A stretch of 64,000 nucleotides of DNA, taken from Sulfuricurvum sp. (GTDB taxonomy: Bacteria; Campylobacterota; Campylobacteria; Campylobacterales; Sulfurimonadaceae). This document shows, in pieces, positions 1 to 64,000 of this stretch (position 1 is the first letter of the stretch; every line of letters starts with the position of its first letter). The notes beneath the pieces are model-generated. The model searched no databases. It saw nothing but the letters and a program-made list of their open reading frames with translations, and was not told the DNA's origin. The stretch covers positions 186,001 through 250,000 of the forward strand of contig NZ_JAQTNN010000003.1 in the NCBI RefSeq assembly GCF_028713855.1. The letters are read 5' to 3'. Position numbers and translations under genes: made by a program.

Positions 1-372
1 AATAATGTTGAGCTCTTTAGTACACTCAGTGCAAAATTCCCTCATGTTGAGGCGTTTAAAACTCAACTGATTCAAAATAATGAAGCACTGGAAAATCTTT
101 CGTCTATTCTTGAAAAGCTCCAAGATGGCGGGGATACCATTATGAATATAATGGACATCATGCAATACCAAGATATTCATCGTCAAAAAATCGAGAGGGT
201 TATCAACGTTATGCGCGCCCTCTCTACCTATATGAATCACCTCTTCTCAGGGAAGATAGATGATTCCAAACGGGTTGGTTCTGCTGTCCATATCCATGGA
301 GACACCAGTACTGAGGATGTTGTAAGCAGCGATGATATCGAAGCATTACTTGCATCTTTTGGGCAAAAGTAG
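1..372 (+). CDS. cheZ: CheZ-like chemotaxis phosphatase, C-terminal part
   Basis: The frame is open from the first base, so the gene starts before the window and only its last 123 residues are seen. The segment contains QYQDIHRQKIERV, matching the CheZ active-site helix (QDLTGQ in E. coli), in which an Asp and a Gln four residues later attack phospho-CheY; here these are D58 and Q62 of the visible part. A flexible linker follows, and the protein ends in an acidic and hydrophobic tail (DDIEALLASFG) like the CheY-binding C-terminal helix of CheZ. The inferred role is dephosphorylation of CheY-P in flagellar chemotaxis. The remote CheZ of Campylobacterota is divergent, so the family name rests on these two motifs only. 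Confidence 0.72.
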   Translation, partial: NNVELFSTLSAKFPHVEAFKTQLIQNNEALENLSSILEKLQDGGDTIMNIMDIMQYQDIHRQKIERVINVMRALSTYMNHLFSGKIDDSKRVGSAVHIHGDTSTEDVVSSDDIEALLASFGQK

Positions 373-423
373 AGGTTTAATAAGGTAAAATTCTCTCAAA
401 TTATTAAAAAAGAGAATCTATTT

Positions 424-1716
424 TTGAAAAAAGTCGAGCTCCTCTCCCCCGCTGGGAATTTAGAAAAACTCAAAATCGCCATCGATTACGGCGCTGATGC
501 CGTGTATGGCGGAGTCAGCCACTTTTCGCTGCGTATCCGATCGGGTAAAGAGTTTGATTTAGAGAGTTTCAAAGAGGGGATCGATTACGCTCATGCGCGC
601 GGTCGCAAAGTCTATGTCACTATCAACGGATTTCCCTTTAACTCTCAGTTAAAACTTCTCAAAGAACATATCGCCACGATGGCATCACTCGAACCCGATG
701 CGTTTATCGTGGCTACTCCCGGCGTTTTGAAACTCGCTCATCAAATCGCACCCCATATACCGTTACACCTCTCAACCCAAGCCAATGTTATGAATGTACT
801 GGATGCGCAAGTGTATTATGATATGGGTGCGCGCCGTATCATCGCCGCACGGGAAATTTCACTCAAAGACTTAAAACAGATCAAGCAAGAACTCCCCGAT
901 TTGGAAATCGAAGTTTTTGTCCACGGCTCGATGTGTTTCGCCTACAGCGGACGCTGTCTGATTTCTACACTGCAAAGCGGTCGTGTTCCTAATCGTGGAA
1001 GCTGTGCCAATGACTGCCGCTTCCCGTATGAAATGTATGCCGCCAATCCTGAAACGGGAACCCTGTTCAAACTCGTAGAGGATGAAGGGATCGGAACGTA
1101 CATCATGAATTCCAAAGACCTCAATCTAGCAAGCCATATCCAAGAGATCATTGATGCAGGATGCATCGATTCGCTCAAAATCGAAGGGCGAACCAAAGCA
1201 CCATACTATGCCGCGATCACTGCTAAAGTTTACCGCCGAGCCATCGATGATTATTATGCGGGGAAAAGTGATCCCGAAGCGTATCAAAAAGAGCTGAATA
1301 CGATGCAAAATCGGGGCTTTACCGATGCCTATCTTGTGAATCGCCCGTTTGAAAAACACGACACACAGAATCTTGATTTTTCAATGATGATGGGAACCCA
1401 TCAGGTAAGCGGTATTGTTGATGAAAGCGGTGAGTACTTCGAGTGCAAATACAAAACATTTCCTAATGATGTTATGGAAATTGTCGCCCCTTCAGATGCA
1501 GTTATTGAAGCAATTGATAATGAAATCGGTACGGTTGAAAACAGAGACGATCAATGGATTATAATTTTCAAACAACTGCTTGCTGAAAACGGCAAAGTGT
1601 GGGATCAAGTCCATAGCGGAAACTTAAACCGCTTTAAACTCCCTATCAAAATGCCTGCCTTTACCTTTTTCCGTATTCCTGCCACTGAAGATATGGGTAC
1701 TGTCACAAAATGTTAA
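424..1716 (+). CDS. Peptidase U32 family protein, TrhP (YegQ)-like
   Basis: This 430-residue protein carries the U32 family signature around residues 163-182: EVFVHGSMCFAYSGRCLIS, with the conserved cysteines of the SMC and GRC blocks. Further cysteines follow in RGSCANDCRFPYEM. Family members once called collagenases act in prephenate-dependent tRNA or rRNA hydroxylation (TrhP, RlhA) or in ubiquinone hydroxylation (UbiU/V). The length of about 430-450 residues favours TrhP (tRNA U34 5-hydroxylation) over the longer RlhA; this is inference. The start is a TTG after an AAGAGAA purine stretch, and no ATG is available upstream before the CheZ-like stop. purE follows after 19 bases. Confidence 0.85.
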   Translation: MKKVELLSPAGNLEKLKIAIDYGADAVYGGVSHFSLRIRSGKEFDLESFKEGIDYAHARGRKVYVTINGFPFNSQLKLLKEHIATMASLEPDAFIVATPGVLKLAHQIAPHIPLHLSTQANVMNVLDAQVYYDMGARRIIAAREISLKDLKQIKQELPDLEIEVFVHGSMCFAYSGRCLISTLQSGRVPNRGSCANDCRFPYEMYAANPETGTLFKLVEDEGIGTYIMNSKDLNLASHIQEIIDAGCIDSLKIEGRTKAPYYAAITAKVYRRAIDDYYAGKSDPEAYQKELNTMQNRGFTDAYLVNRPFEKHDTQNLDFSMMMGTHQVSGIVDESGEYFECKYKTFPNDVMEIVAPSDAVIEAIDNEIGTVENRDDQWIIIFKQLLAENGKVWDQVHSGNLNRFKLPIKMPAFTFFRIPATEDMGTVTKC

Positions 1717-1735
1717 ATTTATATAAAGGAAAAAA

Positions 1736-2230
1736 ATGAAATTTGTATCAATTATTATGGGAAGCAAAAGTGATTTCGACGTCATGAAGTCATGTTCGGA
1801 GACACTCGAAGCATTCGGGGTTCAATATGAGCTTATTATCTCTTCAGCACACCGAAGTCCTGAACGAACCAAAGATTATGTGATCGCAGCGGAAGCCAAA
1901 GGGGCTCAAGTATTTATCGCAGCAGCCGGTATGGCAGCCCATTTGGCAGGTGTTTTAGCTTCCAAAACTATCAAACCGATCATTGGTGTTCCAATGAGTG
2001 CTTCAGCTCTCAGCGGAATCGATGCACTCCTCTCCACCGTCCAAATGCCTGCCGGAATGCCGGTAGCAACCGTGGCCATCGGTAAAGCAGGAGCCATTAA
2101 CTCTGCCTATCTTGCCATGCAGATTTTGGCTTTGGAAAATGAAGAATTGCGTATGAAACTCCAAGAAGATCGTATCAGCAAAGCGAAAAAAGTGGAGATG
2201 GATTCTTTAGAGATAGAAACAATCTTATAA
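1736..2230 (+). CDS. purE: N5-carboxyaminoimidazole ribonucleotide mutase PurE
   Basis: The 164-residue protein has the class I PurE motifs GSKSDFDVM (residues 9-17), SAHRSPERT (37-45, with the proton-shuttling His39), AAAGMAAHLAG and SALSGIDALLSTVQMP. PurE converts N5-CAIR to CAIR in purine biosynthesis and is a cytoplasmic octamer. The partner PurK, which makes N5-CAIR from AIR, is not in this window. A GGAAAAAA ribosome site precedes the ATG. The C-terminus is extended and charged after the mutase core (about residue 145 onward). Confidence 0.95.
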   Translation: MKFVSIIMGSKSDFDVMKSCSETLEAFGVQYELIISSAHRSPERTKDYVIAAEAKGAQVFIAAAGMAAHLAGVLASKTIKPIIGVPMSASALSGIDALLSTVQMPAGMPVATVAIGKAGAINSAYLAMQILALENEELRMKLQEDRISKAKKVEMDSLEIETIL

Positions 2231-2272
2231 CCTTTGATATAATCAAAAATCTAACACACAGAGGCGGAAACA

Positions 2273-2749
2273 ATGCAAGGGCACTGGATGAGTATCAATG
2301 ATTACGCTCAGATGACACACCTCGATCGCAGTGCCGTCGAAGCGTTGATTGTCAGAGGTAAACTGACTACCGTTATCGAAGATGGGGAAGTGTTTATTGA
2401 TCCCGGTCATGGGATGGCAGGGATTGTCCCCTCAGGGCTGCATGAACTCAGCGCATCTCATGCAGATGTCACCCTGGGTGCCAGTTTCGTCGAAAAAACA
2501 ATTGGTACTATCATCAATCTTCACGAGAAAGTACTCGTTGCCAAAGAAGAGACAATCGAGTCGATCAAAAATGAGAATCTCTTTCTCAAAGAGGCTCTGG
2601 GATCGCTCCAAGAACTCTACGATGAAGATCGCAAAACCATCGCAACCCTCACTGAGCAACTCCGTCTCTCACAACAAGAAGTTGAATTTATGCGCCGCAA
2701 ATACAAATTGATGTGGGGAAAAGTAATTGATGAGTATGGGGCGCAATGA
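2273..2749 (+). CDS. DUF3972-like protein, HTH plus coiled coil
   Basis: This 158-residue protein has two parts. Residues 1-50 resemble a MerR-like winged helix (MSINDYAQMTHLDRSAVEALIVRGKL, then a short turn and VFIDP). From about residue 75 onward it is a long charged coiled coil (VLVAKEETIESIKNENLFLKEALGSLQELYDEDRKTIATL). This matches what I recall of the DUF3972 proteins of Campylobacterota, whose function is unknown. The start is supported by AGAGG eight bases upstream. Its last four bases (ATGA) overlap the start of the DUF89 gene, so the two are probably co-translated. Confidence 0.7.
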   Translation: MQGHWMSINDYAQMTHLDRSAVEALIVRGKLTTVIEDGEVFIDPGHGMAGIVPSGLHELSASHADVTLGASFVEKTIGTIINLHEKVLVAKEETIESIKNENLFLKEALGSLQELYDEDRKTIATLTEQLRLSQQEVEFMRRKYKLMWGKVIDEYGAQ

Positions 2750-3603
2750 CCATACAAAATGAGTGTATAGGGTGCATTGCTGCCCAAAGTAAACGGGTTT
2801 GTGAAGCGATTCATGCAGATGAAAAACTAACGAATTCTATTGTAAATTACGTCGAAACCTCGCTAGAAAACGCCGATTTTACCCTCTCTCCTCCTGTTAT
2901 TGCTGCACCATTGTATGAACAGATGGCAGTTTTAGCCGATAAAACGGATCTTTATGCCGAGCAAAAAGCCCATGCCTCCGCTCAGGCACAAGCCTATCTT
3001 CCCTTTTTGCGTGAGACGATCGAATGCAGCAACGATCCGTTTATGGCGACACTTAAAACAGCTGTGGTGGGGAATGTAATCGATCTCGCCGCAGAGGTAA
3101 GTTTTGATCTACACGATGCAATTGCCTCCGTTTTCACTACACCGTTTGAATATGATGATACTCAAGTCTTGCAAAAAACACTCAGCCGCGCGAAAACCGT
3201 TCTCTATATCGGGGATAATGCGGGAGAACATCTGTTCGATGCCTTAGCAATTCAATCCCTCCAAAAACTCTTTCCCGCAATAGCGTTCACCTATATGGTT
3301 CGGGGAAATCCCATTATCAATGATGTGACTATGAAAGAAGCACAGGAGGGAGGATTAGATAAAATTTGCTCTCTATTCAACAGTGGGGTTCCGACTCCCG
3401 GATTCGTCTATGAACTCGCGTCAATCGAAGCTCAAGCCCTTTTCGATACAGCCGATCTGATTATTGCCAAAGGGATGGGAAATTATGAGTGTATGACCCC
3501 TCAAAAACGGAATAATATCTGCTTTTTACTCAAAGTCAAATGCTCTGTTGTTTCGGCATCACTGGGAAAAAAGATTGGGGATATCGTTTGTAAACTGGAC
3601 TGA
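2746..3603 (+). CDS. DUF89 family damage-control phosphatase
   Basis: This 285-residue protein has the DUF89 (ARMT1-like) landmarks: an N-terminal CIGCIAAQ cysteine pair, GDNAGEHLFD (about residues 156-165), RGNPIINDVT and KGMGNYE near the C-terminus. The Asp and Asn of these motifs bind the metal in known family members, which are metal-dependent phosphatases acting on damaged or surplus phosphometabolites; the natural substrate here is not predictable. It overlaps the preceding DUF3972-like gene by four bases and ends one base before the convergent stop of the GGDEF gene. Confidence 0.85.
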   Translation: MTIQNECIGCIAAQSKRVCEAIHADEKLTNSIVNYVETSLENADFTLSPPVIAAPLYEQMAVLADKTDLYAEQKAHASAQAQAYLPFLRETIECSNDPFMATLKTAVVGNVIDLAAEVSFDLHDAIASVFTTPFEYDDTQVLQKTLSRAKTVLYIGDNAGEHLFDALAIQSLQKLFPAIAFTYMVRGNPIINDVTMKEAQEGGLDKICSLFNSGVPTPGFVYELASIEAQALFDTADLIIAKGMGNYECMTPQKRNNICFLLKVKCSVVSASLGKKIGDIVCKLD

Positions 3604-3604
3604 T

Positions 3605-5866
3605 TTATCCTCTATAAATCTGATTTTTCCCCTCCTCTTTTGCACGGTATAAAGCACTATCGGCACGTCCGACAACATTTTCGATCCGATCGCCTTTGCG
3701 ACATTCGCTGATTCCGAAACTGCATGTCATGGCATGAATATAGGGAAAGTCATAGGTATTCATCAGCTCTTTGATTTTCATCGCCATTTGTTCGGCTCCG
3801 TCAATATTGGTTTCAGGGCACACAATCATAAATTCTTCCCCGCCCCATCGTCCGATTATGTCCATATCACGTACGTTATCACGTAAAATCGTGGCAATAG
3901 TAATAAGTGTTTTATCTCCAATCAAATGACCATACGTATCGTTAATCCGTTTAAAATTGTCCAAATCGATCATCATCACAGCAAAGGATCGATCTGTACG
4001 CTCACAAACTTGGTGACATTCCGCTAATTTTTCATCCAGTTTTATACGGTTATAAAGTCCGGTTAATGGATCTGTCGTAGCCAATTTTAGAAGTTTTTTC
4101 TGATATTTTCCCATCACAGATTGACGATATACAAAGATAAAGACAATAACCAGTGCCAATGCGGCAATTCGATATACCCAGCTGTAATTCACATGATTTT
4201 CATACGTAATGGCAATATAACGGTTGAAAATTTTCTGCCGCTCGGCAATGCTGATCCCGTCAATCCCTTTATCGATAATTGATTTGAGTTCCGGATAATC
4301 ATTACGGAGCATCATCCGAGCATCAAAATTAAATTCGGTCGTACCTGAAATTTTGAGATCCAGATAATGGTCGGCATTGATCAAATAGGCAACAACCGGG
4401 AGAATATCGACTACCGCATCAACCCGTCCGGAACTTAGCAGTTTCAATCCCTCACGCGTATCCTCTACTCCAACAATAATAATTTTCGGATAATGTTCAG
4501 CGATCGTACTGGCAATACTGTACCCTTCTCCTACAGCAACACGTTTGCCTTCCAGAGACTCTAATCCCGGAAGAAAATCAATCGTTTTATTCGTTACGAT
4601 GACATTAGGAAATGAGGCATAAGGTTTGGAAAAAAGGGCATACGGTTCTTGGTTTATGGAAATCGATGTCCCCAGCGTCACATCCGCACTTTTTGTTTTA
4701 ATGGCGTTATCTACCTCAGCCCATGTAGAGGAAGGGAGAAATGAGGTCTTCATCCCCGTTCGTTCAACAATCAAATTCCAAAAATCGGCTGCTATTCCTT
4801 GAAGCCGGGGATCTGCTTCCGTCGAAAAGTTAAAAGGAGGAGAGGAAAGTGTAGAGATATAGCGAATAACATTAGTGTGTAAAAAAGAGTATTCATCGAC
4901 ACTTAAAGGGATAACTTTTTTCGATGTGTCTTCATACAACAACCCTGTCAACCTTCTTTCATTTTGAGGTATTCCCATGACCCGATAGATATCCGATATA
5001 CGGCGGAATTTTTCCAAAGTCATCGCACCAAGAGGCTGATTACCATGATAAGCAAGCTCTTTAAGCACTTCTCCCTCATACTCGAGACTCTCTATCGATT
5101 TGTTTTGTCCATTATAATGATCTTTGATCAGCTGTGCCGTTTCAGGGATATGCGCAAAAGCGTACTCCCACCCTTTGAGCGTCGCATCGACAAACGCACG
5201 AACTCTTTTTGGGTGATGGCGCAATTCGGATCCGGATGTAAATAAAATATCGCTGTAAAAATCAAATCCATACGATTCAGGACTGATCGCATTGGTCTCT
5301 ATCCCTTTTTCTCTGAGCACATATGGCTCATTTGAGATATAACACGCCATCACATCGGTTTTACCCGTTATGATGTCGATCGGATTGTAACTGTGTTCTA
5401 AAAATTTTATCTGATCGAGCGATATTCCTTGTGAATTGAGCATTGCCCGCACTGAAATTGTGTCTTGGAAATCCTGTGTCATCATAATCCGCTTGCCGAT
5501 CAAATCACGTGGAGTACGAATATCTAAAGATTTTTTAGAGAGGAGGATAAAGGGGGAACTTTGAAAAATTGCGGCTAAGGCAACAACATCTTTCCCCTGC
5601 ATACGATCGACAAGCAGTGAAGATCTCCCTATCCCGTACGTGCTTCGACCCGCCATTACCTCGTCAATAGCAAGTTTTTTGGGATCAAATTTTTGGATGG
5701 TTACATCTAAACCGGCATCCCGGTAAAAACCTTTTTCTTTCGCAACGTAGTAACCGGCGAATTGAAACTGGTCAGCCCACTGTAACTGGACGGATACTTT
5801 TTCATGTAACGGCTGGGCATACAATGCACTAATGCATAGCAATAAGACAATGAGATATCGCTTCAC
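3605..5866 (-). CDS. Periplasmic NMT1 + SBP3 sensor diguanylate cyclase (GGDEF)
   Basis: The 753-residue protein begins with a signal peptide (about 1-17, cleaved after LYAQ). An NMT1/THI5-like substrate-binding domain follows (about 25-270: [21 protein letters not shown]), then a second family-3 solute-binding domain (about 325-550). One transmembrane helix (about 563-583) leads to a C-terminal GGDEF domain (590-753). The catalytic motif is GGEEF near residue 675, and RDMD lies five residues before it, so the c-di-GMP product-inhibition I-site looks intact. The inferred role is to bind one or two small ligands in the periplasm and make c-di-GMP inside. No PAS, HAMP or EAL domain is seen. It is monocistronic and convergent with the DUF89 gene. 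Confidence 0.9.
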
Positions 5867-5974
5867 CCTGCCACCTTTTCATTAATTCGTTTTATAATAA
5901 AACATATCGCTTTAAGAAACCCTTTGAATGCGGCTTTTTGGTATAATGGCGCAATTTCTTTTAATGGGACAGTT

Positions 5975-6856
5975 ATGATTACGTTCGGTGATATGCTTTT
6001 AAAACTTCAACAATTTTGGAACGACCAAGGGTGCGCGATTGTCCAGCCTTACGACATTGCAGCCGGAGCAGGAACCTTTCACCCTGCGACCTTCCTCCGC
6101 TCACTCGACTCAAAACCATGGTCTGTGGCGTATGTCGCCCCTAGCCGTCGCCCGACAGACGGACGCTACGGTGAAAATCCAAACCGTTTAGGCAGCTACT
6201 ATCAATTTCAAGTTCTTATCAAACCAAGTCCTGAAAATATTCAAGAGCTTTACCTCAAAAGTTTGGAATATCTCGGGCTCAATATCAAAGACCACGATAT
6301 CCGTTTTGTTGAGGATAACTGGGAATCACCGACACTCGGAGCATGGGGATTGGGCTGGGAAGTATGGTTAAACGGGATGGAAGTAACCCAGTTTACCTAT
6401 TTTCAGCAAGTGGGTGGAATCAGTTGTGATCCTGTTGCCGTTGAAATCACTTATGGAACTGAACGTTTGGCAATGTATCTCCAAGGGGTCGATACCGTAT
6501 TCGATATCGTCTGGAGCGAAAACAAATTCGGCAAAACCCTCTACCGGGATATCCACAAAGAAGGTGAAATCGAGTTTAGTAAATACAACTTTGAAATCGC
6601 CGACACAGCCATGCTGTTTAATGATTTTGAATCTAAAGCCTCTGAATGTAAACGATGCCTAGATGCCGAGCTTCCATTGCCAGCGTATGATCTGTGCATG
6701 ATGGCGTCTCATACGTTCAACACCCTCGATGCGCGTAAAGCGATCTCCGTTACCGAACGGGCTAACTACATCCTCAAAATCCGTGAGTTAGCCAAAGGGT
6801 GTGCAGAGCTCTATAAATCGCAAGAGGAAGAACGAAATCTCCGCGTTAGGGCCTAA
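5975..6856 (+). CDS. glyQ: Glycyl-tRNA synthetase alpha subunit
   Basis: The 293-residue protein matches the GlyQ family throughout: [24 protein letters not shown] at the N-terminus, then [30 protein letters not shown] and FTYFQQVGG, the class II catalytic core that forms glycyl-adenylate. The beta subunit GlyS is not in the window. The frame is open further upstream (to 5924), but the family N-terminus and length fit the ATG at 5975. The stop codon overlaps the ATG of the helicase gene by one base (TAATG), so the two are coupled. Confidence 0.95.
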
Positions 6857-9090
6857 TGCAAACCCTCATCGGTCAAATCGATCGGATCATCTACCAAAAT
6901 AACGGATTCTTTATCGCCGCTCTCAAAAGTGGAGATAAGATCAGCGCCCATTATTATGAGAGTGACGTAGATCACCTCGTCAATGCCGCAATCACCCTCA
7001 AAGGATCATGGGAAGAACACCGCCAGCACGGACGGACGTTTAAGGCTCACTCTCTCATCGTTAATCAAAACGAACTCTTCTTTTTTCTCAACCGTGTCGT
7101 CAAAGGATTCACCAAAAAACTGACCGCTGAACTGATCGAGAAATACGGTACTGATGGACTCGTCGATATTTTGGACAACGATATTGAGAGATTGTTGGAA
7201 ATAAAAGGGATGAATGAAAAGCGTCTCCTCAAACTCTCCAGCGGATGGAAACAGTTTCGTTCCATGCGTCTTTTGGGGGAGTTTTTAGCCCCCTTCGGTG
7301 TCACTCCTGCACTACTGCGGCTCATTGCCGGGGCGATGAAAGAGGTAAAAGATCCCATCGAAGCCATCAAACACAATCCGTATGGTTTGATGAGGATCAA
7401 CGGAATTGGGTTTAAAAAAGCCGATGAGATAGCATTAAAAATGGGACTGAGCGTGGATGATGAACGACGTATCCAAGCAGCGATGGAATATACCCTAAGC
7501 GAATACTGTGAGCAGGAGGGGAACAGCTGTATCGAACGAGGCGCACTCTTCAGTAAACTCGATTTACTCTTGGCACTAGGAGATCATTCACGGTACGATG
7601 AAGCCCTTGAGGATCGACTGAGGGAAGGGAGTATCACACTCTTACCCAGTTCCAAACTCTCTCCTACTCGTATTTACGAAGCTGAAACACTTCTTATCAG
7701 CGAATTCAAACGACGGGGAAAAAGTAAGAATGAACCCCTCAGCGATAATCTTGAGACATTTTTAAAGACCCATTCTCTGAGTCTGGGAGAACAGCAGCTT
7801 ACGGCGTTGGAACGGATCAATCAAGGGTGCGGATTGATTTTTCTCGTCGGGTATGCGGGAACGGGGAAAAGCACCACGGCAAAAGCTCTCTTAGACCTTT
7901 TAGCAACCCGCTATGAGCCGAGTCTCATCATGACCTGTGCACTCAGCGGCATTGCCTCCCAGCGGATACGGGAACGCAGCGGTTATCAAAGTGCAACGAT
8001 TCAAAGTTTGCTGGTAAAATTCGAATCGCACGATAAAATGCCTTATCAAGTGGTTTTGATCGATGAAGCCTCTATGATCAACTCGACCCTCTTTGCGCGC
8101 CTGATGGCAAAAATAGAGCGTTCAGCCACTGTCATTATCGTGGGCGACGATGCCCAACTCCCCCCCATCGGTGCAGGAAGTCCACTCAGCGATGCAATAA
8201 CCCTCAATCTCGCTCCGACAGTAATGCTGACCCAAATCTATCGTCAGCGCGATGATCAGGCAATTGCCCTCATTGCCAATGATGTCCGTCGAGGAATCAT
8301 TCCGCAGTATCGGGAGAGCTATGATGATTTCACCTTTGTCAATGTGGATATTCCGAACCGTTATGCACTCAAAAATTCTCTCAGTGCAAACGAATTTGAA
8401 GAGGTGCTTAAAACCCATGCCCATAATATATTGGCCGCCATTGCCGAAGTGACACTGGAATATCTTCCTCTCTCACGTGAAAAACTTCAAACCAAAAAAT
8501 TACGGGATTATCTGAGCGCATTCCAAGTGATCTCTCCGATGCGAGGCAATACCCTCGGAGTCGATAATCTAAACACCTTCCTCCAAGACTACTTTAACCC
8601 GAAGGCAAAAAAAAAGATTAACACCTTTAAAGGTGAGTTTCGTCTGATGGACAAAGTCGTTCATATTAAAAATGAAAATCTCCCTTCCACTACCCCCGAA
8701 GAGTTTAAAGAGGGGCATGAACCGAGTGAACGTCGAATATTTAACGGTATGTGCGGATTGATTTTTCGCCTCGATGAGGAAGAAGAACTCTGTTATGTTT
8801 ACTATCCCAATGAAGAGATCATCGTCCATTACAAATATGAGCAGATCAGTGACTTTCTCAACCTCTCGTATGCTTTGAGTGTCCATAAAGTCCAAGGGAT
8901 GGAATACGATACCGTTGTCGTGGTTATGAGTTTTTCACACCATATTATGCTTAATACCAAACTTCTCTACACCGCATTAACCCGGGCAAAAGAGCATTGT
9001 ATCATCGTCGGTGAGGGCGGAGCATTTGAATCGGCATGCAGACGGTTGGAACAGTCTAAGCGATCCACGGTTATGCAGGAGCTAAATTAA
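6856..9090 (+). CDS. RecD2-like ATP-dependent DNA helicase
   Basis: This 744-residue protein has an OB-like N-terminus (IGQIDRIIYQNNGFFIAALKSGDK), helix-hairpin-helix segments in the first third (DNDIERLLEIKGMNEKRL and MRINGIGFKKADEIA), and then a superfamily 1B helicase core. Walker A is GYAGTGKSTT (about residues 333-342), Walker B is VVLIDEASM, and the C-terminal motif is ALSVHKVQGMEYDTVVVV with YTALTRAK. This architecture is RecD2, the 5'-3' helicase that works without RecBC. It is translationally coupled to glyQ, a neighbour with no obvious functional link. A short AT-rich hairpin follows the stop. Confidence 0.88.
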   Translation: MQTLIGQIDRIIYQNNGFFIAALKSGDKISAHYYESDVDHLVNAAITLKGSWEEHRQHGRTFKAHSLIVNQNELFFFLNRVVKGFTKKLTAELIEKYGTDGLVDILDNDIERLLEIKGMNEKRLLKLSSGWKQFRSMRLLGEFLAPFGVTPALLRLIAGAMKEVKDPIEAIKHNPYGLMRINGIGFKKADEIALKMGLSVDDERRIQAAMEYTLSEYCEQEGNSCIERGALFSKLDLLLALGDHSRYDEALEDRLREGSITLLPSSKLSPTRIYEAETLLISEFKRRGKSKNEPLSDNLETFLKTHSLSLGEQQLTALERINQGCGLIFLVGYAGTGKSTTAKALLDLLATRYEPSLIMTCALSGIASQRIRERSGYQSATIQSLLVKFESHDKMPYQVVLIDEASMINSTLFARLMAKIERSATVIIVGDDAQLPPIGAGSPLSDAITLNLAPTVMLTQIYRQRDDQAIALIANDVRRGIIPQYRESYDDFTFVNVDIPNRYALKNSLSANEFEEVLKTHAHNILAAIAEVTLEYLPLSREKLQTKKLRDYLSAFQVISPMRGNTLGVDNLNTFLQDYFNPKAKKKINTFKGEFRLMDKVVHIKNENLPSTTPEEFKEGHEPSERRIFNGMCGLIFRLDEEEELCYVYYPNEEIIVHYKYEQISDFLNLSYALSVHKVQGMEYDTVVVVMSFSHHIMLNTKLLYTALTRAKEHCIIVGEGGAFESACRRLEQSKRSTVMQELN

Positions 9091-9092
9091 CT

Positions 9093-9113
9093 AAAGGATA
9101 AAAATTTTCCTTT
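9093..9113 (+). terminator. Weak hairpin after the helicase gene
   Basis: AAAGGA and TCCTTT form a six-pair stem around an A/T loop directly after the RecD2 stop. The right arm ends in a T run. It could end glyQ-recD2 transcription before the peroxidase gene. Confidence 0.4.
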
Positions 9114-9165
9114 ATATTAATATGCTACAATTTCTATTCTAATCCAAATATCACGAGGATTCACC

Positions 9166-10185
9166 ATGAAATTATTAATAATCTCTGCCATCGTCGCTTC
9201 AAGCGTTATGGGAGCTTCACTCATCGATGAAGCTAAAACTGCGGGACTCAAACCAATCCCGGCAAACCCTAAAGCTATTGATAAGCTCACGTCAAACGCT
9301 AAGAATCCGACCACTTCGGCTAAGGTAGAACTCGGAAAAATGCTCTACTTTGATCCTCGTCTTTCTAAAAGCGGTTTAATCAGCTGTAATACCTGTCATA
9401 ATCTCGCCATCGGCGGAACCGACGGAATGAGCGCAGCAATCGGTCACAAATGGACATCGAATCCGCACGGTCTGAGTTCTCCAACCGTTTATAACGCCGT
9501 GTTCTACTCTCAGCAATTTTGGGATGGACGCTCTCCGCACCTCGAAGACCAAGCGCAAGGACCGATTCAAGCAGGACCGGAAATGGCTGCACCGAAAGAT
9601 TTTGTCACAGGTGTTGTCAATTCAATGCCCGGGTATGTCAGTATGTTCCAAAAAGCATACGGAAAAGATGTCAAAATCACCTTCGAAAAAGTAGCCGATA
9701 CCATCGCAGTATTCGAGCGAACTCTTGTCACCCCTTCACGCTACGATGATTTCCTAAACGGCAATAAAAAAGCGCTCACTAAAGCAGAACAAAAAGGGCT
9801 TAAAACCTTTATTGACAAAGGGTGTACAACCTGTCATAACGACATCGCTCTAGGCGGTACGATGCAGGCCTTCGGTGTCGTTGCTCCATACAAATATATG
9901 AATGTAGGTGATTTTAAAGGGGATAAAAACGGAATGGTTCGCGTACCAACTCTGCGAAACGTCACCCAAACCGCTCCGTATTTCCACAACGGTCAGATGG
10001 CAACTCTTAGCGAAGCGATCAAAGAGATGGGACGTATCCAACTTGGTGTTGACTTACGTGATGATGAGACGGCATCGATCCAAACGTTCTTACAATCACT
10101 CGAAGGTAAAAAACCGAGAGTTATTTATCCGATGCTTCCTTCAGCCACTCTCACTACTCCTAAAGTAGATGTAGTTAATAATTAA
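9166..10185 (+). CDS. Di-heme cytochrome c peroxidase (CcpA/MauG family)
   Basis: The 339-residue protein has a signal peptide (about 1-16) and two heme-binding motifs, CNTCH near residue 74 and CTTCH near residue 221. Other peroxidase landmarks are LYFDPRLS, SPTVYNAVF, FWDGRSPHLEDQAQGPI and VPTLRNVTQTAPYFHNG. It should reduce periplasmic H2O2 with electrons from small cytochromes, such as the c553-like protein encoded at 15.7 kb. The ATG follows an ACGAGGATT ribosome site. The gene stands alone, between the helicase and a convergent L,D-transpeptidase gene. Confidence 0.93.
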   Translation: MKLLIISAIVASSVMGASLIDEAKTAGLKPIPANPKAIDKLTSNAKNPTTSAKVELGKMLYFDPRLSKSGLISCNTCHNLAIGGTDGMSAAIGHKWTSNPHGLSSPTVYNAVFYSQQFWDGRSPHLEDQAQGPIQAGPEMAAPKDFVTGVVNSMPGYVSMFQKAYGKDVKITFEKVADTIAVFERTLVTPSRYDDFLNGNKKALTKAEQKGLKTFIDKGCTTCHNDIALGGTMQAFGVVAPYKYMNVGDFKGDKNGMVRVPTLRNVTQTAPYFHNGQMATLSEAIKEMGRIQLGVDLRDDETASIQTFLQSLEGKKPRVIYPMLPSATLTTPKVDVVNN

Positions 10186-10190
10186 TATCC

Positions 10191-10216
10191 CATCGGAACT
10201 TTGTTCCGACGGCTAC
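10191..10216 (+). repeat. Two-hairpin intergenic repeat, reduced copy A
   Basis: CGGAAC-TTT-GTTCCG (10194-10208) makes a perfect six-pair hairpin, preceded by CAT and followed by CGGCTAC. This matches the first hairpin and the start of the linker of the fuller copies at 16.0, 27.2 and 50.9 kb, but the second half is missing. It lies between convergent genes, where it may also act as a terminator. Confidence 0.55.
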
Positions 10217-10890
10217 TCACACTCTATCCCCGCAAACTCTTTTTGATATTCCGCACAATCTTTTATCGGTATTTGTAAGATATGAGGCTTTTTCGCAGGA
10301 TCTAACCATTTGAGCAGTTCGATCAACGGTGCTTCATCCATCGCCGTACATCCCGAAGTAGGCCGATGATCACTATGGTTGAGATGGATAAAGATACATG
10401 AGCCTCGCCCTTTTTCTCCCATAATGTTATAACCGATCACCGCACCGTTACGGTATACCTCATCATTACGACGCATTGCTTCAAAACTTTTCGGGAGAGT
10501 TGAGGAATCAAGCAAGGCAAACATGTTATAGCGAGAATCTTCCACATCATCGATACAAATCAGCTTTTCATCGGCATGATAATAAGGCATTGCAGAATTT
10601 GGTATTTCAGAATAACCAAACGTAGAGGTGATCGGAAACATTCCCGCAGGGGAACGCCCGTCCCCTTCATTTTTAAGCGGCATTTTGTCACGGAGATATC
10701 CTAACCCGCTTCGACCCAATATAACGGGTATCTTATGCCCGATTTTCACCCATTGGTTTTTCATCTCATATCGCTGCATCGACGCTACAGTCGCATTTAG
10801 TTCAGGAGAGAGGACTATCACCAGCTGCTCAGAAGCGCTAAGTGTTGAGAGGACAAATGACGTTAAGAGGATTGGAATTGTTTTCAACAT
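10213..10890 (-). CDS. L,D-transpeptidase (YkuD) family protein
   Basis: This 225-residue protein has a signal peptide (about 1-19). Its C-terminal half carries the YkuD-type signature IFIHLNHSDHRPTSGCTAM, in which the His and the Cys are the catalytic pair. GRSGLGYLRD and DGRSPAGMF also fit family strands. Enzymes of this family crosslink or trim peptidoglycan stem peptides in the periplasm; the exact reaction cannot be told from sequence. It is transcribed away from the acetyltransferase gene and convergently with the peroxidase gene. Confidence 0.85.
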   Translation of the reverse strand: MLKTIPILLTSFVLSTLSASEQLVIVLSPELNATVASMQRYEMKNQWVKIGHKIPVILGRSGLGYLRDKMPLKNEGDGRSPAGMFPITSTFGYSEIPNSAMPYYHADEKLICIDDVEDSRYNMFALLDSSTLPKSFEAMRRNDEVYRNGAVIGYNIMGEKGRGSCIFIHLNHSDHRPTSGCTAMDEAPLIELLKWLDPAKKPHILQIPIKDCAEYQKEFAGIECE

Positions 10891-10959
10891 TGCATTGTTC
10901 TTAGTTTATTTTAAAGTTAGGTAGTATAGCATATTGAAAATCGCAAAAGTGAGGCAATA

Positions 10960-11583
10960 ATGGCAATTACCGTTCGTAAAGCATCCGAGGCGGATATTGA
11001 CATTATTGCCCAAGCATTAATCGAAGGATCTCGCGCCGGAAAGAGAATCGGGCTGTTTGATCTGGTGTTTAATACCTCCGATTATGAAGTACTTCTTGGG
11101 AATCTCAAGCGATTAGCTCTTACCTCAACTAAAAGCTATTGCCACTTCTCCAATTTTTTCATCGCTGTAGCCGATGGAGTAACCGCCGGAACCATCTGTG
11201 GCTACGAACCCCGAATCGCTACCCATGAAATTTTTTCCAAAGCGCTCGAAGAGATCGGATTTGACGAAACATACCACGAACGTATCGCCGCTTATTTGCT
11301 GTGCGAAGGGGAAGTGGATAACAAAACCTTTGTTTTGGATTTTATGCTCATCAAAGCGGAATTTAAAAGTCTTGACGTCTTTAAAGAGCTGATCGGGAAA
11401 AGTATGCTCACTGCCCGCCTCAAAGGGTATCGAAAAGTTCAAACCTCTGTTGAAATAGGCTCCGTCGAAAGTGAAATGATCTACAAAAAGCTAGGGTTTA
11501 CGGTTATCGACGAAAAACGAAGTGAATACTATAAAGAGCAATTCGACCGCCCAGGTATAATGCGCCTTCAAATGATATTGTAA
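10960..11583 (+). CDS. GNAT-type acetyltransferase
   Basis: The 207-residue protein opens like many GNAT N-acetyltransferases (ITVRKASEADIDIIAQAL) and ends with the usual C-terminal pattern of an acyl-CoA fold (GSVESEMIYKKLGFTVIDEKRSEYY). The substrate is unknown. The middle lacks an easily recognised Q/RxxGxG/A acetyl-CoA loop, so the family call is moderate. It is followed in the same frame, after one stop and three codons, by the NhaC-type antiporter, and the two are probably one operon with the two-component genes beyond. Confidence 0.72.
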   Translation: MAITVRKASEADIDIIAQALIEGSRAGKRIGLFDLVFNTSDYEVLLGNLKRLALTSTKSYCHFSNFFIAVADGVTAGTICGYEPRIATHEIFSKALEEIGFDETYHERIAAYLLCEGEVDNKTFVLDFMLIKAEFKSLDVFKELIGKSMLTARLKGYRKVQTSVEIGSVESEMIYKKLGFTVIDEKRSEYYKEQFDRPGIMRLQMIL

Positions 11584-11592
11584 GGATCCCCT

Positions 11593-12969
11593 ATAGAATA
11601 TGGTATTTTAGGGTTACTCCCTCCGCTTATTGCTATTCTCCTCGCTTTTTTTAGTCGTTCAGTCTTTATAGCACTCGCTATGGCTGTTCTCGTTGGTGAA
11701 TTTATCATTGCCGATTTTCACCCTCTCACTGCACTCATACTTATGGTTGAGCGATTTGGGGGATTACTGAGTGAAGGATGGGTACTCAAAACCTTAGCTT
11801 TTGCCATAATGGTAGGCTCGGTAATGGCCCTCATCGAACGAAGTGGCGGAGTCGACGGTTTGGTTCATGAACTGAGTGTCAAACGTAGCTGGGTCAAAAG
11901 CAAACGGGGTGCATTGATGCCCAGCTTTATTGCCGGAATCGTCGTGTTCATCGAGTCCTCTATCACGTCCCTCGTAGCAGGGGCAATAGGACGCCCATTT
12001 TGCGACCGATACGGCATCAGTCGCGCCAAACTCGCTTTTGTCTGTGACTCCACCTCTGCACCTGTTTGCTCTCTTATCCCGTTGAATGGTTGGGGGGCTC
12101 TTTTACTGGGACTTATCGGCGGACAAATCACGGCCGGTTTGATCGGCGGGGAAAGTGCTACATGGCTTCTTCAATCGGTTGCCTTTAACTTTTATGCCTT
12201 CATTGCTCTGATCGTTACCTTTATCGCCGTGTGGTTTGAGATCGATATCGGCCCCATGCGCCACGCTACCATTACACCGCCGCCAACGATAGAATGTGAA
12301 GATGAGCGAGGCCATTTTAGTTTATTTTTATGGCCGATGGTATGGATGATCGGCGGTGTTATTGCTTTTATGATCGCTACCGGAGACGGAGATATTTTCA
12401 AAGGTTCCGGCTCAACGTCGATTTTCTATACCCTTATCATCACCTTGACCTTGATGTGGGGATATTATCGATTTAAAAATGCCCTCACAACCCGCGAATT
12501 TTTATCCAGCTCCCTTCAAGGGGCGAAATCAATGGCTCCGATAGCCGCTATTTTACTGTTTGCTTTTGCCATCGGCGGAGTCAGTTCCGATATGGAAGTG
12601 GGCAAATATCTTGCCTCTTTTATCGGCGACTATCTCCCCTCAGCATATTTGGCAGGAGCTATTTTTGTTTTAGGGGCGATTATCGCGTTTGCTACGGGAA
12701 CGAGTTGGGGAACATTCAGCATCATGCTCCCTATCGCCGTCCCTTTGGCTGTCGGACTCGATGCCCCTATTGCACTGTGCATGGGAGCCGTAATTTCGGG
12801 CGGTGTTTTCGGCGATCACTGTTCCCCTATCTCGGATACTACGATTATCTCTGCCATGGCAAGCGGATGCAGTGTCCAAGAACACACGAAAACACAACTT
12901 CCCTATGCCCTTATCGCAGCCGGAATATCCCTCGTTTTGTTTATTACATTTGGAATCGCACTGACATGA
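11593..12969 (+). CDS. NhaC-family Na+/H+ antiporter, probable ATA start
   Basis: This is a polytopic membrane protein of the NhaC type, with hydrophobic segments throughout and the motifs VFIESSITSLVAGAIGRP, DSTSAPVCSLIPLNGWG, FATGTSWGTFSIMLPIAVPL and GGVFGDHCSPISDTT. The first standard start codon is the ATG at 11680, which would cut off 29 residues. The upstream in-frame stretch EYGILGLLPPLIAILLAFF is a good first transmembrane segment. AAGGA (11582-11586) sits six bases before an ATA at 11593, and no ATG, GTG or TTG exists in frame between them. I infer initiation at ATA, giving 458 residues. The stop overlaps the response-regulator ATG by four bases. Confidence 0.82.
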   Translation: MEYGILGLLPPLIAILLAFFSRSVFIALAMAVLVGEFIIADFHPLTALILMVERFGGLLSEGWVLKTLAFAIMVGSVMALIERSGGVDGLVHELSVKRSWVKSKRGALMPSFIAGIVVFIESSITSLVAGAIGRPFCDRYGISRAKLAFVCDSTSAPVCSLIPLNGWGALLLGLIGGQITAGLIGGESATWLLQSVAFNFYAFIALIVTFIAVWFEIDIGPMRHATITPPPTIECEDERGHFSLFLWPMVWMIGGVIAFMIATGDGDIFKGSGSTSIFYTLIITLTLMWGYYRFKNALTTREFLSSSLQGAKSMAPIAAILLFAFAIGGVSSDMEVGKYLASFIGDYLPSAYLAGAIFVLGAIIAFATGTSWGTFSIMLPIAVPLAVGLDAPIALCMGAVISGGVFGDHCSPISDTTIISAMASGCSVQEHTKTQLPYALIAAGISLVLFITFGIALT

Positions 12970-13634
12970 CCAAAGCAAAGCTTCTCCTGCTCGAAGACGA
13001 TCCCAACCTCTCCGAGAGCGTCAGCGAATATCTCGAAGAGCAGGGATTCAGTGTTACCTGTGTTTACGATGCTTCCTCAGCCGAAGATACCCTCTACGAA
13101 CAAAAATTTGATCTTCTATTACTCGATGTAAACGTTCCGGGGGGTGATGGTTTTTCTCTTCTAAAAAACTCGCGCAAAGAGGGCAATGCCACGCCGGCTA
13201 TCTTTATCACGTCACGCAATGCGATGAGTGATGTCGAAGCGGGATTTGAAAGCGGAGGAGACGATTACATCCGTAAACCCTTTGCCCTCAAAGAGCTTCT
13301 GCTACGGATTCAAACGATTCTAAAACGTAATTTCTACCATAATCCGACTGAGGCACTTACCCTTGGCGAGGGAATTACCTACGACATCGATAATCAAGTG
13401 CTCACCATCAACGGTAAAACACAAAATCTTCAACTCAAAGAGCACAAACTACTCAAACTTTTTATCCAACACCGCAATGAGCTTTTGCATCATGAAATGA
13501 TTATGGAATATCTATGGGACTATGATGAAACACCAAGTGACGGTTCATTGCGTACCTACATCAAAACATTGCGCAAACTTCTCGGAAAGGATTCCATTGT
13601 CAGCCACAAGCGCCTCGGGTATCAATTTCGCTAA
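12966..13634 (+). CDS. OmpR-family response regulator
   Basis: The 222-residue protein has a receiver domain with the acidic pair E10/D11, phosphoacceptor D54 (LLLLDVNVPGG), T82 and K104 (YIRKPFA). A winged-helix DNA-binding domain follows (about 130-222: LTLGEGITYDIDNQVLTING ... YIKTLRKLLGKDSIVSHKRLGYQF). It overlaps the antiporter stop as ATGA, so the start is firm even though the frame stays open upstream. It is paired with the histidine kinase that overlaps its 3' end. Confidence 0.93.
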   Translation: MTKAKLLLLEDDPNLSESVSEYLEEQGFSVTCVYDASSAEDTLYEQKFDLLLLDVNVPGGDGFSLLKNSRKEGNATPAIFITSRNAMSDVEAGFESGGDDYIRKPFALKELLLRIQTILKRNFYHNPTEALTLGEGITYDIDNQVLTINGKTQNLQLKEHKLLKLFIQHRNELLHHEMIMEYLWDYDETPSDGSLRTYIKTLRKLLGKDSIVSHKRLGYQFR

Positions 13635-14781
13635 ATATCGTACCCTCAAAAGCTTCTTGATTCTCTATGGGATAATGTCGGTTTTGATCCTCGCACTTAT
13701 CGGAGTTCTCTATTTTCAATACGCCAAAGCCGTTATGCTCTCCTCTCAGCGCCTCGCGATGCAATTGGAATCAGAGAGCTATGTTCCCAAACTCAAACAG
13801 TGGCTCGAACACGACCGAAATCTCTCCACTTTCCCCAAAGATTTGGCTTACACAACCGCACTCTACGGATACGATCACAAACCGATAATATCGCGGCTGG
13901 ATACCGCTGCTATCGATTTCAAAGAAAATATTTACCTCTCATCCGGACACATCTATCTGATCGTCCCCCTTTCACCATACGGGATGGGGGAGTATTATCT
14001 GGTTTTTGAAACCAAAGATGACGGGTTATGGCGGCAGCAAACCTTTGAGATTACCCTGACTTTCGGAGCAATTTTATTTTTAATGCTCGTCGGAGTCGGA
14101 TATCTCCTCTCTCGTTTGATTCTCCGCCCCATGAACGAGGCGATTGCCCTACTCGATGATTTTATCAAAGATACTACCCATGAGCTCAATACCCCCGTCA
14201 GTGCCATCCTCACCAACATCGAATCATTAGAGATTAATGATCTTCCTCCCTCGGCACAAAAAAAGATCAAACGAATCGAAATCGCCTCGCGCACGATCTC
14301 GACACTTTACGATGATCTAACCTATCTTATCCTCAATCATGATTTGGCGGTTCAAGATATCCAACTCGATCTCAGCCACCTTTTACACGAGCGGCTGGAA
14401 TATTTTCGCCACCGTATCGAGCAAAAAAAGATCACGTTGCAATTATCCGTCGATTCGGATGTATTCATAACAATCGATCATACCAAAGCAACCCGCGTTA
14501 TCGATAATCTCATCTCCAATGCAATTAAATACAACCGCATGAGCGGAACGATTTTCATCACACTTCACAAGGGAATTTTATGCGTTGAGGACAACGGAAT
14601 CGGTATCCCCGATACGATGATTGAGCGGGTATTTGAACGCTATACACGTGCCGATAAAAGTGTCGGAGGATTTGGGATCGGATTGAATATCGTTGCCATG
14701 ATTGCCAAAGAGTATGGTTTGAATATTACGATTGAATCGGAAGAGAAAGTCGGAACAAAGATTTGCGTGACGTGGGAATAA
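13597..14781 (+). CDS. Sensor histidine kinase
   Basis: The 394-residue kinase has two transmembrane helices (LKSFLILYGIMSVLILALIGVLYF near the N-terminus and FGAILFLMLVGVGYLL after a roughly 105-residue periplasmic loop). The phosphoacceptor region is DTTHELNTPVSAILTNIESL; the ATPase boxes are DNLISNAIKYN, VEDNGIGIP and GGFGIGLNIV. An ATG at 13522 is in frame but lies deep inside the regulator gene. I prefer the TTG at 13597, which has AAAGG six bases upstream and leaves a 38-base overlap. Linkage to the NhaC-type gene suggests sensing of salt, pH or membrane stress, which is inference. Confidence 0.88.
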   Translation: MSATSASGINFAKYRTLKSFLILYGIMSVLILALIGVLYFQYAKAVMLSSQRLAMQLESESYVPKLKQWLEHDRNLSTFPKDLAYTTALYGYDHKPIISRLDTAAIDFKENIYLSSGHIYLIVPLSPYGMGEYYLVFETKDDGLWRQQTFEITLTFGAILFLMLVGVGYLLSRLILRPMNEAIALLDDFIKDTTHELNTPVSAILTNIESLEINDLPPSAQKKIKRIEIASRTISTLYDDLTYLILNHDLAVQDIQLDLSHLLHERLEYFRHRIEQKKITLQLSVDSDVFITIDHTKATRVIDNLISNAIKYNRMSGTIFITLHKGILCVEDNGIGIPDTMIERVFERYTRADKSVGGFGIGLNIVAMIAKEYGLNITIESEEKVGTKICVTWE

Positions 14782-14798
14782 CCTCCCAGTCTACCCTT

Positions 14799-15623
14799 TT
14801 ACAAAGAAGCCAAAATATCCTGCGACGGGACAAATACCTGCTCAAATATCTCTTTTGCGGTTTTCCAGCGGTTCTCTTTGGAATTGAGCATGACAATCAG
14901 ACAGTCCTTATCCTCTTTTTTGGCACGGGCGATTAAACATGCTCCCGCTTTAGAGGTATACCCTGTTTTGACTCCGACAGCGTATTCATACTGATTTAGA
15001 AGCTGATTGTGCGTATGGGCAACAAATTTTCGGGAAGTGTTGAGTGAATAATAAGTATGCTGGTTTAAGCGGGTAATATCATTAAAAACAGGATTTTGGA
15101 TAGCGTATTCCGCCAAAGCAAGAAGATCTTGCGGTGTAGAGTGGTGATTACCGATATCAAACCCGCAAGGGTTCGTAAAAACCGTATTCACCATCCCTAT
15201 ACTTTGCGCCTTCGCATTCATCATCTCTTTAAAATAATCTAACGAGCCACCGACGGCTATCGCGATAGCCATAGCCGCATCATTATCCGATTTGATCAAA
15301 GCCGCTTTGATGAGATCATCCAATAAAAAGACTTCACCCTCTTTGTACCCTGCTTTGGTAGGTTCAACTTGAAGCATCTCTTTCGTAATAACGACAGTGC
15401 GGTTTAAATCTCCCTGCTCTATCGCCAATATCGCCGTCATAATTTTAGTTAGACTTGCCGGTTGTACCTCACGCTGTGCCTCTTTTGAATACAACATCTC
15501 ATTGTTCGTGAGATTTTTGACCAACAGCGCTTGAACATTCAATTTATCCAGTTTTTCGGAATCGATTTCAGCATGAAGAGAGATGATGGAGAGAAGAAAA
15601 AAGAAGATTAATGATTTGAGCAT
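14799..15623 (-). CDS. D-alanyl-D-alanine carboxypeptidase (DacA-like, S11)
   Basis: The 274-residue protein has a signal peptide (about 1-18) and the three penicillin-binding motifs: SLTK (57-60, nucleophile S57), SDN (112-114) and KTG in GVKTGYTSKAGACLIARA. It removes the terminal D-Ala from peptidoglycan pentapeptides in the periplasm. It ends soon after the catalytic domain and lacks the C-terminal domain and amphipathic anchor of the roughly 400-residue E. coli PBP5, so it is a short form like PBP7. It is convergent with the histidine kinase gene. Confidence 0.92.
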   Translation of the reverse strand: MLKSLIFFFLLSIISLHAEIDSEKLDKLNVQALLVKNLTNNEMLYSKEAQREVQPASLTKIMTAILAIEQGDLNRTVVITKEMLQVEPTKAGYKEGEVFLLDDLIKAALIKSDNDAAMAIAIAVGGSLDYFKEMMNAKAQSIGMVNTVFTNPCGFDIGNHHSTPQDLLALAEYAIQNPVFNDITRLNQHTYYSLNTSRKFVAHTHNQLLNQYEYAVGVKTGYTSKAGACLIARAKKEDKDCLIVMLNSKENRWKTAKEIFEQVFVPSQDILASL

Positions 15624-15688
15624 CCCGTCCCTTTGTAAAATTACAAAGGGACATTATGGCTTAAAAGGGTAAATATACCAATACGGTT

Positions 15689-15982
15689 TTATTTCATTCC
15701 CGCAACATAATCCGCAAGAGATTTCATATCGCCATCCGACAATGTCGCCGTTTGACCCTTCATGATAGCACCCATCCCTTTGGTGTTACGGGTTCCTGCT
15801 TTATACCCTTTTAGAGCATCGAGTGTTTTAGCTGAACTCCATCCCGCAATCACTTCAGATTTACCCAAAGCCGCTTTTTCACCTTTTGCACCGTGACAAG
15901 CCGCACATTTTTGGAACATTGCCGCCCCATCAGCAGCACTCAACATCGCAGTGAAACCCAATATTGCAATTAACGTTTTCAT
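15689..15982 (-). CDS. Small periplasmic c-type cytochrome (c553-like)
   Basis: The 97-residue precursor has a 17-residue signal peptide and one heme motif, CAACH (residues 26-30). Met ligand candidates lie in KGMGAIMKGQ, and it ends in the typical final helix LSDGDMKSLADYVAGMK. It should be a mobile electron carrier; the di-heme peroxidase at 9.2 kb is a plausible partner (inference). Its upstream neighbour on the same strand is the cytochrome-family-like protein at 16.1 kb, separated by repeat copy B. Confidence 0.9.
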   Translation of the reverse strand: MKTLIAILGFTAMLSAADGAAMFQKCAACHGAKGEKAALGKSEVIAGWSSAKTLDALKGYKAGTRNTKGMGAIMKGQTATLSDGDMKSLADYVAGMK

Positions 15983-16013
15983 TTTTTATCCTTTTTATTC
16001 TCTTTGTAACGCC

Positions 16014-16076
16014 ATCGGAATACATCCCGATAGCTACGCTAACGCTAAGTTCTCTTCAGCAGAGAGCTCACGCGCA
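16014..16076 (+). repeat. Two-hairpin intergenic repeat, copy B
   Basis: ATCGG...CCGAT (16014-16031) forms hairpin 1. The linker GCTACGCTAACGCT (16033-16046) follows, then hairpin 2, TCTCT-TCAGC-AGAGA (16051-16065). The same order of hairpin, GCTACGCTA linker and hairpin occurs at 27.2 kb (inverted) and 50.9 kb. It lies between two co-directional cytochrome-related genes. Confidence 0.75.
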
Positions 16077-16097
16077 GCACGCCGCACTATTAAATTT

Positions 16098-16433
16098 TTA
16101 TCCGCAACTCGGAACATTTCCGCTATCCGAACCGTATTGTTTGGCGAAATCACCGACCTCTTGAATTTTATCTTTCATCTCCGGATTGGCGAGAACCGGC
16201 AACGCATTCGGGAATCGTTTACCATACTCATCCACAAACCCTTTTGCATCATTGGCAAAAAGATCTTCCCACTCCGAAACCGTATGCTCAGCGGCAAACT
16301 TGGTTCCGTTCATATTGAACTTTGCTTTGAAATTTTTAAGATACACTTTTTGACCCGATGCGGCATCCGCCTGTGCCATAGAGGCAGTGAGTGCTACAGC
16401 AGCAAGCAACAGTAGAAACTTTTTCATAATCAA
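16098..16433 (-). CDS. Small exported protein of a 'cytochrome c-like' family without heme motif
   Basis: The 111-residue protein has a clear signal peptide (MKKFLLLLAAVALTASMAQA). The mature part reads VYLKNFKAKFNMNGTKFAAEHTVSEWEDLF and ends in ...FAKQYGSDSGNVPSCG. I recall this pattern from small proteins often labelled 'cytochrome C' in Campylobacterota and other Proteobacteria, but there is no CxxCH here and just one cysteine, at the end. It is therefore unlikely to bind covalent heme by the usual route. It sits upstream of the c553-like gene on the same strand, with repeat copy B between. Function unknown. Confidence 0.75.
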   Translation of the reverse strand: MIMKKFLLLLAAVALTASMAQADAASGQKVYLKNFKAKFNMNGTKFAAEHTVSEWEDLFANDAKGFVDEYGKRFPNALPVLANPEMKDKIQEVGDFAKQYGSDSGNVPSCG

Positions 16434-16517
16434 CTCCTTTTTGGAGAGTTTCTCTTTCGAGATTCCCTTTTGATGAGAGCAGTATAAAAAGTTATTGTGA
16501 AGGTATTGTGGAGAGAG

Positions 16518-16739
16518 TTAACTATTTTGAAAACGATCGATTAGTGTCGAAATTTCTTTCTCTTGTTCATAAAGAGCAAAGCTTTTGCGAACGTAGGCTT
16601 GAAGAAGGAGCTTGATATCATTGTTTCCGTAAAATTCAAAGTCCTGTTTCATCTGCTCGCTCAAAAAGCGGGCAAAATCTTCCTCTACATCAATGTCATA
16701 ACGTTTGGCATTAAGGGTGAGGGTTATTTTAGTCTTCAT
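16518..16739 (-). CDS. Small conserved-type protein, possibly ZapA-like
   Basis: The 73-residue protein opens with a beta-rich segment (KITLTLNAKRYDIDVEEDFARFL) followed by helices (LLLQAYVRKSFALYEQEKEISTLIDRF). This layout resembles ZapA (short beta hairpin, then a long helix), the FtsZ-ring cross-linker, but I cannot show homology. It overlaps the upstream coiled-coil gene by four bases (ATGA), so the two are one translational unit. Calling it ZapA is an inference from shape and partner. Confidence 0.55.
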   Translation of the reverse strand: MKTKITLTLNAKRYDIDVEEDFARFLSEQMKQDFEFYGNNDIKLLLQAYVRKSFALYEQEKEISTLIDRFQNS

Positions 16740-17008
16740 CCAAGCAAGCTTTCGATTTTGGAGACAATTGCTTCGATTTCGGCATCTTTGGCGGCAAGTT
16801 CATCCCCGTACATTTTAATCTCTTCATCTTTAGACGCCAATGCCCCATGCAGGCGTTGAATCTCAGCGTCTTTGCTTTGTTCATTACCGCGAATTGAACT
16901 GCTTTCTGCTCGAAGTGTTTCAATTTCAGCTTTTAACGCCGCTTGTTTCTCAAGCAAATCAGTAACGAGAGTGGCCAATTTTTCCAATGGAGTAGGATTA
17001 AATAACAT
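16736..17008 (-). CDS. Small coiled-coil protein, possibly ZapB-like
   Basis: The roughly 90-residue protein is almost wholly coiled coil: PLEKLATLVTDLLEKQAALKAEIETLRAE and later HGALASKDEEIKMYGDELAAKDAEIEAIVSKIESLL. The chosen start is the ATG at 17008 (AAGG spaced six bases upstream); an upstream in-frame ATG at 17050 would add 14 unlikely residues. ZapB is a small coiled-coil partner of ZapA, and the tight pairing with the ZapA-shaped gene downstream suggests, but does not prove, a division-ring pair. Confidence 0.55.
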   Translation of the reverse strand: MLFNPTPLEKLATLVTDLLEKQAALKAEIETLRAESSSIRGNEQSKDAEIQRLHGALASKDEEIKMYGDELAAKDAEIEAIVSKIESLLG

Positions 17009-17099
17009 GGTTAACCTTGGGTAATAGAGTCTTTGACATAATTTTAACACAGTTTAACTCAGTATCGCTGACGTGATTTAAAATTTAACGAAATAGCCA

Positions 17100-17129
17100 T
17101 TGACATTTATTACTAATTAGTAGTATTAT
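17100..17129 (+). promoter_or_regulatory. marR promoter with embedded palindromic operator
   Basis: TTGACA (17100-17105) and TATTAT (17124-17129) form a sigma70-type promoter with an 18-base spacer. The perfect palindrome TACTAATTAGTA (17111-17122) fills that spacer. A near copy lies before the pirin gene. This is the expected geometry for autorepression by the MarR-family product. Confidence 0.7.
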
Positions 17130-17160
17130 TTTCTTCTTATCACTTCTAGGAGGTTTATAT

Positions 17161-17610
17161 ATGAAACGTGCACGAAGCTACGGCAAGCATGAAGACATTG
17201 TTCTACGTGCCCATATTGAACTTTCGCGTTCCCTTACCAAGATTAGAGCTAAAGAGACGTCATGGCTAGGTGATCGCGATCTGACATTGCCCCAGTTTGG
17301 GATTTTGGAGTCGCTGTACCATTTAGGGAGGCTCACGGTCGGTCAGATTACGACCCTTACCCTCAGCACCCCCGGAAATATCACCGTTGTGATTAAAAAC
17401 CTCCAATCCAAAGGGCTGATTAATGCCAAACCCTCCGAAGAGGATCGGCGAATAAAAATATTGGAAATCACCGAAAAAGGATCATCCATCATCCAATCAA
17501 TCTTTCCGAGTCATGTCGAAAATCTCAGCGGATGGTATGACAAAGCGCTGAGCGAAGACGAAATCAAAACCCTTTCTCATTTGCTTCGCAAACTCGAAAA
17601 GGCTCAATAA
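17161..17610 (+). CDS. MarR-family transcriptional regulator
   Basis: The 149-residue protein has the MarR winged-helix layout: recognition region LTVGQITTLTLSTPGNITVVIKNLQSKGLI, then the wing AKPSEEDRRIKILEITEKG, and dimerisation helices at both ends. AGGAGG lies a few bases before the ATG. Palindromes sit in its own promoter and again before the pirin gene, so it probably represses itself and the downstream pirin-DODA genes. The ligand is unknown; redox-active phenolics would fit the targets (inference). Confidence 0.9.
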   Translation: MKRARSYGKHEDIVLRAHIELSRSLTKIRAKETSWLGDRDLTLPQFGILESLYHLGRLTVGQITTLTLSTPGNITVVIKNLQSKGLINAKPSEEDRRIKILEITEKGSSIIQSIFPSHVENLSGWYDKALSEDEIKTLSHLLRKLEKAQ

Positions 17611-17628
17611 AAAAATTTAACTACATAG

Positions 17629-17640
17629 TACTAAGTAGTA
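17629..17640 (+). promoter_or_regulatory. Second MarR-type operator, before pirin
   Basis: TACTAAGTAGTA differs by one base from the TACTAATTAGTA palindrome in the marR promoter. It lies 18 bases before the pirin ATG, next to the AAAAGGAGA ribosome site. Confidence 0.6.
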
Positions 17641-17658
17641 CTACTAAAAGGAGATACC

Positions 17659-18372
17659 ATGTCACTACTACTCCATCGCTCAGCACAGCGCGGCATCGCC
17701 GAGCACGGTTGGCTTCATAGCCGCTTTAGTTTTTCATTTGCCGAATATCATAACCCCTCACGGATGGGATTCGGAGCATTACGTGTGATCAACGATGACA
17801 TTGTCGAAGCGGGCAACGGGTTTGGAATGCATCCTCACAAAAATATGGAGATCGTCTCGATACTCACCAAAGGTTCACTGGAACATCGAGACTCAGAGGG
17901 AAATCACGGAATCATTCACGCAGGAGAAATACAGTATATGAGTGCGGGGAGCGGTGTTTTTCACTCCGAACATGCTACGGCGGGTTCCGATGCTGCTCTT
18001 TTTCAAATCTGGATACACCCTTACGAAAATGGCGGCGCACCTCGCTACGAACAACGCAGTTTTATCCAGCACGACCAACAAAATCAATGGCTAACCCTCA
18101 TCAGTGGCGACGGAGCGGATGATTCGATAGTGATTAAACAAGATGCCGCTATTCATTCGGCTGAAGTGAGTGAAGGAACTGCAATAGCGATTCCGAATGT
18201 CAAATCGGGTCACGGTCGATTGATCTTTGTGATCGATGGAAAAATAGAAATCAATTCTCATATTCTTGAAGCGAGAGATGAGATACAAATCACCGATCAG
18301 GAGGAATATACCCTTTTAGCACTAGGCGAGTCTAAGGTTTTATTATTTGACGTGCCGATGACATCCTCATGA
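17659..18372 (+). CDS. Pirin family protein (YhhW-like bicupin)
   Basis: The 237-residue protein has the pirin signature: LHSRFSFSFAEYHNPSRMGFGALRVINDDIV, then FGMHPHKNMEIVSILTKGSLEHRDSEGN and SAGSGVFHSEHA, which supply the His and Glu metal ligands of the N-terminal cupin. Bacterial relatives show quercetin 2,3-dioxygenase activity, but the natural substrate is usually unknown. It is preceded by an operator and a strong ribosome site, and its stop overlaps the next ATG as ATGA. Confidence 0.92.
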   Translation: MSLLLHRSAQRGIAEHGWLHSRFSFSFAEYHNPSRMGFGALRVINDDIVEAGNGFGMHPHKNMEIVSILTKGSLEHRDSEGNHGIIHAGEIQYMSAGSGVFHSEHATAGSDAALFQIWIHPYENGGAPRYEQRSFIQHDQQNQWLTLISGDGADDSIVIKQDAAIHSAEVSEGTAIAIPNVKSGHGRLIFVIDGKIEINSHILEARDEIQITDQEEYTLLALGESKVLLFDVPMTSS

Positions 18373-19193
18373 ATCGTCGCTATTTTTTAGCCCTCATGTC
18401 CGCATTAGCGGCCAATGCATCACCGACAAGGAAACCGTTCATGCGTCAAAGCGCCCTCTTTATCAGCCACGGCTCTCCGATGAATATCATCGAGGACAAC
18501 CCCTATACCCGAAGTCTCAAAAAACTCGGCAAAACATTGTCCAAACCCCAATCGATTCTTATCCTTTCAGCGCATTGGGCGACCAACGGTTCCACTGTTT
18601 CCGTGGTTGATAAACCTGAGACGATTCACGATTTTTACGGTTTCCCTGATTCACTGTATGATGTTCACTACGATGCAGCGGGAGAGATGAGCGCGAGTTT
18701 GTTGTTAGCCCATTTGACCCATTCGAAAATCGATCGCCGTCACGGTCTCGATCACGGTGCATGGTCGGTACTGGTTCATCTGTTTCCCGATCACAACATC
18801 CCCGTATTTCAACTCTCAATCGATTTGAGCAAACCCGCACCATGGCACTATGAACTGGGGAAAATCCTCTCGCCACTTCGAGATGAGGGGATCATGATTA
18901 TCGGCAGCGGAAATGTCACTCACAATCTCGGCGATATAAACAGAGACGAAGATGCACCTGTCGCCAAATGGGCAAAAGAGTTTGACGATGCATTTGCCGA
19001 TGCCCTCATCAACAATCATGATAAAATCATCAACTTTGATCTTCCTTATTTCGATCATGCCCACCCGACTTTGGAGCATTATCTCCCGATCCTACCGATT
19101 TTGGGATCACAAAAAGAGGGTGAAGAGGTAACCACCATTTATGAGGGATTTCAGCATGGGACCCTATCCATGCGCTGCTTTAAAATCGGATAA
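18369..19193 (+). CDS. DODA-type extradiol dioxygenase (YgiD-like, LigB fold)
   Basis: The 274-residue protein matches the 4,5-DOPA-dioxygenase-like branch of the class III extradiol family: LFISHGSPMNIIEDNPYTRSL, ILILSAHWAT, DFYGFPDSLYDVHY, DHGAWSVLVHLFP and IIGSGNVTHNL. The conserved His residues would bind the metal. Residues 1-20 (NRRYFLALMSALAANAS) look like a short Tat-type leader with an RR pair, unusual for this normally cytoplasmic enzyme; a start further in (MRQSALFISHG) would remove it. It is co-translated with the pirin gene, suggesting joint handling of catechol-like compounds. Confidence 0.88.
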   Translation: MNRRYFLALMSALAANASPTRKPFMRQSALFISHGSPMNIIEDNPYTRSLKKLGKTLSKPQSILILSAHWATNGSTVSVVDKPETIHDFYGFPDSLYDVHYDAAGEMSASLLLAHLTHSKIDRRHGLDHGAWSVLVHLFPDHNIPVFQLSIDLSKPAPWHYELGKILSPLRDEGIMIIGSGNVTHNLGDINRDEDAPVAKWAKEFDDAFADALINNHDKIINFDLPYFDHAHPTLEHYLPILPILGSQKEGEEVTTIYEGFQHGTLSMRCFKIG

Positions 19194-19232
19194 TCCGCTA
19201 TAATTTTAGACCGTTGCCTTGGAAGGTGTTTT

Positions 19233-19679
19233 ATGTTACTAGCTAACCTTATCGACACATTGCAATTATCTATCAGTCCTGTCATTCTTATTTCAGGAGT
19301 CGGTTTAATCATTTTAAGTCTTACTAATCGTTTTGGACGTATAGTTGATAGGACTCGTCAACTGTCGGTTGAGTATCGAAGCTCTTCAAGCACAGATCAA
19401 GAGCGCATTTTATCAGAGCTAAAAATACTCAGCCTCAGAGCAAAAGTCATTAGAAACAGCAATTTTCTAGCCGTTCTTAGCGTTTTACTGGTTTCGTTTA
19501 TTATCATCGGTCTATTTGGCGCTGCTTTGTATCATTTTAATGTGACACTGCTCCTCGTAATCTTATTTATTTCCAGTATCATCAGCTTGATAGTTTCGCT
19601 TTTTTTATTGATCTACGATCTTGATCTCTCACTTAAAGCTCTATGGATCGAACTTCCAAAAGAAATAGAACATAATTAA
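19233..19679 (+). CDS. DUF2721-like membrane protein
   Basis: The 148-residue protein has an N-terminal membrane helix (SISPVILISGVGLIILSL), a charged stretch TNRFGRIVDRTRQL typical of DUF2721, a central soluble helix pair, and two C-terminal membrane helices (FLAVLSVLLVSFIIIGLFGAAL and LLLVILFISSIISLIVSLFLL). Function unknown. GGAAGG precedes the ATG. It stands alone after the DODA gene. Confidence 0.8.
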   Translation: MLLANLIDTLQLSISPVILISGVGLIILSLTNRFGRIVDRTRQLSVEYRSSSSTDQERILSELKILSLRAKVIRNSNFLAVLSVLLVSFIIIGLFGAALYHFNVTLLLVILFISSIISLIVSLFLLIYDLDLSLKALWIELPKEIEHN

Positions 19680-19807
19680 GTACTATCGATAATAACCGAT
19701 TGACTTCTGAGGCAGGTGAGTATTGTACTTGGCATTAAATTGTAAAATAAGTCGTATACTATGTGCAAACGATTATATGATTAAAAAATCCAAATAAAGG
19801 GGAAATT

Positions 19808-19903
19808 ATGGCAAAAGGTCAAGATTCAAAAAAAGCAGTTAAAAAAGCACCAGCAAAAACTTTAAAAGAAAAACGCAATGACAAAAATACGAAAAAAAGT
19901 TAG
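19808..19903 (+). CDS. 31-residue lysine-rich peptide
   Basis: This small gene encodes 31 residues, of which about half are Lys or Arg (MAKGQDSKKAVKKAPAKTL then KEKRNDKNTKKS). It has a strong ribosome site (AAAGGGGAAATT just before the ATG), a TATACT-like box about 50 bases upstream, and an AT-rich terminator after it. I have an impression of similar tiny MAKGQ... peptides in other bacteria, but cannot check. An intrinsically disordered nucleic-acid or ribosome binder is one guess. Confidence 0.65.
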   Translation: MAKGQDSKKAVKKAPAKTLKEKRNDKNTKKS

Positions 19904-19914
19904 TCATTAGGTAT

Positions 19915-19952
19915 AATGAAAAAATGAGAGGTTGCACTATCGTTTTTTCATT
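19915..19952 (+). terminator. AT-rich hairpin after the small basic gene
   Basis: AATGAAAAAA (19915-19924) and TTTTTTCATT (19943-19952) form a perfect 10-pair stem with a T-rich right arm. The rest of the interval to uvrB (about 19953-20103) holds only the uvrB promoter. Confidence 0.55.
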
Positions 19953-20060
19953 ACTTTAAAATTCAAATAAAAATACTTTATTCTTAAAACCTCATTCAAA
20001 AACTCACCTTAACTTAGCAGCCTATAGGCAGTCATCCACTTTAAGAAACAGCATTTGCGC

Positions 20061-20066
20061 TATAAT
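20061..20066 (+). promoter_or_regulatory. Probable uvrB -10 box
   Basis: TATAAT preceded by TTTGCGC lies 37 bases before the uvrB start. No good -35 is visible, as is common in this phylum. I saw no SOS box. Confidence 0.45.
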
Positions 20067-20103
20067 TCGACATAATTAACACAAACCATTTCAGGGTAGT
20101 ATT

Positions 20104-22077
20104 TTGCCGATTTTTAAAGTTCATACCCCGTATCAACCTGCCGGTGATCAGCCTGTTGCCATCGACGCACTCTCATCCGGTATTAAACGCGGTGAGCGCT
20201 ATGTATCCCTCGAAGGGGTAACCGGTAGCGGTAAAACCTATACAATGGCAAAGGTGATCGAAAGCGTACAACTTCCGACGATCATCATGACCCACAACAA
20301 AACCCTCGCAGCGCAGCTGTACAGTGAATTTCGCTCTTTTTTCCCTGATAATCATGTTGAGTATTTCGTCAGTTACTACGATTATTACCAGCCGGAAGCC
20401 TACATCCCGCGCCAAGATTTATTCATCGAAAAAGACAGCTCCATCAACGATGAACTGGAACGTTTACGCCTTTCTGCTTCTGCCAATCTACTCAGCTACG
20501 ATGATGTTATTGTTGTAGCTTCTGTCTCTGCCAATTACGGACTTGGTGATCCTGAAGAGTATGAGAAGATGGTACAGATTGTTGCTATTGGGGATGAAAT
20601 CAATCAAAAAAAACTTCTGCTTCGTCTTGTTGAGATGGGGTATTCTCGCAACGATGCCTATTTCGATGGTGGAGATTTTAGGGTCAATGGTGAAGTGGTG
20701 GATATTTATCCCCCTTATTGGCAGGATCAAGCGGTTCGTATCGAATTTTTCGGGGACGAGGTGGAGCGGATAAGTTTTTTTGACCCTTTGAGTAATACAA
20801 TGACCGAGAAACAAGATACCGTTACCATTTATGCTACTAGCCAGTTTGCCGTTGGAGCCGAGAAACTTTCCCGTGCCATCAAGCGAATCGAAGATGAACT
20901 GGGAGAACGCCTTCAAGAGCTTGAAACGCAGGGGAAAATCGTTGAGGCGCAACGCCTTCGTCAACGATGTGAGTTTGATCTCGAAATGTTGCAAGCTACG
21001 GGAATGTGCAAAGGAATCGAAAACTATTCACGCCTTTTGACCGATAAAAAAGCGGGTGAAGCACCTTATACACTTCTCGATTATTTTACCCTCCATCACG
21101 ACAAATTTTTGATTATTGTAGATGAATCACATGTAAGTTTACCCCAATTTCGAGGGATGTTTGCCGCAGATCGAAGTCGCAAAGAGGTGCTCGTCGATTA
21201 TGGGTTCCGTCTTCCAAGCGCACTGGATAATCGTCCCCTTATGATAGATGAATATCTTAATAAAGCACCTCATTACCTCTTCGTATCCGCTACCCCATCC
21301 GCTCAAGAGTTGGAGCTTAGCTCCACTGTTGCCCAGCAAATCATCCGTCCCACAGGTCTACTTGATCCCCCGATTATCATCAAACCTTCCACTAATCAAG
21401 TTGAAGATTTACATGATGAGATTAAAAAAACCGTAGCGTTAGGGGATCGCATTCTTGTGACGGTATTGACGAAAAAAATGGCGGAAGCACTCACAAAATA
21501 TCTCGCTGATTTGGGAATCAAAGTCCAATACATGCATTCTGAAATCGATACGATTGAGCGCAATCAGATAATTCGCGGACTTCGGGTCGGCGATTTCGAC
21601 GTTCTCATCGGAATTAACCTTCTACGAGAGGGGTTGGATTTACCCGAGGTAAGCCTTGTCGCGATTTTGGATGCAGATAAAGAGGGATTCTTGCGCTCCG
21701 AAACAGCACTCATCCAAACCATCGGACGTGCGGCACGGAATGAACACGGACGGGTTATCTTATACGCGCAAAAGATTACCGGTTCAATGGAACGGGCTAT
21801 CAAAAAAACCAATGATCGGCGTGCAACACAAGAAGCATTCAACATAAAACACGGTATCACGCCAATCACAACCAAGCGTAGTCTCGACGAGAACCTCAAA
21901 CTCGAAGACCCAGCCGAGCTCTATAACCGTTCCAAAAAAGCAAAAACCCTCCCTGCAACGGAACGGAAAAAGCTGGTTGAAGAGTTGAGCCTCAAAATGA
22001 GAGAAGCAGCAAAAAAACTAGAATTCGAAGAGGCTGCACGGCTTCGTGATGAAATAGCAAAAATAAGGAAATTATAA
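20104..22077 (+). CDS. uvrB: Excinuclease ABC subunit B
   Basis: The 657-residue protein is a full-length UvrB: Walker [11 protein letters not shown], the beta-hairpin region [30 protein letters not shown], helicase motifs [54 protein letters not shown] (seen as consecutive blocks), QTIGRAARN, and a C-terminal UVR domain ([20 protein letters not shown]) that binds UvrC. It scans DNA with UvrA in nucleotide excision repair. The start is TTG, with AGGG upstream. dedA follows after three bases. Confidence 0.97.
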
Positions 22078-22080
22078 TTT

Positions 22081-22641
22081 ATGGATGATATGTTAAACAA
22101 TCTTGCGACGTACGGTTACCTCGTCGTATTCCTCTATTCTCTCGGAGGGGGATTCGTCGCCCTTTTAGGAGCCGGAGTTCTCAGCTACATGGGTAAAATG
22201 GATATCTCTCTCTCCATATCGATTGCGTTTATCGCCAACTTTATCGGCGATTCCCTGATCTTTTATATGTCTCGTTATCACAAACATGAAATGATGGAAC
22301 ATCTGCGTAAACACCGTCGTAAACTTGCTTTTTCCCATTTGCTTCTGAAACGTCACGGTTCATGGATTATTGTAATCAAAAAGTTTATCTATGGGCTTAA
22401 AACACTCGTTACCTTTGCCATCGGTCTGACCAAATACAGTTTTTTGAAATTCAGTGTTTACAATGCACTCGGTTCAGCCATTTGGGCACTCATTGTCGGC
22501 GGTGGAAGTTATATCTTTGGCGGCGCATTGATCGAAGGGTATAAAATGGTGGCGGACAAACCGTATTTGGCACCGCTTATGCTCATTGTTATCGGAGGAA
22601 GTGTTTGGTTTTATCTCTCTGCTGCAACAAAAAGATCGTAA
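22081..22641 (+). CDS. DedA family membrane protein
   Basis: The 186-residue protein shows DedA features: FVALLGAGVLSYMGKMD, the GDSLIFYMSRY segment, and the amphipathic-hairpin region KRHGSWIIVIKKFIYGLKTLVTFAIGLTKYS, followed by two membrane helices. DedA proteins are undecaprenyl-phosphate or phospholipid flippase candidates and affect membrane potential and drug tolerance. It lies three bases after uvrB and is likely co-transcribed. Confidence 0.85.
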   Translation: MDDMLNNLATYGYLVVFLYSLGGGFVALLGAGVLSYMGKMDISLSISIAFIANFIGDSLIFYMSRYHKHEMMEHLRKHRRKLAFSHLLLKRHGSWIIVIKKFIYGLKTLVTFAIGLTKYSFLKFSVYNALGSAIWALIVGGGSYIFGGALIEGYKMVADKPYLAPLMLIVIGGSVWFYLSAATKRS

Positions 22642-22663
22642 AAGAAAGAGTTTGAGAAGTGGA

Positions 22664-22734
22664 TGGGGAGGAGGGATTCGAACCCCCGAATGACTGGACC
22701 AAAACCAGTTGCCTTACCGCTTGGCGACACCCCA
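22664..22734 (-). tRNA. tRNA-Gln (anticodon TTG)
   Basis: On the minus strand the cloverleaf is readable: acceptor TGGGGTG/CTCCCCA (with one T-T mismatch), D arm GCCAAGCGGTAAGGC, anticodon stem ACTGG/CCAGT with loop TTTTGGT giving anticodon TTG, and T arm with GTTCGAATC. CCA follows as part of the acceptor end. It lies between PBP1A and dedA and is transcribed with the former's strand. Confidence 0.95.
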
Positions 22735-22776
22735 ATATGAGAAGGGGATTGTAAAGAAAATCCCCTTAAAAAACTT

Positions 22777-24771
22777 TTAGAAAACGAGTTTTTCATCCGT
22801 TTTTGGTGCAGATTCCTGTGTTGTATCCGGTGCAGCTGAAGTATCGGTAAAATTATCGCTGCTATTTTGATCGTTTGTCGGAGCTCGGTAGACTCCTGCA
22901 GGCAAGTCAAAATAGCGTTTGGTATTCGGATAAATGCGCAACATGTCTTCGTAATAATAACGGAAAACCGGAGCCGCAGCCCGTCCACCGGTTTCACTGC
23001 GACGCATCGGGGTGTTGTTGTCATGTCCGAACCAAACAACCGTTTCCACAGTCGGTGAATATCCTGCAAACCACGCATCGACATTTTTGTTGGTTGTTCC
23101 CGTTTTACCGGCAATCTCCATCCCTCCGACACGTGCCCCTGTTCCGGTGCCGTAACCGACAACATCTTTGAGAATCGACGTCATCAAATAGATTTGTTCC
23201 GGGGTATCAACCTGACGGCTTTTATTTTCATATCGAATCGTCTCTCCTCGCGGTGTAATGACCTGACGCACCAAAATCGGATTGGTCAAAGCCCCTCCAC
23301 TGGCAAACATCGTATAGTATTTTGCCAAATCAATCGGAGAAATAGAAATGGTACCCAACGCAATCGAAAGATCCGGCGGTAAGTTTTCAACAATACCGAA
23401 ACGTCTCAACCCGTCGGTAATTTTAGAAAAGCCCATATCGCTGACCATATTGATCGTTGCCAAGTTACGCGAATGAACCAATGCATCGCGCATGGTAACC
23501 ATCCCTTTGTACTCATTTTTAAAGTTTTTGGGTTTCCATGTTTTTTCTTCCCCGTCATCTCCGGCATACGTATAGGTACGGGCGATATCGGGAACCATCG
23601 ATGCAGGTGTCATTCCGCTATCAAGTGCCACTTGGTAAATAAAAGGTTTAAATGCCGATCCCGGTTGGCGTTTAGCCTGTGTTACACGGTTATAGGGGCT
23701 CAGAGAGTAATCATACCCCCCGACCATCGCTAAAACCTCTCCACTGCGAGGATCAAGACTAATCAGTGCACCGTTGAGCTGAGTTTGCATATTTTCATCC
23801 AAATCACCCGCTTCCTGTGCCCGTTTTAAAATCTCATTACGACCTGATTGAAGTGCCTTATATCCCGCTTCCTGAAGTCTCATGTCGATGGTGGTATAAA
23901 TCTTGTATCCACCGCTTCGGATGTCAGGAAATGCATCACCGAGCTGTCGCATTACTTCATCAATGATATAGGGGCCCGAATTTTTACTAAGTGTGTCGTT
24001 AAAAACTTTCGGCCGTTCCTGCGTTGCTTTGTCATACGTCGGCTGATCGATCCAACCCAAGTCATACATCCGTCCGATAACACGGTTAGCACGTCCTAAT
24101 GAGAGCTCATAGTTTTTCGTCGGAGAATAAAAGTTAGGTGCTTTCGGCAGCCCGACCAGCATTGCCATCTCTTTGAGAGTCAACTCTTTTAAGGGTTTGC
24201 GGAAATAGCCATCCGATGCGGTTTTGATCCCGTAATAACCGTGTCCCAAATAAATTTCATTAAAATAACGCTCTAAAATCTGCTCTTTGGTCAATTCCTG
24301 CTCAATTCGAATCGAGTATAGAACTTCTTTGAATTTACGGGAGAATTTTTTCTCACGGGTCAGAAGGGTATTTTTGACCAACTGCTGCGTGATCGTACTC
24401 GCCCCTTCTTTGAGTTTTCCGGCAGTAACGTCTTTGATGATTGCACGCATTACCGCATCGGGATTAACACCGCAATGTTCAAAAAAAGTCGTATCCTCAA
24501 TCGCCAGCAACGCTTCAATAAGACGGGGAGGGATATTTTGGTATGAGACATAATAGCGATGCTCATCACTAAAGAGGTTAGCAATCTTATTCCCGTTACG
24601 GTCATATACTTCGGTTGTCAAGCGAGGCTGATAGTTGATTAGACGCTTGGTTTCGTATTCAAAAGAGTAGACAATATACCCTAAAAAAACGATCGGAATC
24701 ATCACGATAATCCCTATTCCAATCAATAAATATTTTTTCATTCTCTTCCTTAGCGGTATTTCTTCTATCAC
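22777..24771 (-). CDS. Penicillin-binding protein 1A (class A PBP)
   Basis: The 664-residue bifunctional enzyme has an N-terminal membrane anchor (YLLIGIGIIVMIPIVFLGYIVYSF). A GT51 glycosyltransferase domain follows, with EDTTFFEHCGVNPDA, GASTITQQLVKNTLL and ERYFNEIYLGHGYYG. The transpeptidase domain carries SAFKPF (nucleophile Ser), SRN and KTGTTN. The C-terminus after the transpeptidase is a Ser/Thr/Pro-rich tail. It polymerises and crosslinks peptidoglycan. Its start overlaps the end of the upstream ABC ATPase gene by four bases. Confidence 0.95.
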   Translation of the reverse strand: MIEEIPLRKRMKKYLLIGIGIIVMIPIVFLGYIVYSFEYETKRLINYQPRLTTEVYDRNGNKIANLFSDEHRYYVSYQNIPPRLIEALLAIEDTTFFEHCGVNPDAVMRAIIKDVTAGKLKEGASTITQQLVKNTLLTREKKFSRKFKEVLYSIRIEQELTKEQILERYFNEIYLGHGYYGIKTASDGYFRKPLKELTLKEMAMLVGLPKAPNFYSPTKNYELSLGRANRVIGRMYDLGWIDQPTYDKATQERPKVFNDTLSKNSGPYIIDEVMRQLGDAFPDIRSGGYKIYTTIDMRLQEAGYKALQSGRNEILKRAQEAGDLDENMQTQLNGALISLDPRSGEVLAMVGGYDYSLSPYNRVTQAKRQPGSAFKPFIYQVALDSGMTPASMVPDIARTYTYAGDDGEEKTWKPKNFKNEYKGMVTMRDALVHSRNLATINMVSDMGFSKITDGLRRFGIVENLPPDLSIALGTISISPIDLAKYYTMFASGGALTNPILVRQVITPRGETIRYENKSRQVDTPEQIYLMTSILKDVVGYGTGTGARVGGMEIAGKTGTTNKNVDAWFAGYSPTVETVVWFGHDNNTPMRRSETGGRAAAPVFRYYYEDMLRIYPNTKRYFDLPAGVYRAPTNDQNSSDNFTDTSAAPDTTQESAPKTDEKLVF

Positions 24772-25466
24772 TGTCTAAATCCTCTGGTTTTAAACTCGGC
24801 GTCGATTAACGCTTGGGTATATGGCTCTTTGGGAGAATGAACCACTTCGGTAATTCCCCCTCGCTCGAGCATACGCCCTTCTTTGATCACACAAATATCT
24901 TCGCATAATGCCGATGCCACACTCATATCGTGGGTAACAAATAGCATTTGGTATCCTATTTTATCTTGTAATGTTTTTAACAACGTAATCATAACCTCTT
25001 TTGACTCAGGATCCAGCGCAGTTGTAGGCTCATCGAGCAACAACAGTTTCGGGTTTGACCCCAAAGCAATCGCGACAACAACGCGCTGCAGTTGTCCCCC
25101 TGAAAGTTCCGGAGGAAAACGTTCCAGCAATCCCTCATCCAATCCCAACAGAGCAAACAGTTCTGTACTGCGTTCTTTAGGAAGGAACATTTGATCTTTT
25201 ATTCGAGTCAATGGAGATAATGCCGTAAACGGATTTTGGGGTACCAGTGCGACCGATTTGCCTAATCCCCATTCAAATTCACACCGCTTTTCGATCACAA
25301 CATCCAACGTCGTATCCAATAACCCTAAAAGGGCTTTCAGAGTGAGTGATTTGCCACTTCCACTTTGCCCGACCAATGCCAACGAATGCCGAATTTCAAA
25401 CGAGAGATCGACCAATACTTGATCATTATGGGTGATTTTCAACCGATCAATTGCAATGATATTCAT
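24768..25466 (-). CDS. Lone ABC transporter ATPase, Opp/Dpp type
   Basis: The 232-residue ATPase has Walker A GQSGSGKS, the Q-loop region LVPQNPFTALSPLTRIKDQ typical of oligopeptide/nickel importers, signature LSGGQLQRVV, Walker B LLLLDEPTTALD and the H-loop VTHDM. No permease or binding protein is adjacent, so its partners must be elsewhere. It lies four bases downstream of bioF and overlaps PBP1A, in a maf-bioF-ABC-PBP1A array. Confidence 0.88.
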   Translation of the reverse strand: MNIIAIDRLKITHNDQVLVDLSFEIRHSLALVGQSGSGKSLTLKALLGLLDTTLDVVIEKRCEFEWGLGKSVALVPQNPFTALSPLTRIKDQMFLPKERSTELFALLGLDEGLLERFPPELSGGQLQRVVVAIALGSNPKLLLLDEPTTALDPESKEVMITLLKTLQDKIGYQMLFVTHDMSVASALCEDICVIKEGRMLERGGITEVVHSPKEPYTQALIDAEFKTRGFRQ

Positions 25467-25470
25467 CGCG

Positions 25471-26577
25471 TTATTTTACCCAAATCTGTGTTAATCGCTC
25501 ACATGCCTGACGTAAAAGAACCTCATCGATATCGAGCCTCGCAATGAGCCGGAGTATCGCTTTTTTTACCGTGGGTTGGCGAATCGCACCGACATGAATT
25601 CCCATCTCGTTTTTCAGCCATTCCTGCAACCGCATCACTTCGCGATTATCCCCTATCTCAATAGGGATGATCAGTCCTGCGGACTCAATCCCCAAAGTCT
25701 CTCGGACAATCGTCTTACGTCTTTTGATTTGATCACGTAAGCGCTGTGTATGGGTTTGGATATAGTCCAGTGCATGATGTGCTAACGCCGTATCGTAAAG
25801 GGAAGGCGCCGTCGCATAGATAACATTTTTAGCACGATTAAGAAGATACTCACTGATATGCGTTGATGAGAGAACATAGGCACCGAAACTTCCGTAGGCT
25901 TTCCCCAATGTCCCCATTTTGATCATCAGCGGTGTCGGTACGATCTCATAATGATCCAATATCCCCATCAATGATTCACCGATAACGCCACTACTGTGAG
26001 CCTCATCCAAAATTAAAATCGACTCATGCTCTATAGCAAGTTCAATAATCTCGCGCGGTACTAGATCACCACCCATTGAATAAATACCTTCAACCGCAAT
26101 AATCGTCCGTTTCCCATGCGCTTGCTTCAATAGTTCTTTGAGCGCTATGGAATCATTATGAGGGAAAAACTGAACTGATCCCTCACACATCCGTGCACCC
26201 GCAACGCCACTGGCATGGTATTCTTCATCCATCAGTAAAACATCGCCTTTACGCACAAGGGCTTCGATAAGACCGATATTGGCATTAAATCCGCTCCCCA
26301 TGACGATACCTGCTTCGAAACCGTTTGCTTCGCATAACGCCGATTCAAACGCAGCATGAATCGGATGGTAACCGTTTACCAGCATTGAGGCTTTAGGTGC
26401 ATGATCACTATAAAGAGAAAGAGTTTCACACGCCCTTAGATGAAGTTCTTTGTTATGAGCCAATCCTAGATAATCATTGGATGCGGCATCCATTAATGTG
26501 TCATCCCTGATATGCCGTTCGCGATAACGACCGGCTCGCTTTAATGCTTTGAGTTCACTCTCGTAAGGATTTTTCAT
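25471..26577 (-). CDS. bioF: 8-amino-7-oxononanoate synthase-like PLP enzyme (BioF/KBL family)
   Basis: The 368-residue protein is an alpha-oxoamine synthase: SNDYLGLAHN near the N-terminus, GSGFNANIG, MDEEYHASGV, ILDEAHSSGVIG and the PLP lysine in GTLGKAYGSFGAYV. BioF condenses pimeloyl thioester with alanine in biotin synthesis; the close paralog KBL uses glycine, and sequence alone does not separate them fully. No other bio gene is nearby. The ATG at 26577 shares one base with the maf stop (TGATG); the frame remains open further upstream inside maf but those residues are spurious. Confidence 0.82.
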   Translation of the reverse strand: MKNPYESELKALKRAGRYRERHIRDDTLMDAASNDYLGLAHNKELHLRACETLSLYSDHAPKASMLVNGYHPIHAAFESALCEANGFEAGIVMGSGFNANIGLIEALVRKGDVLLMDEEYHASGVAGARMCEGSVQFFPHNDSIALKELLKQAHGKRTIIAVEGIYSMGGDLVPREIIELAIEHESILILDEAHSSGVIGESLMGILDHYEIVPTPLMIKMGTLGKAYGSFGAYVLSSTHISEYLLNRAKNVIYATAPSLYDTALAHHALDYIQTHTQRLRDQIKRRKTIVRETLGIESAGLIIPIEIGDNREVMRLQEWLKNEMGIHVGAIRQPTVKKAILRLIARLDIDEVLLRQACERLTQIWVK

Positions 26578-27122
26578 CACAAAAACGGCTTTAATTCTTC
26601 GATGCATAGCCCCATGGCCGTACTCTCGAATCCGCGTACTTCTCGGATATAGGGCTTGCAAAAGCCCTCCACCATACATGCCCCTGCTTTGCCTTGCCAA
26701 TCTCCGCTTCGCAGATAGTTCTCAATGTCATGAGGGTCAAACACATCGAAAAAATAGTGGGTAGATGAGATATCGATGAGTTCCAATCGGGGGGTTTTAT
26801 AAATCATGCAGGTAATAATTGCAACTTCCGAGCCGCTTTGCGTCTCTAAAATCGCTCTGGCATCGGCTTCATTTTTAGCTTTACGGAGAATTTTTCCTTG
26901 TGCCGTCACGACGGTATCGGCAACAAGAAGAGGATAGTCACTGCACCCAAATTTTTCCAGATTGACTTTGTATTTTCCGAGTGTCGCTTGGTACACAAAG
27001 TTTTTAGGGGTAGGAGCGATAATGGAATCTTCATCGAAATCTACTGATTCCTGAAGAAAAGGAATGGAAGCCGCGCGAAGCAATTCGGCGCGGGTGATCG
27101 AAGATGAACACAATCTCAACAT
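26577..27122 (-). CDS. maf: Maf-like nucleotide pyrophosphatase
   Basis: The 181-residue protein shows the Maf outline: LCSSSITRAELLRAASIPF at the N-terminus (usually SxSPRR), LVADTVVTAQGKILRKAKNEADAR, and GDWQGKAGACMVEGFC. Maf proteins hydrolyse non-canonical or modified nucleoside triphosphates. The usual SPRR is SITR here, a diverged form. It heads the maf-bioF-ABC-PBP1A array; repeat copy C lies just upstream. Confidence 0.85.
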   Translation of the reverse strand: MLRLCSSSITRAELLRAASIPFLQESVDFDEDSIIAPTPKNFVYQATLGKYKVNLEKFGCSDYPLLVADTVVTAQGKILRKAKNEADARAILETQSGSEVAIITCMIYKTPRLELIDISSTHYFFDVFDPHDIENYLRSGDWQGKAGACMVEGFCKPYIREVRGFESTAMGLCIEELKPFL

Positions 27123-27141
27123 GCGAACCTCTCTTAAAAAG

Positions 27142-27216
27142 TACGTAAGCGTACGTGGGCATCCTGCCGAAGGAAACCAAGCGTTAGCGTAGACAATCGG
27201 GATTTTATTCCGATTG
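27142..27216 (-). repeat. Two-hairpin intergenic repeat, copy C (inverted)
   Basis: Read on the minus strand it starts with hairpin 1 (AATCGG...CCGATT, 27195-27215). The linker CTACGCTAACGCT (27180-27192) follows, then hairpin 2 (CCT-TCGGC-AGG, 27163-27173), and finally an extra ACGTACGCTTACGTAC stretch. It has the same module order as copies B and D. Confidence 0.75.
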
Positions 27217-27224
27217 CGTATATA

Positions 27225-27764
27225 TTATGAATAGGCGCCTCGTAAGAATACACCGATATAGATGGCAATAACACCCAAAACAATATTGATAGGTACCATA
27301 TACTTGGCGATTAGACCCAATAACTCTTTTGCCTCTTCTACATTACCCGCTTTTAGTGCCTGTTCTGCACGTCGGCGGCGAAACATCATTGCAGCAAGGT
27401 TGAGTGACATAACAAGCCAAATCGCCTCTTTAATATGAATTGTATTATAAATACTCATAGCATATTCATCGATAACATTGCCGGTTGCATCCATCGCTGC
27501 GGCGCGAAAACCAAGACCGACGGCCATAATAACCGCAGTTATAATGAGAATAACCACAAATGGCGTTACGATGGTGAAAAGACGTTTAAGGGTATGAGCA
27601 GCGCGCTCCAAACGAAGCTTAGGATCACTGATCAGTGCGAGAGACTGATGCGTTGCGAAACGAACTGCAATCATCCCTCCGACCCAAATGACAGCGCTTA
27701 TAACGTGTAAAAATACGATGAGGGTACGATGATGGGCAAACGTTTCGATCAAGAAGTCTTTCAT
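27225..27764 (-). CDS. CopD-like four-helix membrane protein
   Basis: The 179-residue protein has four predicted membrane helices. The first contains LIVFLHVISAVIWVGGMIAVRF, a His-containing pattern of the CopD/YqgA-like heme-binding superfamily. Later ones are IVTPFVVILIITAVIMAVGLGF, HIKEAIWLVMSLNLAAMMF and YMVPINIVLGVIAIYIGVF. The histidines could ligate heme or copper; the function is unknown. Its ATG shares one base with the alaS stop (TAATG). Confidence 0.75.
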   Translation of the reverse strand: MKDFLIETFAHHRTLIVFLHVISAVIWVGGMIAVRFATHQSLALISDPKLRLERAAHTLKRLFTIVTPFVVILIITAVIMAVGLGFRAAAMDATGNVIDEYAMSIYNTIHIKEAIWLVMSLNLAAMMFRRRRAEQALKAGNVEEAKELLGLIAKYMVPINIVLGVIAIYIGVFLRGAYS

Positions 27765-30316
27765 TATGCCAATTCCTTCGTCACATACGCCATTGCCGCT
27801 TCTTTGGCTTCAGCGATTTTCGTCACATCTTTTCCGCCTGCTTGAGCAAAGTCAGGACGTCCGCCTCCGCCTCCGCCGAGGATCGGTGCGATTGCTTTAA
27901 TCCAATCACCCGCTTTAATGTTAGTGTTTTTAGCACCCGCGGCGAGGAGAACTTTTTCCTCTTTAATTTGGAACAAAATCACCGCAACCGATTCATGAGC
28001 ATTTTTCAGTTCATCGATACGCTCTTTGATATCACCGGCTCCCAACTCAGAAACAACAACAGCCGTATTGCCGATCATTGTCACTTCAAGTTCCTCTTTA
28101 GCACTTGAAGCTAATGTGCTCATCTCATGCTTGAGAGTTTTAACCTGCTCTTTAAGACGCTCGATCCCTGCTAATACATCGCGATTTTTAACCGATGCTT
28201 CGACCTCTTCGAGAAGGTGACGCTGTGATTTAAAAAGATTGTACGCTGCATTCCCGCACACCGCTTCGATACGGCGTACACCTGCACTCACACCGCTCTC
28301 TTTGACGATAACAAAGGTTCCGATAGTTGCCGTATTATCGACGTGGATACCGCCGCAAAACTCAACCGATGCGCTTCCGAAGTTGACGACACGAACCGTA
28401 TCGCCGTATTTCTCACCGAACTGCGCTTTTGCACCGCTCTTTTTCGCTTCATCGATACTCATTTCTCGTGTCAACCCTTCCAATGCATGGAAGATATGAT
28501 AATTGACCCGTTCTTCGACCAAAGCGATCTCTTCATGAGACATCGCTTTAGGGTGGGAGAAGTCGAAACGAAGACGGTTGTGTTCTACCAATGACCCCGC
28601 TTGAGAGATATGTTCACCTAGTTGCTCATACAATGCCGCATGCAACAAGTGGGTTGCCGAGTGGTGTTTCGCGATTTCGTTACGCTCTGGATCAACACTT
28701 GCGCTCACTGTCTCACCGACATTCACTGTCTCTTTAACGTCGATATGCGAAAGATTTAAGCCGTGAAATTTTTTCGTTTCGGTTACAACAGCTTTATCTC
28801 CAAGCACTCCGGTATCACCGCATTGTCCGCCGCTTTCCGCATAAAACGGTGTCTCTTCGAGAAGTACCCAGCCGCTTTGGTGCGCATGAAGCTGATCAAC
28901 ACGCTCAAAATTTTCACCCAAAAGGGCTTGAATTTTTACCGGTGCTTTGGTGTAAGCATAACCGATAAAGGTGTTGACCCCGAATGTTTCGAGAAGGGTT
29001 TTGAAATCTCCCTCGACATGAGCATCCCCTGAACCTTTCCATGCCGCTTTTGCACGTTTGCGCTGTTCGCTCATCAACGTTTCGAACGTTTCCACATCAA
29101 GAGAGAGATTTTTCTCTTTCAACATGTCTTCGGTCAAATCGAGAGGGAATCCGAACGTATCGTAGAGTTTAAAGGCCACTTCACCGCTGAACGTCTCTTT
29201 CGTATTTTTGAGCTCTTCGTTGAAAAGTTCGATACCGGATGCGATCGTTTTAAAGAAACGCTCTTCTTCGAGCATGATTTGCTCTTTTAAAACCGCCAAT
29301 TTTTCAACGATATACGGGTATTGTTTTCCCATCAATTCGGCAACAGTATCGGCCACTTCAAACATAAACGGTTTGGTAAATCCGAGGAGGTACCCGTGAC
29401 GAACCGCGCGGCGAAGAATACGGCGAAGGACATAGCCACGCCCTTCATTTGAGAAGTTTGTCCCCTGTGCAAGGAGGAAAGTAGCCGTACGAATATGATC
29501 GGCAATAACACGGTACGATGCACCGCTCGCATAGGTATACGGTTTACCGATAAGAGCTTCTACTTTACGGATAATCGGCATAAACAAAGATGAATCGTAG
29601 TTGCTTAAAGCTCCTTCGAGTACAGCAGTTGCCCGTTCCAATCCCATTCCCGTATCGATAGAAGGTTTCGGCAACGGCTTCAACTCACCCTTAGTGTTAC
29701 GCTCATACTGCATAAATACAAGGTTCCAGATTTCGAGGAAACGGTCACCGTCTCCCCCCATGTAGTCTTCAGGCCCGTTGAAATGTTCCGCACCCTGATC
29801 GATGAAGATTTCCGAACACGGTCCGCACGGTCCGGTATCTCCCATCTGCCAGAAATTGTCTTTATCCCCAAGACGCATAATGCGATCTGCCGCAATATGC
29901 TTTTTCCAAATCGCTTCGGCTTCATCATCGCTTTCATGAACCGTTACCCACAGTTTCTCTGTCGGCAGTTTCATCACTTCGGTAACAAACTCCCACGCAT
30001 AGGCAATCGCTTCTTCTTTGAAATAATCGCCGAAACTGAAGTTTCCGAGCATTTCGAAAAACGTATGGTGGCGCGCCGTGTGACCGACGTTTTCGAGGTC
30101 ATTATGCTTGCCCCCTGCACGGATACAGGTTTGGGCACTGGTAGCACGCGGATTGGCAGGAATCGGGATATCACCCGTAAAGATCGACTTAAACGGAACC
30201 ATCCCCGCATTGGTAAAGAGCAAAGTTGCATCATCGGGAACGAGCGGAGAACTCGCGGCACGTTCGTGTTGTTTTGATTCGAAAAAGGCTAAAAAAGCTT
30301 CGCGGACATCCATCAT
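27764..30316 (-). CDS. alaS: Alanyl-tRNA synthetase
   Basis: The 850-residue enzyme is complete. It has the N-terminal aminoacylation domain ([40 protein letters not shown] in successive blocks, and [20 protein letters not shown]), the editing domain with [12 protein letters not shown], and [15 protein letters not shown] supplying the zinc Cys/His. A C-terminal DHHA1 domain with [15 protein letters not shown] ends the protein. It charges tRNA-Ala and clears mischarged Ser/Gly. Overlap with the CopD-like gene makes a two-gene unit. Confidence 0.97.
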
Positions 30317-30386
30317 GGTTTACTCACAGTATTGGTAAAAATTGCGCGATTATAACGAAGATGGCGTTAAAGAGGAATTAGAAGAG

Positions 30387-30404
30387 TTCCCGCCTAAGCG
30401 GGAA
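30387..30404 (-). terminator. GC-rich hairpin between leuA and alaS
   Basis: TTCCCGC-CTAA-GCGGGAA is a perfect seven-pair hairpin just after the leuA stop on the minus strand. It lacks a clean T run, so it may be a weak terminator or a REP-type palindrome like those at 61.3-63.3 kb. Confidence 0.45.
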
Positions 30405-30416
30405 TAAAGTAAATGG

Positions 30417-32084
30417 TTACGAAAATGCCCGATTAAGGGCACTAAACATCGCTTTGATTGATGCGACAGTGATATCATTATCGCATCCAACCCCGAAAAA
30501 TTTCTCCATACTCTCCGTTTGGATCTCGATATAGGCGACCGCTTCCGCACTTGAGAGTTCACCTCGTGAATGTTCCGAGTACGATAAAATTTTAAAGCTG
30601 TGGGAATACTCCACCATCAACGCATTCTTGCACGCATCGATAGGACCGTTCCCAACCCCTTCGCTTCGGATCGTTTTGCCGTTGTGAGTGTATTCCAACA
30701 CACATTTGGCCGAGTGCTCTTTCGCACTCTCCGAGATTACCGAATAATCGACAAACTCGATGTCGTGCGGTTCGCCGAAATAGGTTTTCTCGAAAATCTC
30801 CAAAATCTCTTCGCTTGAGAGTTCGCGTCCCGCTTCATCCGTTACTTTTTGAACAATTGTTCCGATTTCAGGATGCATTTTCTTCGGCAACGAATAGCCG
30901 AATTTATCTTCAAGGACGTAGGCTACGCCCCCTTTGCCCGATTGGGAATTGATACGGATAATCCCCTCGTAGTTACGACCAACATCCTGCGGATCGATAG
31001 GGAGGTACGGCACTTCCCAAAAAGCATCGTCTTTGGCACGCTGATACGCCAACCCTTTGTTGATCGCGTCTTGGTGGGAGCCTGAAAATGCCGTGTAAAC
31101 GAGTTCTCCCACATACGGGTGACGCTCATGCGTTTTCATGTCGGTACACTCTTCGACGACACGTACAACGGTCTCCAAATCGCTGAAATCAAGTTCAGGA
31201 TCGACCCCTTGGGTGTACATGTTGAGTGCCAAGGTGATAATATCGACGTTTCCGGTGCGCTCGCCGTTGGAAAGCAACGTCCCCTCGACACGATCCGCTC
31301 CTGCCAGCAACGCCAATTCCGTCGCCGCGACCGAGGTTCCACGGTCATTGTGGGTATGGGTCGAGATCAACACATGTTCACGGTTGGTCAAATGTCGACT
31401 CATCCACTCGATCTGATCGGCATAAACGTTCGGCGTCGCCATCTCGACGGTTGCGGGGAGGTTGATCACCACTTTTCGTGTTGCGCTGATTTCCCAACGA
31501 TCCGTTACGGCGTTACAGATACGAGCGGCAAATTCGAGTTCCGTCCCCGTAAAACTCTCAGGAGAGTACTCGAGCATGATCTCGCCGTCATGTTTAGCAG
31601 CGCGAGCTTTGACCATATCGACCCCCTCCATAGCGAGGGCGATAATCTCGTCTTGCTCTTTGCCGAACACGATTTTACGCTGTGCAACGGAAGTAGAGTT
31701 GTACAAATGGACAATAGCTTTTTTGACCCCTGCAAGTGCTTCAAACGTTTTATCGATCAAATGTTCACGCGCTTGGACGAGGACTTGAACCGTCACATCA
31801 TCGGGAATCAATTTTTGCTCCACAAGGGTGCGTAAAAAGTCAAATTCGACCTTCGATGCGGAAGGAAATCCCACCTCGATAGTTTTAAATCCGAGTTTCA
31901 GCAAGAGGGAGAAGAGATTAAGTTTTTGATCCAAATTCATCGGGGTGATCAACGCTTGGTTTCCGTCGCGAAGATCGACACTGCACCAAATAGGGGCGTG
32001 CGTGATGGTTTTGGACGGCCAAGTTCTATTTGGCAAATCAACTTGTGGATACGGGCGATATTTGCCCACGGATGCGTGTTTCAT
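30417..32084 (-). CDS. leuA: 2-isopropylmalate synthase (long LeuA form)
   Basis: The 555-residue enzyme starts with the YRPYPQVDLPNRTWPSK leader typical of the fungal/actinobacterial-type LeuA. Catalytic blocks are CSVDLRDGNQAL and HTHNDRGTSVA (metal-binding His), with GGKGGVAY-type QSGKGGVAYVLE near the C-terminus and a terminal regulatory domain that binds leucine for feedback. It condenses acetyl-CoA with 2-oxoisovalerate in leucine synthesis. It stands alone, divergent from the pilus array, with a structured 5' leader. Confidence 0.95.
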   Translation of the reverse strand: MKHASVGKYRPYPQVDLPNRTWPSKTITHAPIWCSVDLRDGNQALITPMNLDQKLNLFSLLLKLGFKTIEVGFPSASKVEFDFLRTLVEQKLIPDDVTVQVLVQAREHLIDKTFEALAGVKKAIVHLYNSTSVAQRKIVFGKEQDEIIALAMEGVDMVKARAAKHDGEIMLEYSPESFTGTELEFAARICNAVTDRWEISATRKVVINLPATVEMATPNVYADQIEWMSRHLTNREHVLISTHTHNDRGTSVAATELALLAGADRVEGTLLSNGERTGNVDIITLALNMYTQGVDPELDFSDLETVVRVVEECTDMKTHERHPYVGELVYTAFSGSHQDAINKGLAYQRAKDDAFWEVPYLPIDPQDVGRNYEGIIRINSQSGKGGVAYVLEDKFGYSLPKKMHPEIGTIVQKVTDEAGRELSSEEILEIFEKTYFGEPHDIEFVDYSVISESAKEHSAKCVLEYTHNGKTIRSEGVGNGPIDACKNALMVEYSHSFKILSYSEHSRGELSSAEAVAYIEIQTESMEKFFGVGCDNDITVASIKAMFSALNRAFS

Positions 32085-32114
32085 ACAAAAATCCTTTAAA
32101 AAATCTCTCTTCTC

Positions 32115-32144
32115 ACCCCAAAGGGGTTCTCGTGCCCTATAGGG
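32115..32144 (-). other. Inverted repeats in the leuA 5' leader
   Basis: ACCCC-AAA-GGGGT (32115-32127) and CCCTATAGGG (32135-32144) lie within the roughly 90-base leader of leuA. They could form hairpins in the mRNA. I found no leader peptide with leucine codons. Confidence 0.45.
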
Positions 32145-32177
32145 TATTGCTCTTGCTGAGGGCGAATGAGTGGCGTG

Positions 32178-32186
32178 ATTATAGCA
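32178..32186 (-). promoter_or_regulatory. Probable leuA extended -10 promoter
   Basis: On the minus strand TGCTATAAT is a consensus extended -10 about 95 bases before the leuA ATG. No clear -35 is seen. Confidence 0.5.
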
Positions 32187-32224
32187 AAAAGGGCTTTTAT
32201 CTGTATTATTGAGTCAATTTGTAT

Positions 32225-32230
32225 TATAAT
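32225..32230 (+). promoter_or_regulatory. Possible -10 box of the pilus array
   Basis: TATAAT lies 28 bases before the ATG of the giant gene, in an AT-rich stretch with no good -35. It is the only plausible promoter for the 16 kb array that I see. Confidence 0.35.
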
Positions 32231-32257
32231 AATATCAGTTTGGAGAAAGGGGAGTGA

Positions 32258-35200
32258 ATGTATCTAAAAATTATTTTTTTTACCCTTCTGTTTGCTTTTA
32301 ATCTTCTCCGTGCCGCAACTCTTAGTTTAGAGAGTGGCTCTGTCACCATCGATAATTCAGAAAATGCCGCTACATGTAAAAGTTTCCGCCAAACCTATGC
32401 CGTTCCTCCCGTTGTTTATGTAATGATGGATGACAGCGGAAATAACAATGCCATTATAAAACTTACCAACGTGACCACAACACAATTTTGTGCTAAAGTC
32501 ATGGAAACAATTTTTGAAGACGGCCCTCACGTCAGTGTTCCGGCTTATTATGTCGCAATTCCTCAGGGAGTATACCGCCTACCTGATGGTACCAAAGTCG
32601 AAGCCGGTATCAAAACCATTTCCAATGTCGTCAACGATGATCGGATATCCAACAGTTGGACTACACTCACATTTAATCATGCCTACAGCCAACCCCCTTC
32701 GGTTATTACCCAATTACAGACCTTAAATAATGAATTACCTGCCGGAAACACCCCTACAGGCAGAGGAACGACCAATAATGCCATCTCCCTTCCATGGGTT
32801 ACCGAAACTGTCAACAACATCACCTCCTCTTCGGCTCAAATCGCATTAGATAAAAGCCATATTATTGAAACTGGTTTATCGATAACTCAAGGCGAGAAAG
32901 TAGGATACTTTGTTATTGAAAGTAATAAATTCGGAAGTTTTACCGCCACCGATACAGGGACAAATCCCGTTTATTATCAAACCTTTTTAAGTGGAAATGT
33001 TTTTGGAGGATACGATCAAACCTGCCAAAGCGTATCAATCAATAATGCTTTTCCTACCTCCGGCTATCTTTTTATTGCTTCCAAAGCGATCAATAATGCC
33101 TCCTATGGTGGTTGGTTTCGTAAATGTGCCGAAACCAGTCGTAAAATAGGTTTACTTATCGACAGTAAACGAGCCAAAGGTTCAGGAAAAGTTTCAGGTC
33201 AAAAGTGGGCAACTAGTGCATCTCCTGATTACGGTTTATCAACCCGCAACCATCCGGCAGCACCCGCTTCAATCGCCGTATTCAGCCGTTCGTTTGATCT
33301 CAGCCGTGTCGTCAACGACGCTAATCTCAGCGTCAACGCTTTAGTACAACCTTCAACCGTCATAGAGTCAGGATCACTTACTATGGATGTAAACGTCTCC
33401 AATAAAGGACCCGATTCTGCTCCCAATACGGTTCTTTCGCTTTCGCTTCCGAGTGGAATGACCTTTCAGCAAATTACCAGCGGAGGAGCAAATTGGAGCT
33501 GTGCACAAAATTCCAATGCACTGGATTGTAATCTGACAAGCGGCGCATTAGCTGCTAATACTACCAGTATGCTATCGCTAAAATTTTCAGCGCCCTCTAT
33601 CGCCAATTTTTATACCGTAAACGTCTCTGCCGCATCGGATGGGCTTGATGATGACGGAGCCGGTACAACCGCACAGTTTCAAGTCTATAATTTACTCGTC
33701 GATGATGATAAAGCTGAATGTCCCACTGCATCGTTTACAACTATCTCATCTGCGCTAAATATGGCACATTCAGGAGATACACTCCGGATCTGTAAGGGTA
33801 CCTATACGGAAAATGTTGCCGTCAACGTCAATGATATCAATATCACGTCCAACTCCGGTATTGCAACAGACGTTATCGTCAAAGGGAGCAACAGCAACGC
33901 CTTTACCGTCAATAAATCTAATGTGGGTATCAAAAATCTCTCTATAGTTCAAAATGTTTCCAATTCACGTGCCGTTCTCGCAGACAATGCCGCCAATCTG
34001 ACACTTGACAACCTCGTCATCAGTTATACAAACGGCAGCAATGAAGCGATCAAATTGCAAAACAGTTCGACAACGCCGATTTTAAAAAATATCACGATCA
34101 CTTCTGATCAATCCGGTATTAAAATGGACGGAGCAAACAGCTTTGCCCTTACCAATCTCAACATCACTGCCGGAAGTAACGGCGGAAATTACGGCATATA
34201 CGGTTGGAATATCAATACCGCATCTTCTCTTTCTCAAATCACTGTACAAAGCGGAGACAATGCTATTCAAGTTGTATCAAGTCAAAAAGTCACCATGACC
34301 GATATCAATGCCAACAGTTCAGTCGCACGGGCAATCTATATCCCGAACGGAACATTTTCACTCGGGGTAAGTACCTGGGCTTCCAACACCCTTGCGGCTC
34401 AAATGATAGCACTCCAAGGAGACAGCGCCGGAGCGTTTAGCGTACAAAACACCAATGCATCCAGTACAACCGATACAGTTATGAAATTTAGCAATGTAGG
34501 GAGCAATACCTTTACCTTTACCGACAATAACATTACCGGAAACAGTGCGAACAGTTACGGTGTATACATTGACGGCGGCGGCAGTGCTTCGATCATACAA
34601 CGCAACATTATTAGAAATGCGACAACGAATCAGGGACTTCGTTTACTCAATAATCCCACTTTCAGTTCCAAAATCTCCAATAACTGTTTTATGAATAACC
34701 TTACCCACAATGCAAACGTCTCTAATTCCGGAAATTCTCAATTTAACGGAAACTTTTGGGGAAATACTTCCGGGATAGCTGTAACACCTGATTACACTGA
34801 TACCAATGCACTCAGTTATTGTCCATTAACCTCTACTACTGTTCTTATAGCCGATTATCATTTCGATGAATGTACTTGGAACGGCACAAACGCAGAGGTC
34901 AAAGACATCAGCGGTAACAATCTACATGGTACTGCTCAGGGGAGTGCACAAACTTCTCTTAATGGCATTATCGACCATGCCGGTAACTTTAATAACAGTG
35001 CCAGTAATACGGATGCCATCATTATCCCTGACTCTGATTTACTAAGCCCTCATACAGGAACAAATGGAGAAATAACGATTAGTGCATGGGTAAAACTCAA
35101 TTCCTATCCAACATCTGCCCTTCAGGGGAGAATCCCGATTGTTGCCAAAGGTGATAACAACAACTGGGAATATGCTCTATATGTTTACCAAGATCATAAA

Positions 35201-37786
35201 GCCGGATTTTCTGTATGGCAAAGCAGTGGAAGCAGTTATATGGAAATTTCAGGTGGAAGCCTATCTTTGAATACCTGGTACCACATCACCGGCGTTCTGA
35301 AAAAAGGAGTTTTCGAGAGAGTTTATGTTAATGGAGCAGTGGTTGCCGAATCAACAAGCGGATTCAGTGGAAGCACTACCAATGGAACTTCGCCCCTTTA
35401 TGTCGCAAGAAGAGGCTCCGGTAATAATTATCTCAATGGGTATGTTGATGAAGTTAAAATTTTTCCTAACGCATTATCTTCCGCGCAAATATCCGCAATC
35501 GAAAATAATGAAAGTATGGGCAATAATTACGACGGCACAGCACGTACAGCCTCATGCTGTTGTATACCAACCGGAGGCAATCTTATCGCCAATCCAAGTT
35601 TTGAAACACTTTGTAATTCAAATATCCTGACTGCATTCGGGAATGTAGCAGGCGGTACCGTAAATTCACGTAGCGGCTTATGTGGATGGGATGTGGCTTA
35701 CTCATTAGAAACATGGGAAAACACTACTTCTCCGGCAGCTAGCAACGGTACTATCTTTACTGAAATCGACGGTAATGGAGGTCAGGTTGACAAAATATGG
35801 CAAACGCTCAATACAGCTGCAGGAACAAACTACATCATTTCGTTTGATTACCGAAAACGGGACACTTCCCATAGCGATTTCATAATCGCCAAATGGAACG
35901 ACGTTGCAATGACGCAAGTAGAAGGAAATACTGCCGGATGGCAAACCGCGCAAATACAAGTCACCGGAACTGCCGGAACGGATAAAATCTCTTTTGAAGA
36001 ACCTTCAACTTCCGATGACGGATACGGGAGCTGGATTGATAATATCCGTGTTGAGCAAGGGGCACTAGCCACCGACTGTACCTCATTCAAATACGAACCT
36101 TACCACAGTTACAATGCAAGTCTATCTCCTTCTTATCGACTTCAAACCCGTATTACAAATCAACCTTTTGACGTGAATGTAACCGTGGCCTGTGCTGATA
36201 GCGGCACTATTCCCTCACGAAAAATCAAGAATATTTATGCTATCGATGCCTTAGCCACCTCATGTAACGCTGTTACTCCAAAATTATTCACACTCCTTTC
36301 AAACGGAGCATATGATATCAACGAAACCAGCAGAGTCATTACTATTCCTAATCTAAACATCACCAAAGCCTATTCCAATATTAAATTTATGCTTGAAACC
36401 AATGCCAGTGAATTCAACTGCTCTAGCGATAGCTTCGCCATTCGCCCACCTTCATTTAGTATTACCTCACCGACAACATCAGCCAAAGCTGCTAATTTTA
36501 CTTTACAAATCTCTGCAAACAATAGCGGAACCGGATACCATGGAACAGCAAATGTGACGACGGGACTTCAAGCACCAAATCCAAACTGTCCTGTATCAAG
36601 CGGATTTTTAAAATCAAGTATAAGTCCAACTGAGCCACTCTCACTTATCTTTCAAAACGACAGTAATTCATCAACAGCAAAAGCAACCGATGTTGGAACA
36701 ATTTACCTCAATACAAAAGATACAACATGGACGGCTATAGACCAAAGCAATGATTGTATCGTTGATAGCAACACCACCATAATGAACACTCAGGGGCTAC
36801 TTGGATGTAACATTGAAAACAATCTCTCATTGAGCATTACACCGGATCATTTTGACGTCAATGCAACCCTTTCAGATTTCGGTGGAGGATTTACCTACCT
36901 CTCAAATGATCTCAATATGTCTGCACAACTCGGCCTCATCATCACGGCTGAAAATGACGAAAATGCCACCACCCAAAACTATACCGCCGGATGTTATTCT
37001 AAAGATACGACAGTTACACTTCCACACTCTGATGTTCCTGATCCTCTCACCAAAATTCTCTATTCTGAAGCGTTAAGTGGCGTAAATTCCAATGTTATCA
37101 AAAGCAATCCGTGGATATTAACCTTCAATAGCGGATTATTTAACAGTGGTTCCGTAGCCCCTAATATAGACCTTAATTTTGATCGAAACGAGACGAAACC
37201 TCTAAACCCGTTCAATTTTACCGTTACTTCAGCCACAGCTACCGATCCAGATGCTACGGGGACAGGCACACCGCTGGGGACAGCTCAATTTATCTATGGC
37301 CGTGTCCGTGCATACGATATTGCTACCAATATTTCACCTGTTGATGTTCCTGTAGAATTTGAAGTCTACAGCACCACCGCCAGTGGCTTTGTCAACGGTA
37401 TGCCTCAAAATGTTCTTCACTGGTATCGTAACCTCAATCACGACGCCGCCAATCAGGGAAACGTCATGCAGGGAGGTTTTAGCTCGGGAACCGTGAACAG
37501 CAATGTAAATGTTTCCGCCGCACCTCAAGAAGGTGTACAAATCGTGACAATTACCTCTACAACCGATCAAACCGTCCATTTGGACATTAGCAAGTGGCTA
37601 TGGTATTCTTCGAACTACGGTTATCTCTACTCAGGTACATGTACTCAACATCCATGTTTTAAATATGACTATACCGATGCTTCTACCGGAGTCAACGGAG
37701 TGAACAGCGGCACCTTTAAAGGAAGTGATTTCCAGATGGCACCGGCTAAAAATATCACCAATAAAGGGGTAAAAATCTTTCGATGA
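32258..37786 (+). CDS. Giant secreted multi-domain adhesin-like protein, MshQ position
   Basis: The 1842-residue protein has a signal peptide (1-19). A lectin-like N-terminal region (20-350, with repeated Cys) leads to a DUF11-type beta-sandwich (about 350-478: VNVSNKGPDSAPNTVLSLSLP). A right-handed beta-helix follows (about 478-860, opening FTTISSALNMAHSGDTLRIC, rich in Asn-containing rungs), then a LamG/concanavalin-like domain (about 862-1090: HFDECTWNG, ITISAWVKL, WYHITGVLKKG). A carbohydrate-binding-like module with NLIANPSFETLC spans about 1100-1270. The C-terminal 570 residues resemble MshQ only in position and style. No C-terminal anchor or beta-barrel is seen. The ATGA overlap with the first prepilin gene ties it to the pilus array; a tip adhesin is the natural inference. 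Confidence 0.75.
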   Translation: MYLKIIFFTLLFAFNLLRAATLSLESGSVTIDNSENAATCKSFRQTYAVPPVVYVMMDDSGNNNAIIKLTNVTTTQFCAKVMETIFEDGPHVSVPAYYVAIPQGVYRLPDGTKVEAGIKTISNVVNDDRISNSWTTLTFNHAYSQPPSVITQLQTLNNELPAGNTPTGRGTTNNAISLPWVTETVNNITSSSAQIALDKSHIIETGLSITQGEKVGYFVIESNKFGSFTATDTGTNPVYYQTFLSGNVFGGYDQTCQSVSINNAFPTSGYLFIASKAINNASYGGWFRKCAETSRKIGLLIDSKRAKGSGKVSGQKWATSASPDYGLSTRNHPAAPASIAVFSRSFDLSRVVNDANLSVNALVQPSTVIESGSLTMDVNVSNKGPDSAPNTVLSLSLPSGMTFQQITSGGANWSCAQNSNALDCNLTSGALAANTTSMLSLKFSAPSIANFYTVNVSAASDGLDDDGAGTTAQFQVYNLLVDDDKAECPTASFTTISSALNMAHSGDTLRICKGTYTENVAVNVNDINITSNSGIATDVIVKGSNSNAFTVNKSNVGIKNLSIVQNVSNSRAVLADNAANLTLDNLVISYTNGSNEAIKLQNSSTTPILKNITITSDQSGIKMDGANSFALTNLNITAGSNGGNYGIYGWNINTASSLSQITVQSGDNAIQVVSSQKVTMTDINANSSVARAIYIPNGTFSLGVSTWASNTLAAQMIALQGDSAGAFSVQNTNASSTTDTVMKFSNVGSNTFTFTDNNITGNSANSYGVYIDGGGSASIIQRNIIRNATTNQGLRLLNNPTFSSKISNNCFMNNLTHNANVSNSGNSQFNGNFWGNTSGIAVTPDYTDTNALSYCPLTSTTVLIADYHFDECTWNGTNAEVKDISGNNLHGTAQGSAQTSLNGIIDHAGNFNNSASNTDAIIIPDSDLLSPHTGTNGEITISAWVKLNSYPTSALQGRIPIVAKGDNNNWEYALYVYQDHKAGFSVWQSSGSSYMEISGGSLSLNTWYHITGVLKKGVFERVYVNGAVVAESTSGFSGSTTNGTSPLYVARRGSGNNYLNGYVDEVKIFPNALSSAQISAIENNESMGNNYDGTARTASCCCIPTGGNLIANPSFETLCNSNILTAFGNVAGGTVNSRSGLCGWDVAYSLETWENTTSPAASNGTIFTEIDGNGGQVDKIWQTLNTAAGTNYIISFDYRKRDTSHSDFIIAKWNDVAMTQVEGNTAGWQTAQIQVTGTAGTDKISFEEPSTSDDGYGSWIDNIRVEQGALATDCTSFKYEPYHSYNASLSPSYRLQTRITNQPFDVNVTVACADSGTIPSRKIKNIYAIDALATSCNAVTPKLFTLLSNGAYDINETSRVITIPNLNITKAYSNIKFMLETNASEFNCSSDSFAIRPPSFSITSPTTSAKAANFTLQISANNSGTGYHGTANVTTGLQAPNPNCPVSSGFLKSSISPTEPLSLIFQNDSNSSTAKATDVGTIYLNTKDTTWTAIDQSNDCIVDSNTTIMNTQGLLGCNIENNLSLSITPDHFDVNATLSDFGGGFTYLSNDLNMSAQLGLIITAENDENATTQNYTAGCYSKDTTVTLPHSDVPDPLTKILYSEALSGVNSNVIKSNPWILTFNSGLFNSGSVAPNIDLNFDRNETKPLNPFNFTVTSATATDPDATGTGTPLGTAQFIYGRVRAYDIATNISPVDVPVEFEVYSTTASGFVNGMPQNVLHWYRNLNHDAANQGNVMQGGFSSGTVNSNVNVSAAPQEGVQIVTITSTTDQTVHLDISKWLWYSSNYGYLYSGTCTQHPCFKYDYTDASTGVNGVNSGTFKGSDFQMAPAKNITNKGVKIFR

Positions 37787-38412
37787 GAAATGGTCTAACC
37801 CTGATTGAGCTGATATTGTCGATGGTGATCATCGGAATCGTCTTTACTGTCATTCCAAGATTAGTCATGTCAATGAATCAAAGCACTCAAACAACGATCA
37901 AAGAAGAGGCGATGTACAACGCCATGGCGCAGATAGGGATGATCCTAAATCTTCCGTGGGATAACAATAATACTCAAAATCCTCAAATCCTGACCGTCAA
38001 TGCCGGCGATGCAGGGTATGATTGTAACACGACCAGCGGCTACCGCATCGGCGGATTTGTGGGTGGACGCAACTGTATCGGAACAGGAACATACAGTGCC
38101 ACTCTCCCCGCTAATTTTAAAGTAGATACCCCCTCCAACGATATTGATGATTTTGATGGCAATATTACGGTAGTTACCGGTGGATGCGACAATACACCTA
38201 AATACAATATCGGAACAACCGTAATCTATTCTCCTGATAACGGTTTAGGCACGGCAGCTGGAACCACAAATACAAAAACCGTTGAAGTGAAAGTAGGCTA
38301 TAACAGCGCCAACAAATTATACGATCCAAGCAAAAAAAACTGCATCACTGATTTAAACTACACTTCTTACAACATAGGACACGTTCAAATCAACTCACGG
38401 AATTGGAACTGA
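37783..38412 (+). CDS. Type IV prepilin-like protein 1
   Basis: The 209-residue protein has a canonical prepilin leader: MRNG then LTLIELILSMVIIGIVFTVI, with Gly at -1 and Glu at +5 of the mature form and a hydrophobic N-terminal helix. A globular domain with several Cys follows (GYDCNTTSGYRIGG, GGRNCIGTGTY, KKNCITDL). The size suits a minor pilin in the MshD/MshO class. It overlaps the giant gene by four bases and the next prepilin by one base. Confidence 0.85.
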   Translation: MRNGLTLIELILSMVIIGIVFTVIPRLVMSMNQSTQTTIKEEAMYNAMAQIGMILNLPWDNNNTQNPQILTVNAGDAGYDCNTTSGYRIGGFVGGRNCIGTGTYSATLPANFKVDTPSNDIDDFDGNITVVTGGCDNTPKYNIGTTVIYSPDNGLGTAAGTTNTKTVEVKVGYNSANKLYDPSKKNCITDLNYTSYNIGHVQINSRNWN

Positions 38413-39251
38413 TGATGCGCCGCGCCTTTACCCTCATCGAGATCATCATTACCGTTGCCATTACGGGAATTCTCTCCGTCGGTATGTTCAAAGCATTCGA
38501 AGCGATTACCCTGCGCTCTGAGAAAGCCAAAATCCTCAGCGTCCTCTCCATTGATTCCCAAACGGCACTCGATCAAATCAGTATCCTTCTGTACAACCGC
38601 GCCCCGATATCGGTTGTCGGCTTTAATGAAACAGATTTACGTCCTTATTCACCCCTCAGTGAAACGGTTGATAAAAAAATTATCGAATGGTATGGATTGG
38701 CGTCTGAAAGCTATCTGGCAAATAATTACAGCGGTTTTGTAGATATGAATGCCTCCTCAAAACCGACTCTCTCATCTCCCAATACCGATTTAGCGGCTGT
38801 CCTTGCAACCGAACAAGATAAATGGGGAGGCTCATTTGCCTTGTCGGATATGGTTCTGATTTTTTCAGGCTCTTTTGATGAGGGTATCCGAAATGACTAT
38901 AATATTACTGCCAGTGCAGTCAACACCATCACCTTAAGCGGAACCCTTCCGGATGTCATTTATGAAAAATACAACCTTGTTGATTCTGCCTATGCCGTAA
39001 CCCGTAAAGAGGATGTATCTTCCTGCGCCAAAACATCCGCATACAATAACGATACGCTCTTGCTCTTTTATAATTATCGTCCATGGAAAAATCAAAGCTT
39101 TTGTGATGGAAACGTCAGTGTTCTTGCTACCAATGTCAACGCATTCCGCGCCCAAACGATCAACGGGACGATCCGTCTCGCCATCGATACCAACCGTACG
39201 GTGCGCGGCGGTAATCCCGTGAGACTATCCAAACAAAAGGTGGTGTTCTGA
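38412..39251 (+). CDS. Type IV prepilin-like protein 2 (MshO-like)
   Basis: The roughly 279-residue protein starts MMRRA-FTLIEIIITVAITGILSVGMF. Glu is at +5, but the residue before the cleavage point is Ala rather than Gly, which some prepilin peptidases accept. Its length fits the larger minor pilins (MshO/PilW/GspJ class). Two adjacent ATG codons exist; the first (38412) overlaps the previous stop as TGATG, and a TTG at 38403 is also in frame but less likely. Confidence 0.8.
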   Translation: MMRRAFTLIEIIITVAITGILSVGMFKAFEAITLRSEKAKILSVLSIDSQTALDQISILLYNRAPISVVGFNETDLRPYSPLSETVDKKIIEWYGLASESYLANNYSGFVDMNASSKPTLSSPNTDLAAVLATEQDKWGGSFALSDMVLIFSGSFDEGIRNDYNITASAVNTITLSGTLPDVIYEKYNLVDSAYAVTRKEDVSSCAKTSAYNNDTLLLFYNYRPWKNQSFCDGNVSVLATNVNAFRAQTINGTIRLAIDTNRTVRGGNPVRLSKQKVVF

Positions 39252-39697
39252 TGCGTCACGCGTTTGGTCTGCCTCAAGTGCTTCTCATCATCCTCTTTAT
39301 TGGAGGGATTGTTACCGTCACGATGCGCTACGCGTCACTGGGAGCCAAACATTACGCCGACAGCTATACCCGCGAGCAAGCCGAACTCTTTTTACAAAGC
39401 GCTACTGAAGCAGCACTGTTAAAGATCAGCGGACACTCTCGAGGTGTGGGAGGTACTGATTGCCTTTCTGCAGTCAATATCACCTCTCCTGACTCAAAAT
39501 TTCAAGCAAATATTACCATCAACAAATACTATCTTTCTGATGGCACGTCATGCGCTACGGCAGGATTAAGTGAAACCATCCAAACAGAAGAGTCCAACGG
39601 TATGATTGATATGACTGTCATCGTCACCTCCAATAGTACCAACACCAAAATCCTCCATCCGATCCGACTGGAACGAAGGAGCCTGCAACGCCCATGA
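39251..39697 (+). CDS. Atypical pilin-like protein (MshP/PilX position)
   Basis: The 148-residue protein has a very short basic N-terminus (MRHA) and then a membrane helix, FGLPQVLLIILFIGGIVTVTM. Position +5 is Gln and +4 is Pro, where a prepilin has Glu after Leu-Ile. A small globular domain with two Cys follows. MshP/PilX/GspK-type proteins also lack Glu5, so this may sit at the pilus tip. It is coupled to both neighbours (TGATG and ATGA). Confidence 0.65.
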   Translation: MRHAFGLPQVLLIILFIGGIVTVTMRYASLGAKHYADSYTREQAELFLQSATEAALLKISGHSRGVGGTDCLSAVNITSPDSKFQANITINKYYLSDGTSCATAGLSETIQTEESNGMIDMTVIVTSNSTNTKILHPIRLERRSLQRP

Positions 39698-40131
39698 GAA
39701 ACGGTTTCACACTCATCGAACTGATCTTTGTCATTGTCCTTATCGGTGTCCTCAGCGGCATCGGATTTTACATGAGCCGTCCCGATTACACCCGTCAGGA
39801 TGCCCAATACACCTTACTAAAACTAAAAGAGGCACGCTACCGTGCATTGGGATACGATGCACTCGATCCATCAGGATGCGTCACCCTCACCCAAGCCGCA
39901 CTCTCTGATAACGAAGCTCCGAAACATGAGATTAAATCGACTATTACCCTGACCCCGAATGTAACCACCGTCTGTTTTGACGGAACAGGTCGACCACACA
40001 CGGGTAATTCGGTAACATTAAACACACTCATGCAATCTGAACTAAACATATTATTTAAAAATGGTGATAAAAATAGCACTATTCGCCTTTTTAGTGGAAC
40101 GGGATATGCTATAATCCCCTGCAGTAACTAA
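39694..40131 (+). CDS. Type IV prepilin-like protein 3 (MshC/GspH-like)
   Basis: The 145-residue protein has the classic leader MRNG-FTLIELIFVIVLIGVLSGIGF with Gly -1, Phe +1 and Glu +5. A small C-terminal domain of GspH-like look follows (ATGATRCHT-like TVCFDGTGRPHTG) with two Cys near the end. It could be a minor pilin or the best local candidate for a structural pilin. The ATG overlaps the previous stop by four bases; a 56-base gap follows before the assembly genes. Confidence 0.82.
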   Translation: MRNGFTLIELIFVIVLIGVLSGIGFYMSRPDYTRQDAQYTLLKLKEARYRALGYDALDPSGCVTLTQAALSDNEAPKHEIKSTITLTPNVTTVCFDGTGRPHTGNSVTLNTLMQSELNILFKNGDKNSTIRLFSGTGYAIIPCSN

Positions 40132-40187
40132 TTTGATTTTTTAATTTTACCGATATAGAGTATCAATAAATCGCGGCAAGCAGGGCA

Positions 40188-41651
40188 ATGGAAAACCAAA
40201 AAATACTTTTCATCGAACACGACCGTATCCGTACGTACCAAGCAGGCGTACTGAGTGAAGGCTCTTCACGCGAATTCAAAGAGCTGCCATCGGGTGCGAT
40301 CGTCCCTCTCTCACTTCTCAATACCCACACCATTAAACTTTCCGATCGTCTAAGCGATGATGAACTTCGTATCCAAGTTGAAATTCGGATGTTCGAAGAG
40401 GGGAACCTAAACAGCGACGAAGAGTACACGATCGATTTTATACGCCATCGGATTGCAGCCGATGAAAGCATCTTGGTCGAAGTGTTTGCCCTCTCCCATA
40501 CCAAAGCAAACGAGTATTTCGCAGATTCCCTCTCCAAATGCGGCGCCATTGATCAAATCACACCGGGGTTTATGATTTATCACTCCCTCTACCCTGTTCT
40601 CAGTGCCAAAAACGATCTCTTTATCTATTGGGGAGATGAAGAAGCGTATGCCGCGATTTACCAAGAGGGGCGTTATATTGCCCATCGCAGTATCGAAACA
40701 CTTGCCTCGATTGCAGTTGAAACAGGGCTGGATTTACCGAAACTTAAAAGTTTCCTCCATTCCAAAGGGCTCATCGAAGAAAACTACTCTCCCGAAGAAC
40801 TCAACAAATACATCCTGCTTCAAGAGCGTATTGCCAAAAATATCGAGCGAATCGTCCACACCATCAATCATAAACGGGGATTATTCGGTCTCAGCGGCGT
40901 CGATAACTGTTATCTCGATTTCGAAGGGGAAAGCATTCCGGGATTGGAGAGTATTTTTAATGCCTACGGTGTTAATGATATTCAGGTTTCCGCTCTCAAA
41001 CGTGAAGAATGTTCTCCCGCAGATCTGCATGACGTTTTATGCAGCGACTATTTTCTCACTCCCAAGGAAAAAACGCTCAATCTTTCCCCCTATCCGCGCA
41101 AAGCTCCATGGTATAACAGAGAAAGCGGCAAGTTTTTAGGGCTTATCGGTGGGGCACTGCTTATCGTCTTACTTTCATCACTGTATATCGGATGGATGAT
41201 TAGCTCTGAAGAGACCCGTCAAAATGAGCTCACGGCTCGCCTCGAAACCCTTAAAAAAGAGACCTCCCAACTCTCCGCGACGCTCAAACAAAACAATGCC
41301 CGACTTCATGAACAGCAGACTAAAAGCAAAGCAATCCAAGAAGAGATCGCTCTCTATCACACAGCTGAAGAGACAGCCGCTTTAATCCATGATATGCATG
41401 CCGCACGCCAACAGTTTCTCCTCGACACCACCTCTGAGCTGGGACACTACCGATTGGGCGCAATGCTGATGGAGCAAAACGGATCCAAAGAGATGAGCCT
41501 TCTCGTTGTTTCCGACTACCGTAAGCGTGACGATATCGCCAAACTTATGAGTGGCCTCTATGCACGCGGGTATCAAAACGTTGAGACCCATGAGATTAGA
41601 CTCGATAATAACAATACCACGTACAACAGCCTCGTAAAGGTGACGCGATGA
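40188..41651 (+). CDS. MshI-like pilus assembly protein (PilM/PilN-type)
   Basis: The 487-residue protein has a cytoplasmic N-terminal part of about 310 residues with an actin-like flavour. A single membrane helix (FLGLIGGALLIVLLSSLYIGWMI, about 317-340) follows, then a coiled coil (TARLETLKKETSQLSATLKQ) and a C-terminal PilN-like ferredoxin-fold domain. This is the MshI position and shape: inner-membrane platform linking ATPase and periplasmic partners. The family call is from architecture and synteny. It overlaps the next gene by four bases. Confidence 0.72.
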   Translation: MENQKILFIEHDRIRTYQAGVLSEGSSREFKELPSGAIVPLSLLNTHTIKLSDRLSDDELRIQVEIRMFEEGNLNSDEEYTIDFIRHRIAADESILVEVFALSHTKANEYFADSLSKCGAIDQITPGFMIYHSLYPVLSAKNDLFIYWGDEEAYAAIYQEGRYIAHRSIETLASIAVETGLDLPKLKSFLHSKGLIEENYSPEELNKYILLQERIAKNIERIVHTINHKRGLFGLSGVDNCYLDFEGESIPGLESIFNAYGVNDIQVSALKREECSPADLHDVLCSDYFLTPKEKTLNLSPYPRKAPWYNRESGKFLGLIGGALLIVLLSSLYIGWMISSEETRQNELTARLETLKKETSQLSATLKQNNARLHEQQTKSKAIQEEIALYHTAEETAALIHDMHAARQQFLLDTTSELGHYRLGAMLMEQNGSKEMSLLVVSDYRKRDDIAKLMSGLYARGYQNVETHEIRLDNNNTTYNSLVKVTR

Positions 41652-42277
41652 ACGATTTAGACGTACAGCTCGACAACCTCGACGAACAGCTTTTAGCGTA
41701 TCAGCCCAAACAGCGTTGGCTTATTTATATCGGGAGCGCTGTCGGGATTTTAGTAATGGGATGGATGTTTTATCTTTCGGATGCACTGGATGAGCTTAAT
41801 AGCTTAGAAGAACAAAACAGCGCCCTTGTAACACAAATTTCCGACAATTCGCCTGACGCATATCGAGCAAAAATAAATCAAAGTGCGAATGCTCTGATCA
41901 AAGAAGAAGTACACACCGCATCGCTCGAAAATGAGAAACAAGTTCTTTTAGTCCAAATGGCTGCATCGTCAGGGCTTATTTTTGATAATCGCCATTATGC
42001 CGCAATGCTTGACCTGCTCTTAGAGCGTTCCGTCAGACTTGGGCTTAAAATAGAACTCATGCAATCGGAAGATACCGATAAAATCTTCTTTGGCAAAGTC
42101 AAACAATTTAAACAATTAACGATTACCGGAACAGGAAGTTTCCCTGCTATCGCCGATTTCTTAGCGTTTATCGAAGGGCAAAACACGTTAGTGGAAGTCA
42201 AAAGCGTCCAAATTCGCTCTGATGAAGAAAAACCCCGTTTTGAAGCTATTATCCTCTATATGGGGGTCGGTCTATGA
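41648..42277 (+). CDS. MshJ/PilO-like inner-membrane protein
   Basis: The 209-residue protein has an N-terminal cytoplasmic stub and one membrane helix (WLIYIGSAVGILVMGWMFYL). A coiled coil and a C-terminal alpha/beta domain resembling PilO follow (FKQLTITGTGSFPAIADFLAFIEGQNTLVEVKSVQI in blocks). PilO-type proteins pair with PilN to align the secretion platform. It is coupled at both ends by ATGA overlaps. Confidence 0.75.
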   Translation: MNDLDVQLDNLDEQLLAYQPKQRWLIYIGSAVGILVMGWMFYLSDALDELNSLEEQNSALVTQISDNSPDAYRAKINQSANALIKEEVHTASLENEKQVLLVQMAASSGLIFDNRHYAAMLDLLLERSVRLGLKIELMQSEDTDKIFFGKVKQFKQLTITGTGSFPAIADFLAFIEGQNTLVEVKSVQIRSDEEKPRFEAIILYMGVGL

Positions 42278-42630
42278 AAAAACTCCCCGTATGGATTCTA
42301 TTATGTTTAACGCTATCGCATCTGTTGCACGCCCAAATGTACGATCCGTTTCGAAAAACCTCTAAACCAAAATCCGCAGTGCTCAACGGACTCCTTCCCC
42401 CGCCGCCGATGATGGCGGCTGTACCGACTTTTGTCCCTACGACCGTAACTGCTGTTATGAATAACAAAGCATTCATTAACGGCGCATGGTATCGTGTCGG
42501 CGATCGGGTTAATAATCAAGAAGTTGCTTATATTCAAAATAATTTCGTCGGTCTCAAAGAAGGCAATCGCCTAAGCATGATCAGTGTCGGTTCCAACCGC
42601 CATGTACTCGGTATAAAGGATACTCCATGA
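42274..42630 (+). CDS. MshK/PilP-like periplasmic protein
   Basis: The 118-residue protein has a signal peptide (about 1-20), a Pro-rich linker (LLPPPPMMAAVPTFVPTTV), and a small beta domain with INGAWYRVGDRVNNQEVAYI and LKEGNRLSMI. This is the look of the MshK/PilP/GspC homology-region domain that docks to the secretin N-domain. It is coupled to MshJ and the secretin by four-base overlaps. Confidence 0.75.
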   Translation: MKKLPVWILLCLTLSHLLHAQMYDPFRKTSKPKSAVLNGLLPPPPMMAAVPTFVPTTVTAVMNNKAFINGAWYRVGDRVNNQEVAYIQNNFVGLKEGNRLSMISVGSNRHVLGIKDTP

Positions 42631-44168
42631 AAACAATAATTTTGTCGCTCTTACTTCTTTTTTCTCTCCTCCAAGCGAAAGAGTGTGAAAACAAACGCTT
42701 CAGCCTAAGCGCTTATCAGAATCGCGGTTCGGCACTAACCCTGATGGATCTTGTCCGTGATGTCGCTCAAACGTGCCATATCAGTGTTGTTTTCGAAGAT
42801 CAGAAGGCCAAAGAACGTCTTTCACAGCCTCTTGATATGGTAAACATCCAAGACTATACCGTTGCGGAACTTTTTACTTTTATATTTGATGATCATAACC
42901 TTTTTTATGACTACGATGAAGCTAAAGGCATTGTTCGCGTCTCTTACAATAAAACTGTCAATCTGAATATCGATTACATCAATATGTCTCAACTCATCAC
43001 CGAATCGAGTAAATCAATCACCGTCGGTCCGGGAGCCAATACTGGGGTAGCTTCAAACAGTGGTTCAAACGGTAGCAGTTCAAGTGGTAGTAGTTCATCT
43101 TATGGCAATAGCTCTTCCGGAGGCTCAAGCGGTTCAAGCAGCGGTTCAAGCAGTGGTTCAAATACCGACTACACCAATGTCCATGCTGTCTCCACATTTA
43201 CTTTCTGGGATCAAATGCGTGAGCACATCCAACAAATCCTGCAAGTCGATGAAGAGTACAACGATACGATCAACAAAACGCTGGTCAACCGTGATGCCGC
43301 CGTCGTCACCATCACCGGAAACAAACGTCAAATCGATGCTGTCCAACAGTATCTGACGAAACTCGAATCTCGCATGCATGCACAGGTGATGATTGAAGCG
43401 CACCTCATCGAACTCACCTACAACGATTACAATACCACCGGTATCAACTGGAGTGATTTCAGTCTATCCCTCAAAGGCAATTACGCCAACAGTTATAACA
43501 ATATGGGTATTGCCCATCCGGTTTACTCTTTCGGGGTCAATTTTGACCCGCTGGGGCTAATCGATTTTCTCAGCCGATACGGGGATGTTGAAATCCTTTC
43601 CAACCCAAAAATCCTGACACTGAGCAATCAGCCCGCAGTTATCAATGTCGGGAAACAACTCAGTTATCTCTACCAAAACGGCTCTATCGCTTCCTCCAAT
43701 ACCCAAACGGCAGCCACTACAACCAATACCCTAGGATCGGTCTTTGTCGGGCTCACCCTGAACATCATTCCGGAAGTGACCGAAGATGGTTATATCGTCA
43801 TGCGGATCAACCCGGTCACCAGTGAATTACTCGGTGAAGATCTCAATGCATCAACCGTTGTGGGCTCAAGCGAAGTCAGCAGCGCTAACCGTACGATGCC
43901 CCCTGATACTCGCGTTAAACAGATGACCTCCATTGTCAAAGTAAAAGATGCTCAAAAAGTCCTTATCGGCGGTTTGATTGAGAAAAAAACCTACAACTAT
44001 GATAACAAAGTCCCGGTGCTTGGGGACATTCCTTTACTTGGGCGATTATTCCACGGATCACGGGCGTCAACACGTAAAAGTGAGCTCTTTATCCTGATTA
44101 CCCCAACCCTTATTAAACAAGACGTCTTCCCCTCTATCGATGACGCCATTTTAAAACGGTTTAACTGA
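42627..44168 (+). CDS. Secretin, MshL/PilQ-like outer-membrane channel
   Basis: The 513-residue protein has a signal peptide, then an STN-like N-domain (MDLVRDVAQTCHISVVFEDQKAKERLSQ, about 40-100). A Ser/Gly-rich linker (about 142-178) precedes a further N-domain and the secretin core: VEILSNPKILTLSNQPAVINVGKQ, VFVGLTLNIIPEV and the C-terminal VPVLGDIPLLGRLFHGSRASTRKSELFILITPTLI. It should form the multimeric outer-membrane gate for the pilus. The Ser/Gly linker is encoded by imperfect repeats. Confidence 0.92.
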   Translation: MKTIILSLLLLFSLLQAKECENKRFSLSAYQNRGSALTLMDLVRDVAQTCHISVVFEDQKAKERLSQPLDMVNIQDYTVAELFTFIFDDHNLFYDYDEAKGIVRVSYNKTVNLNIDYINMSQLITESSKSITVGPGANTGVASNSGSNGSSSSGSSSSYGNSSSGGSSGSSSGSSSGSNTDYTNVHAVSTFTFWDQMREHIQQILQVDEEYNDTINKTLVNRDAAVVTITGNKRQIDAVQQYLTKLESRMHAQVMIEAHLIELTYNDYNTTGINWSDFSLSLKGNYANSYNNMGIAHPVYSFGVNFDPLGLIDFLSRYGDVEILSNPKILTLSNQPAVINVGKQLSYLYQNGSIASSNTQTAATTTNTLGSVFVGLTLNIIPEVTEDGYIVMRINPVTSELLGEDLNASTVVGSSEVSSANRTMPPDTRVKQMTSIVKVKDAQKVLIGGLIEKKTYNYDNKVPVLGDIPLLGRLFHGSRASTRKSELFILITPTLIKQDVFPSIDDAILKRFN

Positions 44169-44170
44169 TT

Positions 44171-44965
44171 ATGTCCAAATGGCTTGAAGCGGCAGACAGA
44201 TTTGAAGAACGGCGCAACAGCGACGAGTATTTTGAAGTTCAAAGTGCTCTCGGAGCAATCGAAAAAATCCAGACTCTTTTGAATGGTGCCTTTCGACAGC
44301 TTATTTTTCTTATCGGCGAACCTGGAAGCGGAAAAAGCTTTTTACTCAATCATCTCCATACCATTTGGAGAGAAAAACGCGATATCATCCTCATCGAAAC
44401 CCCGTTTCTCACCCCGATTGATCTGCTTAAAAAACTTCTGACCCATAAAGGGGTCAATGTCAACGGAAGTGACATGGAACAGCTTCGAATGGAAGCTACG
44501 CAGCTTTATGGTGCCACTGATCATCTCATTATGATCGACGAAGCACAGCTACTTAGTACCGAGATGCGCGAGTTCATCCGTATTTTGAGCGATTCCAAAG
44601 CATTTTGGTTTATTATCGCCATGCACCGAAGCGAGGGGGAAGCAATTTTGCGCGCACCTCATTTTAAAAGTCGACCTCATCGCGTTATCGAGCTTTTTCC
44701 CCTTACTACAATTGAAGCCAAAAACTACATCCATTCTGAACTTATTCGAATGGGATTCTCTGAAATTATTGATGAGATAACCCCGAAACTCATTGCCAAA
44801 GCCCACCGATTAAGTGAAGGAAATTTTCGTAATTTCAAAAAGATCTTTTACCATCTTTTCCACCTCCTTCACTATACTAATGCCCATAATAAAGCCAAAT
44901 ACCTTCGTCCCTCTTCGTGTACTATCACAATGGCGGCTATGAATGCGGAGCTACTCCATGATTGA
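44171..44965 (+). CDS. MshM/ExeA-like AAA ATPase
   Basis: The 264-residue ATPase has Walker A GEPGSGKSF (about residues 46-54) and Walker B HLIMIDEAQLL, a layout shared by MshM, ExeA/GspA and TniB-like proteins. It has no peptidoglycan-binding C-terminus, so it resembles MshM rather than ExeA. In Msh and GspAB systems this class helps place or assemble the secretin. It starts two bases after the secretin stop and overlaps the TPR gene by eight bases. Confidence 0.82.
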   Translation: MSKWLEAADRFEERRNSDEYFEVQSALGAIEKIQTLLNGAFRQLIFLIGEPGSGKSFLLNHLHTIWREKRDIILIETPFLTPIDLLKKLLTHKGVNVNGSDMEQLRMEATQLYGATDHLIMIDEAQLLSTEMREFIRILSDSKAFWFIIAMHRSEGEAILRAPHFKSRPHRVIELFPLTTIEAKNYIHSELIRMGFSEIIDEITPKLIAKAHRLSEGNFRNFKKIFYHLFHLLHYTNAHNKAKYLRPSSCTITMAAMNAELLHD

Positions 44966-45683
44966 TAATTTTGATCAACTCGTAATGCGCTGTGAAAAGG
45001 CTCGCCAGCGCCGAATACTACGCCTTTCCTTTATGATCGTAGGGACTTTATTGTTTGTGATTGCAGGCATTGCCGGATTTCAAATGTGGATTAATTCCGC
45101 TTCAACCCCCGCAGTACTCGAAAAAATACCGGAAGTAGCAGCACAAGCTCCCGCACCGGCAGCATCGGAAATCAACCGGAAGATTACTCCCTCAGCCGCT
45201 ACCCCTGTTACAGCACCTAAAACAACACCGACTAAGGTTTCACCTGATCCCTCAGTAATCACACCGGGTGTAAAACCCTCGGTACTTGCCCCGGAAACTC
45301 CTCCATCAACCGTAGACAAAGTACCTACGATTACGACGGTTGCAGTACAGGCACCTAAGAGCAACCGTTTATTCGAAGTCAATACTCAAAATGCCTCCAC
45401 TCCCGTCGATGCGTACCAAAACAATCCGAAATACGAGACAGCTCTCGCCGCCGCCCGTGATTTTTATGCAAAAGAAAATTTTATAGAAGCCGCTATCTGG
45501 GCCAAAAAAGCCAATCAGCTAAACCGTGAAGCGGAAGAGGCGTGGCTTTTGTATGCCAAATCGTATTACGCACAAGGACGTAAAAGTGAAGCCATCGGCG
45601 TTTTAGAGCTTTACCTCAATTATAAAGATTCCAAAGCCGCTTCCGAACTGTTGCGAACGTGGAAATTAAACAGCACCAACTAA
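44958..45683 (+). CDS. MshN-like TPR protein
   Basis: The 241-residue protein has a short basic N-terminus, one membrane helix (LSFMIVGTLLFVIAGIAGFQMWI), and a long Pro/Thr/Ala/Val-rich linker (about 40-135). TPR-like helices end it (YETALAAARDFYAKENFIEAAIWAKKANQLNREAEEAWLLYAKSYYAQG in blocks). This is the MshN pattern. I start it at the ATG at 44958, which has GGAG seven bases upstream; an in-frame ATG at 44943 would add five residues. Confidence 0.78.
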   Translation: MIDNFDQLVMRCEKARQRRILRLSFMIVGTLLFVIAGIAGFQMWINSASTPAVLEKIPEVAAQAPAPAASEINRKITPSAATPVTAPKTTPTKVSPDPSVITPGVKPSVLAPETPPSTVDKVPTITTVAVQAPKSNRLFEVNTQNASTPVDAYQNNPKYETALAAARDFYAKENFIEAAIWAKKANQLNREAEEAWLLYAKSYYAQGRKSEAIGVLELYLNYKDSKAASELLRTWKLNSTN

Positions 45684-45693
45684 GGAGAAGAGG

Positions 45694-47370
45694 ATGATCC
45701 GACAACAAGTACGATTAGGAGATTTGCTCATTTCCGAGGGACTTATAACCTACGATCAACTTGAATATGCACTGGCTCAACAAAAAAATTCGGGATTTAC
45801 TAAAAAACTCGGAGAAGTACTTGTCGAAGAGGGGCTAATCTCCCATAAAGAGATGGCATTGCTCCTTTCCAAACAGCTGAAAATCGATTTTGTTGACCTC
45901 TTTGGTGAAAAGATTGATTTTCAATCTCTCTCCAAATTCTCCATTACTTTACTCACGGCTGCCAAAGCGATTCCGTTTAAAGAAGATGAAGATTACGTCT
46001 ATATCGCCACTTCTGACCCTCTCAACTTCGATGCATTAGAAGCGTTGGAACGTAATATCGCAACCAAACCGATCAAAGTCTACCTCTCGCTCAGTGAAGA
46101 TATTGCCCATATTTTTCAACGTCTTGAAATTATTAAAAAGACTCAAAGTATCGCTGCCGAGGTTAAAAAAGAGATTAATAACGAAGGTTCCAAAGGGGCT
46201 GATGGAGATGCCAGTTCCGTTATGCAACTCATCACCCTCATGATCAAAGACGCTGTTTTACGACGTGCAAGTGACATTCATATCGAACCTGAACTCCGCT
46301 CCATGTCCGTACGTGTACGGGTAGACGGCATTTTACAGGAGACCTTTGTCTTTGATCTGGATATCTACACTGCCCTCTCTTCCAGGATCAAATTGTTGGG
46401 AAATCTGGATATTTCTGAACGTCGTAAAGCCCAAGACGGTCGGTTTAGTCTCGATGTTGCAGGGGGGAAATACGATTTTCGTCTCTCAACGACACCGACC
46501 TTGTTCGGCGAATCCATTGTTATGCGTATCCTCGATCAGCAGAAGATCCTTCTCAAACTTCATGAACTCGGTTTTGACGGTAAAAATTTAGAAAAATTCA
46601 ATGAAATCATTCATGCGCCGTTTGGAATTGTCCTCATTACAGGACCTACCGGAAGTGGTAAAACAACAACCCTTTATGCTGCACTGAATGAAGTCAAAAG
46701 TATTGAAAACAAAGTGCTTACCATCGAAGACCCTATCGAGTATCAGCTTCCTCTGGTACAACAGGTACAAGTCAATGAGAGAGTAGGATTCAGCTTTCTC
46801 GAGGCCTTGAAATCCTTTTTACGCCAAGATCCAGATATTATCCTCGTAGGGGAGATTCGTGATTTTGAAACCCTTAATTCTGCGGCGCAAGCTTCACTGA
46901 CCGGTCACTTGGTGTTCTCGACGCTTCATACTAACGATGCCCCCAGTGCTATCGGACGGATGGTACAAATGGGGCTCCAACCCTATCTCATCGCCGATTC
47001 ATTGGTCGGTATCGTAGCACAGCGATTGGTGCGTAAAATTTGTTCCGAATGCAAAAGTGAAGTTAAACCTCACAAAAATCTGCTTCGCCGCATTGAGCGA
47101 TGGGTGAGTGAAGATTCCAAGTTTTATGCGGGGAAAGGGTGTTCCAAATGCAACAATACCGGCTATTCGGGACGAATTTTGATCTCTGAGATTCTTATGG
47201 TGAATGAAACCATCGCCAAAATGATTTCTGATGAGTCTTCTAAATACGAAATTGCACGATTTGCACAGGAAAATGAAGGGTTTGAACCGATGATTATCGA
47301 CGGACTCAGTAAAGTATTGGGGGGGATTACTACCCTTGATGAAGTTCTTCGTGTCACCAAGGAAATGTAA
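45694..47370 (+). CDS. MshE/PilB/GspE-type assembly ATPase
   Basis: The 558-residue ATPase carries Walker A GPTGSGKTTT, the Asp box VLTIEDPIEY, Walker B DPDIILVGEIRD, the His box LTGHLVFSTLHTND and a zinc-type CSEC...CSKC tetracysteine near residues 450-490. The N-terminus has two tandem MshEN-like motifs: RLGDLLISEGLITYDQL (from residue 7) and KLGEVLVEEGLISHKEM (from residue 38), each ending in a Gln. In MshE such motifs bind c-di-GMP. It should power pilus extension. AGGAGAAGAGG precedes the ATG. Confidence 0.93.
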   Translation: MIRQQVRLGDLLISEGLITYDQLEYALAQQKNSGFTKKLGEVLVEEGLISHKEMALLLSKQLKIDFVDLFGEKIDFQSLSKFSITLLTAAKAIPFKEDEDYVYIATSDPLNFDALEALERNIATKPIKVYLSLSEDIAHIFQRLEIIKKTQSIAAEVKKEINNEGSKGADGDASSVMQLITLMIKDAVLRRASDIHIEPELRSMSVRVRVDGILQETFVFDLDIYTALSSRIKLLGNLDISERRKAQDGRFSLDVAGGKYDFRLSTTPTLFGESIVMRILDQQKILLKLHELGFDGKNLEKFNEIIHAPFGIVLITGPTGSGKTTTLYAALNEVKSIENKVLTIEDPIEYQLPLVQQVQVNERVGFSFLEALKSFLRQDPDIILVGEIRDFETLNSAAQASLTGHLVFSTLHTNDAPSAIGRMVQMGLQPYLIADSLVGIVAQRLVRKICSECKSEVKPHKNLLRRIERWVSEDSKFYAGKGCSKCNNTGYSGRILISEILMVNETIAKMISDESSKYEIARFAQENEGFEPMIIDGLSKVLGGITTLDEVLRVTKEM

Positions 47371-48609
47371 GTGAAATTTTTTCGGGTACGCTACAAACAA
47401 GGTAAGCATAAACACTCTACCATTTTTGAAGCAGCCCATAAAGCCGAAGCACTCAAAAAGTTTCGAGAAAAGTCACTCGGCGTGCCCGTTGAAGTTAAAG
47501 AAGTATCTCAACCTTTTTCCATGAAAGTTGACCGTTTTAAAAAACAATTCACCAATCCGATTCAAAATCGACGCGTCAAAGATGAACCCTATATCGCCTT
47601 TTTGGATCAGCTCTCCACGATGCTCGATGCAGGAATGCCAATCAATACCTGTATGGCTGAAAGTATCACGGATACGGAAGACCCTATGATACGAGCTATT
47701 TTTACAGAGGTGCTGCGTGATATCGAAAGCGGTCTCAGCCTCAGCCGAGCCGTCGTCAACTATCAACGCCAACTGGGAACCTTATCGCTCTCTATGTTTG
47801 AACTCGGTGAACAGACGGGAACCCTTAGCACCGCGATTGCCAAACTTTCCGCGATCTTACAGCAAATTTTCGATAACCGCCAAAAGCTCAAAAAAGCCAC
47901 CCGATATCCCCTCTTTATTTTGATTGCCATGAGTATCGCGTTCACGGTCGTCATCACGTTTGTTGTTCCCCAATTTCAATCTTTTTTTGAACAATCGGGG
48001 ATGGAACTCCCCTTCCCCACCAAACTCCTGCTGTGGACGGAACACGCTATTCGTATCTATGGCCCCTATATCCTAGGTGGTGCGATTATCCTCTCTGTTT
48101 CCTTTAGTTTTGCGTATCGCCGAAATCCAGTACTCAGACTAAAAACAGACCAATATTTGCTCAAAATCTTCATTGTCGGTAAAGTAACCTATTATGCAAT
48201 GATCGGACGTTTTATTTATCTGTTCAACGTCCTCACTGAAGCAGGGATTCCAATGATTGATGCACTGGAAATTGCAATGGGTGTTGTTGAAAATAGCTAC
48301 ATTAAACAAGAACTCCGAAAAATCCCCACAGCAATCGAAGATGGTCGCTCATTAGCTCAGGGATTTACCGAGAGCGGTCAATTCGAGGGGATGGTAATGC
48401 AAATGATCAAAGCCGGAGAGAGCAGCGGATCACTCGGAGCGATGCTGGGCAAAGTGAATCGAGTGTATAATAGCCGTTATGATTATATCGTTGATAACGT
48501 CGCAACCATGATTGAGCCGATTTTGATCGCCGCCATTGCCGGATTTGTTCTGGTACTGGCGTTGGGGATCTTTTTGCCGATGTGGTCGATGGTCGACATT
48601 GCAGGATAA
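47371..48609 (+). CDS. MshG/PilC/GspF-type platform protein
   Basis: The 412-residue protein is a typical GspF-domain duplication: FLDQLSTMLDAGMPINTCM and, later, FIYLFNVLTEAGIPMIDALEIA, each followed by membrane helices (PLFILIAMSIAFTVVITFVVPQFQSFF and PILIAAIAGFVLVLALGIFLPMWSM). It forms the inner-membrane rotor for pilin insertion. The start is GTG directly after the ATPase stop, with AAGGA seven bases upstream. Confidence 0.92.
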   Translation: MKFFRVRYKQGKHKHSTIFEAAHKAEALKKFREKSLGVPVEVKEVSQPFSMKVDRFKKQFTNPIQNRRVKDEPYIAFLDQLSTMLDAGMPINTCMAESITDTEDPMIRAIFTEVLRDIESGLSLSRAVVNYQRQLGTLSLSMFELGEQTGTLSTAIAKLSAILQQIFDNRQKLKKATRYPLFILIAMSIAFTVVITFVVPQFQSFFEQSGMELPFPTKLLLWTEHAIRIYGPYILGGAIILSVSFSFAYRRNPVLRLKTDQYLLKIFIVGKVTYYAMIGRFIYLFNVLTEAGIPMIDALEIAMGVVENSYIKQELRKIPTAIEDGRSLAQGFTESGQFEGMVMQMIKAGESSGSLGAMLGKVNRVYNSRYDYIVDNVATMIEPILIAAIAGFVLVLALGIFLPMWSMVDIAG

Positions 48610-48612
48610 AAT

Positions 48613-48708
48613 ATGGAACTCGAAACCGGAACCATCACCGTTGCCATTGTGAGTACCATTATCCTCGCATTTGGATTATGGATAATTCATAAAATTACAA
48701 ATATTTAA
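48613..48708 (+). CDS. 31-residue single-pass membrane peptide at the end of the pilus array
   Basis: The short gene starts three bases after the GspF-type stop. It encodes MELETG, then a clear membrane helix (TITVAIVSTIILAFGLWII) and the short tail HKITNI. The upstream ribosome site is GCAGGATAAAAT, inside the end of mshG. Its stop codon overlaps that of convergent murG (48705-48707). I do not recognise a family; MshF lies after MshG in Vibrio but is larger. Coupling and composition make it a plausible real peptide. Confidence 0.6.
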   Translation: MELETGTITVAIVSTIILAFGLWIIHKITNI

Positions 48709-49721
48709 ACGCTCTTTTCGATCTTTTGAATAATATGCTCCGCACCGCTTGGGGCAATAAGATTGGAGAGTGCTTCGCTTTTGGATCCAATCTCACTCGA
48801 AATCGCTTCTTTGAGCTTATCGGCTATTCCCTCGCTCTGACGTTCACACCACCCAACATTGTGTTCAACAACGTAGCGCGCATTATAATATTGATGATCC
48901 GCCGCCGCATGAGGAAACGGGATGAAAAAGGCCGGAACGCGAGCGGCACAAAGTTCCCATAACGTACTGGCGCCCGAACGGCTCACCGCAAAATCGCTTC
49001 GTTCGATGAGTTCCGTAATCTGTGTTGTGAATCCGTACACTTCAGCACCGATATTTAGTTCACGATACGCTAATTTTACCCTCTCTTCTTCTTTGACGCC
49101 GCACTGATGGATAATATGTATCCCTTTTTCGCGTAACCATGGCGCAATCTCAAGGGCTAAATCATTAATAAACTTCGCCCCTTGTGATCCCCCTAAAAAA
49201 ATCACGGTTTTAACATCACCACGGATACGAGAGCTTTGAAAATACCGCTCATTAACAGGATAGTCGCAATGAAATTCCCCCTCTTCATAAGAACTGAAAA
49301 AACCTTGTGCGTAAGGACGAAGGAGCTGATTGAGTTTACCCGTTATTGCATTTTGTTCGTGAATATAAAGTGGAATACGCGATATTACCGCTGCCAGTGC
49401 CGCAGGTGCTGCCGAAAATCCCCCGACACTCACTACGGCATCGGCATGAAATTCCCGTATCAACGCACGTGAACGTAGAAGCGCTTTAAATACTTTCCAC
49501 AAAGCACCGAGTTTGCCCAACCCTTTTTTATTAACGACACCAGTCGTATCTAAAAAATAAGCTTTTTCAAACAGGGAGCTTTCGCCAAACCATTGGTGAT
49601 CCTGCCCCGACATTGACCCGATAAAGACAACCCGATGACCGCGTGCACGTGCAGTTTCAGCTAGAGAAAGGGCAATTACGAGATGTCCCCCCGTTCCGCC
49701 GCCGGTAAAGATAATATTCAT
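48705..49721 (-). CDS. murG: MurG, lipid II synthase
   Basis: The 338-residue glycosyltransferase has FTGGGTGGHLVIALSLAE at the N-terminus, SVGGFSAAPAALAA, LGGSQGAKFINDLA and SRSGASTLWELCAARVPAFFIPFPHAAADHQ. It adds GlcNAc to lipid I at the inner membrane face. Its start overlaps the ftsW stop by four bases. Confidence 0.96.
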   Translation of the reverse strand: MNIIFTGGGTGGHLVIALSLAETARARGHRVVFIGSMSGQDHQWFGESSLFEKAYFLDTTGVVNKKGLGKLGALWKVFKALLRSRALIREFHADAVVSVGGFSAAPAALAAVISRIPLYIHEQNAITGKLNQLLRPYAQGFFSSYEEGEFHCDYPVNERYFQSSRIRGDVKTVIFLGGSQGAKFINDLALEIAPWLREKGIHIIHQCGVKEEERVKLAYRELNIGAEVYGFTTQITELIERSDFAVSRSGASTLWELCAARVPAFFIPFPHAAADHQYYNARYVVEHNVGWCERQSEGIADKLKEAISSEIGSKSEALSNLIAPSGAEHIIQKIEKSV

Positions 49722-50896
49722 TTTTTATCACCCGATTTATACTCTATTTTTTTAGACAGCATCAAGACCATCCCGATTCCGATGGCTGAAGCCATCATCG
49801 TCGATCCTCCGTAACTTAAAAACGGTACCGAAATCCCTTTGATCGGCGTTAAACCGCTGATACCGTAAGCATTGACCATAAACGCAAACGTAATAAGTAA
49901 TCCCACACCCAAACTGAACAAATAGGCAGTGTCATTATGAGAACGGTTGGCAATCTTAAATAGACGATGAAGCAGCATAATAAAGAGAAAGACAACTGCG
50001 AAAACTCCGATAAATCCAAATTCCTCCGCAATACCTGCCAAAACGAAGTCGGTATGCACCTCACTTAAAAAGCCAAGTTTAAACGTTCCTCCTCCCAATC
50101 CGGTTCCAAAAACTCCCCCGTTATGAATTGCATTGAGCGAATGGCCGATTTGATACGCTTCTTCACCGTTATCAATCCGTAGATGTTTTGCAATCGATTC
50201 TGGGAAAAAGGCTAAAACGGTGCTTTGCGCTGTCGCCCACCACGATAAAATACGATTGATACGATGTTCAGACGTCAAAATAAAAAAGAGGAAAAAGGAG
50301 ACAGAACCTCCGATAAGAGTCATAAAGAAGCGAAAACTACTCCCCGCGAAAAATAGCATAAAGGCCAATGTCAATGCCAATACAACAACCTGCCCCAAGT
50401 CATTTTGTAAAAATGCGATCAAAAACATTACCAATACAAAAATGGCTGCATAAGGAAAAAAGCGTTTAAACTCTTCCATCACTCCCATATTCCCATGGTG
50501 TCCCAGTTTACGGGAAAAACTCCACGCCAAAAAGTAGACAAATCCGATTTTGAAATACTCCACCGGAGCGAGTGAAAATCCGAACAGTTTAATCCACCGT
50601 TTCGCTCCGCCCACTTCACTCACCAAGGATGCAGGGAGAAAAGGCATGACCAGCATCAAAACGATTCCGCCGAAAAACAACCATAATCCTAGCCGATGGA
50701 GCCATACATCAGGATCGAGTTGAGCTAAACCCCACATCAATAGGATAGAAATTATGGCCACCGTCAGTTCACGCCCGACAAAGTGAAAATCGTTGTATTC
50801 AAATAAAATAACCGTATACGCTGAAAGTGTATACGAACAGATTATTCCTATCGTAATGAGTGCGGTTGTTAAGAGAAATAATTTTTTATCAGGCAT
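49718..50896 (-). CDS. ftsW: FtsW/RodA-family glycosyltransferase (FtsW-like)
   Basis: The 392-residue membrane protein has about ten helices and SEDS landmarks: GGAKRWIKLFGFSLAPVEYFKIGFVYFLAW, QNDLGQVVVLALT, GEEAYQIGHSLNAIHNGG, TDFVLAGIAEEFGFIGV and the C-terminal KGISVPFLSYGGSTM. The SEDS family polymerises glycan strands; the coupling to murG favours the division-specific FtsW over RodA. Confidence 0.9.
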   Translation of the reverse strand: MPDKKLFLLTTALITIGIICSYTLSAYTVILFEYNDFHFVGRELTVAIISILLMWGLAQLDPDVWLHRLGLWLFFGGIVLMLVMPFLPASLVSEVGGAKRWIKLFGFSLAPVEYFKIGFVYFLAWSFSRKLGHHGNMGVMEEFKRFFPYAAIFVLVMFLIAFLQNDLGQVVVLALTLAFMLFFAGSSFRFFMTLIGGSVSFFLFFILTSEHRINRILSWWATAQSTVLAFFPESIAKHLRIDNGEEAYQIGHSLNAIHNGGVFGTGLGGGTFKLGFLSEVHTDFVLAGIAEEFGFIGVFAVVFLFIMLLHRLFKIANRSHNDTAYLFSLGVGLLITFAFMVNAYGISGLTPIKGISVPFLSYGGSTMMASAIGIGMVLMLSKKIEYKSGDKK

Positions 50897-50918
50897 ATTA
50901 CTACTTATTTAAAACGCT

Positions 50919-50985
50919 ATTTCGGAACACGTCCCGAAATAGCTACGCTAGCCGCTTGGGCACTAAAGCTAGCCTCTTTCGAGGC
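50919..50985 (+). repeat. Two-hairpin intergenic repeat, copy D
   Basis: ATTTCGG...CCGAAAT (50919-50940) is hairpin 1, AGCTACGCTAGC (50941-50952) the linker, and GCCTC-TTTC-GAGGC (50972-50985) hairpin 2. It lies between the divergent ftsW and flgB genes. Confidence 0.75.
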
Positions 50986-51025
50986 AGAAAATTTTAATAG
51001 TTGATGTATAATTTGGCATAGTATA

Positions 51026-51058
51026 TCGTTCTTTGGAAAAGAGTTCGATAAAGAACGA
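51026..51058 (+). promoter_or_regulatory. Nine-base inverted repeat next to the flgB promoter
   Basis: TCGTTCTTT (51026-51034) and AAAGAACGA (51050-51058) are perfect inverted arms 15 bases apart. They end two bases before the sigma54 -24 element. This could be an activator or repressor site, or an RNA hairpin from the ftsW side. Confidence 0.5.
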
Positions 51059-51059
51059 G

Positions 51060-51075
51060 TGGAATGTTTTTTGCT
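51060..51075 (+). promoter_or_regulatory. Sigma54-type promoter of flgB-flgC-fliE
   Basis: TGGAATGTTTTTTGCT has the -24 GG (51061-51062) and -12 GC (51073-51074) separated by exactly ten bases, as RpoN needs. Rod genes are RpoN-controlled in Campylobacter and Helicobacter. It lies about 35 bases before the flgB start. Confidence 0.72.
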
Positions 51076-51109
51076 TTAGTATGCAAACATCATAAAGAAA
51101 GGGGAAAAA

Positions 51110-51541
51110 GTGGGGATCAATATTTCACGAGCGCATGATTTGATGCAAAGTGCTATGGATTATCGAGCGGCACGTCAAGATATGATTGCCGGAAATATTG
51201 CCAATGCCGATACCCCTTTCTTTCGACCGAGAGATGTCCGTTTTGAGGAAGTATTGTCACAAAAAAGTGCTTCGATCTTTGCGGATAAATCTCAAACGCT
51301 TACGATGAGCCGAACTAATGGCGCTCATTTGGATGGGGCTGGAAGTGCAAACGATAGCAAACCGACTACTTTCTTCCGTGATGGCCACATGGCTCGCAAT
51401 GATGGAAACAGTGTCGATTTGGATGTAGAGACGACAGAAATGGCAAAAAACTCGACAATGTTCAATGCCCTCACCGCCGCGCTCAAAAAAGATTCCGCTA
51501 TTTTCAAAAGTGTCATTGACGCTTCTGGAAAAACATCTTAA
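51110..51541 (+). CDS. flgB: Flagellar proximal rod protein FlgB
   Basis: The 143-residue protein shows the FlgB N-terminal rod motif (DYRAARQDMIAGNIANADTPFFRPRDVRFEE) and the C-terminal helix (VDLDVETTEMAKNSTMFNALTAALKK). It starts the MS-ring-proximal rod. The start is GTG, preceded by AAAGAAAGGGGAAAAA. It opens the flgB-flgC-fliE operon. Confidence 0.96.
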   Translation: MGINISRAHDLMQSAMDYRAARQDMIAGNIANADTPFFRPRDVRFEEVLSQKSASIFADKSQTLTMSRTNGAHLDGAGSANDSKPTTFFRDGHMARNDGNSVDLDVETTEMAKNSTMFNALTAALKKDSAIFKSVIDASGKTS

Positions 51542-51550
51542 GGATAACTC

Positions 51551-52045
51551 ATGGCATTTTTAGACAGCTTTGATATCAGTGGATACGGACTTTCCGCTCA
51601 GCGTGTCCGTGTCAACACCATAAGCTCCAACATCGCGAATGCCCAAACAACACGTACCGATGAAGGTGGGCCTTATCGCCGTCAAGAGGTTGTCTTTAAA
51701 GCGATCGACTTTAACAGTGTTTATAATAAAGCATTGGAACAGCAAACCTCAGCACTCAGTTACAGCGATCCCCTTAAAGAAGGGTTAGCAGGGCTTAAAC
51801 CAAATCCGGCGATCATGAGCGTCGTGGTCGATAAAATCACCCGTGACGATACAGCCCCGAAAATGAAATACGACCCGTCTCACCCCGATGCCGACTCAAA
51901 AGGGTATGTTGCCTATCCAAATATTAATCCTGTCATTGAAATGGCCGATTTAGTCGAAGCCACACGTTCATATCAAGCAAACGTAGCCGCATTTGAAAGT
52001 GCTAAAAACATGGCCGGCAGTGCAATCAGTATTTTACAGAACTAA
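51551..52045 (+). CDS. flgC: Flagellar rod protein FlgC
   Basis: The 164-residue protein has the rod/hook N-terminal pattern (DISGYGLSAQRVRVNTISSNIANAQTT) and the FlgC C-terminus (YPNINPVIEMADLVEATRSYQANVAAFESAKNMAGSAISIL). It stacks on FlgB in the proximal rod. It is nine bases after flgB with AAGGATAACTC as the ribosome region. Confidence 0.96.
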   Translation: MAFLDSFDISGYGLSAQRVRVNTISSNIANAQTTRTDEGGPYRRQEVVFKAIDFNSVYNKALEQQTSALSYSDPLKEGLAGLKPNPAIMSVVVDKITRDDTAPKMKYDPSHPDADSKGYVAYPNINPVIEMADLVEATRSYQANVAAFESAKNMAGSAISILQN

Positions 52046-52061
52046 ATAAGGACAAACAATT

Positions 52062-52364
52062 ATGACTAATATACACTCGCTAAAATCGCTTTCTACCGCC
52101 GATTTACTCTCTAATAAAAGCACTAATACGGTTGAAGGAAGCAGTACCGACTTTGCCCAAGAACTTAAAAACGCCCTCGGGAACGTCAACCAGATGCAAG
52201 TAGACGGGGAAAAAGCGATGAGTGATATTGCGACAGGTTCTGTCAAAGACCTTCATCAAGCCGCGATTGCCATCGACAAAGCCGAAATCAGTATGAAACT
52301 GATGCTTGAAGTACGGAACAAGGCGCTAAACGCCTACAAAGAAATCACTCGAACGCAAATGTGA
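52062..52364 (+). CDS. fliE: Flagellar hook-basal body protein FliE
   Basis: The 100-residue protein has the FliE body (FAQELKNALGNVNQMQVDGEKAMSDIATGSVKDLHQAAIAIDKAEISMKLMLEVRNKALNAYKEI in blocks), which links the MS ring to the rod and is an early export substrate. It is third in the operon, 16 bases after flgC. Confidence 0.95.
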   Translation: MTNIHSLKSLSTADLLSNKSTNTVEGSSTDFAQELKNALGNVNQMQVDGEKAMSDIATGSVKDLHQAAIAIDKAEISMKLMLEVRNKALNAYKEITRTQM

Positions 52365-52377
52365 TTTAGCTTTCTGT

Positions 52378-54174
52378 ATGCGCCATTCCAATAAATCAAA
52401 AAAAATATTAGCACTTTTTCTCGTTTTGATGTTCGGCTTCATCATTTTTTTGGCGGTAATGCTCTACACCGCTATCCACAAACGTGATATCCCCTCTATT
52501 TATTCTGAAGAAAATACTAAAGCTCAACGTGGATCCATCATTAGTGCCGACGGTTTTCATATCGCTACAACCCAAAAACTCTATAAAGCGGTTGTCAACA
52601 CCCGTAATATTGACCCGGGAAAAGAAGAACTTTTCATTCAGCTTTTCGGTATTTACAGCGGTATTTCCCCTGAAGAGATTCGCCAACGGCTCCATACCCG
52701 TAAAGGCTCGGTAACACTAAGCTACCATATCAGCCCCAAAGAGGCCATGTACCTCAAAACACTCGCATTTGAATTACGTCGTCTCCATGTATTTATCGAA
52801 TACGAGACACCGGATGGAGATCGCATTCTCCAGGGGCTCAATATCATTGAGAGCGGTGAAGCACGTGAGTACCCCTACGGCAAGCTCCTGACCCCGTTGT
52901 TAGGATATCCGCGAAAAATAGAAGAGGATGGATATACTCGTGTTTACGGGATCAAAGGGCTAGAAAAATTTTTCGATGAAGAGCTCAACCCGCAGCAAAA
53001 TAAAACCCAAAAAGCACTTCGTGATGTCAACGGCTATCTAATTTTAAACAAACAAAGCGACGTTAAACGCCAAATCAACGGTCTTACTGTTAAACTCAAT
53101 ATCCCCATAGCCATGCAAGCACGTGTCGAAGCCATCACCGATCGGATCAAAGAACAACTTCAAGCCGACGAAATCATCGCTACCGTAATGGATTCCAAGA
53201 GCGGAAAGATTCTTGCTTTGGCCAGTTCAAACCGTTTTGATCCTAGCCATATCACGAAAGAAGATTACCCCTCCCTCAATACCAATGCAATCGAGTACAG
53301 CTACGAACCGGGATCGGTTATCAAACCGGTTATCTTTTCTTTACTTCTCGAACAGCACCTTATCAACCCTTATGATATGGTCAACGGCCACGGCGGACGC
53401 TATACCATGGGGCGCAAAACCATCACCGATGAACATAAATTCAATATGATCAGTGCCGAAGACGTTATCGTCTATTCTTCCAATATCGGAATTGCCCAGT
53501 TAGCGCAAAAATTAAACGGAGCCGAATTTACCGAAGGACTTAAACGATTTGGATTTACCCACTTCAGCGGAGTCGATCTTCCGTATGAAAAACGGGGATC
53601 CGTCCCCTCATCGGCACAGTTGAATAATTATCTCTATAAAGCAATCACGGCATACGGTTACGGCATGCGTGCCAATGCGATGCAGCTGGTCAAAGCATTC
53701 AATGTCTTTAATAACGGAGGAAAGTTGGTCAATCCTATGGTCGTTGATTCTCTGGTTGATGATAACGGCCGGATCATTCCGATGCAGGTTCAAACTCCGA
53801 TTCAAGTCATCTCTGCCGCAACCGCACAACAAATGAAACAGATTTTGATTAAAACCGTCAATGTGGGGACAGGAACCGCCGCTAAAACACCGGGGATCGA
53901 AGTGGGAGGAAAAACAGGTACGGCACACATCGCCAAAAACGGCGGATACGTCAACAGTTACCATACCTCATTTATCGGTTTTGCCAACGACGGCAAACAT
54001 AATTATACGATCGGTATTATGGTAAACAATCCACGCACCGTTTACTTTGCATCTATTACCGCCGTACCGGTATTCAAAGGGATTGTCGATATGATGATCG
54101 AAGAAAAATTCCTTAAAGTCGATCCTGTCGCTGCCGCAGCAGCAGCACAAATTAGCCCAGTACACCACCCTTAA
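52378..54174 (+). CDS. FtsI/PBP3-type peptidoglycan transpeptidase
   Basis: The 598-residue class B PBP has a membrane anchor (ILALFLVLMFGFIIFLAVMLYTAI). A pedestal domain follows, with RGSIISADGFHIATT and LLGYPRKIEEDGYTRVYGIKGLE, then the transpeptidase domain with SVIKP (nucleophile Ser), SSN and KTGTA. FtsI crosslinks septal peptidoglycan with FtsW, encoded at 49.7 kb. The flgB-flgC-fliE-PBP order recalls Campylobacter, where the PBP gene is pbpB. The C-terminus has an Ala run and overlaps the convergent lipoprotein gene by 23 bases. Confidence 0.93.
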   Translation: MRHSNKSKKILALFLVLMFGFIIFLAVMLYTAIHKRDIPSIYSEENTKAQRGSIISADGFHIATTQKLYKAVVNTRNIDPGKEELFIQLFGIYSGISPEEIRQRLHTRKGSVTLSYHISPKEAMYLKTLAFELRRLHVFIEYETPDGDRILQGLNIIESGEAREYPYGKLLTPLLGYPRKIEEDGYTRVYGIKGLEKFFDEELNPQQNKTQKALRDVNGYLILNKQSDVKRQINGLTVKLNIPIAMQARVEAITDRIKEQLQADEIIATVMDSKSGKILALASSNRFDPSHITKEDYPSLNTNAIEYSYEPGSVIKPVIFSLLLEQHLINPYDMVNGHGGRYTMGRKTITDEHKFNMISAEDVIVYSSNIGIAQLAQKLNGAEFTEGLKRFGFTHFSGVDLPYEKRGSVPSSAQLNNYLYKAITAYGYGMRANAMQLVKAFNVFNNGGKLVNPMVVDSLVDDNGRIIPMQVQTPIQVISAATAQQMKQILIKTVNVGTGTAAKTPGIEVGGKTGTAHIAKNGGYVNSYHTSFIGFANDGKHNYTIGIMVNNPRTVYFASITAVPVFKGIVDMMIEEKFLKVDPVAAAAAAQISPVHHP

Positions 54175-54691
54175 TAAGGGCTTTTTGGATCAGCTTCGTT
54201 GAGTCTTTTTCAAACGGGTAATGGTGTTGAATCCCCCACACCTCAATCACAGCATCCCCTTTGAGAATAAGTTTGTGCTTGGATTGAATAATACCCATCA
54301 TGCGTTTACTATCTAAACTTTTAGGATCGATTGTGAAGACTAAAGGGATCATTTTCTCTTTCCCTGATTCGATCACGATAGGATTATTTTTACCAATGGC
54401 GGCTTCCCCTTTGATTATCCCCTCTTTTTCATCTTCGAGTCTATAGGTGAGCGAGACCAGTTTCAAATTACTATGCCATTTATTGATCACTTTCAGATCA
54501 CTTCCCAATCGGATTGGTTGATTTTCATCCCCTACGCCCAACAATGTCAGAATTCCCATCACGAGTTCAGAGCCCGAATTTTCAAACCGTATATTTCCCT
54601 GCGGTTCGATCAAAATATCTTCTCCGATTTTAGGTGTTGCACACCCGCCCACCAGTAATAGCAATACAACAAAAACAAAAATATTTTTCAT
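54152..54691 (-). CDS. Lipoprotein, possibly LEA14/WHy-like
   Basis: The 179-residue protein has a lipobox (FVVLLLLVGGC, Cys17) and no other clear motif. The middle (SDLKVINKWHSNLKLVSLTYRLEDEKEGIIKGEAAIGKNN) is reminiscent of LEA14/WHy beta-sandwiches, a weak resemblance. It overlaps the 3' end of the PBP gene by 23 bases and is one base from panC on the same strand. Function unknown. Confidence 0.75.
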   Translation of the reverse strand: MKNIFVFVVLLLLVGGCATPKIGEDILIEPQGNIRFENSGSELVMGILTLLGVGDENQPIRLGSDLKVINKWHSNLKLVSLTYRLEDEKEGIIKGEAAIGKNNPIVIESGKEKMIPLVFTIDPKSLDSKRMMGIIQSKHKLILKGDAVIEVWGIQHHYPFEKDSTKLIQKALIKGGVLG

Positions 54692-54692
54692 A

Positions 54693-55514
54693 TTACATCC
54701 ATACGTTATCGATCAAACGGGTTGTCCCGACACGCGCGGCAACCAATACAATTGTATCGCCAATTACCACCTGCGCAATCGACTGGAACCGGCGGTTGAC
54801 GATCGCGACATACTCCACGTCCAGAGGTCTAAGTATCTCTGTCATTGCCGATTGTATCTCAATGCTGTTCAGATTCCCCTGCATTACCATTTTAGTACCC
54901 TCTTTAAGGGCTGTTGAAAGTTTTAACGCTTCGATGCGTTGAGGCCCATTCAAATACACATTACGGCTGGAAAGAGCCAATCCGTCTTTCTCCCGCACCG
55001 TTTCCATCGGGACGATCTCGACTTTCATAAAAAAATTCTCCACCATTTGGGTAATAAGCGCTAGCTGCTGAGCATCTTTTTTTCCGAAATAAGCACGAGT
55101 CGGTTGAACCATATTGAAGAGCTTCATGACGACCGTAAGTACTCCGTCAAAATGACCGGGACGGGATGCTCCTTCAAGAATAAACCCTCGACTATCGGGA
55201 GCACACATACGTACCTCATCTTCGCCGTACATTCCAGCCACAGCAGGATAAAAGAGTACATCCACGCCGCTTAGTTCACATATTTTAAAATCGGCTTCCT
55301 CTTTGCGGGGATATTTACTCAAATCTTCTCCCGGCAAGAACTGCGTCGGGTTAACAAAGATCGAAACAACAACCGTTTCATTCTCTTTGCGTGCCGCATC
55401 GATAAGAGTTCGATGACCGATATGAAGCGCTCCCATCGTCGGAACAAATCCAATATTTCCCTCTTTAGCATTTAATGCCTTACGAAGTTCCGATACACTG
55501 CGAGCGATAATCAT
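54693..55514 (-). CDS. panC: Pantothenate synthetase
   Basis: The 273-residue enzyme has FVPTMGALHIGHRTLIDAAR, SIFVNPTQFLPGEDLSKYPR, YFGKKDAQQLALI and LALSSRNVYL, the standard ATP/pantoate site of PanC. It joins pantoate and beta-alanine. The ATG at 55514 gives the family N-terminus; an in-frame ATG at 55544 would add ten residues. No panB or panD is nearby. Confidence 0.95.
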   Translation of the reverse strand: MIIARSVSELRKALNAKEGNIGFVPTMGALHIGHRTLIDAARKENETVVVSIFVNPTQFLPGEDLSKYPRKEEADFKICELSGVDVLFYPAVAGMYGEDEVRMCAPDSRGFILEGASRPGHFDGVLTVVMKLFNMVQPTRAYFGKKDAQQLALITQMVENFFMKVEIVPMETVREKDGLALSSRNVYLNGPQRIEALKLSTALKEGTKMVMQGNLNSIEIQSAMTEILRPLDVEYVAIVNRRFQSIAQVVIGDTIVLVAARVGTTRLIDNVWM

Positions 55515-55571
55515 GCTTTTAGCCTCTATAGAATATAATCGCAATTATAATATAACCACAGGAATAAATGC

Positions 55572-56681
55572 GTGGATCACTACGAATATACCGAATTACT
55601 TAAAACCTTGACCATCAAGATGCAAAATGTCACCGATGTTGTCCGTCCACAGGATATTACAAAGCGTCTCGGCGAAATCGAAGCTCTCGAAAACTCGGAT
55701 GGGTTTTGGAACGATGCGGCCAATGCAGGCATCGTGCAAAAAGAGAAAACGCAACTCGAACGTCGCCTTGCCAAATACTCTAAAACTTTCCACATCCTCG
55801 GTGATGCCGTAGATTTGTATGATATGGCAAAAGACGAAGGGGACGAAGAAACGATTGAATCACTCTTCGCTGATGCGGGAGCCTTGGAAAACAATGTCAA
55901 ATCGATGGAAGTTGAAGTTCTCCTATCCGGGGAACACGACAGTCACAATGCCATCATCACTATCCATCCAGGAGCGGGGGGAACCGAGTCCCAAGACTGG
56001 GCTTCCATGTTATTACGGATGTATACTCGCTGGGCAGAACGACACGACTTTACCGTTGAAATGCTCGATTACCAATCCGGTGATGAGGCCGGGATAAAAG
56101 ATGCTGCACTCCTTATCAAAGGGGTCAATGTATACGGCTACCTCAAAAATGAAAATGGTATCCACCGCCTAGTGCGTATCAGCCCATACGACTCTGCGGC
56201 GAAACGCCATACCAGTTTCACCTCCGTCATGGTCTCTCCCGAGCTCGATGATGATATTGATATCGAAATCGAAGACCGCGATATCCGTATCGATACCTAC
56301 CGTGCATCCGGTGCAGGTGGCCAGCACGTCAACAAAACCGAATCAGCAATCCGTATCACCCATATCCCATCAGGGATCGTTGTACAGTGTCAGAATGACC
56401 GTTCACAGCATAAAAACAAAGCGACCGCATTCAAAATGTTAAAATCTCGCCTATACGAACTCGAAATGGAGAAAAAACAAGCGGCCGTTGATGGAATCGA
56501 AAAAAGCGAAAATGGCTGGGGTCACCAAATCCGATCGTATGTCCTCGCTCCGTATCAACAAGTCAAAGACACCCGTTCCGGAATCCCTTATTCGAACATC
56601 AGTAATATCCTCGATGGAGACATCGATGAAATGATCGAAGGTGTACTCATCTCCCTTAGCCGCAAAGATGACGACGAATAA
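55572..56681 (+). CDS. prfB: Peptide chain release factor 2
   Basis: The 369-residue factor has the GGQ loop ([26 protein letters not shown] about 249-251) and the codon-recognition loop SPY at residues 204-206 ([19 protein letters not shown]), where most RF2 proteins have SPF. The residue before the SGAGGQ loop is Ala (YRASGAGGQ), unlike the Thr of E. coli K-12. The frame is open from the start, so no programmed frameshift is used. The start is GTG. It overlaps bpt by 14 bases. Confidence 0.94.
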
Positions 56682-57426
56682 CCAAAACACCATTCTCAAA
56701 GAGTGTGCGCTTCATGAGCCGTGCTCCTACATTTCGGGCAATTCCCAAACCATCCACTACAAAGTAATCCAAGAATGTTCCAAAGAGCAGTGCGAAGCAT
56801 TGATCCTGCGAGGATGGAGACGATTCGGCTCAATGTACTTTCGTCCCATCTGCTCCGAATGCCGCGCGTGTGAAAGCCTTAAAATTGATGTTAATAACTA
56901 CTCGTTCAGTAAATCCGAACGCCGAATATTGCGTAAAAATGATCAGCTCACCACCGTTATCCGCCACCCTACCCTCACGCGGGAACACCTGTCGCTTTTT
57001 GATCGGTATCACCGCTATAAACACCACACACGTGACTGGGATGCCCCTAAAAGCGATCCTAAAAACTATTACGCCTCATTCGTACAAGGACATGGTGATT
57101 TCGGATATGAAGTCCTTTATTTTGATGGTAACAAACTGATCGCCGTCGATCTGATCGATATTTTAGAAGAGGGGATCAGCGCGCTGTATTGCTACTACGA
57201 TCCCGAATACTATACCCAATCATTAGGACGCTATACACTGTTGCAACAAATCGAATTTGCCAAGCGTCTAAACCTCAAATGGATCTATCTAGGCTATTAT
57301 GTCGAGGGGTGCCAAAGCTTAGCCTATAAAGCAGATTACACTCCCTCTCTGGAACTATTAGGAAGACCGGAAGAAGATGAAATTCCACTATGGAGAGAAC
57401 TAAGACATGAAAGCCATCCAATTTAA
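56668..57426 (+). CDS. bpt: Aspartate/glutamate leucyltransferase Bpt
   Basis: The 252-residue protein is of the Ate1/Bpt class: [16 protein letters not shown] at the N-terminus, [25 protein letters not shown] (CxxC), and a C-terminal acetyltransferase-like half ([44 protein letters not shown]). It would add Leu to N-terminal Asp/Glu for N-end-rule degradation, needing ClpS/ClpAP elsewhere. I start it at 56668; ATGs further up lie in prfB. It overlaps the FAH gene by 20 bases. Confidence 0.9.
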
Positions 57427-58015
57427 TTCCAAATCACTCGTCCCCTCCAAAGTAATCTGTATCGGACGAAACTACGTCGAACATATCTATGAGCTCAATA
57501 ATGAGATTCCTTCCTCCATGGTAGTCTTTAACAAACCCAACTCTGCCATTACCGATATGCTCCATTTTATCTCGCCCGAAACCCGCTTCGAAGGGGAAAT
57601 CTGTTTTTTAATGATGGATGCTAAAATTGCGGGAATCGGATTCGGCCTCGACCTCACCAAAGCGGAACTCCAAAATTATCTCAAATCCAAAGGACTTCCG
57701 TGGGAGCGAGCCAAAGGGTTTGACGGCTCGTGCGTCTTAGGTGATTTTGTCTCATTTGATGTACCGCTAGAATCGCTACATATGACATTGTATATCAACG
57801 GCACCCTTGTCCAAGAAGCTACACATGAGCTAATGATCTACAAACCGTTGGAAATGATCGAAGAAATAAAGAGCTTTATGAGTTTCGAAGACGGCGATAT
57901 TATTATGAGCGGAACGCCTAAAGGTGTCAATACCTATCAAGCAGGTGATATTTTTGTAGGAAGAATTTATAGCGACAATAGCTTATTAGTAGAAAATTCG
58001 TGGATTGTAAAATAA
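57407..58015 (+). CDS. Fumarylacetoacetate hydrolase family protein
   Basis: The 202-residue protein has the FAH fold markers KVICIGRNYVEHIYELN, VFNKPNSAI, RFEGEICFLMM (metal ligands in FEGE), ERAKGFDGSCVLGDFV and GDIIMSGTPKGV. Small FAH proteins are oxaloacetate decarboxylases, acylpyruvases or isomerases; the substrate is not predictable. It overlaps bpt by 20 bases and is the last gene of the prfB-bpt-FAH run. Confidence 0.92.
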   Translation: MKAIQFNSKSLVPSKVICIGRNYVEHIYELNNEIPSSMVVFNKPNSAITDMLHFISPETRFEGEICFLMMDAKIAGIGFGLDLTKAELQNYLKSKGLPWERAKGFDGSCVLGDFVSFDVPLESLHMTLYINGTLVQEATHELMIYKPLEMIEEIKSFMSFEDGDIIMSGTPKGVNTYQAGDIFVGRIYSDNSLLVENSWIVK

Positions 58016-58032
58016 AAAAGAGGTAGGAAAGA

Positions 58033-58048
58033 CTCCCCAAACGGGGAG
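58033..58048 (-). terminator. Hairpin terminator after fusA
   Basis: CTCCCC-AAAC-GGGGAG is a perfect six-pair hairpin between the convergent FAH and fusA genes. On the minus strand it is followed by T-rich sequence, so it probably ends the rpsL-rpsG-fusA transcript. Confidence 0.65.
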
Positions 58049-58063
58049 AAAAAGAAAGAGATA

Positions 58064-60148
58064 TTAGCTGTTACGCTTTTTGATAATCTCTTCGGCAACG
58101 TTACGTGGAACTTCTTCGTAGTGATCGAATTCCATAGAATAACTTGCACGTCCTTGAGTCGCTGAACGAAGGTCAGTTGAGTAACCGAACATTTCAGACA
58201 ACGGTACGAACGCGTCAACAATTTTGTTACCAGAACGGTCACCCATGTTGTTAACTTGTCCACGACGGCGGTTAAGGTCACCGATAACGTCACCCATGAA
58301 GTTCTCAGGAACTTCAACTTCAACTTTCATCATAGGTTCAAGGATAGCTGGGTTTGCTTTGCGAGCACCCTCTTTGAATCCCATAGAAGCAGCAAGTTTA
58401 AACGCCATCTCATTCGAGTCAACCTCATGGTATGAACCATCATACAATGCAACTTCGATATCCTCGATCGGGTAACCCGCGAGAACACCTTTTTGCATTG
58501 CTTCTTTACACCCTTTTTCAACGGCAGGAACGTATTCTTTCGGAATAACCCCACCTTTGATTTCGTTGTGGAAGATATAACCAGTACCAGGTACGCCCGG
58601 CTTGATGCGGAGATATACGTGACCGAATTGTCCACGTCCACCCGATTGTTTCGCGTATTTGTACTCTTGGTTAACTTCTGCACGGATTGACTCACGGTAT
58701 GCAACTTGAGGTGCACCGACTTCCGCTTCAACTTTAAACTCACGGAACATACGGTCAACAAGAATCTCAAGGTGAAGTTCACCCATACCAGAGATGATCG
58801 TTTGACCTGTTTCTTCGTCTGTGTGAACACGGAAAGATGGATCTTCTGCCGCTAGTTTTGCTAACGCGATACCCATTTTTTCTTGGTCTACTTTGGTTTT
58901 AGGCTCAACCGCAACCGAGATAACCGGCTCAGGGAAGTGCATACGCTCAAGAACTAGACGTTCGCGCTCATCACAAAGTGTATCACCGGTAGTTGTGTCT
59001 TTAAGACCTACAACCGCACCGATTTCACCTGCGTAGAGAGATTTAATCTCTTCACGTTTGTTAGCGTGCATTTTAACGATACGTCCGATACGCTCTTTTT
59101 TACCTTTGATGGTGTTATAAGCATACGTACCTGATTCGAGAACACCACGGTAAACGCGTACGAAAGTGAGCTGTCCAACGAATGGGTCAGTCATAATTTT
59201 GAACGCAAGACCGGCGAATGGAGCATCGTCTGTTGATTCAACATCAACTTCGACCTCTTCATCGTCTTCCATAGTCCCTTTGATAGCCGCAACTTCCAAA
59301 GGAGATGGTAGGTAATCAACAACCGCGTCAAGAAGAGTTTGTACCCCTTTGTTTTTAAACGCAGTTCCACATGTCATAGGAATGATTTCCATTTTAAGAC
59401 ATCCGGCTTTAATCCCGCGCATGATCTCTTCGTTGCTAAGTTCACCCTCTTCGAAGAATTTCTCCATCAAAGTATCGTCACCCTCAGCAGCCGCTTCCAT
59501 TAGTTGCGCACGGTATTGATTCGCTTTTTCTACCATATCCGCAGGAATTTCTGCTTCATGATAGTTTGAACCCATCGCAGCATCTTCATCCCAAAGGATT
59601 GCTTTCATTTTAACGAGATCGACGATCCCTTTAAATTGATCTTCAGCACCGATTGGAAGTTGAATTGCAATTGGATTCGCTTTAAGACGAGCACGGATTT
59701 GCTCTTCTACATTGTAGAAATCAGCACCAGTACGGTCCATTTTGTTGACGAAAACCATACGAGGAACCCCGTAACGGTTTGCTTGACGCCATACTGTTTC
59801 AGATTGTGGTTGAACCCCACCAACAGCACAGAAAACAGCTACAGCACCATCAAGTACACGCATAGAACGCTCAACTTCAATCGTGAAGTCAACGTGGCCC
59901 GGAGTGTCGATGATGTTGATTTGTTTGCCGTTCCATTCACAGGTTGTTGCAGCAGAAGTAATGGTTATACCACGTTCTTGCTCTTGCTCCATCCAGTCCA
60001 TAGTTGCAGCACCTTCGTGAACCTCACCGATTTTGTGTGATACACCGGTGTAGAACAAGATACGCTCAGTTGTTGTCGTTTTACCCGCGTCGATGTGAGC
60101 GGCGATACCGATGTTTCTTACGTCTTCAAGTTTATGGGATCTTGCCAT
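58064..60148 (-). CDS. fusA: Elongation factor G
   Basis: The 694-residue GTPase has G1 [20 protein letters not shown]2 [12 protein letters not shown]3 [23 protein letters not shown] and G4 NKMDRTGAD, then domains II-V with [19 protein letters not shown] and the C-terminal DLNRRRGQ block. It drives tRNA-mRNA translocation. It follows rpsG on the same strand; tuf is not present downstream, as in many Campylobacterota. Confidence 0.98.
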
Positions 60149-60225
60149 GATAATAGCCCTTAATAGAGTTTATAGTGGATAGGGGAATGATAACCCGGGT
60201 GGGTTATCAAAGGGTTACGAATATC

Positions 60226-60723
<498 letters not shown>

Positions 60724-60767
60724 TCAAAAAACGGTCATCAAAAACCGAATCTTGTCAGACTAGTTGG

Positions 60768-61148
60768 TTATTTTTTAACCTTAGCTTTTTTCGTTCCGTA
60801 TTTAGAACGAGATACTTTACGGTCTTTAACACCCGCAGTATCAAGAGCACCACGTACGATATGGTATTTTACCCCTGGTAAGTCTTTTACACGACCACCA
60901 CGAACAAGAACGATAGAGTGCTCTTGTAAGTTGTGACCCTCACCACCGATATAACTAATAACTTCAAACCCTGAAGTCAAACGAACTTTAGCAACTTTAC
61001 GAAGCGCCGAGTTCGGTTTTTTAGGGGTTGTAGTATATACACGAGTACATACACCACGACGTTGTGGGCATGACACCAAAGCGGGTGATTTTGATTTTTT
61101 CACTACCGCTTGTCGCTCTTTACGAATAAGTTGGTTGATTGTTGGCAC
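60768..61148 (-). CDS. rpsL: Ribosomal protein S12
   Basis: The 126-residue protein carries [43 protein letters not shown] and [27 protein letters not shown]. The KKPNSA loop has the wild-type Lys associated with streptomycin sensitivity. The start is GTG, with AAAGGAGATT upstream. It heads the rpsL-rpsG-fusA operon. Confidence 0.98.
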
Positions 61149-61218
61149 ACAATCTCCTTTGTTGAAATGTTCCAGTAGAATTTTAATCCGCTACTTAAAG
61201 GGGACTAATAAACGCGCA

Positions 61219-61224
61219 ATAATA
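61219..61224 (-). promoter_or_regulatory. Possible -10 box of the rpsL operon
   Basis: On the minus strand TATTAT, preceded by TTAGC, lies about 70 bases before the rpsL GTG. The -35 is not recognisable. Confidence 0.35.
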
Positions 61225-61276
61225 GCTAATTTTTGATTAATTTGAGCTTATTTTAAGGAAGTTGTAAGAGAGTTTT

Positions 61277-61301
61277 GTCATTCCCGTGTATACGGGAAAT
61301 C
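61277..61301 (-). repeat. REP-like palindrome 1 of the TA island
   Basis: TTCCCGT-GTAT-ACGGGAA (61281-61298) is a perfect seven-pair palindrome inside GTCA...ATC. It lies just after the BrnA-like stop and matches the TCATTCCCG style of the other island palindromes. It may act as a terminator. Confidence 0.55.
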
Positions 61302-61311
61302 AAGTATAATT

Positions 61312-61518
61312 TTAGCGAGCACTTGCCATTTCAATCAGTTCTTTATCTTTAAACAAAAGGGCATTGACGATTTGGCTCATATTGGTTTTTTGTTCTTTCG
61401 CTAATTTGGCAATAAAGTTTTCAAGCTCAGGTTCAAGATAGACGGGGATATTAAACCGAGCATCTTCATTATAGAACTTTCCGCGAACACCTTTTGAAAA
61501 ATCATACTCTTTTTTCAT
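61312..61518 (-). CDS. brnA: BrnA-like antitoxin
   Basis: The 68-residue protein (MKKEYDFSKGVRGKFYNED...) ends in a ribbon-helix-helix (RFNIPVYLEPELENFIAKLAKEQ). GVRGKFY is the usual BrnA pattern. It should bind and neutralise the BrnT-like toxin and repress the operon. The ATG at 61518 has AGGAG upstream; in-frame ATGs further up (61569) overlap brnT and look spurious. Confidence 0.85.
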   Translation of the reverse strand: MKKEYDFSKGVRGKFYNEDARFNIPVYLEPELENFIAKLAKEQKTNMSQIVNALLFKDKELIEMASAR

Positions 61519-61522
61519 CTCA

Positions 61523-61813
61523 TTACTCCTCATATATTTTTTGCTCATTTTTCGTTGCTTTTCTTGCACTTATAATTCGTATATTACAATTGTTTTCATC
61601 AATACTGATAAAAGTGTGGACAACAACCAATGTCCTTGTTTCATAATCCATACCGATTGTTACCCAGCGATCTTCGCTCTCACTGTGTTCATCATCATAG
61701 ATGGAGATAGCATTTTTGTCTTTGAACACGGATACAGCACGGTCAAAATCAATCTTGTGTTTTACACTATTGCTTTTGGCTTTATTGGGATCCCATTCAA
61801 AATTATAGTTCAA
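61523..61813 (-). CDS. brnT: BrnT-like ribonuclease toxin
   Basis: The 96-residue protein is BrnT-like: FEWDPNKAKSNSVKHKIDFDRAV, HSESEDRWVTIGM, VVVHTFI and RIISARKATKNEQKIYEE. The conserved Lys, His, Glu and Arg residues form the RelE-like RNase site. It is followed four bases later by the BrnA-like antitoxin, the usual order. Confidence 0.9.
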   Translation of the reverse strand: MNYNFEWDPNKAKSNSVKHKIDFDRAVSVFKDKNAISIYDDEHSESEDRWVTIGMDYETRTLVVVHTFISIDENNCNIRIISARKATKNEQKIYEE

Positions 61814-61870
61814 AATCTCTCCGATATATTAATACAAATTGATTTTATCTTTACACCATTATAACACATC

Positions 61871-61890
61871 GTCATTCTCGACTTGATCAG
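61871..61890 (-). repeat. REP-like element 2 of the TA island
   Basis: GTCATTCTCGACTTGATCAG, read on the minus strand, shares GATCAAGTCG.G.ATGACGA with the palindrome at 63309-63335. It lies between the membrane protein gene and brnT, and its own palindrome has decayed. Confidence 0.45.
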
Positions 61891-61919
61891 GCATACCCGT
61901 AGAGTGATTTCAATGGCAA

Positions 61920-63233
61920 TTATCTGCCATTGTTTACTCCTTGGGTTTGTTTTTGTTCAATTTGTCTAATTTTTTTAACTCCTGAACGGCCTTCCATCCA
62001 ATCGCTAAAACTTTCTTTTCTATGCGGTTCGTCTATGTTCTTTTCGTTAATGACCATATATTCAAAAGGAATTTTGCAAATGTATTTAGCGACATAATAA
62101 GATTCATCTGCACGTTGCTCAATCATAAAGTCGTAATTTTTCTGATCTCTTTGTGAAAGACTCGTATAAGAACTTTCTGGTGTTCGGTATGCCCAATCGG
62201 TGAATTCTTTGTAGTACATGACAAATTTTTCAAAGTCTGGAGTACCACAAGGGTGAATATCATCCATCTTGGTTTTTAAAAACTGAAAGTGATCAGAACT
62301 GTTTACTGTAGCCCAATAAAACGCCGCTTTAGTATGAGGCTGAGCTTCAAGACGTTGGGAGAGTTCTTTATCGTCTCCGAGTCGTTTGTGAATCGCATCG
62401 AGAAATGAGAGATAGTGTATCAGCTTGGTTTTTAGTTGAGGGTTTTTGTAGAGTTTTTCCCATTTTTGCCATGTATTTAGTTCGTTAGGATTACGTTTTT
62501 GCCATTCCCACGGTTCTAGGTATTTTTCGGTATCGACCGAAATATAATTTTCCATGTATTCGTAAAAGTAAGGAGCAACCGAAATACTGACAAAATAGCG
62601 ATCATAATGGTCAAACTCTTTATCTTTGATCGGTTTAGTATTCATAGCATCCATCGTATGATAGATACTATCGAGTATTGGGATCAGTTCGGTACGAAAA
62701 GATGCGGCGGGGTTATTTGGTTTTATATGTTCGTGTATCGAATAATCGCTAAGCGGAGCATACATCGTCCGTGCATAATCAAACAGATCGAATTTATACC
62801 GCCATATTTCCCGTTCACCATCGGTTTTTGGGATGTATTGAAACATCTTTTGGAGTATGGATTCATGCACTGCACGAAGCGGTCGAACAATCGGATGATC
62901 TGGATATACGAAAGCAAATGTAAGGTTTTTCCATAAAAACAGATAATCTCCCGCTATCGCATAAGCTTTTGCCTCTTTATAAGCTCTATCTCCCCATAGG
63001 TAATCACTCGCTTTATCGATATAGAAAAAACCGAATGAAAAGATATACAGAGGGGCAAAGATTTTCAGACTTTTTTTGATACTTAAAAAGCTCAGAAGCT
63101 TTTCGTTTGTCGAATGTCGAAGATGCAATACTCCTCGAATCATCCCTCCTATAACAAAGAGAAAAGCATAGATGACTATTCCCCCTATTAAAACAAACAG
63201 CCAATAGTAAAAAAACGATTCTATATATGCCAT
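61920..63233 (-). CDS. Unknown membrane-anchored protein between two TA modules
   Basis: The 437-residue protein has two N-terminal membrane helices (YWLFVLIGGIVIYAFLFVIGG, about 10-30, and IFAPLYIFSFGFFYI, about 53-68). About 360 residues of mostly helical, aromatic- and charge-rich sequence follow (FAFVYPDHPIVRPLRAVHESILQ, SISVAPYFYEYMENYISVD), and it ends in a basic Gln-rich tail. I recognise no domain and no catalytic motif. AGGTGATTA precedes the ATG. It sits between brnTA and hicAB, so it may belong to the same mobile cargo; the function is open. Confidence 0.7.
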   Translation of the reverse strand: MAYIESFFYYWLFVLIGGIVIYAFLFVIGGMIRGVLHLRHSTNEKLLSFLSIKKSLKIFAPLYIFSFGFFYIDKASDYLWGDRAYKEAKAYAIAGDYLFLWKNLTFAFVYPDHPIVRPLRAVHESILQKMFQYIPKTDGEREIWRYKFDLFDYARTMYAPLSDYSIHEHIKPNNPAASFRTELIPILDSIYHTMDAMNTKPIKDKEFDHYDRYFVSISVAPYFYEYMENYISVDTEKYLEPWEWQKRNPNELNTWQKWEKLYKNPQLKTKLIHYLSFLDAIHKRLGDDKELSQRLEAQPHTKAAFYWATVNSSDHFQFLKTKMDDIHPCGTPDFEKFVMYYKEFTDWAYRTPESSYTSLSQRDQKNYDFMIEQRADESYYVAKYICKIPFEYMVINEKNIDEPHRKESFSDWMEGRSGVKKIRQIEQKQTQGVNNGR

Positions 63234-63308
63234 TAATCACCTAAAATAATTTCAAAATGTTAAATGATAATAGTATTGTATTGCTTTGAAGGGGATAAAT
63301 TAGAAGAA

Positions 63309-63335
63309 GGATCCCCGATCAAGTCGGGGATGACG
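63309..63335 (-). repeat. REP-like palindrome 3 of the TA island
   Basis: ATCCCCGA-TCAAG-TCGGGGAT (63311-63331) is a perfect eight-pair hairpin followed by GACG. It lies 15 bases beyond the hicB stop and could terminate hicAB. Confidence 0.6.
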
Positions 63336-63349
63336 AAAATGTTAAAATT

Positions 63350-63706
63350 TTATAGCCCGATCTCCCTCATTGCCGCTTTTTGTAAAAATGCCGAACGACT
63401 CAAATGCAACGGTTCGATATAGCTATCGATCTTTTTCACCAAATTCTCAGGCATTGAGATATTGATCCGTAAGCTTTTTTCATTGCTATGCGGTTCAGGT
63501 ATGCTATCTCCCTGTGAAAGAGAAACTTCGACAAAAGCCGCAAAAGCGTTTTGTGCCGATTCGATCGCCTCTATCGCACTCTCTCCATCACCCATCACCC
63601 CTTTGAAATCTTTGTAATAGGCAAACCATCCATCCCCATCTTCGGGACTCACTTTTTTAATAACTATCTCATAATCAAGATTCATATAATAGGCTAAATT
63701 TTTCAT
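63350..63706 (-). CDS. hicB: HicB antitoxin
   Basis: The 118-residue protein has the partial RNase H-like HicB fold (YEIVIKKVSPEDGDGWFAYYKDFKGVMGDGESAIEAIESAQ) and a C-terminal ribbon-helix-helix (LRINISMPENLVKKIDSYIEPLHLSRSAFLQKAA in blocks). It neutralises HicA and autoregulates. Its ATG overlaps the hicA stop by four bases. Confidence 0.9.
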   Translation of the reverse strand: MKNLAYYMNLDYEIVIKKVSPEDGDGWFAYYKDFKGVMGDGESAIEAIESAQNAFAAFVEVSLSQGDSIPEPHSNEKSLRINISMPENLVKKIDSYIEPLHLSRSAFLQKAAMREIGL

Positions 63707-63933
63707 TTGGATTCTCCCAAAATTTCTAATACGTGTTTAACATAAATCGCTTTTATAGGCTTATGGTACGGGATGACAATACTTGCCGTATTTTCTTTGC
63801 GAAAAACGTAGTGACTGCCGCCGCTATTATGGCAAACATACCCAGCATCTTCTAAAACTTTCCGAATATCCTCAAAGGGAATATTTTTAGGATTATTTTT
63901 CATCGCTTGAATCAGTTTGTCTTTTTTGCTCAT
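63703..63933 (-). CDS. hicA: HicA toxin, mRNA interferase
   Basis: The 76-residue protein shows the HicA double-stranded-RNA-binding-like fold: MSKKDKLIQAMKNNPKN, FEDIRKVLEDAGYVCHNSGGSHYVFRK (the catalytic His follows GGS) and IVIPYHKPIKAIYVKHVLEILGE. The ATG at 63933 fits the family length; an ATG at 63966 would add 11 residues. Overlap with hicB makes a compact module. Confidence 0.9.
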   Translation of the reverse strand: MSKKDKLIQAMKNNPKNIPFEDIRKVLEDAGYVCHNSGGSHYVFRKENTASIVIPYHKPIKAIYVKHVLEILGESK

Positions 63934-64000
63934 CCCAGCCTCTCTATACACAATCTTACACAACAAATTATTAAATTGGAATTATAAATATTCGATAATT

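Follow-up and report, generated by a model that had tools for sequence, protein, structure and literature searches.

A probable accessory MSHA-type pilus array headed by a giant MshQ-like protein in Sulfuricurvum and its core sister machine in Campylobacterota

Introduction

The question raised by a compact run of genes between leuA and murG in a genome of the sulfur-oxidising Sulfuricurvum sp. is which filament or secretion machine it encodes and what such a machine would do beside the other filament systems of the same cell. The run lies in a stretch of 64,000 nucleotides (hereafter the window; G000:C3:186001-250000) of an assembly comprising 2.81 Mb in 26 contigs, and its MshM protein is 69-92% identical to relatives that mostly stem from Sulfuricurvum MAGs. 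A first-pass annotation had proposed an MSHA-type array with the giant and the prepilin genes at its front, representing either a distinct Campylobacterota variant of the Msh machine or an adapted secretion system. The occurrence of MSH systems in Epsilonproteobacteria was already listed by Denise 2019 (PMC6668835), and the literature search yielded no useful paper on DUF6701, nor on MSHA in Sulfuricurvum or Sulfurimonas. The answer developed here is that the array probably encodes an accessory MSHA-type type IV pilus, which would carry the giant at its tip, use a displaced pilin pair (pair A) as shaft, share PilD and PilT with other systems and serve c-di-GMP-gated attachment.

Layout and genomic setting of the array

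The array comprises 13 plus-strand ORFs (32258-48609) in the order MshQ-D-(O)-(P)-C-I-J-K-L-M-N-E-G and is flanked by leuA and murG/ftsW, both on the minus strand (Table 1). The ORF calls bear out consecutive plus-strand genes with the giant first, while the earlier count of about 14 genes ending at 48708 needs correction, as the last gene ends at 48609 and 48708 lies 4 bases inside murG. Sealing of the array by stop/start overlaps into one transcript had also been proposed and applies in part: eight of the 12 junctions overlap (1-23 bases, mostly ATGA) and one abuts, but three are gaps of 2, 10 and 56 bases. Overlapping, abutting and short-gap junctions of this kind render a single transcript plausible; scans of the array for promoters and terminators returned counts at chance level.

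Table 1. Genes of the array with their coordinates in the window and the evidence for their assignment (hhalign values refer to Aeromonas counterparts)
Gene	Coordinates	Strand	Evidence
MshQ-like giant	32258..37786	+	1842 aa; secretion signal; variable head; conserved C-terminal module of ~440 aa
Minor prepilin, MshD/GspI-like	37783..38412	+	N_methyl; best hhalign match MshD 96%
Minor prepilin, MshO/GspJ-like judging by length and position	38403..39251	+	N_methyl; GspJ profile E 0.005; hhalign N-terminal only
Atypical prepilin, MshP/GspK position	39251..39697	+	no Glu5; predicted pilin-like fold
Minor prepilin, MshC/GspH-like	39694..40131	+	N_methyl; hhalign MshC 97%, 133 columns
MshI position, probable PilM+PilN-like fusion	40188..41651	+	hhalign PilN-like 30%, E 6e-4 (weak); homologous and syntenic to core-machine gene
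MshJ (PilO-like)	41648..42277	+	hhalign MshJ 87%, E 4e-6
MshK	42274..42630	+	hhalign MshK 95%, E 5e-8
MshL secretin	42627..44168	+	TIGR02519 228.9 bits, cut-off 250.2; hhalign MshL 100%
MshM AAA ATPase	44171..44965	+	AAA_22 1e-16; hhalign MshM 98%, 237 columns
MshN position, TPR protein	44943..45683	+	TPR profiles and position
MshE extension ATPase	45694..47370	+	T2SSE 4e-125; MshEN 6e-13; NF053729 57.8 bits (cut-off 38); hhalign MshE 100%
MshG platform	47371..48609	+	T2SSF 2e-49; hhalign MshG 100%, E 1e-46, 30% identity over 390 columns

This arrangement is found again in around a dozen congeners as well as in Arcobacter, Hydrogenimonas and Sulfurospirillum MAGs, and is therefore not a product of chance. 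The array is nonetheless an accessory island: in 14 congeners, out of 30 murG loci retrieved, leuA directly follows murG. A decaying island devoid of function, as its lack in most congeners and the displacement of pilins from it might suggest, is most improbable considering that none of the 13 frames in the window is interrupted, that identity within the genus is 60-84% for most of the machinery and that the order is retained in other families. In one congener (G017) the same leuA-murG site harbors a different filament machine, so that this site resembles a hot spot for such machines. This other machine (L213, G017:C3:12000-31999; 3092-12554, minus strand) is type IV filament/T2SS-like and encodes an ATPase, a platform, a secretin and two pilins.

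Identity of the machine

As a reference, the canonical msh locus of Aeromonas caviae (L175, NZ_AP026896.1 325288-358301) was used, where the order is I, PilN-like, J, K, L, M, N, E, G, F, B, A, C, D, O, P, Q; these gene names are our assumption from order and general knowledge, the record being unannotated there. The record comprises 4.94 Mb and is chromosome-sized, though filed as a plasmid, and its mshQ is broken by a probable transposase ORF that is repeated elsewhere in the same stretch. In this gammaproteobacterial locus the pilin genes and MshQ lie downstream of MshG, as the first-pass annotation had stated for Vibrio. Profile-profile comparison with families built from 26-44 Campylobacterota homologues of each array gene identified counterparts of MshQ, D, C, J, K, L, M, E and G (Table 1) and upheld the order of a giant, four prepilin-like genes and I-J-K-L-M-N-E-G. 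The counterparts of MshI, MshN and MshO/MshP are assigned by position and weak similarity more than by sequence, and hhalign of the MshN-position protein with Aeromonas MshN gave no significant match.

Where profiles discriminate, Msh models outscore Gsp and Pil models: the secretin reaches 228.9 bits with MshL, which is below the curated equivalog cut-off of 250.2, compared to 154.6 with GspD and 109.6 with PilQ. MshM, which is mandatory in the MSH model of Denise 2019 (PMC6668835), is present together with MshE bearing MshEN, MshG and an MshQ-type giant, and the locus is devoid of a prepilin peptidase. A type II secretion system (T2SS) releasing the giant might be envisaged, as secretin, ATPase and platform are homologous to Gsp proteins and the giant, encoded first in the array, carries a secretion signal. 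Yet all scores fall below the curated T2SS cut-offs (GspD 154.6 against 351, GspE 513 against 630, GspF 242 against 424), GspO is lacking within the array, counterparts of MshM, MshK and MshQ are present, and contig C1 encodes a classical T2SS whose GspD and GspG exceed their curated cut-offs (L039). The NCBIfam scores and this separate system rule against the T2SS reading, to which we accord very little probability. The idea of an adapted secretion system is likewise not supported.

The alternative proposal, a distinct Campylobacterota variant, holds insofar as the array is of MSHA type and begins with the MshQ/minor-pilin block; that prepilins come first is not confined to this phylum, since the MSH locus of Legionella adelaidensis (L176 7610-19034; on a 365 kb plasmid record) likewise has its prepilins in front, without an adjacent mshG.

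Isolated parts of the machinery were also encountered. In Sulfurospirillum diekertiae, S. cavolei and one MAG (L154, L155 and L151, around 9400-12000), MshM and MshN occur without adjoining MshL, MshE or MshG, which constitutes a remnant or split locus, and a UBA1877 MAG contains an MshM homologue within a 514-aa ORF (L119 10001-11545) without a surrounding array.

Minor prepilins

Naming of the minor pilins by Pfam and NCBIfam was abandoned because the N-terminal motif alone scores. In the protein at the MshP/GspK position, profile searches did not detect N_methyl. Its AlphaFold model (pLDDT 87.7) consists of a long N-terminal helix and a sheet, and the six best structural matches are all pilins or pseudopilins (Z 5.3-6.8); since these values lie below 8, the predicted pilin-like fold was weighed together with the gene context. 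For the same protein, Foldseek returned nothing under E 0.001, whereas pseudopilins ranked first with VIA (Z 6.8). Compared to the closest relative (L042), the first and third prepilins (37783-38412 and 39251-39697) are 65-68% identical and the second 92%, a mosaic of the tip block that was probably caused by recombination.

The giant MshQ-like protein

The head of the giant matches Laminin_G_3, a lectin-like domain (7e-26), and DUF11 (1e-7), and Laminin_G_3 was found in 17 of its 23 homologues. Its conserved C-terminal part of about 440 residues ends with WLWY...C..HPCF...SG.F.GSDF...KGVK.FR and aligns with Aeromonas MshQ (hhalign 98%, E 7e-13, 293 columns). DUF6701, to which Aeromonas MshQ as positive control scores 294 bits, is matched by four of the 23 homologues (best 1.5e-20); the giant of the window shows no match to it at E 1. 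In a structure search, the C-terminal module matched nothing beyond widespread Ig-like stacks, among them FdeC (Z 8.9) and complement proteins, and a family claim from fold search was thus dropped.

Giants from contig ends may lack their N-terminus; the genus values are drawn from loci L042-L053. Within the genus, mean identity amounts to 26% for the giant head and 49% for the C-terminal module, compared to 84% for MshE, 79% for MshG, 72% for MshL, 64-68% for the minor pilins and 49% for MshN. In the clearest case, L043 (genome G035), MshE is 96% identical to that of the window, while the head shares 27% identity and the giant measures 1189 instead of 1842 aa. Hence, the heads are exchanged on a constant anchor, which makes the tip a candidate for deciding what these bacteria stick to. 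Of 298 Campylobacterota genomes, 132 contain homologues of the C-terminal module, which cover 33 of 58 genera; many of these are partial, core-type matches.

A core sister machine and its probable relation to Cts

The genome of the window encodes a second machine (L038) in the order I-J-K-L-M-N-x-E-G, the locus being devoid of prepilins. MshM of this core type is present in 35 of 37 genomes of the genus, and the majority of the families sampled within the order have it as well, with the core gene order kept. Trees of MshE and of MshE plus MshG resolve core and accessory proteins as two sister clades, each spanning several families (MshE+MshG support 95/96 for core and 95/99 for accessory), and both types co-occur in four genomes (G000, G005, G039 and G045). 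The array thus is an accessory paralogue of a near-universal core machine of the same order, and the two represent old sister clades.

In Campylobacter jejuni, the transformation genes ctsR, D, P, X and E correspond to cj1475c-cj1471c, and the locus tag of ctsT (cj1077) adjoins that of proC (cj1076) (PMC8308473). By way of these published locus tags, the Cts order R-D-P-X-E-F is matched by both array and core, and the core machine is probably the Cts competence system of Campylobacter, as judged from gene order and the published tags. Across Campylobacterota, a cassette of a giant followed by three prepilins, without machinery, adjoins hpf and recG, and also proC in one family (L077 2256-8294; L247-L254), these three names being derived from reading the translations. 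The cassette is homologous to the tip block of the array and probably fulfils the corresponding role for the core, Cts-like machine.

The ATPases of the two machines differ in their N-terminal domain. V. cholerae controls MSHA by c-di-GMP via MshE, for which two 24-residue MshEN motifs were described (PMC5013675). The array MshE carries predicted tandem c-di-GMP-binding motifs at residues 7-30 and 38-61, the first identical to the published consensus and the second deviating by K for R and M for L, and matches MshEN PF05157 with 49.1 bits. Using the relaxed pattern of PMC5013675, both motifs were found in 27 of 38 accessory ATPases versus one of 16 core ATPases; the pattern is imperfect, given that Aeromonas and Legionella MshE show one of two motifs yet pass the HMM. 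The core ATPase of the same genome (L038 11156-12892) gave no match to NF053729 at 1e-5. Core ATPases (the latter and L219-L236) mostly are without the motifs, although L232 retains both. The accessory ATPase has kept the predicted c-di-GMP-binding domain, which most core ATPases have lost.

A paralogue of the Cts machine that acts as a second DNA-uptake filament in transformation could accordingly be considered for the array, as both machines form sister clades and the core copy in the same genome has the identical I-J-K-L-M-N-E-G order corresponding to ctsR-D-P-X-E (PMC8308473). This we regard as rather unlikely, because the array is patchily distributed, has a hypervariable lectin-like tip protein and retains the c-di-GMP domain, which is missing from the core copy in most families that possess it. 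The accessory adhesion pilus remains the preferred reading.

Pilins, prepilin peptidase and retraction

Prepilin peptidase, PilT and a major pilin had been noted as absent, which is true within the array only: a bifunctional prepilin peptidase (pilD), the sole Peptidase_A24 of the genome, is encoded on contig C4, two PilT/PilU genes are located on C4 and C10, and a pilin pair linked to the array lies 35 kb upstream of the giant. The conclusion drawn from their absence is thus not supported, all the more since MSH loci are all devoid of pilD and mshA may be a loner (Denise 2019, PMC6668835), while V. cholerae MSHA uses PilD and PilT in common with other systems (PMC7096442).

Two prepilin pairs, A and B, were found just beyond the window (L076), pair A (C3:182177-183160) lying 2.8 kb past its edge. 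In five genomes (G005, G016, G028, G006 and G060), orthologues of pair A are placed directly between leuA and the giant, with pilin 2 being 67-72% identical in the first three. Pair A matches of at least 68 bits occur in 12 of 14 array genomes but in none of 23 others (Fisher p 5e-8, for 37 congeners that are not independent and whose relatedness is ignored); the two exceptions are G001, which is 89% complete, and G011, whose contig ends within the gene preceding pair A. No profile names either pilin of the pair MshA, and the link to the array consists in orthology and co-occurrence. Relatives of pair B are present in 41 of 41 genus genomes, and this pair probably serves the core machine. In the Arcobacter, Hydrogenimonas and Sulfurospirillum MAG arrays, a prepilin pair may adjoin MshG.

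Proposed mode of action and implications

In the accessory pilus as proposed, MshI-J-K-M-N-E-G would provide motor and platform in the inner membrane and MshL the pore in the outer one, while filament assembly would start from the four minor prepilins (GspH/I/J/K-like), which would hold the MshQ-like giant at the tip. The pilin pair 35 kb upstream would build the shaft, PilD would process the prepilins and PilT/PilU would retract the pilus, both being common to other filament systems of the cell. Binding of c-di-GMP to the N-terminus of MshE would promote extension, so that the cell could use the pilus to attach to surfaces or partners, and the exchangeable head of the giant would set what is bound. 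Probably, then, the pilus displays on its tip a very large adhesive protein that is often swapped, with c-di-GMP in control. The sequences themselves establish gene content, order, homology, the c-di-GMP motifs, the linkage of pilins and array, the exchange of heads and the island status, whereas assembly, tip position, binding, c-di-GMP control and adhesion are deduced from them. Against the proposal speak the MshL score below its cut-off, the position-based assignment of MshI, MshN and MshO/MshP, the missing direct DUF6701 match of the giant, the unspecific outcome of its fold search and the separation of the pilins from the array in this genome.

On a wider scale, it is tentatively suggested, at somewhat less than even confidence, that Campylobacterota possess two ancient sister MSH-type machines: a near-universal one, which turned to DNA uptake (Cts), kept a giant MshQ-like tip protein and three minor pilins at hpf/recG/proC and, in most families, no longer has its ATPase under c-di-GMP control, and an accessory one, the array, which remained an adhesion pilus gated by c-di-GMP and bearing exchangeable heads. 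If true, the competence pilus of Campylobacter would possess a giant tip protein that has so far escaped notice. Two subjects that have been studied apart, MSHA pili and the transformation system of Campylobacter, would be tied to one family within one phylum and in genomes holding both, which offers a natural comparison of one filament machine perhaps turned from c-di-GMP-gated adhesion to DNA uptake. As far as the literature examined shows, the core/accessory split, the Cts link and the retention versus loss of the c-di-GMP domain are new. On the same scope, it is also new that the MshQ-like giant exchanges its heads and that the displaced pilins are linked to the array.

Comparison with known systems

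With the MSHA pilus of Vibrio, Aeromonas and Shewanella, the array has in common counterparts of Q, D, C, J, K, L, M, E and G, including the hallmarks MshM and MshQ, a putatively c-di-GMP-binding MshE and a locus without pilD. It differs from this pilus in that MshQ and the minor pilins stand in front, MshQ being first, that one long gene occupies the MshI position, that no MshF was found, that the pilin pair lies outside the array in this genome and that the exchangeable heads are rich in lectin-like domains. The gene order of Cts (CtsR-D-P-X-E-F) is the same and the core copy is its probable orthologue, whereas the array belongs to the sister clade, is accessory and self-contained with its own tip block, and has kept the predicted c-di-GMP domain. 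Secretin, ATPase, platform and pseudopilins are homologous to those of T2SS, from which the array is set apart by MshM, MshK and MshQ and by the true T2SS that the genome encodes at another site. Type IVa pili, with their FimU-PilV-PilW-PilX-PilY1 tip complex, presumably have the same layout of four minor pilins and a giant tip protein; unlike PilY1, the giant of the array groups with MshQ/DUF6701.
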